Assembly: GCA_017473615.1 (NCBI GenBank)
Contig: JAFUKL010000032.1
Coordinates: 1-38,208 of the forward strand
Direction: 5' to 3'
DNA from: Muribaculaceae bacterium
GTDB lineage: Bacteria; Bacteroidota; Bacteroidia; Bacteroidales; Muribaculaceae
Length of the DNA stretch: 38,208 bases
How positions within the stretch are numbered: the stretch's first letter is position 1; each line of letters begins with the position of its first letter. The notes under the pieces were generated by a model, which was not told the DNA's origin, searched no databases, and saw nothing but the letters and a program-made list of their open reading frames with translations. A program made the position numbers and the translations under genes. This document shows positions 1 to 38,208 of the stretch, piece by piece.

Positions 1-119
1 AGCTTGTCGGTAGAGCGACAGCCTCCGGCGATTACAGCATAGACCTTAGCGGATATAGCGCAGGAACTTATATAGTGAGTGTAAACGGAGTATCCACCAA
101 AATAGCCGTTAAGAGATGA
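1..119 (+). CDS. 3' end of a secreted protein with a type IX secretion-like C-terminus (partial)
   Basis: An open frame enters from the left edge (first full codon at base 3) and ends with TGA at 117-119. The visible tail ends in GTYIVSVNGVSTKIAVKR. This resembles the C-terminal 'type A' sorting signal of type IX secretion (Por) substrates: a GxY-hydrophobic strand, then a short K/R-rich beta strand at the very end. The stop overlaps the ATG of the DGR target gene (ATGA), so the two genes are probably translationally coupled in one operon. The rest of the protein is outside the window, so its function is unknown. The T9SS assignment rests on this short tail alone. Confidence 0.7.
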   Translation, partial: LVGRATASGDYSIDLSGYSAGTYIVSVNGVSTKIAVKR

Positions 120-2641
120 AAAAGTTGGTTTCGATATTAGTTGCAATGTTCACAATGCTATCGTCAAGCGTATATGCCGATAACGCAATCTACATCTACC
201 GCAACGACGGCAGTTTCAATGCTTTCTTTGATAGTGAGATAGACAGTATCAGCTATTCGGCTACTGACACCTCAGGGGTTGTGCATTCTCGTTATGTGAC
301 CCAGCTTGTGCATACCCCCGACAGCGTTTACCGCATTCCCCTTTCCGCTATCGACAGTATAGCCTTCACCGAGCGTCCCGTGCAATATAATCCTCAAGTG
401 ATAAAACTTTCCGAATCCTATTTACCCTATATAATATCATCGGAAGGACTAAGCATTACATTTTCATCGTCATTGCCTGATGAACAGCGAGTGTACAACG
501 GAGATATATTGCTTTACGAAGGATTTTCCGATATGTTTCCTGATGGCTTTGTCGGCAAAGTTGTGAATATCACCGAGAGCGGCAGTTCCATAACAGTACA
601 ATGTGAAGAAGTGGCAATAGAAGAAGTCTATGAGCAATTAACGGTCATAAGCGATTATGTATTGGAGCAATCGTCGGAAACACCCTCACAATACAGGTTG
701 AAACAAGTAAGTCCCAAGGCAGAAGCGTCGTTGTCCCTAAATTTGGGAATAGAAATACCTGCCGGCGAATCCGGCAGTTTCACTGCGAGCTATTCAGGTT
801 CGTTGAAAGTGCGTGCCATCATCACCATGTCTCCCGGTAAGCCGTTTTATGCCGATTTCTCCTATACCTCAGGACACAGTTTCAAGGGAGAGGTCAAATT
901 AGAAGCCAAAAAGGCGTTCTTCGTCAACGGAGATAAAGATATCAAACTGTTCAAAGCACAATTGCCATTACCCAATTGTCCGATGTTGAAATTCGAGTAT
1001 GTGTTATCGCCTTTCTGTAAAGGCGAATTGACCGGCAGCCTGTCGGCAAGTGTTGAAGTGTCGAGCATTACCACATCCGGCATCACCTTTCGAGAAGGCA
1101 GCGACCCGGAACGCTATAGCCGTTCAAGCGGAGGATTCAGTCAACCCCAATTAACCTCTGCTTTTAATATCAGTGGCTATGTCTTCGGTGGAATCATCAG
1201 CAGTGCCTATTTCGGCACCGTAGGCAATTTTGCCGGAGCCGAGATGAACGTCTATGTAGGTCCCAAGTTGGAAGGCAATCTGAATGTCGATTTTGCCACT
1301 CTTGCCGAAGACGGCATATATGAAGCCGTCAAAGACGCCAAAGTGTCATTCGGCTATGCCGCCGAACTTGAAGCCAAGGCACGCCTGAAACTCATGAAAT
1401 GGGAAACATCGAAAGTCTTCGCCAAAGCCGGTTTCGGTCTTGCTCTTGACGAGCGTCATTTGTATCCGTTATTTTCCGTTCCGTCATATACACAAGGCAA
1501 AGACAAGAGCAAAGTTAAACTAAGTATATCCCCTGTTCGTGAACTACTGTTCCCGGTAAGCGTAGGTATGCGATTGGTCGATGACGAAGACAATCAAGAA
1601 ACTCGCTACAGTCAAACCGATTATATCAATGCCAATCTATGGAGTGGCGATTATGAAGAAGAGTTCTCCTATATCCACCCGGAAAGACATTACACCTGCT
1701 ATCCCATGGTAAAAGCCTTTGGAATGGAAATGCGTGCCACTCCTGTGAAACATTTTGGTATAGACGTAGTCGCCACCACCGGCGTAGTGTCCGAAGTCAC
1801 CTCATCCACGGCCATTGTCAGCGGTTACGGAGATTGTCTTGAGTGTGCCGAAAGCATAGCCGAAATGGGAATAGTGTACGTAGCCGGCGGTATACCGAAT
1901 GTCAGTACCGGAACATTTATATCGAGCGGTCAAAGCACCTCAGGCGAGTTCATTGTAAAACTCACCGGACTGAAAGCAAAAACCACGTATAACTATCGAG
2001 CGTGTGTAATTATCGACGGAAAAGAATATTATGGTGAAGTAAATTCATTCACCACTAAAGAAGATGAGATTACACCCGGTCAAGAGGTAGATTTGGGTTT
2101 GTCGGTGAAATGGGCAGGATGGAATGTTGGTGCGAACTCTCCTGAGCAATATGGCGGTTATTATGCATGGGGTGAGACCGAGGAGAAGAGTGATTACGAC
2201 TATGAAACGTACAAATATTGGCAGGATAAAGATGGTGACGGTTATTGGGATAGCAATGAATTTATCAATATCGGCAGTAATATCAGCGGTACGCAGTATG
2301 ACGTAGCCACTGTAAAGTGGGGTAATGGTTGGCGAATGCCCACAAAGGAAGAAATCCAGGAATTAAATAATAAGTGTAAATTTACAGGTTATACTTATAA
2401 CGGCGTTAAAGGTTGTAAGGTAACCGGTCCTAACGGTAACAGTATCTTCCTACCTGCTGCGGGCTACCGCTACGGTACTTCGCTCTACCATGCCGGCAGC
2501 TACGGCTACTATTGGAGTGGTTCGTTGAGTGAGAGTCTCAGCTACAGCGCGTGGTACTTGTACGTCTACATCCGTGGCTATCCCTACGTGAGCTACTACT
2601 ACAATCGCTTCTACGGGCATTCGGTGCGTCCCGTCCGCTAA
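116..2641 (+). CDS. DGR target: secreted FN3 / C-type-lectin-fold variable protein
   Basis: This 841-aa protein is the diversified product of the retroelement. Residues 1-21 are a Sec signal peptide with a likely cut after VYA. Residues about 22-90 match a repeat-like N-terminal module common in Bacteroidales surface proteins (DNAIYIYRNDGS, then IDSI motifs). Residues about 90-540 are a beta-rich region I do not recognise. Residues about 540-650 look like a fibronectin-III-type domain (TTGVVSEVTSSTAIVSG ... LTGLKAKTTYNYRA). Residues about 651-841 are a Fib_succ_major / FGE-type C-type-lectin fold (VDLGLSVKWAGWNVGA, GNGWRMPTKEE, YYWSGS). The last ~61 codons are the VR, very rich in tyrosine. 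The lectin fold is the usual DGR display scaffold, so the protein probably presents a variable binding surface outside the cell. No lipobox cysteine is seen. The start overlaps the upstream stop by 4 nt. Confidence 0.9.
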   Translation: MKKLVSILVAMFTMLSSSVYADNAIYIYRNDGSFNAFFDSEIDSISYSATDTSGVVHSRYVTQLVHTPDSVYRIPLSAIDSIAFTERPVQYNPQVIKLSESYLPYIISSEGLSITFSSSLPDEQRVYNGDILLYEGFSDMFPDGFVGKVVNITESGSSITVQCEEVAIEEVYEQLTVISDYVLEQSSETPSQYRLKQVSPKAEASLSLNLGIEIPAGESGSFTASYSGSLKVRAIITMSPGKPFYADFSYTSGHSFKGEVKLEAKKAFFVNGDKDIKLFKAQLPLPNCPMLKFEYVLSPFCKGELTGSLSASVEVSSITTSGITFREGSDPERYSRSSGGFSQPQLTSAFNISGYVFGGIISSAYFGTVGNFAGAEMNVYVGPKLEGNLNVDFATLAEDGIYEAVKDAKVSFGYAAELEAKARLKLMKWETSKVFAKAGFGLALDERHLYPLFSVPSYTQGKDKSKVKLSISPVRELLFPVSVGMRLVDDEDNQETRYSQTDYINANLWSGDYEEEFSYIHPERHYTCYPMVKAFGMEMRATPVKHFGIDVVATTGVVSEVTSSTAIVSGYGDCLECAESIAEMGIVYVAGGIPNVSTGTFISSGQSTSGEFIVKLTGLKAKTTYNYRACVIIDGKEYYGEVNSFTTKEDEITPGQEVDLGLSVKWAGWNVGANSPEQYGGYYAWGETEEKSDYDYETYKYWQDKDGDGYWDSNEFINIGSNISGTQYDVATVKWGNGWRMPTKEEIQELNNKCKFTGYTYNGVKGCKVTGPNGNSIFLPAAGYRYGTSLYHAGSYGYYWSGSLSESLSYSAWYLYVYIRGYPYVSYYYNRFYGHSVRPVR
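2452..2633 (+). repeat. DGR variable repeat (VR)
   Basis: This segment aligns without gaps to the template repeat at 3773-3954 (constant offset of 1321). There are 25 mismatches in 182 nt, and in every case the template base is A: 15 read T, 5 read G and 5 read C in the VR. The last changed base is 2611. Bases 2612-2633 are identical to the template and GC-rich, as expected for the initiation-of-mutagenic-homology (IMH) end. The VR ends 8 nt before the last base of the stop codon of the target gene. Confidence 0.96.
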
Positions 2642-2678
2642 GCGAGTGCGCAGCGCGAGCGATTTAAATTTTTTAAAA

Positions 2679-2706
2679 GTCGCCCACGATCTTGATTGTG
2701 GGCGAC
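2679..2706 (+). other. Inverted repeat / hairpin just downstream of the VR
   Basis: The arms GTCGCCCAC (2679-2687) and GTGGGCGAC (2698-2706) are perfectly complementary over 9 bp with a 10-nt loop. No T-tract follows the 3' arm, so it is a poor intrinsic terminator. Known DGRs carry a hairpin/cruciform a short distance after the IMH that helps recognition of the recipient site. The position here, 45 nt after the VR end and between the target and accessory genes, fits that role. The DGR role is inference from position. Confidence 0.7.
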
Positions 2707-2727
2707 CGATTTCAAAACACATAAATT

Positions 2728-3228
2728 ATGTCAACCATAAAAGAACGGATAGAACGAGAGCAGTCAAATATCGATAAGATATATTTGTACAAGGAGGGTA
2801 TATTTTACAAGGCATACGAGCGTTCGGCATACTTGTGGATAACTAATATATGCAATTACGAAATCAAAAAGCGATATGTGAAAACCGTAGATCGAATGAT
2901 TGTTTATATAGGATTCCCTATATCGGCTTTAGAGAATCGGCTCCTAAACAGAGTATATAGGGAAGAATCGGAATATACCATTGTGGAACCCGACACTGCG
3001 AGCGTAATAGATGCCGAGGCTTATAATGAATGGCATAAGGCGTTAGAAAACGAAAAAGAAAAATGCGGCTTTCCTGAGTGTAATGAGCCGAATGCCGAAG
3101 CCATAGTGGATGAAATAATGAAGTATCCTATCGAGACGAGTTCTCCCATAGAGTGCATGATGTTTTTGTCACAATTAAAGAAGCGTTGCGTTGCCGATGG
3201 CAGTATATACAAATCTTCCGGTGTATGA
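2728..3228 (+). CDS. DGR accessory protein, MutS domain-I-like
   Basis: This 166-aa protein lies between the target gene and avd. Residues about 1-75 (KIYLYKEGIFYKAYERSAYLW ... VDRMIVYIGFPISALENRLL) resemble the N-terminal mismatch-recognition domain of MutS, in which a hydrophobic-G-x-F-Y-x-x-(Y/F) motif precedes an acidic/A segment. MutS-like (MSL) accessory genes are described for some DGRs, and this one sits in the right place. Residues about 95-166 carry no motif I recognise. The gene overlaps avd by 32 nt in another frame, which suggests coupled translation. The start ATG follows the VR hairpin by 21 nt. The family call is from motif reading only; the DGR association is firm from context. 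Confidence 0.65.
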   Translation: MSTIKERIEREQSNIDKIYLYKEGIFYKAYERSAYLWITNICNYEIKKRYVKTVDRMIVYIGFPISALENRLLNRVYREESEYTIVEPDTASVIDAEAYNEWHKALENEKEKCGFPECNEPNAEAIVDEIMKYPIETSSPIECMMFLSQLKKRCVADGSIYKSSGV

Positions 3229-3556
3229 GGAATGCTATCAGCTGTTTTTGCATTTCACACAATTGAGCATGAAAATGCAACGCGATTACCGCTACTCACT
3301 TGGTGAAGATGTGAAAAAATTGCTGATGGCGGTAATATTGGATATATATAAGGCTAATTATAAGAAAGATGCGGCAGGCTTGGAGAGCGTAACCGATGCA
3401 AAGGATCGAATGGTGGAGCTGCAAGTGATACTCAGGCTGCTTAATGAGGTGAAACAGATACCTGATCGTCATTATATGATGCTTACCGAAAGAACTGTGA
3501 GTATATCAAAACAGCTTGTAGGATGGGAAAAAGCTATGATAAAGTCTAAAAGATGA
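3197..3556 (+). CDS. avd: Accessory variability determinant (Avd), four-helix bundle
   Basis: This 119-aa protein begins MAVYTNLPVYEECYQLFLHFTQLSMKMQRDYRYSLGEDVKK, the standard opening of DGR Avd proteins of the 23S-intervening-sequence/four-helix-bundle family. Avd forms a basic pentamer that binds the reverse transcriptase and template RNA and is needed for retrohoming in the Bordetella phage system. The predicted protein is nearly all helical with many K/R residues and ends in KAMIKSKR. ATG 3197 is chosen over an in-frame TTG two codons earlier, because homologues start just before the xYEECY-type motif. It overlaps the upstream gene by 32 nt. The template RNA region begins directly downstream. 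Confidence 0.88.
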   Translation: MAVYTNLPVYEECYQLFLHFTQLSMKMQRDYRYSLGEDVKKLLMAVILDIYKANYKKDAAGLESVTDAKDRMVELQVILRLLNEVKQIPDRHYMMLTERTVSISKQLVGWEKAMIKSKR

Positions 3557-3772
3557 GGACATAGGGGCGGGATGCAGCCTGAATATGCCGATTCAAGGAT
3601 CGGTGTAGCGTGCTTAAGTGATTTCAGGCGGCAGGTCTGCCATGTAACAGGAAACGCAGAAAGTGAAACGAAAAATCAAAAGCTGCGGAGTGGCAGAAAA
3701 TAACAGTATCGGCAACAGACTTTGCGAAAAGCAACTTTTGCTGCCGTTCAATACAGCGTGTCGCCAAGAAGA
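3557..3772 (+). ncRNA. avd-TR spacer, probable structured 5' part of the DGR template RNA
   Basis: This 216-nt stretch between avd and the TR contains nested inverted repeats. An outer pair, GCCTGAA (3577-3583) with TTCAGGC (3623-3629), encloses an inner hairpin, CCGAT (3588-3592) with ATCGG (3599-3603). Next come GGCAG/CTGCC (3630-3641) and a small hairpin AGCAA/TTGCT (3730-3742). In the Bordetella phage DGR, sequence flanking the TR is part of the RNA that the RT-Avd complex binds. That this spacer has the same role is inference. A GTG-initiated frame open through the TR into the RT starts at 3663. Confidence 0.5.
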
Positions 3773-3954
3773 ACCTGCTGCGGGCAACCGCAACGGTACT
3801 TCGCTCAACAATGCCGGCAGCTACGGCTACTATTGGAGTGGTTCGTTGAATGAGAGTAACAGCAACAACGCATGGAACTTGAACGTCAACATCAATGGCA
3901 ATCACAACGTGAACAACAACAACAATCGCAAATACGGGCATTCGGTGCGTCCCG
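3773..3954 (+). repeat. DGR template repeat (TR)
   Basis: This is the invariant template for VR 2452-2633. It has about 56 adenines, 25 of which differ in the VR; no other base differs. Read in the VR frame it is dominated by AAC and AAT codons (for example GNRNGTSLNN and NNNNNRK). Randomising the two A's of AAY cannot create a stop codon. The 3' end, CATTCGGTGCGTCCCG, is identical in TR and VR. The TR is read in the same direction as avd and the RT, and is in frame with the RT coding sequence. Confidence 0.96.
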
Positions 3955-4004
3955 ATAGAGAAATCGCACGTTCCGTCCCGGTCTCATCTTATAAAAGGTA
4001 TGAA

Positions 4005-5171
4005 TTGACTAAGGAGCAACTGCTTGTGGATTTGTTCAGAGCGTATAAGGATGCTCGCCGACACAAGAGGAGAAAAATAAAGCAAGTGGAATTTGAAATG
4101 GATATGGAGACGCGTTTGGTCGAGCTGCGGGACGAATTATGGGACAGAACATACAGACCCGGCGCAAGCATGTGTTTCATTATAAAGGAACCTAAAAAAC
4201 GTGAGGTTTTTGCCGCAGAATTTAAGGACAGAATCGTACATCATTTGTATTATAATTATGCTTCACCTGTTTTTGAACGTACATTTATAGAGGATAGTTA
4301 CAGTTGTCGGAAAGGGAAAGGCACTCATTTCGGAGTAAAACGGTTGGTGTCTCACATCAGGTCGTGTTCTGATAACTATAGGAGAAATTGCTATGTGCTG
4401 AAATGCGATATAAAAGGGTATTTCATGAATATAGACAGGAAACGTTTGTTGAAAATATGTAATGAAAGCCTTGACAGAATGGCATTTCATGAATCGAACA
4501 CAAGGGGAAAGAAATGGGCTGAGATTGTAGATTTTGAGTTTGTTAAATATCTTGGAGAAGTGATAATACTGAACGATCCCGTAGAGAATTGTATATTGAA
4601 AGGCTCTGAAACCGATTGGAACGGCTTGCCCGAAAGCAAAAGTCTGTTTAAGACGGCTAAAGGGTGTGGATTGCCTATCGGCAATCTTACGTCTCAGTTA
4701 TTCAGCAATGTGTATATGAATGTTTTCGACCGGTTTGTTAAACGCCAATGCGGTCAGTATCACTATGGCAGATATGTGGACGATGCTTATATAGTGAATG
4801 AAAGCAAGCAAGAATTGCGTAGTTTGATAGATGTATTAAGGCTCTCGCTTAAAGATAAATTAGGACTGAAATTACATCCCGATAAAACCACGATTCAAAA
4901 GGTGGGGTACGGGGTAGAATTCTTAGGGGTGTATGTTAAGCCGTATAGGGAATATGTTAGAAATAGTACAAAAATACGGATAAGGAAAGCTGTAAACGGA
5001 TTGTTGGGTGCAACTCGTGAGAAAATGGAGCATTCGGTTAATTCTTATTTGGGGATAATGGGGCATTGCCGGAGTTATAATCTGCGACGGAAGATATTTT
5101 GCAGTAATGCGAGCATTATGAGTAACGGAAACTTTGATACATCGATGAAAAAGTACAGGAAGTTGTTTTGA
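4005..5171 (+). CDS. DGR reverse transcriptase
   Basis: This RT copies the TR RNA with adenine-specific errors. The N-terminal DGR block LTKEQLLVDLFRAYKDARRHKRR ... VELRDELWDRTYRPG is followed by KRE.FAAEFKDRIVHHLYY, FIEDSYSCRKGKGTH, and the DGR hallmark GLPIGNLTSQLFSN (S230-Q231), where other RTs have a different motif 4. The catalytic box YVDD is at residues 257-260, followed by a thumb-like C-terminus. The start is uncertain. The frame is open back to GTG 3663 and so includes the whole TR. The first ATG (4098) would remove conserved N-terminal residues. TTG 4005, giving 388 aa, keeps the conserved block and lies just after the TR. No upstream Shine-Dalgarno site helps to decide. The RT identity is secure. 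Confidence 0.93.
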   Translation: MTKEQLLVDLFRAYKDARRHKRRKIKQVEFEMDMETRLVELRDELWDRTYRPGASMCFIIKEPKKREVFAAEFKDRIVHHLYYNYASPVFERTFIEDSYSCRKGKGTHFGVKRLVSHIRSCSDNYRRNCYVLKCDIKGYFMNIDRKRLLKICNESLDRMAFHESNTRGKKWAEIVDFEFVKYLGEVIILNDPVENCILKGSETDWNGLPESKSLFKTAKGCGLPIGNLTSQLFSNVYMNVFDRFVKRQCGQYHYGRYVDDAYIVNESKQELRSLIDVLRLSLKDKLGLKLHPDKTTIQKVGYGVEFLGVYVKPYREYVRNSTKIRIRKAVNGLLGATREKMEHSVNSYLGIMGHCRSYNLRRKIFCSNASIMSNGNFDTSMKKYRKLF

Positions 5172-5300
5172 ATTTTCTTAAAAACAGCCCGGTATTACCT
5201 GCGCAATTTGACGAAAAAACCATTCCAAAGTACTGCTTAAAATAATCCCGAAATAAAATTAAAACAGTTTCTTAGTGTCGGGAGAGAATGATAAAATGTG

Positions 5301-5308
5301 TAACTTTG
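5301..5308 (+). promoter_or_regulatory. Probable -7 box for mfd
   Basis: TAACTTTG matches the Bacteroidetes -7 consensus TAnnTTTG, 31 nt before the mfd start. No convincing -33 TTG is seen at the usual distance. Confidence 0.5.
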
Positions 5309-5339
5309 CGTAAATTTAAACGACTTCTGAAGAAAAGCT

Positions 5340-8300
5340 ATGACGATAGATGAACTTTGTGAGACGCTTAATCCCAAAGCGCGTAAAGCTACGATAGAAA
5401 GTTTGTTGAAAGGTGACAGGCAGAGCCGCCGTGTAATAGACGGTCTTTCCGGGTCGTCCCCGGCAGTTCTGTTTTCCCGATTTCCGCAGCAAACGTCTCC
5501 ATATCTTATAGTTGTTAACGATTTGGATGAAGCGGGCTATCTGTATCATGATTTATGCCAGATAAACGGAGAGGACAAAGTACTGATATTCCCATCGGGA
5601 TATAAACGCGATATAAAATACGGTCAGGTGGACGCCCCCTCGGAAATACTTCGCACCGAGGTGCTTAATAAATGGTATAACGACCGCAGTATCAGTTGGG
5701 TGGTGACTTATCCCGAGGCGATGGCGGAACAGGTGTCGTCGAAAAAAGAGATAGAGGATACCACCATAACGCTTACGAAAGGCGGTGAGGCAGATATGAC
5801 CGAGCTTGCCAAACGCTTGCGCGGATATGGATTTCAAAATGTGGATTATGTATATGAGCCGGGGCAATTTGCTCTGCGCGGCTCTATTCTCGATGTTTTC
5901 TCTTATTCCAACGAGTTGCCCTATCGTGTGGATTTCTTCGGTGACGAGATTGAGAGCATACGCACATTCAATGTAGAAACACAGCTTTCGGAACAGAATC
6001 TCGACAGTATCTTTATCCTCGGCGGTTCTTGCTCGGAGACGGAGCAAGGAACGTCATTGTTGCACTATATAGGCGATGATACCGTATTGCTTTGCAGTGA
6101 TGCCGACTGGCTGCGCAGCCGTATAAAGTCGATAGGGGAAGAGAAACTGTCGGACAGCACAATTATTGCCAATGAAGGCGATAAGGATGCAATGAAGAAA
6201 ATCGTTGATACAGATGAATTTATACGCCGATTTAATTCCCTGCGTCGTGTGGATTTCAATGCCGGGGAAACACAGGAAACCGTAGGCAAGAAATTATCAT
6301 TGCATTGTGCACCGCAGGGCATATTTCACAAGAATTTCGATATTATAAGCAAATCCTTTCATGATTTCATGGAGCAAGGATATAGGATATATATATTGTC
6401 GGATAGCGAAAAGCAAATAGAGCGTTTACGACTGATATTTGAAGACCGAAACGACAAAATCGAGTTTACGCCCGTAACCCGCACGTTGCACAGCGGATTT
6501 GTAGACAATGATTTGAAAGTGTGTGTATTCACCGACCATCAGATATTCGACCGTTTTCATAAGTATAATCTGAAAAGTGACCGTGCCCGCTCGGGAAAAT
6601 TGGCGTTGTCGTTGAAGGAACTTAACCAAATAGAGGTGGGAGACTATATTGTGCATGTCGATCACGGTGTGGGCAAGTTCGGCGGACTTGTGCGTACCAC
6701 GGTCAACGGAACGTTGCAGGAGATGATAAAGCTCACCTATATGAACGATGATATTATTTTCGTGTCGATTCATGCGCTTCACAAACTTGCCAAATACAGA
6801 GGAAAAGAAGGTGTACCGCCCAAACTGAACCGTTTGGGTTCCGGTGCATGGAATAAGATGAAAGATCGCACCAAGAGCAAACTCAAGGATATAGCCCGCG
6901 ATCTTATAAAACTATATGCGGCGCGAAAGGAAGAAAAGGGTTTTGCTTATTCCCCCGATGGATATTTGCAGCAAGAGTTGGAGGCTTCATTCATATATGA
7001 AGATACCCCGGATCAGATAAAGGCCACGGCTGCCGTGAAAGCAGATATGGAAAGCGGAAAACCTATGGACAGGCTTATATGTGGCGATGTGGGTTTCGGA
7101 AAAACCGAAGTGGCTATCCGAGCAGCATTTAAGGCAGCTACCGATGGTAAGCAGACTGCAGTCCTTGTGCCTACCACAGTTCTTGCTTATCAGCATTACA
7201 ACACATTCAAGGAACGTCTTGCCGATTTTCCCGTAAAGATAGAATATTTGAGCCGTGCGAGAAAGGCAAAGGACGTGAAACGTATTACCGAGGAACTTGC
7301 CGAAGGGAAAGTGGATATAATCATCGGTACTCATAAATTGATAGGCAAGTCGGTTAAATTTCATGACTTAGGGCTGCTTGTGGTTGATGAAGAACAGAAA
7401 TTCGGCGTGTCAGTTAAGGAAAAACTGAAACAGATGAAAGTGAATGTAGACACTCTCACCATGTCGGCAACTCCGATACCTCGCACATTACAGTTTTCAC
7501 TTATGGGTGCAAGAGATTTGAGCGCAATCACCACACCTCCTGCCAACCGTTATCCGATACTCACTTCGGTAAATGCACTAAATGATGATATTGTGTGTGA
7601 GGCAATAAACTTCGAAATGTCGCGTAACGGTCAAGTCTTTTTTGTGAATAACCGCATAGAGGGGCTGTTTGAGATAGAGAACATGATACATCGTCTTGTT
7701 CCCGATGCCCGTGTGGTGGTGGGGCATGGACAGATGCCTCCGGAAAAATTGGAGCAGGCTATTATCGACTTTGCCAATCATGACTATGATGTATTGCTTG
7801 CCACTACCATTATAGAGTCCGGAATAGATATGCCCAATGTGAACACTATTATTATAAATAATGCGCAGAACTTCGGCTTGAGCGAACTGCATCAATTGAG
7901 AGGACGAGTGGGGCGTAGTTCCCGCAAAGCATTCTGCTATTTGCTTGTACCTCCGGGCAAACCGCTTACTCCGGTGGCGCGCCGTCGTTTACAAGCAATA
8001 GAGAGTTTTGCGGAGCTTGGTAGCGGAATACACATTGCCATGCAGGATTTGGATATAAGAGGTGCAGGCAATCTGCTTGGAGCAGAACAGAGCGGATTTA
8101 TTGCCGATTTAGGCTATGAAACCTACCAGAAAATTCTGAAGGAGGCTGTGCTTGAGCTTAAAACGGAGGAATTCAGCGAGGTGTTTGATGATGAAACCAA
8201 GCAAAAGTCTGTTGTAGAGGAGGAAGAACCTACCTATGTGGCAGATTGCACGATAGAGAGCGATATGGAACTATTCCTGCCTGCTACATACGTACCTCAG

Positions 8301-8702
8301 GAAAGCGAACGAATTAATCTGTATCAGGAGCTTGACAATATGGAACGTGAATCGGATGTGCTTGAATTCCGCCAACGATTGGAAGACCGATTCGGAAAAA
8401 TTCCAAAAGAGGCAAACGAACTTATACGCATTGTCTCGCTCCGTCGATTGGCGAGAACGCTCGGCATAGAGAAAGTGGCGCTAAAGCAACGCAAGATGTA
8501 TATTTATTTCGTGGGAGACGAAAATCGTGCATATTACGAATCGCCTGCATTCGGGAAGATTCTTCATTATTTGCAGAACGACCCGCAGCGATGTCGTCTC
8601 CGTGAAGTGAATGGGAAACGTTCCATTCTTATCGATGGCGTGCGCTCCGTTCAAGAGGCTGTAGGCATATTTTCATCAATGTCAGCATTGACTTCGATTT
8701 AA
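5340..8702 (+). CDS. mfd: Transcription-repair coupling factor Mfd
   Basis: This 1120-aa ATPase displaces RNA polymerase stalled at DNA damage and recruits UvrA. The N-terminal third is UvrB-like ([46 protein letters not shown]). The RNA-polymerase-interaction region with [17 protein letters not shown] is near residues 435-460. The helicase motor follows, with Walker A [9 protein letters not shown] at about 582, the DEEQKFGV motif II at about 682, SATPIPRTL, and [17 protein letters not shown]. The C-terminal TRCF domain ([21 protein letters not shown]) completes the usual architecture at normal length. It is a single-gene unit 168 nt after the DGR and is probably unrelated to it. Confidence 0.97.
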   Translation: [1120 protein letters not shown]

Positions 8703-8726
8703 TGCAATGTTAAATAGGCTGAAAAT

Positions 8727-8758
8727 TTGAGATAAAACCAAAATAAGCAGTACCTTTG
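8727..8758 (+). promoter_or_regulatory. Promoter for the SLC13-family transporter
   Basis: TTG (8727-8729) is separated by 21 nt from TACCTTTG (8751-8758), a full match to the Bacteroidetes sigma-factor consensus. It implies a leader of about 130 nt before the start at 8895. The leader holds a 15-codon frame with tandem ATGs (8832-8879, peptide MMPLKRFLKAQEEKV), which may be chance. Confidence 0.75.
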
Positions 8759-8894
8759 CACTCGTTTTGAATAAATACTACTCTACTTATAAATAAGGGT
8801 GGATTTTTGCTATACCGAAATAGAGGGATATATGATGCCATTAAAACGGTTTCTAAAAGCACAAGAAGAGAAAGTATAATTAAAATAAGGTAAT

Positions 8895-10424
8895 ATGTTT
8901 AAAAGATTTCATGGCTCCCATGTGATGGAAGCTTTACAAAGAAAGAAGATGCGCAACCTTCTGTCGAAGGAGTTTCTTGCGTCTCGTCTTTTGAAAATTG
9001 CGATTGCCTCATTGGCAATGATTATTTTGTGGGCGTTGCCTGTTACTGTATTCGGAATAGATGGATTGACTATTGTGCAACAGAGAGTAATCGCTATTTT
9101 TGCGTTTGCGGTATTGATGTGGATTTTCAATGCCATTCCGGCATGGACCACTTCCACATTTGTTGTGGTGTTGTTGCTATTCTGTACTTCAGACAGCAGT
9201 CTGTGGTTCTTCCGTGAAGGTTTTGCAGCAGAAGAACTCGGCAAATTGACAAGCTACAAGTCATTAATGGCTTGTTTCGCCGATCCTATTATCATGCTGT
9301 TTATAGGAGGATTTATCATAGCTATCGCAGCCACCAAGACCGGTCTTGACGTGATGCTTGCAAAAGTGATGTTGAAACCTTTCGGAACGCAGTCGAAATA
9401 TGTGTTGTTAGGCTTTATCACCGTAACCGCAGTATTCTCCATGTTCTTGAGTAACACAGCGACCGCTGCGATGATGCTTACATTCCTTGCTCCTGTGCTG
9501 AAAGTTCTTCCTGCCGATGGAAAAGGAAAGATAGGCTTGGCTTTGGCTATTCCTGTAGCTGCCAACGTGGGTGGTATGGGAACACCGATAGGAACACCTC
9601 CTAACGCTATCGCCTTGAAATATCTGAATGGTGCAATAGAGGACGGCGGTATGGGACTTAATATAGGTTTCGGTGAATGGATGGCGTTCATGATACCTTT
9701 CACATTGGTTCTTGTATTTATTTCATGGGTACTCCTATTGAAGTTATTCCCGTTCAAGCAAAAGACCATAACACTTGAAATAAAGGGTGAGGCTAAGAAA
9801 GATTGGCGTTCAATCGTGGTTTATATCACATTTGCTGTTACAGTACTTTTATGGGTGCTTGATAAATATACCGGTGTGAATTCCAATGTTGTGGCAATGC
9901 TTCCGGTGGGAGTATTCTGCGTGATTGGTGTTATTACCCGTCGCGACTTGGAAGAAATCAGCTGGGGTGTACTTTGGATGGTTGCCGGAGGTTTCGCTCT
10001 TGGTGTGGCTTTGAATCAAACCGGTCTTGCCACTACATTGATTAATGCTATACCGTTCGGTCAATGGTCTCCGCTATTGGTAATCATAGGCTCAGGATTG
10101 ATATGCTATGCAATGGCTAACTTTATATCTCATACAGCTACAGCCAACCTGCTTGTTCCGATTTTAGCTGTTGCCGGAGGAAGTATGGCTACTGCGCTTG
10201 CACCGCTTGGAGGTGTTACAGCGTTGTTGATAGGAGTGGCTATCGCATCTTCACTTGGTATGATACTTCCTATCAGTACGCCGCCTAACGCAATGGCTGC
10301 AGCTACCGGTCTTATCGAACAAAAGGATATGGCTAAGGTGGGTATCATAATCGGTGTAGTGGGTTTGATACTGGGTTATGTAATGTTGTATTTCCTCGGC
10401 TCTAATGGCTTGATTGGAGGCTGA
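8895..10424 (+). CDS. DASS/SLC13-family sodium:anion symporter
   Basis: This 509-aa inner-membrane transporter belongs to the divalent anion:Na+ symporter (DASS, SLC13) family, which imports di- and tricarboxylates (or sulfate in some members). Both family signatures are present: SNTATAAMM followed by GTPIGTPPNA in the first half, and SHTATANLL followed by LPISTPPNA in the second. This is the internally repeated SNT plus TPPN pattern that forms the Na+ and substrate sites. About 11-12 hydrophobic segments are visible. The substrate cannot be read from sequence; succinate or a related dicarboxylate is likely. A porin-like gene follows 81 nt downstream, so outer- and inner-membrane steps for the same substrate may be paired. 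Confidence 0.9.
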   Translation: MFKRFHGSHVMEALQRKKMRNLLSKEFLASRLLKIAIASLAMIILWALPVTVFGIDGLTIVQQRVIAIFAFAVLMWIFNAIPAWTTSTFVVVLLLFCTSDSSLWFFREGFAAEELGKLTSYKSLMACFADPIIMLFIGGFIIAIAATKTGLDVMLAKVMLKPFGTQSKYVLLGFITVTAVFSMFLSNTATAAMMLTFLAPVLKVLPADGKGKIGLALAIPVAANVGGMGTPIGTPPNAIALKYLNGAIEDGGMGLNIGFGEWMAFMIPFTLVLVFISWVLLLKLFPFKQKTITLEIKGEAKKDWRSIVVYITFAVTVLLWVLDKYTGVNSNVVAMLPVGVFCVIGVITRRDLEEISWGVLWMVAGGFALGVALNQTGLATTLINAIPFGQWSPLLVIIGSGLICYAMANFISHTATANLLVPILAVAGGSMATALAPLGGVTALLIGVAIASSLGMILPISTPPNAMAAATGLIEQKDMAKVGIIIGVVGLILGYVMLYFLGSNGLIGG

Positions 10425-10445
10425 TAGATATAAATGCTAAATATG

Positions 10446-10481
10446 GAAGCTGTTGTGTGCCTTATGAGCGCCGGCAGCTTC
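10446..10481 (+). terminator. Hairpin between transporter and porin genes
   Basis: GAAGCTG (10446-10452) pairs with CAGCTTC (10475-10481), followed by a short T-rich run. It may be a weak terminator or an attenuator separating the transporter from the downstream porin-like gene. Confidence 0.35.
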
Positions 10482-10505
10482 TTTCATGTTTTAATTATAA
10501 TAAGG

Positions 10506-11750
10506 ATGAAGAAAACTGTTTTATTGATTCTTTTAAGTGCTGTGGCTGTGTGTGGCATGGCTCAAAAGAAAGATTTCGATTATAAGATATATGGGCAGAT
10601 ACGTGCCGATTTGTTCTATAACAGCAGGGCGAATGAAGAGAGTGTTGACGGATTGTTTTACAATTATCCCAAAGATTACAATTGGGATGCAACCGGTGAG
10701 GACTTGAATGCTCAGGCAAATGGCAATATGTATATGCTTTATACGCGTCTCGGACTTGATGTGAAAGGTCCTAAGTTGGGTAATGCCGCTACTACTGCCA
10801 AGATTGAATTTGATTTCCGTGGTTCAGGCTCTACGCTTTCTGTGGTGCGATTACGTCATGCGTACTTGAATCTTAATTGGGGTAAATCGTCGGTACTTGT
10901 AGGGCAAACGTGGAATCCATTGTATGGTGATGTGGCTCCTCAAATACTTAATTTAAATATGGGTGCGCCTTTCCAGCCGTTTGGACGTGCGCCACAAGTG
11001 CGTTATCGCTATAATGCGAAAGGGGTGCAAGTTACTGTTGCAGCGTTGTGGCAATCTCAATATTTGTCAAACGGTCCGGAAGGAAAGAGTAACAAATATA
11101 TTAAAAACAGCCTTGTCCCTGAATTCTATATCGGCGTTGATCACAAGACGAGTAATTTTTTGGTAGGAGCGGGCGTAGATGTGCTTTCGCTTGTTCCGCG
11201 TACGCAATCAGTCATTGAAAAGGTTGAAGAGGGAAAAGATACTCCCAAATCCTATACGTATAAAGTGGATGAGCGTGTTACTTCGTTGTCATACGAAGTG
11301 CACATGAAATACACTTCTCCTATGTGGTATGTCGCAGCCAAGAGCGTGCTTGGTTCTAACCTTACACAAGTATCAATGCTTGGCGGGTATGGTGTGAAGT
11401 CGGTTGACGAGGTTACCGGAGAACAGAAGTACAGCCTTAACCGTAACAGCTCTTCATGGGTGAATGTCGTGTATGGGAAAAAATGGAAAGCAGGTGTGTT
11501 TGCCGGGTATATGAAGAATCTTGGTACCGGTGATGCTGTGACCAAAATGTATGGTACCGGAACAAACGTAGATAGGATTGCGAGCGGGACACTTGAACTC
11601 ACATATAACCTGCCTCACTGGAAGATAGGAGTGGAATATAACTATACAAAAGCATGGTATGGTGATTTAAATGGTGAAAACGGAAAGATTGTCAATACAC
11701 ATGGCGTAGGCAACAACCGTTTCGTTGCCAGTGTGCTATATATGTTCTGA
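10506..11750 (+). CDS. Outer-membrane porin-like protein (DcaP-like)
   Basis: This 414-aa protein begins with a signal peptide, MKKTVLLILLSAVAVCGMAQ. The ATG at 10506 is chosen over the longer frame starting at 10434 because only this start gives a proper signal peptide. The mature part shows alternating beta-strand patterns typical of a barrel (YGQIRADLFYNSRA, TRLGLDVKG, AKIEFDFRG, VRLRHAYLNLNWGKSSVLVGQTWNPL). It ends in NRFVASVLYMF, a terminal strand with C-terminal phenylalanine as recognised by the Bam machinery. The N-terminal pattern resembles Bacteroidetes DcaP-like/trimeric porins. It lies just downstream of an anion symporter and may supply it with substrate. The exact family is inferred from pattern only. 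Confidence 0.75.
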   Translation: MKKTVLLILLSAVAVCGMAQKKDFDYKIYGQIRADLFYNSRANEESVDGLFYNYPKDYNWDATGEDLNAQANGNMYMLYTRLGLDVKGPKLGNAATTAKIEFDFRGSGSTLSVVRLRHAYLNLNWGKSSVLVGQTWNPLYGDVAPQILNLNMGAPFQPFGRAPQVRYRYNAKGVQVTVAALWQSQYLSNGPEGKSNKYIKNSLVPEFYIGVDHKTSNFLVGAGVDVLSLVPRTQSVIEKVEEGKDTPKSYTYKVDERVTSLSYEVHMKYTSPMWYVAAKSVLGSNLTQVSMLGGYGVKSVDEVTGEQKYSLNRNSSSWVNVVYGKKWKAGVFAGYMKNLGTGDAVTKMYGTGTNVDRIASGTLELTYNLPHWKIGVEYNYTKAWYGDLNGENGKIVNTHGVGNNRFVASVLYMF

Positions 11751-11806
11751 TAATAATAGATTGTTTTAGTTATTACTTGGTGCCTTGCATCTTGTCAATT
11801 AAATCA

Positions 11807-11847
11807 AAAGGAGCTGAGCCAAAAAACAATTTTGACACAGCTCCTTT
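11807..11847. terminator. Bidirectional terminator between convergent genes
   Basis: AAAGGAGCTG (11807-11816) is complementary to CAGCTCCTTT (11838-11847), with a 21-nt loop. T-rich sequence lies on both sides, as expected between the porin gene (plus strand) and korB (minus strand). Confidence 0.75.
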
Positions 11848-11872
11848 GTTTTATGAAAAAAAGAAAGCGGTA

Positions 11873-12889
11873 TTATTTCACTTCCCAAGTATCCCCTGAA
11901 AGTATCATATCGCGAAGGCATGTGAAACCTTTCTTCGCTTTTACTTCGGCAACTTGTTTTTCTACTTCTTCGTTGTAAACAGGAGCTTCTACATCGCGTA
12001 TTACACCGATTGCAAGAGGCAAATCGTGTCCGTCCATCATTGCAAGCTGCTGATGTAAGAAATTGCTTTGGCAATGAGCATCGTGAACAAGTACGTCATC
12101 GATAGTGTAACCGTCTTTGCCTATCTCTACGGCTTTCAGTGCAAAACCATCCTGTACGATACCTTTATTCTTGTCTTTGCCGAAAATCATTTTCTCGCCG
12201 TGAACAAGGTGGATAGTACGATCGGCGCGGTTCTCTTTATCGGTGATGAAATTGTGGATGCCGTGATTGAAAATAACACAATTCTGTAACATTTCCACGA
12301 TAGAACAACCTTTGTGACGTGCTGCGGCAACCATTACCTCTTGAGAGATTTTCAATTCCACATCAATTCCTCGCCCGAAGAATGTACCGCGTGCGCCGAA
12401 TACCAATTCGGCAGGAATAAACGGGTCTTCGGTAGTTCCGTAAGGAGCCGATTTACATACAAATCCTCTGTCGCTTGTAGGTGAGTATTGACCTTTGGTA
12501 AGTCCGTAAATCTTGTTGTTGAGAAGAAGTACGTTCAAATCTACGTTACGGCGCACTTCATGAATGAAGTGGTTACCACCTATAGCAAGACCGTCACCGT
12601 CACCGCACACTTGCCATACTGTCATTTTGGGATTTGCCGTCTTGAATCCGCTGGCTATTGCTCCGCCGCGACCGTGGATGGTGTGGAATCCGTAGGTATT
12701 CATATAGTAAGGCAGACGCGAGCTGCAGCCGATACCTGAAATTACTGCTGTCATGTGAGGTGCAACACCCACTTCTGCCATTGCCTTATGAAGCACTGCC
12801 AAAATAGCGTGGTCACCACAACCCGGACACCAACGTACGTATTGGTCACTCTTAAAATCAGCGTTGGTATATTGCTTGTTCTCTTCCAT
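11873..12889 (-). CDS. korB: 2-oxoacid:ferredoxin oxidoreductase, beta subunit
   Basis: This 338-aa beta subunit binds thiamine diphosphate and a 4Fe-4S cluster and catalyses oxidative decarboxylation of a 2-oxoacid, probably 2-oxoglutarate, to the acyl-CoA with reduced ferredoxin. The N-terminus has WCPGCGDHAILA with cluster cysteines. A further Cys is near GIGCSSRLPYYMNTYGFHTIHGRG. The ThDP motif is GDGDGLAIGGNHFIHEVRRNVDLNVLLLNN. The start ATG is 2 nt from the stop of the upstream alpha-subunit gene, so the pair is a tight operon. Length and order match Bacteroidetes KorAB. Pyruvate specificity is less likely because Por enzymes are usually single long chains in this group. Confidence 0.92.
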   Translation of the reverse strand: MEENKQYTNADFKSDQYVRWCPGCGDHAILAVLHKAMAEVGVAPHMTAVISGIGCSSRLPYYMNTYGFHTIHGRGGAIASGFKTANPKMTVWQVCGDGDGLAIGGNHFIHEVRRNVDLNVLLLNNKIYGLTKGQYSPTSDRGFVCKSAPYGTTEDPFIPAELVFGARGTFFGRGIDVELKISQEVMVAAARHKGCSIVEMLQNCVIFNHGIHNFITDKENRADRTIHLVHGEKMIFGKDKNKGIVQDGFALKAVEIGKDGYTIDDVLVHDAHCQSNFLHQQLAMMDGHDLPLAIGVIRDVEAPVYNEEVEKQVAEVKAKKGFTCLRDMILSGDTWEVK

Positions 12890-12891
12890 GA

Positions 12892-14742
12892 TTATTTCTC
12901 CTCCATGATTTTAGTTAGACCTTCAACTATTTCTTGTACCAAGAAAGGTTGTCCTTGTACTTTATTAATACGCTTGATTTCCACCATAGGGTGCTTTGCC
13001 TGCAAGAAGTCGGCGAATTGGCCGTTGTTGAGTTCGGCAACAACCACGTTCTTGTACTTCTTGATTATTTCTGTAGCATTGGCAGGAAGCGGGTTGATAT
13101 AACGGAAATGAGCGAAAGCCACCGGTTTTCCTGCTGCGTTCAGCTCTTGTACTGCGGTGTAAAGGTGTCCGTAAGTGCCACCCCAACCGATAAGAAGAGT
13201 ATCGGCATCCGGATTACCTTGAATTTCCTGTGCAGGAATGTTTTTTGCTATGTTGTTTACTTTTTCTTGACGGATGGCTACCATCTTCTCATGGTTTACC
13301 GGATCGGTGGAGATTGCGCTTGTCACGCTGTCTTTTTCAAGGCCTCCAAGGCGGTGCATGAATCCTTCTGTTCCGGGGATAGCCCAATAACGCACCTTGG
13401 TTTCTTCGTTACGCATATAAGGTTTCCATCCTTGTTCAAGCATTTCGGGTTTGACGAAATTAGGTTTGATAGCCGGGTATTCATCGTTTTCAGGGATGCG
13501 CCAAGCCGAAGAGCCGTTGGCTATAAATCCGTCGGTAAGAAGAATTACAGGGGTCATGTGTTCTACAGCAATACGAGCTGCTTCAAATGCCATATCGAAA
13601 CAATCGGTAGGAGATGCAGCTGCAACCACGGCAAGTGGAGATTCACCGTTGCGTCCGTATAGGCATTGCATAAGATCGGTCTGCTCGGTTTTTGTGGGAA
13701 GTCCGGTAGATGGACCGCCACGTTGAACGTCAATGATAACGAGCGGCAGTTCTGCCATTACGGCAAGACCCATAGCCTCACTTTTCAGTGCGATACCGGG
13801 ACCTGAAGTACTGGTTGCTGCAAGATTGCCGGCAAAAGAAGCTCCGATAGCTGAGCAGATACCTGCTATTTCGTCTTCCATTTGGCAAGCTTTTACACCC
13901 AAATCCTTACGCTTGGCAAGTTCATGTAGAACATCGGTAGCCGGAGTAATAGGGTAGCTTCCGAGGAATAGCGGCAGACCGCTCTTTTCCGATGCCATGA
14001 TAAGTCCCCATGCTGTAGCTGTGTTACCGTTTACATCGGTATATGTACCGGGACGAATGTCATCGGTCTCGATGCGGTAGGTAGATACCGATGCGTGTAT
14101 GTTGTTGCCGTAGTCGTAACCTGCGCGTATAACCTTGGCGTTAGCTTCAGCGATAGCCGGTTTCTTGGCGAATTTGTTCTGTAAATAGTTGATGGCACTC
14201 TCAATCGGACGGTCAAACAACCAGCAGACAAGTCCGAGCGCAAACATGTTCTTACATTTGGTGATAGACTTTAAGTCCATGCCTGAATCGGCAAGGGCGG
14301 CTTTCACCATAGAAGTCATAGGCACTTCCACTACTTGTGCTTTAAGGTTGATTTCGGTATAAGGATCGTCGGTCTTGAATAAAGCTTTTTCCAAGTCGGA
14401 TTTCTTGAAGCAGTCGATGTCTACGATTGCCACTCCGCCCGGCTTAAGGAATTTTGCGTTTTGTTTCAATGCGGCAGGGTTCATAGACACAAGCACATCG
14501 GCTTTGTCTCCCGGAGTATATACTCCTTTACCTATACTTACTTGGAATCCTGAAACTCCACTAAGTGTTCCTTGTGGGGCGCGCACTTCGGCAGGATAAT
14601 CCGGAAAAGTTGAGATTTGGTTTCCTATGCCGGCTGATATGTTGGAAAATATATTTCCCGCTAATTGCATACCATCGCCTGAGTCACCGGAGAAACGTAC
14701 TACAACTTTCTCAAGTACTTTTACATTGGTTTTCTCTAACAT
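12892..14742 (-). CDS. korA: 2-oxoacid:acceptor oxidoreductase, alpha subunit (gamma-alpha fusion)
   Basis: This 616-aa chain carries an N-terminal gamma-type domain (residues about 8-190; VVVRFSGDSGDGMQLAGNIF, DVLVSMNPAALKQN). The alpha/pyrimidine-binding domain follows (GLIMASEKSGLPLFLGSYPITPATDVLHELA, QMEDEIAGICSAIGASFAGNLAATSTSGPG, LPTKTEQTDLMQ). A transketolase-C-like region forms the C-terminus (LLIGWGGTYGH). This gamma-alpha fusion is the usual KorA layout. The start is set at MLEKTNVKV (14742); 12 upstream in-frame codons are AT-rich and unlike a conserved N-terminus. It is co-transcribed with korB from a promoter near 14833. Confidence 0.93.
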   Translation of the reverse strand: MLEKTNVKVLEKVVVRFSGDSGDGMQLAGNIFSNISAGIGNQISTFPDYPAEVRAPQGTLSGVSGFQVSIGKGVYTPGDKADVLVSMNPAALKQNAKFLKPGGVAIVDIDCFKKSDLEKALFKTDDPYTEINLKAQVVEVPMTSMVKAALADSGMDLKSITKCKNMFALGLVCWLFDRPIESAINYLQNKFAKKPAIAEANAKVIRAGYDYGNNIHASVSTYRIETDDIRPGTYTDVNGNTATAWGLIMASEKSGLPLFLGSYPITPATDVLHELAKRKDLGVKACQMEDEIAGICSAIGASFAGNLAATSTSGPGIALKSEAMGLAVMAELPLVIIDVQRGGPSTGLPTKTEQTDLMQCLYGRNGESPLAVVAAASPTDCFDMAFEAARIAVEHMTPVILLTDGFIANGSSAWRIPENDEYPAIKPNFVKPEMLEQGWKPYMRNEETKVRYWAIPGTEGFMHRLGGLEKDSVTSAISTDPVNHEKMVAIRQEKVNNIAKNIPAQEIQGNPDADTLLIGWGGTYGHLYTAVQELNAAGKPVAFAHFRYINPLPANATEIIKKYKNVVVAELNNGQFADFLQAKHPMVEIKRINKVQGQPFLVQEIVEGLTKIMEEK

Positions 14743-14764
14743 ATAAGTAGTTGTTAATTTTTTA

Positions 14765-14777
14765 TGCACATAGTGCA
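14765..14777. promoter_or_regulatory. Small perfect palindrome in the korA leader
   Basis: TGCAC-ATA-GTGCA is a 13-nt inverted repeat between the korA promoter and start codon. It could be an operator; a 5-bp palindrome is also plausible by chance. Confidence 0.3.
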
Positions 14778-14832
14778 ATTATGTAAATATTGTATTTAAG
14801 GCTTTCTGATGATAATTGTCATAAAGTCGTAG

Positions 14833-14840
14833 CAAAGATA
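14833..14840 (-). promoter_or_regulatory. Probable -7 box for korAB
   Basis: On the minus strand this reads TATCTTTG, a full match to TAnnTTTG, about 90 nt before the korA start. No clear -33 TTG is seen. Confidence 0.55.
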
Positions 14841-14864
14841 AGAGTTGTTGTTATTATAAAGAAA

Positions 14865-14911
14865 TTTTAAGCCGAAAATTTCAGTCGGTCGACTGACTTT
14901 TCGGCTTAAAA
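14865..14911 (-). terminator. Strong terminator hairpin after the esterase gene
   Basis: TTTTAAGCCGAAAA (14865-14878) and TTTTCGGCTTAAAA (14898-14911) are perfect 14-nt inverted arms. Inside them CAGTC (14882-14886) pairs with GACTG (14891-14895). The A/T-ended arms allow termination in either direction. On the minus strand it ends the esterase transcript before the korA promoter. Confidence 0.8.
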
Positions 14912-14959
14912 CAGTTCTGAATTGCAGGAAGTAATTTATGTGGTTATATTACCTGCTTT

Positions 14960-16531
14960 TTAGCCTTGTCCCTGTGATTTTGGTGTGACAGGCTTATCTG
15001 TCGGATTATGAGCTTGAGTGGCAAGTTGTCGGACGAATAATTTTCCGGTATCGGTGTTGATGTATAATGTGTTTCCATTCATTTTCATTCCGGTTATATT
15101 GCCCTCAGGACTTGGTAATATGGCTCTTACTCGTCCGTTTTGATCGGCAATCTGGATGCCGGTATCGGTAGCCGTGTATAAATTGCCGAGAGTATCGAAG
15201 AACATGCCGCATGGTTCTTTCTGTGAATTGTTGGGTACGTTATGCAGCCAGTAGAATTGTTCGCCATTGTTCAATGTGCCATCGTCGTTTACTGTGTATG
15301 CAATAAGCCAGTCGGATGCTTTTTCGCTCTGTACGATTATGCTTGCATCAGGGTACACGGCGAATATTGAGCCTGCATTGGGCAAGGTGTTTAGCTTTAT
15401 TGCCTTTTCTCCGTTGCGTTTTAGCCATATTTCGCCTTGTGCGTTGCACCCGTAGATATTGCCGTTGTTCAATTTGATTGTGGAGGTGATTTTGCATGAC
15501 TTGGGAAAATCCCTTTTGTTTTCATTGCATTGGAAAAAATCGTTGTTGATTTCATTAGCGGTTTGCCATCCTTGATTCTCAAGTAATACTGTAGACAGCA
15601 TGTTGTTCAGTGACTTTCCTGCCTTGGGCGCATGCGGGTGATTACGCCACAGCCATCGCATTGCGTCAGGAAACAGCATTGCGCCGTGACGTATGTTGTG
15701 GTTGCTGCGATCCCATTTGTAGGTGTATTCATATCCTGCGAAATTGAGAGCTGATTCCATGAGTTTATTGTACTCAAACCAGTCGCCGAAAAGCGGATTC
15801 CATGCGTCATTCTCTCCATCGTGAAGGAATATGCGCAGTGGTTTAGGTTCGGTCTTTCTTATGAGTGCGGGTAATTCGTTTCCACCTCGCATTGCTACGA
15901 AAGTACCTACGGTGCTGTAAACGCGGCTGAACAGATCGGGGCGTGACCATGCCGCCACGAAAGAACAAATGCCGCCGCTGCTTGCGCCGGTAATGGCACG
16001 GTCGGATGCGCTTTTCGACAACGTAATCTTTCTCCCGTCATCCAAAGTTATGCTTTCTGCCAATGGCAGGACTTCACTTTCTATAAAACGTGCAAAAGTG
16101 CCATCGGTGCGGTCGAATTCATTGCTGCGGTTGTAGCGTATTACATTGCCACTTTTATCCTTTATGACCCCGGGGTCGATGAATACGCCTATAGTGACAG
16201 GCATTTCTCGAGACTTGATGAGATTGTCCATTACGGTTGTCATACCATAATATACCGCACCGTCGAGACAAACCAAAAGGCACGCCGGAGTTTTACCGTC
16301 ATATTGTTGAGGAATATAAATCTTTATTTTCCTGGAAGTTCCCGGATATATATTGGAGTTGTCAATCGTTTTCTCTATTATTATACCCCTTTCTTCTATT
16401 GGTAATTCGATTCTTGCGGGATCATCGGGATAACTTGCGTTTTGAGCTTGTTGAGCGGTGGCGTGGAAAGCGGTAAAAGTTACCGCAGTTGCCAGCAAAA
16501 GACTTTTTAGTTGCGCTGTTGAAGTTTTCAT
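14960..16531 (-). CDS. Secreted esterase (alpha/beta-hydrolase) fused to a beta-propeller
   Basis: This 523-aa protein starts at MKTSTAQLKSLLLATAVTFTAFHATAQ, a signal peptide; an upstream in-frame extension to 16600 lacks one. Residues about 45-330 are an enterochelin-esterase/esterase-D-like hydrolase: SRKIKIYIPQQYDGK, LVCLDGA, and nucleophile elbow G182-A-S184-S-G186. A likely acid lies in LHDGENDAWNP and a likely His in DRSNHNIRHG. Residues about 345-505 have NNGNIYGCN, DTLGNLYTATDTGIQI and GNTLYINTDTGKLFV repeats, as in SMP-30/gluconolactonase-type propellers. Such fusions occur in Bacteroidetes carbohydrate metabolism, where the esterase often removes acyl or feruloyl groups. The true substrate is not known. 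The gene is monocistronic, with its own promoter and terminator. Confidence 0.82.
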   Translation of the reverse strand: MKTSTAQLKSLLLATAVTFTAFHATAQQAQNASYPDDPARIELPIEERGIIIEKTIDNSNIYPGTSRKIKIYIPQQYDGKTPACLLVCLDGAVYYGMTTVMDNLIKSREMPVTIGVFIDPGVIKDKSGNVIRYNRSNEFDRTDGTFARFIESEVLPLAESITLDDGRKITLSKSASDRAITGASSGGICSFVAAWSRPDLFSRVYSTVGTFVAMRGGNELPALIRKTEPKPLRIFLHDGENDAWNPLFGDWFEYNKLMESALNFAGYEYTYKWDRSNHNIRHGAMLFPDAMRWLWRNHPHAPKAGKSLNNMLSTVLLENQGWQTANEINNDFFQCNENKRDFPKSCKITSTIKLNNGNIYGCNAQGEIWLKRNGEKAIKLNTLPNAGSIFAVYPDASIIVQSEKASDWLIAYTVNDDGTLNNGEQFYWLHNVPNNSQKEPCGMFFDTLGNLYTATDTGIQIADQNGRVRAILPSPEGNITGMKMNGNTLYINTDTGKLFVRQLATQAHNPTDKPVTPKSQGQG

Positions 16532-16562
16532 TAGTTGGTTTGTTTGATTGCTGTTTCGATGC

Positions 16563-16570
16563 CAAAGGTA
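16563..16570 (-). promoter_or_regulatory. Probable -7 box for the esterase gene
   Basis: The minus strand reads TACCTTTG, a full consensus match, 32 nt before the ATG at 16531. Confidence 0.6.
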
Positions 16571-16910
16571 ATGAATTTGTTTGAATGCTCGAATGTGCAT
16601 ACGGTTGTTTTTAAAGGTGAGTGTGAAATGTTTTGCAGAAAACTTGTTTTCTATTTGATGTGATGAGTGAAATGCGTATTAACATTTTTAACAAGTTGAG
16701 ATTTAACATGTTTGGTGTCTATGCAAAAAGTATGTAGAGACTGATGGCTTAGGTCAAATAGGGAAATTTTTCTGCAAAGAACAGTTCAAAATCGTCTGAA
16801 ATATCTTAAAAAATGTAAATCGGGCGATGTTTTTTGCGCAAATCGTGAGAAAATGTGCAATTTTTAAGAAATTCTATATGCAAAACTTTTTATATCTGAA
16901 TTATAATTGC
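16571..16910. other. Divergent intergenic region, no gene seen
   Basis: This AT-rich region separates the esterase gene (minus strand) from acpP (plus strand). I see no credible reading frame or RNA gene. It contains a perfect 10-nt palindrome TTTGCGCAAA (16833-16842), a possible operator about 70-80 nt upstream of the acpP promoter, but nothing identifies a regulator. Confidence 0.4.
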
Positions 16911-16918
16911 TTACTTTG
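16911..16918 (+). promoter_or_regulatory. Probable -7 box for acpP-fabF
   Basis: TTACTTTG differs from TAnnTTTG at one position and lies 47 nt before the acpP ATG. It is followed by CA, the usual start context. Confidence 0.5.
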
Positions 16919-16965
16919 CACCGCAAATTTAAAAATCAATTTATAACTAATTAAATTTTATTATT

Positions 16966-17199
16966 ATGTCTGAAATAGCAGAAAGAGTAACAGCAATAAT
17001 TGTTGACAAATTAGGAGTTAACGAAACAGAAGTAAAGCCGGAGGCTACATTTGCACAAGACTTGGGTGCTGATTCACTTGATACAGTAGAATTGATTATG
17101 GAGTTTGAAAAGGAATTCGGTATCCAAATTCCGGACGATCAAGCAGAAAAAATTGCTACTGTAGGTGACGCTATCGCATATATCGAAGCAAACAAATAA
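16966..17199 (+). CDS. acpP: Acyl carrier protein
   Basis: This 77-aa acidic protein is the carrier of type II fatty-acid synthesis. The phosphopantetheine site is the serine of [15 protein letters not shown] (Ser37). The flanking helices ([10 protein letters not shown]-type start, [27 protein letters not shown]) match ACP over its full normal length. Only 24 nt separate it from fabF, the usual acpP-fabF pairing. Confidence 0.98.
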
Positions 17200-17223
17200 T
17201 AGTTTATTCCTATAAATATTAAT

Positions 17224-18489
17224 ATGGAATTAAAAAGAGTCGTAGTAACAGGTCTTGGTGCTATTACTCCGTTGGGTCACGATGTTGCCTCTACATGGGA
17301 CAATGCTGTGAATGGAGTGAGCGGTGCAGGTCCTATTACTCATTTTGACGCTTCCAAGTTCAAGACACAATTTGCTTGTGAGGTGAAGGATTTTGACGCA
17401 TCGAAGTTTTTCGATCGCAAGAAACTCCGCACTTACGATTTGTACACGCAATATGCGTTGGTTGCAGCCGAACAAGCTATAGCTGAAGCCGAACTTGACA
17501 ACGAAAATGTAGACCACAATCGTGTGGGCGTAATCTTCGCTGCAGGTATCGGAGGTCTTCATACATTTGAAGAAGAGGCGGGATATTTTGCACTTCACGG
17601 GGAAGAACAAGGACCCAAATATAATCCTTTCTTCATACCTAAGATGATTGCCGACATCGCCGCAGGTCACATTTCGATGGAACATGGTTTCCGCGGTCCG
17701 AACTTCGGTATCGTTTCGGCATGTGCATCTTCAACAAACGCATTGATAGACGCATTCAACTATATACGTCTTGGCATGGCTGATGCAATCGTTACAGGAG
17801 GCGCCGAGGCGGCTATCTACCCTGCCGGTGTGGGTGGTTTCAACTCAATGCATGCATTATCGACTCGTAACGACAGTCCGGCAACAGCTTCGCGTCCATT
17901 CAGTGCATCGCGCGATGGTTTTGTGATGGGCGAGGGCTCGGCTTGTTTGATTCTTGAAGAATTGGAGCATGCTAAGGCTCGCGGAGCAAAAATCTATGCT
18001 GAAATTGTGGGTGGAGGCATGAGTGCCGATGCTTATCATATTACAGCTACTCACCCGGAAGGCTTGGGTGCAAAGCTTGTGATGACCAATGCCCTTAATG
18101 ACGCCGGCATGAAACCTGAAGAAATTGATTATATCAATGTTCACGGAACTTCAACAGGCGTGGGTGATGTGTCGGAGGCTAAGGCTATCAAGGAAGTGTT
18201 TGGTGAACATGCTTACAAGTTGAATATCAGTTCTACTAAGTCAATGACCGGTCACTTGCTGGGAGCGACAGGCGCACTTGAGGCTTTATTCTGTGTGAAA
18301 ACAATTGAAAACGGAATAGTTCCGCCTACCATCAACCATGAGGATGGCGATAACGATCCGGATATCGACTACAACATGAATTTCACTTTCAATAAAGCTC
18401 AGAAGCGTGAAGTGAAAGCCGCTCTATCCAATACGTTCGGATTTGGTGGTCATAATGCAAGTCTTGTAATGAGAAAATATGAGGAATAA
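17224..18489 (+). CDS. fabF: 3-oxoacyl-[acyl-carrier-protein] synthase II
   Basis: This 421-aa condensing enzyme elongates acyl-ACP with malonyl-ACP in the cytoplasm. The Cys-His-His triad is visible: C167 in VSACASSTN, H307 in HGTSTG, and H344 in TGHLLGATGA. The N-terminal RVVVTGLGAITPLG and C-terminal NTFGFGGHNAS motifs are complete. It is co-transcribed with acpP and followed by a strong terminator. Confidence 0.98.
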   Translation: MELKRVVVTGLGAITPLGHDVASTWDNAVNGVSGAGPITHFDASKFKTQFACEVKDFDASKFFDRKKLRTYDLYTQYALVAAEQAIAEAELDNENVDHNRVGVIFAAGIGGLHTFEEEAGYFALHGEEQGPKYNPFFIPKMIADIAAGHISMEHGFRGPNFGIVSACASSTNALIDAFNYIRLGMADAIVTGGAEAAIYPAGVGGFNSMHALSTRNDSPATASRPFSASRDGFVMGEGSACLILEELEHAKARGAKIYAEIVGGGMSADAYHITATHPEGLGAKLVMTNALNDAGMKPEEIDYINVHGTSTGVGDVSEAKAIKEVFGEHAYKLNISSTKSMTGHLLGATGALEALFCVKTIENGIVPPTINHEDGDNDPDIDYNMNFTFNKAQKREVKAALSNTFGFGGHNASLVMRKYEE

Positions 18490-18538
18490 GTATATCCCAC
18501 TTCATCGAGGGGTGTGAAACTTAACAATATTTTTTTTG

Positions 18539-18570
18539 ATTAAGGGCGTTCTGTGATGGACGCCCTTAAT
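18539..18570 (+). terminator. Terminator after fabF
   Basis: ATTAAGGGCGT (18539-18549) and ACGCCCTTAAT (18560-18570) form a perfect 11-bp stem with a 10-nt loop. A T8 run precedes it and a short T-rich run follows. Confidence 0.8.
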
Positions 18571-18679
18571 CTTTGTAGATGTTGTATGCCATTGGCTGTA
18601 GCCGAGTGGAGTTGAGCCTCCCCCAAAAAAGCCTGTTATGCGATTTCTTATAAATGTCAGGATTAAAAAAGTGGAATTG

Positions 18680-18713
18680 TTGTGAAAAATGTCAAGGGAA
18701 TTTATTAAGTTTG
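18680..18713 (+). promoter_or_regulatory. Probable promoter for the (p)ppGpp synthetase/hydrolase gene
   Basis: TAAGTTTG (18706-18713) fully matches the -7 consensus, with a TTG at 18680-18682, 23 nt upstream. The start codon is at 18770, giving a leader of about 50 nt. Confidence 0.5.
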
Positions 18714-18769
18714 TAAATTGGAATATGATTTTTTGCGAAAAAGAATGAATCAAAAAATACGCAATCTAT

Positions 18770-21016
18770 ATGGAATATAAAATGAGTCCCGAGGAAGAAA
18801 AACAGATGGTTGATGCCGCTTTTAAGAATCTGCTTGACGGATACCTTGCCAGCAACCACAGAAAAAAAGTGGAAATAATAGAAAAGGCTTATCGGTTTGC
18901 CTGCGAGGCGCATAAAGGGATACGTCGTCGCTCAGGTGAACCATATATATTACATCCTATTGCCGTGGCAACGATAGTGAGTCAGGAAATAGGACTTGGA
19001 AGCACTTCGATATGTGCTGCCTTACTTCATGATGTGGTAGAGGATACCGATTATACGGTTGAGGATTTGGAGGCTCAATTCGGGAAGAAGATTGCGAAAA
19101 TTGTAGAGGGACTTACGAAGATTTCGGGAGGTATCTTTGGAGATAAGGCGTCGGTGCAGGCAGAGAATTTCCGTAAACTTTTGCTCACAATGAGCAATGA
19201 CATCCGCGTTATCCTTATCAAGATGGCAGACCGTCTGCATAATATGCGTACACTCGGTTCCATGCTTCCCAGCAAGCAGTATAAGATAGCCGGGGAAACG
19301 TTGTATATATACGCTCCTTTGGCTCACAGGCTCGGTTTGTTTGCCATAAAAACCGAGTTGGAGGATTTGAGTTTCAAATATGAGCATCCCGAAACCTATG
19401 AGAACATAAAGAGACAGATAGCCGATACGGAAGAGGCTCGTAACAAGATTTTTGATAAATTCGCCGCACCCATTAAGGAAAAGCTTGACGCAATGGGACT
19501 GAAGTATGAAATGAAAGCCCGGGTTAAGTCGGTTTATTCTATATGGAATAAGATGGAGACAAAACGAGTATCGTTTGATGAAATCTATGACCTATACGCT
19601 GCCCGTATCGTTTTTAAGTGTGATAATGAATGTGATGAAAAACGTATTTGCTGGAATATCTACTCTGAAATAACCGATTTGTATAGTCTGCACCCCGACC
19701 GTACGCGCGATTGGATAAGTGTTCCTAAGGCAAACGGTTATCGGGCATTGCATCTCACAGTAATGGGTTCTGACGGTAATTGGGTGGAGATACAGATACG
19801 CAGCGAGCGCATGGACGAGATGGCAGAGAAGGGCTTTGCCGCTTATTGGAAATATAAGATAGGCGAAGGCGAGGAAGAAACAGAATTGCGTACGTGGCTG
19901 ATGACGATTGAGGAAATACTGAATAATCCGGAGCCTAATGCTCTTGATTTCCTTGATACAATCAAGTTGAACCTGTTTGCATCTGAAATCGTGGTGTTTA
20001 CCCCTAAGGGTGAGCTTATAACGTTGCCTAAGAACTCAACTGTTCTTGACCTTGCTTTCTCGTTACATACCGAAATGGGAGCGCATTGTATAGCCGGCAA
20101 GGTGAACCATAAGCTTGTGCCGTTGTCTCACAAGTTGCAGAGCGGCGATCAGGTGGAAGTGCTTACCTCACATTCACAGACGGCAAAGGAGGAATGGGTG
20201 AAATTCCTTGTTACGGCTAAAGGGCAGACGAGATTGAGGACGGCTCTGAAGAAACAGCGTCGTTCGATAATAGATAAGGGAAACGAGCTGCTCAAACGCT
20301 TTCTTGCCGATAATAATATGGAAATGACGGGAGATAACATAAACCGTATTATATCCAAGGAGGGGTTGCAGAACAAGGAGGATTTGCTGTACAAAGTGGG
20401 TAATGGAGAAGTCGTCTTGAACGAGCAGGTACTGAAAGAGGTAAAGAAATCTCCGACCGGGTTGCTTTCCAAATTGTTCAGGATAGGCACACCCGGCAAA
20501 AAGGTAAAAGAAGAGCCTAAGAGCGTGACTATGAAGATAGAGCGCATAAACGGCAAGATCGATATAAGCAAAACCTATCTGTTGCATTCTGAAAACGGAG
20601 TAAGCAATTATAAGCTTGCCACATGCTGCGAACCTATTCCGGGTGATGATGTTGTAGGTTATGTAAATGATAATGATGAGGTGGTGGTGCATAAGTTGAG
20701 TTGTCCTAACGCTATGCGACTGAAAAGCAGCTACGGAGGACGCTTGTTGCAGACCGATTGGGATTCTCCCACCGATAAATTCTTGGTTGCGGTGCGTATA
20801 GAGGGTATAGATCGAATGGGTATTCTGCAAGAGATTATTTATACGATTTCCACTACGCTCGCTATAGATATAAGACGGTTGGAAATAGGTGCAAAAGACG
20901 GATTGTTTACCTCGCACCTTGATGTTATGGTAAAAGATGCTACGGTTGTGAATAATCTGTGCAAACGCTTGAAGTCGATAAAGGGTGTGACTGCCGCAGT
21001 AAGGGCTAAAGCGTGA
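18770..21016 (+). CDS. Bifunctional (p)ppGpp synthetase/hydrolase (RelA/SpoT homologue)
   Basis: This 748-aa stringent-response enzyme has an N-terminal HD hydrolase with H87-D88 in LLHDVVEDT and KMADRLHNMRTL, so degradation is probably active. The synthetase domain follows (VYSIWNKMETKRVSFDEIYDLYAARI, PKANGYRALHLTV, VEIQIRSERMDEMAEKGFAAYWKYK). A TGS domain lies at about residues 400-460 (VVFTPKGELITLPKNSTVLDLAFSLHTE). The C-terminus is an ACT domain (RIEGIDRMGILQEIIYTIS). Both catalytic halves look intact, so it is bifunctional rather than a RelA-only type. An alternative ATG lies four codons in. The next gene, a PgpH-like phosphodiesterase, starts 40 nt later. Confidence 0.95.
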   Translation: MEYKMSPEEEKQMVDAAFKNLLDGYLASNHRKKVEIIEKAYRFACEAHKGIRRRSGEPYILHPIAVATIVSQEIGLGSTSICAALLHDVVEDTDYTVEDLEAQFGKKIAKIVEGLTKISGGIFGDKASVQAENFRKLLLTMSNDIRVILIKMADRLHNMRTLGSMLPSKQYKIAGETLYIYAPLAHRLGLFAIKTELEDLSFKYEHPETYENIKRQIADTEEARNKIFDKFAAPIKEKLDAMGLKYEMKARVKSVYSIWNKMETKRVSFDEIYDLYAARIVFKCDNECDEKRICWNIYSEITDLYSLHPDRTRDWISVPKANGYRALHLTVMGSDGNWVEIQIRSERMDEMAEKGFAAYWKYKIGEGEEETELRTWLMTIEEILNNPEPNALDFLDTIKLNLFASEIVVFTPKGELITLPKNSTVLDLAFSLHTEMGAHCIAGKVNHKLVPLSHKLQSGDQVEVLTSHSQTAKEEWVKFLVTAKGQTRLRTALKKQRRSIIDKGNELLKRFLADNNMEMTGDNINRIISKEGLQNKEDLLYKVGNGEVVLNEQVLKEVKKSPTGLLSKLFRIGTPGKKVKEEPKSVTMKIERINGKIDISKTYLLHSENGVSNYKLATCCEPIPGDDVVGYVNDNDEVVVHKLSCPNAMRLKSSYGGRLLQTDWDSPTDKFLVAVRIEGIDRMGILQEIIYTISTTLAIDIRRLEIGAKDGLFTSHLDVMVKDATVVNNLCKRLKSIKGVTAAVRAKA

Positions 21017-21056
21017 ATGTGGTTATAAATGGTGAGTTTTATTTAGCAGTAGGATT

Positions 21057-23150
21057 ATGAGTATATTTCAGAAAATAGGGAAAAATAATCTTGTGAATGC
21101 GTCTATGCTCTTATGCGCTATCGTCGTAGTGTCGTTCTTTTTCCCGAGTGAGGACAAGTTCAAGTTTGAGTATGAGCAGGGAAAGCCTTGGGCTTATTCG
21201 TTGATAACCGCACCTTTTGATATGCCTATCAATATGGACTCTGTCACTGCTCGAAAAACCAAGGATAGCATCGACACAAAGTTTGCACCTATATATGAAC
21301 GTAATTCAAAAATAGAGAATGCAAATATGAATCGCTTGAATGAGGCGTTGAGCAACGATGTTAATGTGACTCCGCGCATGAGATATGCCATAATAGACAA
21401 AGTGCGTTATGTGTATGGAAAAGGGATAGTGGACAATACCACGCGAGACGGGCTGGCAACAGGTCGTATACCCGGTATAAGACGCATTGTCAATAATGTG
21501 GCAGAATATATGCCTGCCGATGGTATGTTTTCCGTTAGGGAAGCATATCTTTACTTGGACTCGGTTTTCGGTACGCCTGAATACCGTGCAGCCATGAGCA
21601 ACGCAAAAATATCGGAGAGCCTTTCGCCTAATATCATATATGACAGTATAGGCTCCAAGCGGGTTCTCGCCCAACTTTACCAAAAGGCTCTTGCCCCTGT
21701 GGGTATAATACAGAAGGGGGAACGCATCATCGACCGAGGAGAAAAAGTGACACCGCAGTTATATACGGTGTTGCAGACTTATGAACGCATGTCACGAGAA
21801 CATTCCAAGGCGGTGAAAGGTAACCATTATCCCATAGTGGGGCAGGTACTGCTTGTGGCTATCCTTTTTATGGGCTTTTTTGCCTATGTGTATTTTTTTC
21901 GCTCGCGGACTTATGCCGATTTCAGAAAAATGTTTTTTCTGATATTGTTTATGACGGTATTTACAGCCGGAGCATTGGTTGTGAAGGATACTTCAGCCAA
22001 TGCTATATACTTGATACCGTTTGCCACAGTACCGCTTATTGTATCCACTTTTATCGACTCTCGCACGGCTTTTATGGCAAATGTCGTGGTGGTGCTTATA
22101 TGTGCCCTTGCAGCTCCGTCGCCACTTGAGTTTATCGTTTTGCAGGTGGTGGCAGGTATCGTGGCTATAGTGTCGGTAAGGTCGCTGTTACGTCGCTCTC
22201 AACTCGTGCAGTGTGCATTCTATGTGTTTGTATCTTATTGTCTCACTTATATAGGTATGACTATAATGATCGATGGCAACCTTATGGGAGTGAGCAGGCA
22301 GTTGATAATGAATTTTGCGTTAAACGGTCTTATTCTTTCATTTAATTATGTGTTGGTGTTTGTTCTTGAAAAAATTTTCGGGTTCATAACGCCGGTTTCT
22401 CTTGTGGAAATAAGTGATGTAAACAACTCGTTGCTGAGGGAATTGTCGGAGAAATGTCCGGGGACATTCCAACACTCTCTCCAAGTAGCCAACCTTGCGG
22501 CTGAAGTGGCGCATAGCATAGGTGCCGACGTGCAATTGGTGCGTGCAGGAGCTTTGTATCACGATATAGGTAAAATAAGCAATCCGGCTTTCTTTACGGA
22601 GAATCAGCGTGGTGTAAATCCACATGACAGTCTCACACCCGATCAAAGTGCGCGTATTGTCATAAAGCATGTCACCGATGGAGTGGCACGTGCCGAAAAG
22701 GCAAAACTGCCGGCTGTTATAAAGGACTTTATATTGCAGCATCACGGGTGCGGCAAGGCGAAGTTCTTCTACATGAAAGCGTGCGAATCGGCAGGTGGTG
22801 CCGAGAACGTGGATGAAAAGCTCTATGCATATCCCGGGCCGAATCCGAATACTCGGGAAACCACCATATTGATGATGGCAGATGCTACCGAGGCAGCTGC
22901 AAAAAGCTTGAAAGAACATAGCGATGAAGCAATCAGGACTTTGGTTGACCGAATTGTTGAAACGCAGATGACGGAAGGAATGTATAAGGATTCTCCTTTG
23001 AGTTTTCATGAAATGGAGATCGTGAAAAAGACGATTGTAGATCGCCTTTGCATGTTCTATCACACGAGGGTGTCTTATAATATACCGTCGTCCGATAAAG
23101 TTCCGGGTGGTGTGCAAGAAAATGAGGCAAAGCAGGATGAGAGAAGATAG
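21057..23150 (+). CDS. 7TM-HD (HDIG) membrane phosphodiesterase, PgpH-like
   Basis: This 697-aa membrane protein has one N-terminal transmembrane helix (about residues 12-30), a large external 7TM-HDED-type region (to about 255), a cluster of membrane helices (about 260-450), and a cytoplasmic HD phosphodiesterase. Motifs in the last are CPGTFQHSLQVANLAAEVA, GALYHDIGK (H502-D503), HVTDGVARAE, LQHHG and MMADATEAAAKSL. Characterised relatives (PgpH) hydrolyse c-di-AMP. It is probably co-transcribed with the upstream (p)ppGpp gene. The specific nucleotide substrate is inferred from family, not shown. Confidence 0.9.
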   Translation: MSIFQKIGKNNLVNASMLLCAIVVVSFFFPSEDKFKFEYEQGKPWAYSLITAPFDMPINMDSVTARKTKDSIDTKFAPIYERNSKIENANMNRLNEALSNDVNVTPRMRYAIIDKVRYVYGKGIVDNTTRDGLATGRIPGIRRIVNNVAEYMPADGMFSVREAYLYLDSVFGTPEYRAAMSNAKISESLSPNIIYDSIGSKRVLAQLYQKALAPVGIIQKGERIIDRGEKVTPQLYTVLQTYERMSREHSKAVKGNHYPIVGQVLLVAILFMGFFAYVYFFRSRTYADFRKMFFLILFMTVFTAGALVVKDTSANAIYLIPFATVPLIVSTFIDSRTAFMANVVVVLICALAAPSPLEFIVLQVVAGIVAIVSVRSLLRRSQLVQCAFYVFVSYCLTYIGMTIMIDGNLMGVSRQLIMNFALNGLILSFNYVLVFVLEKIFGFITPVSLVEISDVNNSLLRELSEKCPGTFQHSLQVANLAAEVAHSIGADVQLVRAGALYHDIGKISNPAFFTENQRGVNPHDSLTPDQSARIVIKHVTDGVARAEKAKLPAVIKDFILQHHGCGKAKFFYMKACESAGGAENVDEKLYAYPGPNPNTRETTILMMADATEAAAKSLKEHSDEAIRTLVDRIVETQMTEGMYKDSPLSFHEMEIVKKTIVDRLCMFYHTRVSYNIPSSDKVPGGVQENEAKQDERR

Positions 23151-23230
23151 TGAGCATGATTGGACTGCTATCGTTTGTTAATACTCCTAAAGGTAAGTTG
23201 ATAAGTTTTTCCTCATCCGTTTTTATTCAT

Positions 23231-23238
23231 TATTTTTG
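23231..23238 (+). promoter_or_regulatory. Possible -7 box for the DUF4919 gene
   Basis: TATTTTTG matches TAnnTTTG, 33 nt before the ATG at 23271. The region is T-rich, so chance is possible. Confidence 0.35.
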
Positions 23239-23270
23239 AACCTTAATTATTTTATAAAGATTTTTATACG

Positions 23271-24023
23271 ATGAGATATTTTATTTATACCATTATATGT
23301 GCATTTATGTGCTGTTTTGCCGGGTCGGCGGCATCTCCTAAGAAATTGGAAATTAGGAAAGTGGATTTTGAAGAAATAAGGCATGTCACACAGGATAGCG
23401 TAGGCAGTCGTTCGTATTACCCTCGCCTTATGGCAGCATTTCTGCGCAATGACACAACTTTGCTTAACGACACATTGCCTACCGGAGAGGTGATACCGGG
23501 AGAGGTGATGACGGTGGACGATTACCGTAATTTGTATTACGGATATGTGTTTCAAGAAGATTATAATCCGTTCCGCACTTCGGTGTATTCAGAAAAACTT
23601 GAACATCTTTATGATAAAAAGGAATTTACAAGGGAAGAAAGCGTTCAAATAAAAGAAAATGCTCGCGATGCACTGGCTGACAATATCTTTGATCTAAGAC
23701 AAATGACATTTTTTATATTCGCTTTAAAAGAGATAAAGAAGGATAATCTTGCCCGTATATGTCAATTCAGACTGAACCATATCGTAGCGGCTATAATGTC
23801 GAGCGGACAAGGAACGCTTGAGCATCCGTGGGTTGTAACATCGGTAGAGCATGAATACAATATAATCAACTTCCTCGGTTTTGTGGCTACTTCGCATGAA
23901 GAAGTAGAAGGAGGAATAGATTATATAAGGATTAATAAAAAGGACAATAAGTCGCCCGAGGGATTCTATTTCGACGTATCTAAAATAATGGAAGTTGCCA
24001 ATCGTAAATTCCCTGCGGAATAA
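23271..24023 (+). CDS. DUF4919 family secreted protein
   Basis: This 250-aa protein has a signal peptide (MRYFIYTIICAFMCCFAGSAA). The body carries the DUF4919 pattern: PKKLEIRKVDFEEIRHVT, SYYPRLMAAFLRNDTTL, MTVDDYRNLYYGYVFQEDYNPF, then helical repeats, and ending GFYFDVSKIMEVANRKFPAE. The function of this Bacteroidetes family is unknown. It lies 11 nt upstream of a TPR regulator gene and may share its transcript. Base composition is like that of the flanking core genes. Confidence 0.8.
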   Translation: MRYFIYTIICAFMCCFAGSAASPKKLEIRKVDFEEIRHVTQDSVGSRSYYPRLMAAFLRNDTTLLNDTLPTGEVIPGEVMTVDDYRNLYYGYVFQEDYNPFRTSVYSEKLEHLYDKKEFTREESVQIKENARDALADNIFDLRQMTFFIFALKEIKKDNLARICQFRLNHIVAAIMSSGQGTLEHPWVVTSVEHEYNIINFLGFVATSHEEVEGGIDYIRINKKDNKSPEGFYFDVSKIMEVANRKFPAE

Positions 24024-24034
24024 TAGGATTCCGA

Positions 24035-25798
24035 ATGCGATATTTTCACTTTTTCATATTATTTTCAGTGGCGTTTGCTTTAGGCTGCACTCGTTCGGTC
24101 GATGAAAGACTTATGCAAGTTAACGCCTTTGCCGATGGCAGCAATATTGATAGTGCTGCGGTGGTGCTGCAAAGCATTGCCGTTGACAGTCTCAGTGAGC
24201 ATAATCGCCGGTATTATGACCTTATGTCGATAAAGTTGCGCGATAAATCCTATCAGGACATCAAGGGTGATACGGCAATCACCGAATTGATTCGCTACTT
24301 CGATGACAATGGCACACACTCCGAGAGAGCCGAGGCTTATTATTATGGCGGACGCGTATATCGTGAAATGGGCGACCTGCCACAATCGCTCGATTATTTC
24401 CAAAAGGCTCTCGATGCACTCGATGATGATAACACCCATGCTCGCCTAAAAGGCAAAATCTGTAGTCAAATGGGGCAGATGTTTTTTGACTTACAGATGT
24501 ATAAGCAAGCTATACCCAAATTTCAAATGGCTGCTCGTTATAATATAACGTTTTGCGATTCTGTAAATTTGGTTTATAATTATAGGGAACTTAGCGACAT
24601 CTATTATAAATTAAGCAAATCGGATAGTACGATATTTTATTTAGATAAGGCGTTGAAAATTGCGAAAGCATTGAAGGATACACCAAAATGCGAAATTGAA
24701 ATAAGAACAAGTATCGTAGATTATTATATTAAATGGGGGTATTATGAAAAGGCTAAAACAGAATTTAATGCTATAGAACAAATAATACAAGAGAAAGATT
24801 TCCCCGATTATTTATTAATGACAGGCATAAATATTTATATAATCGAAAAAAACTATGACAAATTAGCTGAATTTGCTAATAGGCTATTGCAATCGCATTT
24901 CATAAACAGCAAGATGTATGCTTATGAAATACACGCTGAGCTTGCCAAATTCAAAGGAAATAAGGATGATGCCTTTGACAATATCATGAAGTACAAGACA
25001 TGCTTGGACTCTATTGATAACAATGTCTCTCGCGAAGCCGTAATACATCAAAATTCATTCTATAACTATTCACTAAAAGAAAAAGAGAATACTAAATTAA
25101 AAAACAGACAACTTACGATAACTTTTACAGCAATATGTTCCATACTCGTACTTATAATATTTGTACTCGTTGTTATTTATATCAATAGGGTAATTAAAAG
25201 AATAAATAATACTTTAAGCGTAGAAAATAAACAATTGCATAACACCTGTGAATCTTTAGAGCAGGAAAAACATATATTGTTATCGGAGAAAGAGTTGATG
25301 AAAATGAACTTAACTCAACAACTCAATAAAATATCTTTACTGGAAACTAACATAGAATCGATTCGTACAAGTTTGTCCGAAAAAGAAATTACCGATAAAA
25401 TAAACAAGCAAATATTACTGAAAATAGAAAATATCGATACCGATAAATATATTCCTGATAATGAAATTATCAATTCTGAAATATATGCTTTATTTAAACA
25501 AAAAAGCAGAGGAGAGAAACTTAATATCACGGAAAGTCATTGGGAGGAATTAGATATGTTGATAAATCGTGTTTGTATTGATTTTAGAAATAAAATAACA
25601 TATCTTAGCGAAAATATAAGCACTGCCGATTACAGAATATGTCTTCTTGTAAAGTGTAAATTTTCAGTTAAAGAAATAGCAGAAATAACGAGCAGGATAC
25701 CGAATGCAGTGACAAATCAAAGAAAACGTTTATATAAAAAGCTGTTCGGAGTGGAAGGTTCTCCAAATGATCTTGATCGCTATATAATCTCATTATAA
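24035..25798 (+). CDS. TPR sensor / transmembrane / HTH regulator
   Basis: This 587-aa protein has an N-terminal signal or lipoprotein-like sequence ending in ALGC18. TPR repeats fill residues about 85-340 (AEAYYYGGRVYREMGDLPQSLDYFQKAL, ICSQMGQMFFDLQMYKQAIPKF). One transmembrane helix lies at about 357-382, followed by a coiled coil at about 385-460. The C-terminal LuxR-like helix-turn-helix starts at about 528 (STADYRICLLVKCKFSVKEIAEITSRIPNAVTNQRKRLYKKLFG). This is a known Bacteroidetes layout for a one-component membrane regulator: periplasmic TPRs sense, and the cytoplasmic HTH binds DNA. GC falls from about 50% to 25-28% within the gene near 24,480-24,540, so the gene looks mosaic. It probably controls the AT-rich locus just downstream. 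Confidence 0.82.
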   Translation: MRYFHFFILFSVAFALGCTRSVDERLMQVNAFADGSNIDSAAVVLQSIAVDSLSEHNRRYYDLMSIKLRDKSYQDIKGDTAITELIRYFDDNGTHSERAEAYYYGGRVYREMGDLPQSLDYFQKALDALDDDNTHARLKGKICSQMGQMFFDLQMYKQAIPKFQMAARYNITFCDSVNLVYNYRELSDIYYKLSKSDSTIFYLDKALKIAKALKDTPKCEIEIRTSIVDYYIKWGYYEKAKTEFNAIEQIIQEKDFPDYLLMTGINIYIIEKNYDKLAEFANRLLQSHFINSKMYAYEIHAELAKFKGNKDDAFDNIMKYKTCLDSIDNNVSREAVIHQNSFYNYSLKEKENTKLKNRQLTITFTAICSILVLIIFVLVVIYINRVIKRINNTLSVENKQLHNTCESLEQEKHILLSEKELMKMNLTQQLNKISLLETNIESIRTSLSEKEITDKINKQILLKIENIDTDKYIPDNEIINSEIYALFKQKSRGEKLNITESHWEELDMLINRVCIDFRNKITYLSENISTADYRICLLVKCKFSVKEIAEITSRIPNAVTNQRKRLYKKLFGVEGSPNDLDRYIISL

Positions 25799-25813
25799 GA
25801 CATTTACACTCCA

Positions 25814-25863
25814 TTTGTGTGTTTTTTGTGTGTTCCATTTTTAATTTGTGTGTTTTTTGTGTG
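25814..25863. promoter_or_regulatory. Four phased TTTGTGTG boxes (candidate operator)
   Basis: TTTGTGTG occurs at 25814-25821, 25825-25832, 25845-25852 and 25856-25863. Spacing is 11 nt within each pair and 31 nt between pairs, about one and three helical turns, so all four face the same side of the helix. The array ends 9 nt before the -33 TTG of the next promoter, as expected for an activator site. The regulator encoded just upstream is the obvious candidate, which is inference. Confidence 0.65.
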
Positions 25864-25872
25864 ATAAAAAAC

Positions 25873-25904
25873 TTGCAAATTACATAATTGTATTCTTTTC
25901 TTTG
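25873..25904 (+). promoter_or_regulatory. Promoter of the peptide maturation/export-like locus
   Basis: TTG (25873-25875), a 21-nt spacer and TTTCTTTG (25897-25904) repeat the geometry of the promoter at 8727, with one mismatch in the -7 box. The start codon of the SPASM gene is at 25930. Confidence 0.6.
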
Positions 25905-25929
25905 TGGCAAACATTAAAACTATATTGAA

Positions 25930-26478
25930 ATGAAAAAGAGTGATTCTCTTATATCAGATATAACAAAGTATATACCAACAGATATAAGACATAGAATCAA
26001 AGTTGATTTACAAAAAGTTTGGCAAATACAGGAAAAAACAATCCCAATGGATTTATTTCTAAAATTACAAAGAGATTTTGTCTCATCGGGATTTCAATTA
26101 TGCATTGATCATGTTTTTGCTATATGTTATGTTGAGAAACAGCACTATAACATGATTTATTATAATGGAGGTGTTGAAAAATGCGACAAACAACCTATGG
26201 ATAAATTGCGTGGGTATTTAAATGCTGATGGTAATATAATATGGAAAGAACGTCCTATTTTCCCCGATTACAATGTTTTTGACTCAAATAGCGTATGCAA
26301 TAATTGCTATTACTATCCTCTATGTTATTCCGGTTGTCCTGTAAGGCGAGAAGAACTCATAATAAAAAGCAACAAACTGACGTGTGGTTATGAAGATTAT
26401 TATGAGGTGTTTGAACAGCGTATAGTGGATTATTGTTGGCGTGTAATACACAATAATAAATTAAATCAATATAAATAA
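25930..26478 (+). CDS. SPASM-domain protein lacking the radical SAM core
   Basis: This 182-aa protein matches only the C-terminal part of radical SAM/SPASM peptide maturases. Residues about 18-85 (HRIKVDLQKVWQIQ ... YYNGGVEKCDK) resemble the end of the barrel plus the first SPASM cysteine region. The segment GYLNADGNIIWKE and the cluster C-x2-C-x5-C-x3-C (VCNNCYYYPLCYSGCP), with a further TCGYED cysteine, form the auxiliary 4Fe-4S motif. There is no CxxxCxxC radical SAM motif in the protein, and no remnant of one in the 130 nt upstream. It is either a truncated maturase or a stand-alone binding/chaperone module. It is the first gene after the phased operator, followed 59 nt later by an outer-membrane protein gene. 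Confidence 0.75.
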   Translation: MKKSDSLISDITKYIPTDIRHRIKVDLQKVWQIQEKTIPMDLFLKLQRDFVSSGFQLCIDHVFAICYVEKQHYNMIYYNGGVEKCDKQPMDKLRGYLNADGNIIWKERPIFPDYNVFDSNSVCNNCYYYPLCYSGCPVRREELIIKSNKLTCGYEDYYEVFEQRIVDYCWRVIHNNKLNQYK

Positions 26479-26537
26479 TTATATTTGTTTTTATTTAATT
26501 TTTCCATTGTTTGTACAACCTCATTATTTTCTAAAAA

Positions 26538-28613
26538 ATGAAACATCTAAATTATTTTATCAATAGTGTTATAAGAATTAAGGTGCTTGTATTTCTTTCT
26601 CTATTTTGTTTATTTGTTTCTGCTCAAGAAATGAAAGTGAAAGAACTTGGAGAACTGTTGGTAAAAGCTAAACAGATTCAAAAAAATGCTGAAAAAGAAA
26701 CAATCTATATCACCGACTCTTTACGAAAAAATTCGGCTAACACAATACAACTCTTAGGTAAAATACCCGGAATAAGAACCGATATCGTTTCCGATGAAAT
26801 TAAAATCGGGAAAGACAATAATATTCCGGTTTTGGTAAATGGGAAAGAGGTTGGTATGGGCTATGTGGCAGGAATCAATCCGAAACGCATAAAAAAGATT
26901 GAGATACAACGCTATCCTATAGGTAAATATTCTGATTATCCTATACTGCTCAATATTGAATTATTTGAAAATTACATTGGTTGGGATGTTGCTGCAAATG
27001 CTCGCAGTATATTATCTTTAGAAAATGAACATACCAATATGGAGAATGTTGGTATAAATCTGACGATAACAACTAACAAACTGAATGTTTTCGGCTCGGT
27101 CGGATACAACCGCCAAGAACAGTATCATTTAAAAGGATATGAAAGAACTTTCGGCTCTGATTATACATATATGACTTTAAACAAAGATTATCATCATCCC
27201 AATCACTCAGAGAATGGTAATAAGGTAAATTTCAGTATGGGTATAGATTACAAAATCACACCAAAACATACCATATCGATACAGACATGGAGTAATATTT
27301 CTGAGACAAAGAATAAGACACGCTATGACGTTATGTATAAAGATGTTACAACAAACCAAACGAATTTCAATCCATATAATACACAAAACCATACGATAGG
27401 AGTGTTTTATAAAGGTTCGGTTAATAATAAATTGCATTTCTCAAGTGAATTACTTTATGACTATTATGATATTGACGAACAAAACAAATTCATAACCAAT
27501 ACAGAAAACATTCAAACGAGACATGACGGTTGGAAGAATTATTGGAGGTACTATGCTCAAAGTTCATATATAATGAACGATAAGTTGTCGGGGATTTTAT
27601 CTTATAGCTTTATCAGGCGTAGTTACAAAAACACAGACAAAGTGAGCCGAAAAGAACGATATTACTCAAAAGACACAAGAAATAAAGCCGATGTAATGTT
27701 AAGATATCGCCCATTGAACAATCTTGACTTTATTGCCGGTCTAAGTATGCTTGGGGTGAGATGTCAAAACAGAGAAGAAGCAAAAACTCATATATCGTGG
27801 ATGCCTAAAGCGAAATTTTATTATCAACCTGCAAAATGGGTGGATTTTACATATAACTATTTCTGTGATGTGGAATATCCAAATCTTGATATGCTCTCTA
27901 CTGTGAAATCATATATTGACAATAAATTATATACTACAGGAAATCCCAATTTAAGAGAGCGTATAATGCATTACTCGGAACTACAAGTGACATTCCCAAA
28001 AATAGTGAAATTAAGTTATATGTGGAAACATTCCGAAAATGATAAAACATTATGGTATGATGTATCAGATGATGCTGCATACGTCACACAAACGATGACA
28101 GATTGTCAATATAGTCATCATTATTTAGGTTTAGAGGGCGATTATAACCTACCAAAAGGATTTAGAATATATGCCAATGTAAGTTATCAATGGTATAGAC
28201 GGTTCATCGACAAGAATAATGGAGGAACAACAGGGCGTACGTGGTATTTGGATACCGAGTTCTCATGGGTAATACCTAAAACAGATATCAATCTGATGAC
28301 CGGATATTTTTTGAGGCATGATAAATTGCCATTACTACAAGGGAAAGAATACGGACAAGAAGAATCTTTAAAGTTTGTTGTGGGAAAAACGTTTTTCAAC
28401 AATCGTATGCCGGTGTCGTTTATGGTGACAATTCCTACTTGTGCCATATCAAAACACACATATCAGAGAGTTGACCTGCCGGGATTCAAATCATACAATT
28501 GGAGTGATGATAGAGTTAATCGATTCATGGTGGCACTGAATGTGCGTTATAACATAGGTAAAGGTAGAGTGAACCGCAGTCAAAATAAAGCAATCATCGA
28601 CAACGAAAAATAG
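26538..28613 (+). CDS. TonB-receptor-like outer-membrane beta-barrel protein
   Basis: This 691-aa protein has a signal peptide (cleavage likely after LFVSAQ). A plug-like domain lies at about residues 32-145 (TIYITDSLRKNSANTIQLLGKIPGIRTD, VLVNGKEV, INPKRIKKIEIQRYPIGKYSDYP). A long barrel follows with repeated aromatic beta-strands (KHTISIQTWSNISE, DFTYNYFCDVEYPNL). It lacks the N-terminal carboxypeptidase-like domain common in SusC-type proteins, and no TonB box is clear. A barrel of this kind beside a PCAT exporter and a SPASM protein suggests passage of a peptide product across the outer membrane. Only 9 nt separate it from the PCAT gene. Confidence 0.78.
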   Translation: MKHLNYFINSVIRIKVLVFLSLFCLFVSAQEMKVKELGELLVKAKQIQKNAEKETIYITDSLRKNSANTIQLLGKIPGIRTDIVSDEIKIGKDNNIPVLVNGKEVGMGYVAGINPKRIKKIEIQRYPIGKYSDYPILLNIELFENYIGWDVAANARSILSLENEHTNMENVGINLTITTNKLNVFGSVGYNRQEQYHLKGYERTFGSDYTYMTLNKDYHHPNHSENGNKVNFSMGIDYKITPKHTISIQTWSNISETKNKTRYDVMYKDVTTNQTNFNPYNTQNHTIGVFYKGSVNNKLHFSSELLYDYYDIDEQNKFITNTENIQTRHDGWKNYWRYYAQSSYIMNDKLSGILSYSFIRRSYKNTDKVSRKERYYSKDTRNKADVMLRYRPLNNLDFIAGLSMLGVRCQNREEAKTHISWMPKAKFYYQPAKWVDFTYNYFCDVEYPNLDMLSTVKSYIDNKLYTTGNPNLRERIMHYSELQVTFPKIVKLSYMWKHSENDKTLWYDVSDDAAYVTQTMTDCQYSHHYLGLEGDYNLPKGFRIYANVSYQWYRRFIDKNNGGTTGRTWYLDTEFSWVIPKTDINLMTGYFLRHDKLPLLQGKEYGQEESLKFVVGKTFFNNRMPVSFMVTIPTCAISKHTYQRVDLPGFKSYNWSDDRVNRFMVALNVRYNIGKGRVNRSQNKAIIDNEK

Positions 28614-28622
28614 TTCTAAAAT

Positions 28623-30815
28623 ATGGCAAAGTTTCCTTTCATAAAACAACAAGACTCCATGCAATGTGGGATTACTTGCCTGCAGATGCTATGTAAATAT
28701 TATGGAAAGATTTTTTCTTTGTCACATCTATCAGAATTATGCTTTGCTACAACAGAGGGGGTGTCATTACTTGGAATAAGTGATGCAGCAAGCAAGTTGG
28801 GATTACATACTCTGTGTGGGCGTATGAGTCTTGTACAAATAAAAGAATGTCCGTTACCTTGCATTTTACATTGGAATCAAAACCACTTTGTTGTACTTTA
28901 CAAAGTGAAAAAAGGTAAATACTATATAGCAGACCCAAGCAAAGGATTGCTTACTTACAATGAATGTGAATTTAAGGATCATTGGATTAGTTCGTTGGAA
29001 AGAGACGAGGAATGTGGCATTGCTATGTTACTTGAGCCAACACAAACATTTTATGAAATGGAAGAATTTCATAATAATGATGAGCGTCGTTCGGTTCGTT
29101 TTCTCATGGGTTACATCAAGCAGTATAACCGATTTTTTATTCAAATCATACTTGGTCTTGTAGTTGGTTGTGGATTACAACTTATTATGCCATTTCTTAC
29201 GCAAGCAATAGTAGATATTGGTATAAAGCGGCAAAATATAGGTATTGTGTGGCTTATCTTGTTGGGTGAATTGTTTATTGTTCTCGGGCAGACATCGATG
29301 GATTTCATTCGTAGATGGTTGTTGCTACACATAAGTATGCGTATAAACATTTCACTTGTGAGTGATTTTTTTATTAAGTTACTTAAATTACCTATGTCAT
29401 TTTTTGATACCAAGTTGATGGGTGATTTATTGCAACGCAAAAACGATCATGCACGTGTAGAAAAGTTTCTTACATCGCAAACGCTTGATGTTATGTTTAT
29501 GATAATCAATTTTATAGTGTTCGGTGTAGTATTACTAATATACAATCGCTTGATTTTCGGCATATTTTTAGCAGGTAGTCTGATATATGCCGGCTGGATA
29601 ATAATGTTTCTTAATAAACGTAAAACATTGGACTACGAATTGTTTGAAAAGCAAGCAGAAAATAACAACAAGACATATCAATTCATTACAACCATACAAG
29701 AAATTAAATTACAAGATTGTGAGCAACGGCGTCGTTGGGAATGGGAAGACGTGCAGGCAGACCTGTTTCAAGTACAAATGAAATCTCTAAAATTACAACA
29801 AACACAAGAGGCCGGGAGCATTTTTATTAACGAGATTAAAAATGTGATTATTACTGCTATGGCTGCAACGGCTGTAATAAATAACTCTATGACATTAGGT
29901 ATGATGCTTGCGGTTCAATATATTATAGGACAACTGAATGCTCCTGTGGAACAATTTATGAGTTTTATTTATTCCTTACAAGATGTAAAAATATCACTTG
30001 AACGCATTAACGAAATCCATTTACAGAAAAATGAAGAAAAACAACAAAAACATCATGAGACTTTTGATAAGAACAAGAAAGATATCGTATTAAACAATGT
30101 TACATTCAAATATGATCCACACGCTTTAAAGAATACCATAGAGAATATTAATTTTACCATTCCCGATGGAAAAGTGACAGCAATTGTGGGTACTTCAGGT
30201 AGCGGAAAAACCACTATAATAAAATTATTACTTGGTTTTTATTCTGTACTGGGAGGCAAAATAACAATAGCCGATAAGAATATTAATGAATACAATATGA
30301 AATGGTGGCGTAGGCAGTGTGGTGTGGTAATGCAAGATGGTGTTATCTTTTCTGAATCAATAGCACGAAATATTGCCGTAGGTGATGATGAAATAAATAC
30401 AGAAAAATTATTGAAAGCCGCAGAGATTTCATGCATAAAGGACTTTGTAATGGGATTGCCATTAAAATTTAACACAAAGATAGGACAAGATGGGATGGGG
30501 CTGAGCCAAGGACAAAAACAACGTATTCTCATCGCACGTGCTGTGTATAAGAATCCTAAATTTATTTTTTTTGACGAAGCTACTAATGCTCTTGACACTA
30601 AAAATGAACGTTGTATTGTGGATAATCTGAATGAATTTTATAAAGGGCGTACGGTTGTGATTGTAGCTCATCGTTTGAGTACGGTAAAAAATGCGGATCA
30701 AATCGTAGTACTTGACGATGGGCATATTGTTGAATTTGGTACACATAGTTCTCTTATCAAGACTAAAGGCAAATATTTCAATCTTGTAAAAAATCAACTT
30801 GAATTAGGACTATAA
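28623..30815 (+). CDS. Peptidase-containing ABC exporter (PCAT, C39 family)
   Basis: This 730-aa exporter fuses a leader-cleaving C39 protease, a six-helix membrane domain and an ATPase. The protease triad is visible: Q9/C15 in QQDSMQCGITCLQML, H88 in WNQNHFVVLYKV, and D104 in IADPSKG. Membrane helices lie at about residues 160-440. The ATPase has Walker A GTSGSGKTT (about 523), signature LSQGQKQRILIARA (about 627), Walker B FIFFDEATNALD (D651) and the H-loop in VAHRLSTV. Such proteins cut after a double-glycine leader and export the core peptide. All key residues are intact, so it is probably active, but no double-glycine precursor gene was found in this window. Confidence 0.93.
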   Translation: MAKFPFIKQQDSMQCGITCLQMLCKYYGKIFSLSHLSELCFATTEGVSLLGISDAASKLGLHTLCGRMSLVQIKECPLPCILHWNQNHFVVLYKVKKGKYYIADPSKGLLTYNECEFKDHWISSLERDEECGIAMLLEPTQTFYEMEEFHNNDERRSVRFLMGYIKQYNRFFIQIILGLVVGCGLQLIMPFLTQAIVDIGIKRQNIGIVWLILLGELFIVLGQTSMDFIRRWLLLHISMRINISLVSDFFIKLLKLPMSFFDTKLMGDLLQRKNDHARVEKFLTSQTLDVMFMIINFIVFGVVLLIYNRLIFGIFLAGSLIYAGWIIMFLNKRKTLDYELFEKQAENNNKTYQFITTIQEIKLQDCEQRRRWEWEDVQADLFQVQMKSLKLQQTQEAGSIFINEIKNVIITAMAATAVINNSMTLGMMLAVQYIIGQLNAPVEQFMSFIYSLQDVKISLERINEIHLQKNEEKQQKHHETFDKNKKDIVLNNVTFKYDPHALKNTIENINFTIPDGKVTAIVGTSGSGKTTIIKLLLGFYSVLGGKITIADKNINEYNMKWWRRQCGVVMQDGVIFSESIARNIAVGDDEINTEKLLKAAEISCIKDFVMGLPLKFNTKIGQDGMGLSQGQKQRILIARAVYKNPKFIFFDEATNALDTKNERCIVDNLNEFYKGRTVVIVAHRLSTVKNADQIVVLDDGHIVEFGTHSSLIKTKGKYFNLVKNQLELGL

Positions 30816-30850
30816 TATATTTATTAATTAGAAATCTATGGTATAGAAAG

Positions 30851-31018
30851 ATGGAAAAGAAATATGATAAAATAGAGCTTCGAAGTGACAAAGTCAAAAA
30901 TATTATTGGTGCAAAGCCATCGTGGATTTTGCAATATGGAATTTCTGTAATTAGCACAATTATAGTAATTCTGCTAATTGTGATACTTTGTTGTACCGGA
31001 ATAACAACTATACTATAA
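30851..31018 (+). CDS. 55-aa membrane protein matching only the N-terminal anchor of HlyD adaptors
   Basis: The peptide starts MEKKYDKIELRSDKVKNIIG, continues AKPSWILQYG, and ends in one transmembrane helix and TAA. The segment IELRS.KV..IIG..PSWIL.YGI is the typical start of Bacteroidetes HlyD-type membrane-fusion proteins encoded after PCAT genes. In full adaptors a coiled coil and lipoyl domain of about 350 residues follow the helix; here the frame stops right after it. It lies 35 nt after the PCAT gene, same strand. It may be a remnant of a deleted hlyD or a functional miniature partner. The downstream sequence shows no lipoyl-domain remains in the frames examined. Confidence 0.65.
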   Translation: MEKKYDKIELRSDKVKNIIGAKPSWILQYGISVISTIIVILLIVILCCTGITTIL

Positions 31019-31141
31019 CTCTATTATAATTGATTTAAACTTAGTGAATCACTAATGATGTATAATTACCAAAACGAATTATTTATGAGAACTCTTACAA
31101 CATTACTATTTCTTCTTTTATTTAGATTAAAGAATGGTATT

Positions 31142-32905
31142 ATGGGAAAACGACTGTTATTTTGTGTAATATGCGTTTGTTCACTATTTAATCTTATCGC
31201 TCAAGAGTCTGTCTTGAGCGATAGATTGAAAAACGACGGCTTAAAAGTAAGACAGATTCCAATGAGTGAAGAAGCCGTAAAGGCATATTTCAAGGGAATG
31301 AAAGGAATTGTATATGCCACGATATATCCGGCTGCCAACTGTCCGAGGTGTGAAGCAGCTATAATGGATCTTTACAAAGGAATTAAAAACCTTTCAAAAG
31401 AAAATCAAACGGTGCTTATAACAGCATATAAAGATTCTATTGAGGCTAAGGCTTATAATCAAGCAAAAGGTTATAAAGCCGACAATTATATCTATGATAC
31501 GGAGAAAAAATATAGAGACTTTCTGTCTTTCAGTTTTGGTAATCTTCACGTAGTATATATGCTGAAAATTGATGTGGATAGGGGACTTGTCCTGCTGGGT
31601 TTTAGTGCTGATGATACAACGCCCGAATTTATATCTGAGTATGTGAATTCTAAAGAATTGATGAAATGTGAGGATTTTAAGCCTATAAAAAGTCCTTATA
31701 CCTATAATAGAATAGAACCCAAAAATTGTGATACACTTCATGTGGGTGAAATCCATACAATGAAAATCCCGCAAGAAATTAATGTAAGTGAAGTACTTTT
31801 TAAACCATATTACGAAGGGAACAATATTGTATTTAATGAGAAATTAAGAAACTCTATTTTGTTGTTAGAGTTGGATGAGAATACATCGACTTTACATTTC
31901 AAGAAGGAAATAACATCCGATAGTGTTGAAAATAAAAAATACATAAATGTTCCACAATGGTATTATAACCATCAAAAGAAAAATGGAAATCTTTATCATA
32001 TAGCATTGTCTCCGGTTATTGCCAATGATAAAATAGTGGTTTCTTATTCCTTACCGAATCTTTTTGTGGTAAAGGAAACCGATGGAGAAGTAGAAGCTAT
32101 AGGTTATAAGAATGAACCGTGCGTTATATTTCGTGATATAAACGGAGATAAGGATCGAGATGTGTTTTCATTGATAGAAACCAATGAGAACTATCATACC
32201 AATCACTTTACATTCGGAGTAAGTGACAGTATCCTGGTAATGCCTTGCGTAAAACAAACGTGGGCTATGAATTTTGAGAAAGAGAAATATCAAGATATAC
32301 CATCGATGAATCCTTTTGACAGTCGATTTTATGATGATAATAATCCTCTTTTTAGGGCTGTCGATAGCAAGACCGGACTGACAAAAGAATATTTCGGAGA
32401 TTTGGATGAAATACATAGAAAAACATTGACCGGATATTATTTCACTTCGCCTGTTTTTGATTCTTACAAAGGCAAAGCTGTTTATACCGATGGTTTATCG
32501 GGCATGATACATTTGGTGAAAACAGATAAATTAAATGAAACCGTAAGAACGTTTAATGCTTTCTCTGTCGACTTAGATATATTGCCCGAACCGGATTCAA
32601 CAAAGTTTTATACAAAAGACTATTTATTGACATATTTAGAGCCTTTGAGCCGTAAAATCTATGACATGCGGTTAGGTTGTTGCGGTAAACTTTATTGTAT
32701 ATTGCAATATGGTATTAATAAAGGAGATTTGGGCGATTTGACATTTACTTATGTGGAAATTGATATAAAAAACGGAGATACGCATGAATATGTATTGCCA
32801 AAACATGATGATGCTTTGAAATACGGGTTGTGGAGAAAAGACGGAGTTGTTAAACCCTATATGATTTGTCGTGACCGGGTTGTAGTTTTCGGTCAAAACA
32901 AATAA
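31142..32905 (+). CDS. Secreted thioredoxin-like / beta-propeller-like protein
   Basis: This 587-aa protein is read from MGKRLLFCVICVCSLFNLIAQES, a signal peptide; the frame is open back to 31055, but that start adds a second hydrophobic stretch. Residues about 45-180 look thioredoxin-like: KGIVYATIYPAANCPRCEAAIMDLYKG with a C67-P-R-C70 redox motif, then VVYMLKIDVDRGLVLLGF. The remainder is beta-rich with blade-like segments (NLFVVKETDGEVEAIG, GMIHLVKTDKLNETV, LTFTYVEIDIKNGDTHEYVL) as in 6-bladed-propeller proteins of Bacteroidetes. It is the last gene of the AT-rich block and may handle disulfides or bind the exported peptide. The exact role is unknown. Confidence 0.6.
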   Translation: MGKRLLFCVICVCSLFNLIAQESVLSDRLKNDGLKVRQIPMSEEAVKAYFKGMKGIVYATIYPAANCPRCEAAIMDLYKGIKNLSKENQTVLITAYKDSIEAKAYNQAKGYKADNYIYDTEKKYRDFLSFSFGNLHVVYMLKIDVDRGLVLLGFSADDTTPEFISEYVNSKELMKCEDFKPIKSPYTYNRIEPKNCDTLHVGEIHTMKIPQEINVSEVLFKPYYEGNNIVFNEKLRNSILLLELDENTSTLHFKKEITSDSVENKKYINVPQWYYNHQKKNGNLYHIALSPVIANDKIVVSYSLPNLFVVKETDGEVEAIGYKNEPCVIFRDINGDKDRDVFSLIETNENYHTNHFTFGVSDSILVMPCVKQTWAMNFEKEKYQDIPSMNPFDSRFYDDNNPLFRAVDSKTGLTKEYFGDLDEIHRKTLTGYYFTSPVFDSYKGKAVYTDGLSGMIHLVKTDKLNETVRTFNAFSVDLDILPEPDSTKFYTKDYLLTYLEPLSRKIYDMRLGCCGKLYCILQYGINKGDLGDLTFTYVEIDIKNGDTHEYVLPKHDDALKYGLWRKDGVVKPYMICRDRVVVFGQNK

Positions 32906-32919
32906 CCTTAGACTGTTAG

Positions 32920-32944
32920 AATCTGCTTTGAAATTTTGCAGATT
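32920..32944 (+). terminator. Hairpin at the end of the AT-rich locus
   Basis: AATCTGC (32920-32926) pairs with GCAGATT (32938-32944) across an 11-nt AT-rich loop, 15 nt after the stop. There is no T-tract after it, so termination is only possible. Confidence 0.4.
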
Positions 32945-33011
32945 ATGTGGATGTGTGATAGCGGGTGAAAGTAATCAAAAAGTATGTTATAGATTATTTC
33001 AAAATAATCAT

Positions 33012-33019
33012 TATCTTTG
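33012..33019 (+). promoter_or_regulatory. Probable -7 box for the aminotransferase gene
   Basis: TATCTTTG is a full consensus match, 35 nt before the ATG at 33055. No clear -33 element. Confidence 0.55.
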
Positions 33020-33054
33020 CCACTAAATAAGACTATAACTAAGATTTTACGGCT

Positions 33055-34248
33055 ATGAATGAAGTTTCTCAAAGAATTCAGGCGTTGTCGCCGTCACAGA
33101 CACTTGCTATGTCCCAAAAAAGTGCGGAATTGCGCAGTCAGGGTGTGGATGTAATCAATATGTCGGTGGGTGAACCTGACTTCAATACTCCGGAGCATAT
33201 TAAGGTTGCAGCTAAAAATGCCATTGACGATAATTTTACGTTTTATACCCCGGTGGGCGGTTATCTTTCTCTTCGTAAAGCGATTTGCGACAAGATGAAA
33301 AATGAGAACGGGCGAGATTTCGTTCCCGAGCAAATCGTTGTATCAAACGGTGCGAAACAGTCGCTTTGTAACTGCATACTTTCGGTGGTTAATCCCGGTG
33401 ATGAGGTGATTATCCCTACTCCGGCGTGGGTGAGTTATGTGGAGATGGTGAAACTTGCCGAGGGTGTGAATGTGCTTGTCCCGGCAAGCGTGGAGCAGGA
33501 TTTTAAAATCACACCTGAGCAACTTGAGGCAGCCATTACGCCCAAGACGAAAATGGTGTTGCTATGCTCTCCTTCAAACCCTACCGGAAGTGTTTATACT
33601 CGTGAGGAACTGAAGGCTTTGGCAGGTGTGTTGGCGAGGTATCCGGAAATCATTATCTTGTCCGATGAAATTTATGAGCATATCAATTACACCGGTGAAT
33701 TCTGTTCTATAGCCGAGTTCCCTGAAGTTGCCGACAGGGTTGTGACTGTGAACGGCGTATCCAAGGCATACGCAATGACCGGTTGGCGTATAGGTTTCCT
33801 TGCAGCTCCGTTATGGATTGCCAAGGCTACACAGAAATTGCAAGGGCAATATTCGTCCAATCCGTCATCTATAGCACAAAAAGCAGCAGAAACAGCCTAT
33901 ACAGGCTCTCAGGAATGTGTGGAGGAAATGCGTAAAGCGTTTGAGCGACGTCGTAATCTCATAGTTGGATTGTTGAGTGAAATACCGGGATTACGCATCA
34001 ATAATCCGCAGGGGGCTTTCTATATTTTCCCTGAAGTATCGGCGTATTTCGGTAAAAAGAATGGTGAAGAGGTGATAAAGGATTCGCATGATTTGGCAAT
34101 GTATCTTCTTGAAGAGGCACATGTGGCTACTGTTGAGGGTGCAGCTTTTTGTGCGCCCGACTATATACGCCTAAGTTACGCCACAAGCGATGAAAATATC
34201 AAGGAGGCAGTGGCGCGCATTAAGGATGCTCTTGCCAAGTTAAGATAA
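33055..34248 (+). CDS. Class I pyridoxal-phosphate aminotransferase (aspartate type)
   Basis: This 397-aa enzyme is of the AspB / Ib aspartate aminotransferase kind, moving amino groups between aspartate (or a related amino acid) and 2-oxoglutarate. Motifs: SVGEPDFNTPEHI, YTPVGGYLSLRKAI, SNGAKQSL, CSPSNPTGSVYTREEL, the PLP region LSDEIYEHINY, and the Schiff-base lysine K237 in GVSKAYAMTGWRIGF. Length and motif order are normal. The PhoH-family gene begins 16 nt after the stop, so they are probably co-transcribed. Confidence 0.94.
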   Translation: MNEVSQRIQALSPSQTLAMSQKSAELRSQGVDVINMSVGEPDFNTPEHIKVAAKNAIDDNFTFYTPVGGYLSLRKAICDKMKNENGRDFVPEQIVVSNGAKQSLCNCILSVVNPGDEVIIPTPAWVSYVEMVKLAEGVNVLVPASVEQDFKITPEQLEAAITPKTKMVLLCSPSNPTGSVYTREELKALAGVLARYPEIIILSDEIYEHINYTGEFCSIAEFPEVADRVVTVNGVSKAYAMTGWRIGFLAAPLWIAKATQKLQGQYSSNPSSIAQKAAETAYTGSQECVEEMRKAFERRRNLIVGLLSEIPGLRINNPQGAFYIFPEVSAYFGKKNGEEVIKDSHDLAMYLLEEAHVATVEGAAFCAPDYIRLSYATSDENIKEAVARIKDALAKLR

Positions 34249-34264
34249 AAACGCATTCTTGCCG

Positions 34265-35245
34265 ATGATAGAACGCATCATAATCATAGATAATGTTGAC
34301 CCTGTAATTTTCTATGGGGTCAACAATTGTAATATCCAGCTTATAAGAAACCTGTTCCCGAAACTCCGGCTTGCGGCACGCGGCAATGTGATGAAGGTGA
34401 TAGGAGATGACAATGAGACTTCTGATTTTGAGACAAAAATAAAGAAACTTGCCGATTACTGCGCAAAATATAACCAGTTGCCGGAGGATGTGATTATTGA
34501 CACCATAAAGGGGGCACCGCCAAAGGAACTGAAGATGGATGATGTGATTATCTATGGTGTGAACGGAAAACCTATTTCGGGACGCACTCCCAATCAGCAG
34601 TTGCTTGTGAAGACATTCATGAAGAATGATTTGACCTTTGCCCTGGGTCCTGCCGGAACCGGTAAAACATACGTAGCGATAGCCCTTGCGGTGCGTGCCT
34701 TGAAGAATAGGGAAGTGCGCAAAATAATACTTTCGCGTCCGGCTGTGGAGGCGGGCGAAAAGCTCGGTTTCCTTCCGGGCGACATGAAAGATAAGATAGA
34801 CCCGTATTTGCAGCCTCTTTATGATGCGTTGGAAGATATGATACCGGCTAACAAGTTGAAGGAGTATATGGAAACCAATGTTATACAGATAGCTCCGCTT
34901 GCATTCATGCGAGGACGCACTCTCAATGAAGCTGTAATTGTCCTTGACGAGGCGCAGAACACAACCACGCACCAGATAAAGATGTTCCTCACCCGTTTGG
35001 GAATGGGAGCAAAGATGATTATCACAGGCGATATGACGCAGATTGACCTGCCTCATTCCGTGCAGTCGGGGCTTATTCAAGCCATGCATATACTAAAAGA
35101 TGTGTCGGGTATCGGGAAAGTGGAGTTTGGGAAAAAAGACATTGTGCGTCATCAATTGGTGCAGCGCATAGTAGAGGCATACGAAAAGCACGATGAGCGG
35201 GTGCGTGCCGAGCGCAAAGCCGAAAAGGAACAATCTGAGAAATAA
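34265..35245 (+). CDS. PhoH-family ATPase
   Basis: This 326-aa protein starts at MIERIIIIDNVDP (ATG 34265; a TTG two codons earlier is less likely). The PhoH domain covers about residues 100-310, with Walker A GPAGTGKTY (from about 128), SRPAVEAGEKLGFLPGDMKDKIDPYLQPLYDAL, Walker B AVIVLDEAQNTT, and ITGDMTQIDLP. PhoH proteins are cytoplasmic ATPases linked to RNA processing and often encoded near YbeY; no ybeY is seen here. The C-terminus is charged. Confidence 0.93.
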   Translation: MIERIIIIDNVDPVIFYGVNNCNIQLIRNLFPKLRLAARGNVMKVIGDDNETSDFETKIKKLADYCAKYNQLPEDVIIDTIKGAPPKELKMDDVIIYGVNGKPISGRTPNQQLLVKTFMKNDLTFALGPAGTGKTYVAIALAVRALKNREVRKIILSRPAVEAGEKLGFLPGDMKDKIDPYLQPLYDALEDMIPANKLKEYMETNVIQIAPLAFMRGRTLNEAVIVLDEAQNTTTHQIKMFLTRLGMGAKMIITGDMTQIDLPHSVQSGLIQAMHILKDVSGIGKVEFGKKDIVRHQLVQRIVEAYEKHDERVRAERKAEKEQSEK

Positions 35246-35346
35246 AAAATTGGAATCAAAACTAAGAAGTTGTTTTGACTTTTCTTAAAAATGTTATTTC
35301 GGTTTTACTTGTTTGCGAAAAGTGACACTATTTGTGTATAGAATAT

Positions 35347-35443
35347 AGATACATCTTATTGTAATTATTCGAATAAAATTAAATAGGTTCTAAGCATGGT
35401 TTTGCGGAAATTGTTATACCTTTGTAGTATAAGATACATCTTA
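35347..35443. promoter_or_regulatory. Two copies of a palindromic box flanking the purC promoter
   Basis: AGATACATCTTA occurs at 35347-35358 and again at 35432-35443. Each copy contains AGAT-AC-ATCT, and the second is a longer palindrome TAAGAT-AC-ATCTTA (35430-35443). They are 85 nt apart, about eight helical turns. The second overlaps the expected transcription start, and the first lies about 70-80 nt upstream. This is a typical dual-operator layout for repression. The regulator is unknown. Confidence 0.45.
35417..35424 (+). promoter_or_regulatory. Probable -7 box for purC
   Basis: TACCTTTG is a full consensus match, 72 nt before the purC ATG. Confidence 0.6.
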
Positions 35444-35495
35444 GATATATTTGGGGAATGACAATAGAAATAAAAACTATATATACGTAAAAAAT

Positions 35496-36449
35496 ATGGC
35501 AAAGACATTGGTGAATACCGAGTTTGATTTTAAGGGACAAAAGAGCGTGTATCATGGAAAAGTGCGCGACGTGTACAATATTAACGACGACCTCTTGGTG
35601 ATGGTTGCCACCGACCGCATTTCGGCATTTGATGTGATTCTCCCTAAAGGAATTCCTTTCAAAGGTCAGGTGCTGAATCAGATAGCGGCGTCTTTCCTCG
35701 ATGCTACCGCCGATATTGTTCCTAACTGGAAACTTGCAACTCCCGACCCGATGGTAACAGTGGGTTTGAAATGCGAAGGGTTCAAAGTGGAAATGATTAT
35801 ACGCGGTTATCTTACAGGAAGTGCATGGCGTGAGTATGCAGCAGGATGTCGTGAAATATGCGGAGTGAAACTCCCCGATGGAATGAGGGAAAACGAACGA
35901 TTCCCCGAACCTATTATCACACCTACCACTAAAGCCGATGCGGGACACGATGAAAATATCTCTAAGGAAGAAATCATTGCTCAAGGAATTGTGTCAGCCG
36001 AAGATTATGAAGTAGTGGAGAAATACACACGTGCATTGTTTGCTCGTGGTACTGAGATTGCTGCTCAAAAGGGGCTTATCTTGGTTGATACCAAATATGA
36101 ATTCGGGAAGCGTGACGGAAAAGTTATCCTGATGGATGAAATCCACACTCCGGATTCATCGCGATATTTCTATGCAGCCGATTATCAAAAGCGCTTTGAA
36201 GCAGGTGAGCCACAAGTGCAACTTTCCAAGGAATTTGTGCGTCAATGGTTGATTGACAACAATTTCATGGGTAAAGAAGGACAGCAAGTGCCTGAAATGA
36301 CCGATGAATATTGCGACTCTGTATCGGCTCGTTACATCGAGTTGTATGAAAACATCGTGGGAGAGAAATTCGTAAAGGCTGAAGATGAAGATATTCATGC
36401 ACGTATAGAGAAAAACGTTGCAGAATACCTAAAAACTCTCAATTCCTAA
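35496..36449 (+). CDS. purC: Phosphoribosylaminoimidazole-succinocarboxamide synthase
   Basis: This 317-aa enzyme joins CAIR and aspartate using ATP to give SAICAR in purine synthesis. Motifs: [43 protein letters not shown], the [19 protein letters not shown] region, and [26 protein letters not shown]. The start is [10 protein letters not shown]; the frame is open 15 codons further but that part is AT-rich and not conserved-looking. The stop TAA lies inside the first TCCTAAC heptamer of a tandem array. ubiE follows 33 nt later. Confidence 0.96.
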
Positions 36450-36478
36450 CTCCTAACTCCTAACTCCTAACTCCTAAC
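36444..36478 (+). repeat. Five tandem TCCTAAC heptamers
   Basis: Five perfect copies of TCCTAAC run head to tail between purC and ubiE. The first contains the purC stop. Because 7 is not a multiple of 3, the repeated TAA gives stops in all three frames. Copy number could vary by slippage and change the spacing to the TTG start of ubiE. Confidence 0.9.
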
Positions 36479-36482
36479 GGAA

Positions 36483-37226
36483 TTGAACTACAAAGCAGAA
36501 GAAATATGTCCGTATAACGACAAAGAAAGCAAGACGGGGCAAGTGCGACAGATGTTTGACACTATCGCACCTGCCTACGACTTCATGAATCGTGCCATGA
36601 CTTTCGGTATTGACCGATGGTGGCGTAAGCGTGCAGTGAAGATGGTGGGAAAGTATCGCCCGATGACCATTCTCGACGTTGCCACAGGTACAGCCGATTT
36701 AGCATTGCAACTTTTTGATATATTGCATCCCCAACACATAATCGGAATAGATCTGTCGGAAGGTATGCTTGAAGTGGGTCGCAAAAAGATTGCCGAGCGA
36801 GATTTGACTAATCAGATAACTCTGGAACAAGGAGATTGCTTGAATATGCGATTTGCCGATGAGAAGTTTAATGCTGTTACGGTAGCATACGGAGTGCGTA
36901 ACTTTGAGCATTTACAACAAGGATATGCCGAAATGTATCGCGTGCTTGCCGTTGGAGGGGTGCTGTGCGTAATAGAATTGTCGGTTCCCACAAATCCGGT
37001 AATAAAAGCACTGTACAACCTATACAGTCGCACGCTCATTCCAATGGTAGGGCGATTGATTTCCAAGGATAGAAGAGCATACAGTTATTTGCCCGAAAGT
37101 ATTGCAGCCGTGGCACAAGGAGAAGAAATGCTTGCCATAATGCGTAAGGCAGGGTTTAAGAATTGTCGATACAAACGCATGACCTTAGGCACTTGCACAG
37201 TCTACATAGGCGAAAAACTCCCCTGA
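36483..37226 (+). CDS. ubiE: Demethylmenaquinone methyltransferase (UbiE/MenG)
   Basis: This 247-aa SAM-dependent methyltransferase makes menaquinone from demethylmenaquinone, the last step of respiratory quinone synthesis in anaerobic Bacteroidales. The UbiE family motifs are present: VRQMFDTIAPAYDFMNRAMTFGIDRWWRKRAV, the SAM loop ILDVATGTADLAL, GIDLSEGMLEVGRKK, and VAYGVRNFEHLQQGYAEMYRVLAVGG. The start is TTG 36483: family members begin about 25 residues before QMFD, and no in-frame ATG lies in that part. It is probably co-transcribed with purC. Confidence 0.94.
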   Translation: MNYKAEEICPYNDKESKTGQVRQMFDTIAPAYDFMNRAMTFGIDRWWRKRAVKMVGKYRPMTILDVATGTADLALQLFDILHPQHIIGIDLSEGMLEVGRKKIAERDLTNQITLEQGDCLNMRFADEKFNAVTVAYGVRNFEHLQQGYAEMYRVLAVGGVLCVIELSVPTNPVIKALYNLYSRTLIPMVGRLISKDRRAYSYLPESIAAVAQGEEMLAIMRKAGFKNCRYKRMTLGTCTVYIGEKLP

Positions 37227-37237
37227 TTTATTTGTAG

Positions 37238-37259
37238 TACCGTAATGATGGTTACGGTA
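37238..37259 (+). terminator. Hairpin after ubiE
   Basis: TACCGTAA (37238-37245) pairs with TTACGGTA (37252-37259) over a 6-nt loop, 11 nt after the ubiE stop. There is no T-tract. It could act on the ubiE transcript or on the convergent AbiE transcript. Confidence 0.4.
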
Positions 37260-37341
37260 ATGGATATTACGATAAAATTTATAGAGGACTATCTTTAGAA
37301 GATATGTAATTCTAAAAATTGTTCTAAGTACGTTTTAGCGC

Positions 37342-38148
37342 TTATTCTCTTTTCCCGGGCAAATTATCAATAAAAGCAATCTTTACCATAGCATAGGCTC
37401 GCTGTGGTTCAAACTTATCAGCACCTGCACGAAGAAGTATATCTGTGTCATCAAGAAATTCGGGGTCTTGAAGTTTCTGTTCCATATTCTGCACAAATTG
37501 CTTATAAGTAGGTGCTTTGTCGACCACAAAATCCATATACTTGCTGTAGCATTCAAGCGTTTTATCGATATTTATGTTTCCATGATCCAACGCTATCTGC
37601 ATATCAAAAAGGTCACGTCCTTTCTTGCGTTGATATAAAGCTCTCAGTTTCGTACCCATCAATTCGTCAAGAGTATAGGTTGTTATCTCACATTTGCCGC
37701 TGAACCATTTGTTGTTTACCTCGAACGGAACTTTCCGGAATCCCATTACACTGAAATGTTCCTTACAGTTTATCTCAACCTTTAAGCGTATAGGTTGCAC
37801 CGGAGGTATCTCAGACTCCATTCGGAACAGCATGGTATTATTATGTCTTTTAGGCTTGATTACCTTGTCGGGCATCCAGTTCAACACCTCGCCCAATCGG
37901 AATAAAATAGGCTTGATTGGACCGGGATTTATTTGCACTAAATCAATATCCTCGCTATATCTGACTTGTGGCGAGAGGTATAATTTGTGCAAGGCAGTTC
38001 CGCCTCTGAAGGCCAATTGCTCACTCAGAAAATCATCGCTAAATATATCCACTAATGCACGGCTGATTATCAAATCTTGCTCAACCATTGCAAAATCCGT
38101 CCATGGAACAAACTCATTCCATGCCATTATGGAAGCTCTATCTATCAT
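37342..38148 (-). CDS. AbiEii/AbiGii-family nucleotidyltransferase toxin
   Basis: This 268-aa protein has the nucleotidyltransferase core of AbiEii toxins: LAFRGGTALHKLYL (GG plus S/T motif) followed by RYSEDIDLVQI (D-x-D), then IRLKVEINCKEHF and KLRALYQRKKGRDLFDMQIAL. AbiE systems are type IV toxin-antitoxin and phage-defence modules in which AbiEii blocks growth and AbiEi represses the operon. Its ATG overlaps the stop of the upstream gene (ATGA), the normal AbiEi-AbiEii coupling. It is convergent with ubiE. Confidence 0.88.
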   Translation of the reverse strand: MIDRASIMAWNEFVPWTDFAMVEQDLIISRALVDIFSDDFLSEQLAFRGGTALHKLYLSPQVRYSEDIDLVQINPGPIKPILFRLGEVLNWMPDKVIKPKRHNNTMLFRMESEIPPVQPIRLKVEINCKEHFSVMGFRKVPFEVNNKWFSGKCEITTYTLDELMGTKLRALYQRKKGRDLFDMQIALDHGNINIDKTLECYSKYMDFVVDKAPTYKQFVQNMEQKLQDPEFLDDTDILLRAGADKFEPQRAYAMVKIAFIDNLPGKRE

Positions 38149-38208
38149 AATTCATCAATTTCAATGTCAATATTCATGTTTACTCTCCATCGGTTACTCT
38201 CTGTATCA
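38145..38208 (-). CDS. 3' end of the gene upstream of the AbiEii toxin (probable AbiEi antitoxin, partial)
   Basis: On the minus strand a frame entering from the right edge ends ...RWRVNMNIDIEIDEL and stops with TGA that overlaps the toxin ATG by 4 nt. In AbiE operons this is the position of the AbiEi antitoxin/repressor. Only about 20 codons are visible, so the name comes from context alone. Confidence 0.6.
   Translation of the reverse strand, partial: DTESNRWRVNMNIDIEIDEL

Follow-up and report, generated by a model that had tools for sequence, protein, structure and literature searches.

The window, that is, the whole stretch of 38,208 nucleotides that was analysed, carries near its beginning the parts of a diversity-generating retroelement (DGR). 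All of them are on the + strand, and their order is target gene, inverted repeat, accessory gene, avd, template repeat (TR) and reverse transcriptase (RT). The locus adjoins housekeeping genes, and judged by its sequence it is very probably a complete chromosomal DGR of the host, a gut-type bacterium represented by a Bacteroidales MAG. This had been proposed in a sequence-only reading and is borne out by the adenine-only differences between the repeats, the RT and Avd family matches and the host genes next to the locus. Loci of this kind are well known, and this one adds a further cellular example to a large group of DGRs. The earlier description of all parts as intact and in one direction holds for the strand, while the RT is intact only with a non-ATG start, because the first ATG of its frame, at 4098, falls inside the conserved RT N-terminus. 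The statement that there are no phage genes nearby agrees with a scan of 19 neighbouring ORFs (a part of the ORFs of the window), none of which matches a phage family at E<=1e-10. Upstream is a gene truncated at the contig edge, of which the 3' part is present (3..118, +). It ends in a sorting tail of T9SS type A, weakly matched (TIGR04183, E=0.0051; PF18962, E=0.0039; both below the curated cut-off), and its stop codon overlaps the start codon of the target gene (ATGA). Promoter and terminator scans gave signals no better than those in shuffled sequence, and a Bacteroides-like promoter pattern, in a possibly inexact form, had no match.

The TR (3773..3954) and the variable repeat (VR, 2452..2633) were recovered by an unaided repeat search as a pair of 182 nt with 86% identity and a spacing of 1321. 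As the sequence-only reading had stated, they align without gaps and differ at 25 of the 182 positions, every one of which is an adenine in the TR; with 56 adenines in the TR the hypergeometric probability of this is 1.5e-15. The substitutions are 15 A>T, 5 A>C and 5 A>G. They alter 21 codons inside the repeat and change the residue in 20, the result being tyrosine in 12; these counts are for changes inside the repeat and leave out two codons that differ outside it. Adenine-directed repeat pairs were found in 18 of the 34 stretches scanned, the window included. What looked like a 19th pair, in L047, was set aside as the similarity of two paralogues.

The target gene (116..2641) codes for 841 aa, and the VR forms the C-terminus of the protein. 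The claim of a secreted, lectin-fold target is upheld in part: there is a probable C-terminal domain of the Lcl_C/FISUMP type, although the matches are below the cut-offs (PF07603, E=9.4e-5, 23.1 bits against a cut-off of 34.9; TIGR02145, E=0.0052), and the N-terminal signal peptide was judged by eye only. The Lcl_C match is shared at E<=0.01 by 8 of the 9 members of the target alignment A2, the window included. We take PF07603 (Lcl_C) to be DUF1566 under a new name. Among DGR targets DUF1566, which has a C-lectin fold, is given as the commonest Pfam domain (PMC6642488). A search of PDB sequences with the target alignment gave two matches, both at chance level. Most likely the target works outside the cytoplasm, as a putative binding protein. 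It might instead face the periplasm or the cell interior and sense internal ligands rather than have a surface role, which would suit a protein in which sequence inspection found neither a lipobox nor a sorting tail and whose C-terminus is taken up by the VR. The putative signal peptide, the weak T9SS tail on the overlapping upstream gene and the presence of a TM domain or signal peptide in most cellular target clusters (PMC8144416) argue against such a location, and we regard it as rather unlikely.

The MAG contains two more copies of the target domain, C35:27734-28279 with 76% and C4:1655-2218 with 64% protein identity. As DNA the C35 copy matches the TR over 72 nt only, with 10 mismatches, and then diverges; six of the mismatches are at the 14 TR adenines of that stretch (P=0.0026) and four are elsewhere. 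A hairpin comparable to that of the window was not found downstream. The short DNA match, the mismatches away from adenines and the missing hairpin led us to reject the two copies as current remote VRs, and they are treated as probable paralogues or former targets.

The strong inverted repeat 3' of the VR (2679..2706), whose arms came from a repeat search, folds as a 12-bp stem with a 4-nt loop and is a possible retrohoming hairpin. It is followed by the accessory gene (2728..3228), coding for a 166-aa protein like MutS domain I. Its match to PF01624 (MutS_I; E=0.0062, 17.2 bits) is below the cut-off of 20.6 and recurs at E<=1 in 4 of 5 aligned accessory members, the window included, whereas a profile search of PDB sequences with the accessory alignment found no MutS and gave chance-level matches only. 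We presume that the protein has a MutS-like C-terminal helix. A DGR accessory with the PF01624 domain has been named MSL (PMC10053308), and the window protein would be of this type. The avd gene (3197..3556) overlaps the accessory gene with either of its possible starts, of which ATG 3197 is more likely than the TTG of the ORF 3191-3556. Avd matches PHROG 3206, 'Avd protein of DGR', at E=2.9e-14 and, below the cut-offs, PF22296 bAvd (E=1.4e-7, 32.4 bits against 40) and NF033474 Avd (E=7.9e-8, 32.6 bits against 80).

The RT is recognised by RVT_1 above the cut-off (E=3.3e-18) and by similarity to the 'Reverse transcriptase' of PDB 8ub7 (E=8.3e-40), which we take to be the enzyme of the Bordetella phage BPP-1. 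The best NCBIfam model is a group II intron RT/maturase, below its cut-off; that library gave no DGR-RT match. The translation contains IGNLTSQ, with the SQ motif, and YVDD, which is YxDD; the DGR-RT motif is described in PMC3521204. The RT groups with RTs of loci having adenine-directed repeats and sits in a clade of 12 rows with support 100/98. Two other genomes of the same genus contain no RT match at E<=0.001.

What had been missed earlier is that the stop-to-stop frame of the RT (3648-5171) contains the TR in frame. Read from a GTG the open frame through the TR extends over 3663..5171 (502 aa), and the alternative start TTG 4005 gives 388 aa. The same layout is present in 15 of the 53 RT loci compared, a number which has to be read knowing that several of these fused loci are close kin and that most were recognised by the length of their frame, which brings in a partial selection bias. 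The 90 nt upstream of the TR contain no stop in the RT frame in any of the 15, against 71 stops in the other two frames; 2 of these 30 other-frame stretches are open, and the window has one of the two. Of the 15 fused loci 2 have an ATG at most 32 codons from the RT motif, as against 33 of the 38 others; at an 80-codon cut-off the contrast has a Fisher P of 2.3e-5, uncorrected for relatedness. Thirteen of the fused loci have an in-frame ATG 21-57 codons upstream of the TR. The leader of the window (3557..3772) has none, and the codons available there upstream of the TR are GTG at 36 and 27 codons and TTG at 11 codons. The open leaders together with the scarcity of ATG near the RT core suggest that translation of the RT may begin upstream of the enzyme's own template or within it.

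We tentatively propose, giving it somewhat less than an even chance, that in one Bacteroidales DGR lineage the TR belongs to the coding sequence of the RT gene. Ribosomes would start in the leader and translate through the TR into the RT, the N-terminus of which would be template-encoded and rich in asparagine, and each transcript would be either translated or copied. The codon statistics make leader and linker look mildly coding-like and weakly favour translation through the TR: the third-position share, summed over non-independent pairs, is 40/80 in four leaders, 30/68 in their linkers and 19/46 in three other leaders, which is lower than the 322/499 in the first 150 RT codons. In L058 and L088 the leader, TR and linker are nearly identical, which points to a constraint at the RNA level.

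A reading to which we likewise give a little under one chance in two is that this is an ordinary DGR with an intergenic TR, that the RT has a rare start codon located at the TR 3' end or beyond it (TTG 4005 or GTG 3945), and that the frame is open through the TR only because the TR mirrors a coding VR. The N-terminus from TTG 4005 is about as long as in L002 and L060, two relatives whose RT starts with ATG, several fused loci have a GTG near the 3' end of the TR, and the weakness of the codon-position tests fits as well. A conserved RT start codon after the TR was rejected, because the leucine codon at the site is TTG in the window, TTA in L003, CTT in L058 and CTG in L059, and L003 has no ATG, GTG or TTG at all from the 3' end of the TR to the RT motif. 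The reading of an intergenic TR would also leave the 15 of 15 open leaders unexplained. That the DGR is a decayed or inactive fossil whose RT can no longer be produced appears very improbable. An RT core without an ATG start and the absence of the RT from the two further genomes of the same genus could be taken in that sense, but the coding frames are open, other lineages have the same RT layout, and a long-inactive repeat pair should have gathered changes other than the 25 of 25 at adenines.

If the DGR works as its anatomy suggests, the TR RNA would be reverse transcribed by RT and Avd with errors at adenines, and the cDNA would replace the 3'-terminal VR of the gene for the secreted protein, so that mostly asparagine codons would be varied into tyrosine and other residues. 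We infer in this way that the system is active and that the target is secreted and binds a ligand. In this lineage the RT lacks an ATG of its own downstream of the TR. Its frame runs from the leader through the TR, and one RNA segment would be the template and, perhaps, the coding sequence of the RT N-terminus. If the TR is indeed translated, one RNA would couple the supply of template with that of enzyme, the same bases would be subject to codon and template constraints, and predictions that place the RT start 3' of the TR would be in error for the lineage. The variant allows a definite and cheap test of whether a DGR reverse transcriptase translates its own template.

An overlap of TR and RT ORF is already published as "group 3" of DiGReF (PMC3521204), and the layout in the window is therefore a variant. 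In that group the TR is in the 5' part of the RT frame, and here too, with the difference that the window has an open frame and not an annotated ORF. The published account, as far as it goes, gives the position; the open leader, the missing ATG and the spread over RT clades are measured here. In one literature search, which covered the overlap of TR and RT and the start codon, no report of translation through a TR was found. Like the Bacteroides DGRs which vary type V pilus tips (PMC12632263) the window DGR is a cellular one of Bacteroidales, but it differs in that its target matches no pilin family, either in Pfam (E<=0.001) or in NCBIfam (E<=1).

The BPP-1 DGR (mtd-avd-TR-brt) has in common with that of the window a target, TR, Avd, RT, an inverted repeat after the VR and adenine-directed differences, besides the RT similarity given above. 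BPP-1 is a phage, whereas the window DGR is in a chromosomal host and has in addition the MutS_I-like accessory. The hairpin loop is CTTG instead of the GRNA described for phage DGRs, and its distance from the VR is 45 nt as compared to 4-34 bp (PMC3240598). In BPP-1 the stretch from TR to brt is a structured spacer (PMC12875486), while in the window about 50 nt separate the TR from the alternative TTG start. A covarying RNA structure was found upstream of the TR in six relatives. Compared with Rfam at a limit of E=1, positions 1-5400 of the window had no match, and the six relatives had two (E 0.24 and 0.96), both to animal microRNA families, far below the gathering score and outside the leader. 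The R1 match in the window is weak (14.4 bits; E=0.65 over 464,832 bases, or 8.5e-4 over 601 bases with filters off), and positions 3666-3782 possibly hold a diverged structured RNA. The structured RNA kept after the TR in BPP-1 may here precede it, as the six relatives suggest.

The DNA from 116 to 5171 on the forward strand is a complete diversity-generating retroelement (DGR) of a known kind; target gene, inverted repeat, accessory gene, avd, template repeat (TR) and reverse transcriptase (RT) were all identified in the window, which bears out the sequence-only reading. That reading had also described TR and variable repeat (VR) as aligning without gaps and differing at 25 positions, all adenines in the TR. 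An unguided repeat search recovered the pair (TR 3773-3954, VR 2452-2633), and a direct count confirmed 25 differences over 182 ungapped positions, 25/25 at TR adenines; with 56 adenines in the TR the hypergeometric P is 1.5e-15. The changes are A>T (15), A>C (5) and A>G (5), and they affect 21 codons inside the repeat, alter the residue in 20 and result in Tyr in 12. This adenine-only signature argues for recent function of the DGR.

What is distinctive about this DGR is that the template lies in frame within the RT gene, an arrangement already listed as group 3 (PMC3521204). The stop-to-stop RT frame (3648-5171) contains the whole TR, and its first ATG, at 4098, is within the conserved RT N-terminus. 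At the presumed RT start the window has the Leu codon TTG and three relative loci have TTA (L003), CTT (L058) and CTG (L059), so there is no conserved start codon at this position. When the TR was located by frame-blind adenine-directed matching, in 18 loci, it was inside the RT open frame in five (the window, L003, L022, L054, which is the same place as L025, and L056, the same place as L028) and not inside in 13; L002, L052 and L053 have the TR near the RT, yet belong to the 13.

For a wider comparison 54 RT loci were entered and L097 was removed because it had too little upstream sequence, leaving 53 (L006, L007, L010-L015, L018-L020, L029, L081-L083, L098 and duplicates were omitted). A long frame containing an Asn-rich segment is found in 15/53: the window, L003, L022, L025-L028, L030, L031, L058, L059, L088 and L092-L094, here called fused; in most of the 38 others the position of the TR was not located. 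A script split at 80 codons gives a Fisher P of 2.3e-5, ignoring kinship among loci and classing L026 and L028 (72-73 codons) with the non-fused. With these two moved to the fused, 2/15 fused loci have an ATG no more than 32 codons from the RT motif (L059, in the TR, and L093, in the linker between TR and RT) vs 33/38 others. Over the 90 nt that precede the TR, with TR starts partly set by anchors picked by eye, the 15 fused loci have no stops in the RT frame and 39 and 32 in the other two frames; the stretch is open in 15/15 RT frames vs 2/30 other frames. A long frame was what singled out most of these loci, a partial selection bias, and several of the 15 are closely related. One of the two open other frames is the window's, so the window taken alone says little. 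An in-frame Asn-rich TR-like segment with a closed leader was found nowhere in the 53-locus list. An in-frame ATG is present 21-57 codons before the TR in 13 of the fused loci; in the window GTG codons take its place, 36 and 27 codons before the TR, and L059 has TTG or GTG only. From the locus comparisons comes a proposal open to test: translation of the RT may begin upstream of its own template or inside it. L022, a viral contig, has one TR (5782-5883), also within the RT frame, and two VRs (5159-5260, 4736-4833).

Codon positions bear on the same question. Summed over non-independent pairs, third-position differences are 40/80 in the leaders (the stretch before the TR) of L003 and L092-L094, 19/46 in those of L026-L028 and 30/68 in the linkers of L003 and L092-L094, compared to 120/208 in the TR and 322/499 in the first 150 RT codons; the excess in the TR says nothing either way, since this segment mirrors a coding VR. 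In leader and linker the coding-like tendency is only mild, a point against translation. L058 and L088 have RTs 91% identical and a nearly unchanged leader, TR and linker, a conservation which likewise counts against translation and fits constraint at the RNA level.

The stretch before the TR folds as an enclosing stem with two hairpins in six relatives (L058, at 1154-1292, L088, nearly identical to it, L059, L084, L090 and L060), and Rfam has no family at this structure in the six. In 13/18 pairs both sides vary somewhere; the covariation score is 0.744 vs 0.316 shuffled (0/500 reach it) and at most 0.215 when slid, a scoring favoured by the structure having been drawn by hand from the same six sequences. 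Further pair types are unremarkable (21 vs 18.7 shuffled; 77/500). A search with the model in 69 sources recovered the six by construction and matched window 3666-3782 weakly (14.4 bits; E=0.65, or 8.5e-4 over 601 bases). A stronger match at 2371-2461 (25.8 bits) reaches the 5' end of the VR, and part of the score therefore comes from sequence in common with the repeat. The Bordetella phage BPP-1 is described as having its structured spacer between TR and brt (PMC12875486), whereas the window has about 50 nt from the TR to the alternative TTG start.

An RT tree was built from the 51/54 loci with a long enough RT match. On this tree the label of the 15 fused rows requires 6 changes, against a mean of 13.3 after shuffling (0/500 as low); at least 5 are forced by well-supported branches. 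The window is within a 12-row clade (support 100/98) with 8 fused rows, a second clade, 6 rows from the family to which the window belongs, is fused throughout (6/6), and the 15th fused row, L022, has a long branch. The RT itself matches RVT_1 over the cut-off and PDB 8ub7 at 8.3e-40; its best NCBIfam model, group II intron RT/maturase, is under the cut-off.

Avd (3197-3556) matches PHROG 3206 at 2.9e-14; its matches to the Avd models of Pfam and NCBIfam are each under the model's own cut-off. The sole match of the accessory frame (2728-3228) is MutS_I, PF01624 (E=0.0062, under cut-off), found in 4/5 aligned members, window included, at E<=1; a DGR accessory named MSL is described with the same Pfam (PMC10053308).

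The target (116-2641, 841 aa) has a hydrophobic signal-peptide-like N-terminal stretch, judged by eye, and an Lcl_C-related C-terminal domain, which matches PF07603 at E=9.4e-5, under the gathering score. At E<=0.01, 8/9 aligned target domains, window included, match Lcl_C and 2/9 Fib_succ_major. PF07603 is the former DUF1566. The commonest Pfam domain among DGR targets is reportedly DUF1566, with a C-lectin fold (PMC6642488). The gene upstream (3-118) overlaps the target start, and its end weakly resembles the T9SS type A sorting tail. Target-like paralogues lie on two other contigs of the same MAG, C35:27734-28279 (-) and C4:1655-2218 (+) (loci L045 and L046). Each is cut short where its contig ends, and the sequence at that point is near-identical in the two; a break of the assembly on a repeated gene family is the probable cause. 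The C35 copy has 72 nt in common with the TR start.

A strong inverted repeat (2679-2706) is located downstream of the VR. Hairpin folding at 13 places, the window's included, gave strong stems similarly placed, in our judgement, in L003, both L047 targets, L053, L054 and C4, other strong stems in L002, L017, L049 and L052, and weaker folds only in L048 and C35. L047:4759-6835 has two tandem proteins, zinc-ribbon-like by eye, whose C-termini are of the same Lcl_C type, a near-identical hairpin after each, and between them a short segment resembling the MutS_I-like accessory gene; the L047 stretch contains no RT match. By eye, many of L002, L017, L052-L054, L058-L060 and L084 have a short AGCACTT-like motif 3' of the TR, and the VR side reads GCATTT in some, possibly an IMH*/IMH difference.

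The window is the entire contig 26 of a 2.0-Mb MAG (51 contigs, 78% complete). Its placement in the order Bacteroidales is indirect: L003, a locus named as Bacteroidales, includes the L099 sequence examined, and the genome of L099 is listed under the window's order. Among 19 neighbouring ORFs scanned, part of those in the window, 15 have a Pfam match at E<=1e-10, including TRCF/mfd, 2-oxoacid:ferredoxin oxidoreductase, FabF, RelA/SpoT, PhoH and SAICAR synthetase; none of the 19 matches a phage family, judged by name, at this threshold, in agreement with the earlier statement that no phage genes are nearby. At the right end, and also among the 15, is an AbiEii-type nucleotidyltransferase (37342-38148), and 24035-32905 holds a C39-peptidase ABC exporter with outer-membrane neighbours and others without assignment. 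The RT occurs in 1/3 genus genomes, the window's own (E<=0.001), and at E<=1e-30, own genome counted, in 10/247 family and 28/393 order genomes, both samples from larger groups. At E<=1e-20 there are 28 relatives among phage records and 22 among plasmid records, every one below 60% identity, the top being 43.5% among the best 8 of 28 and 33.9% among the best 8 of 22, respectively. The Paludibacteraceae contig that carries L002 has a second RT, at L017:5704-6554, which is broken (frame change and missing parts).
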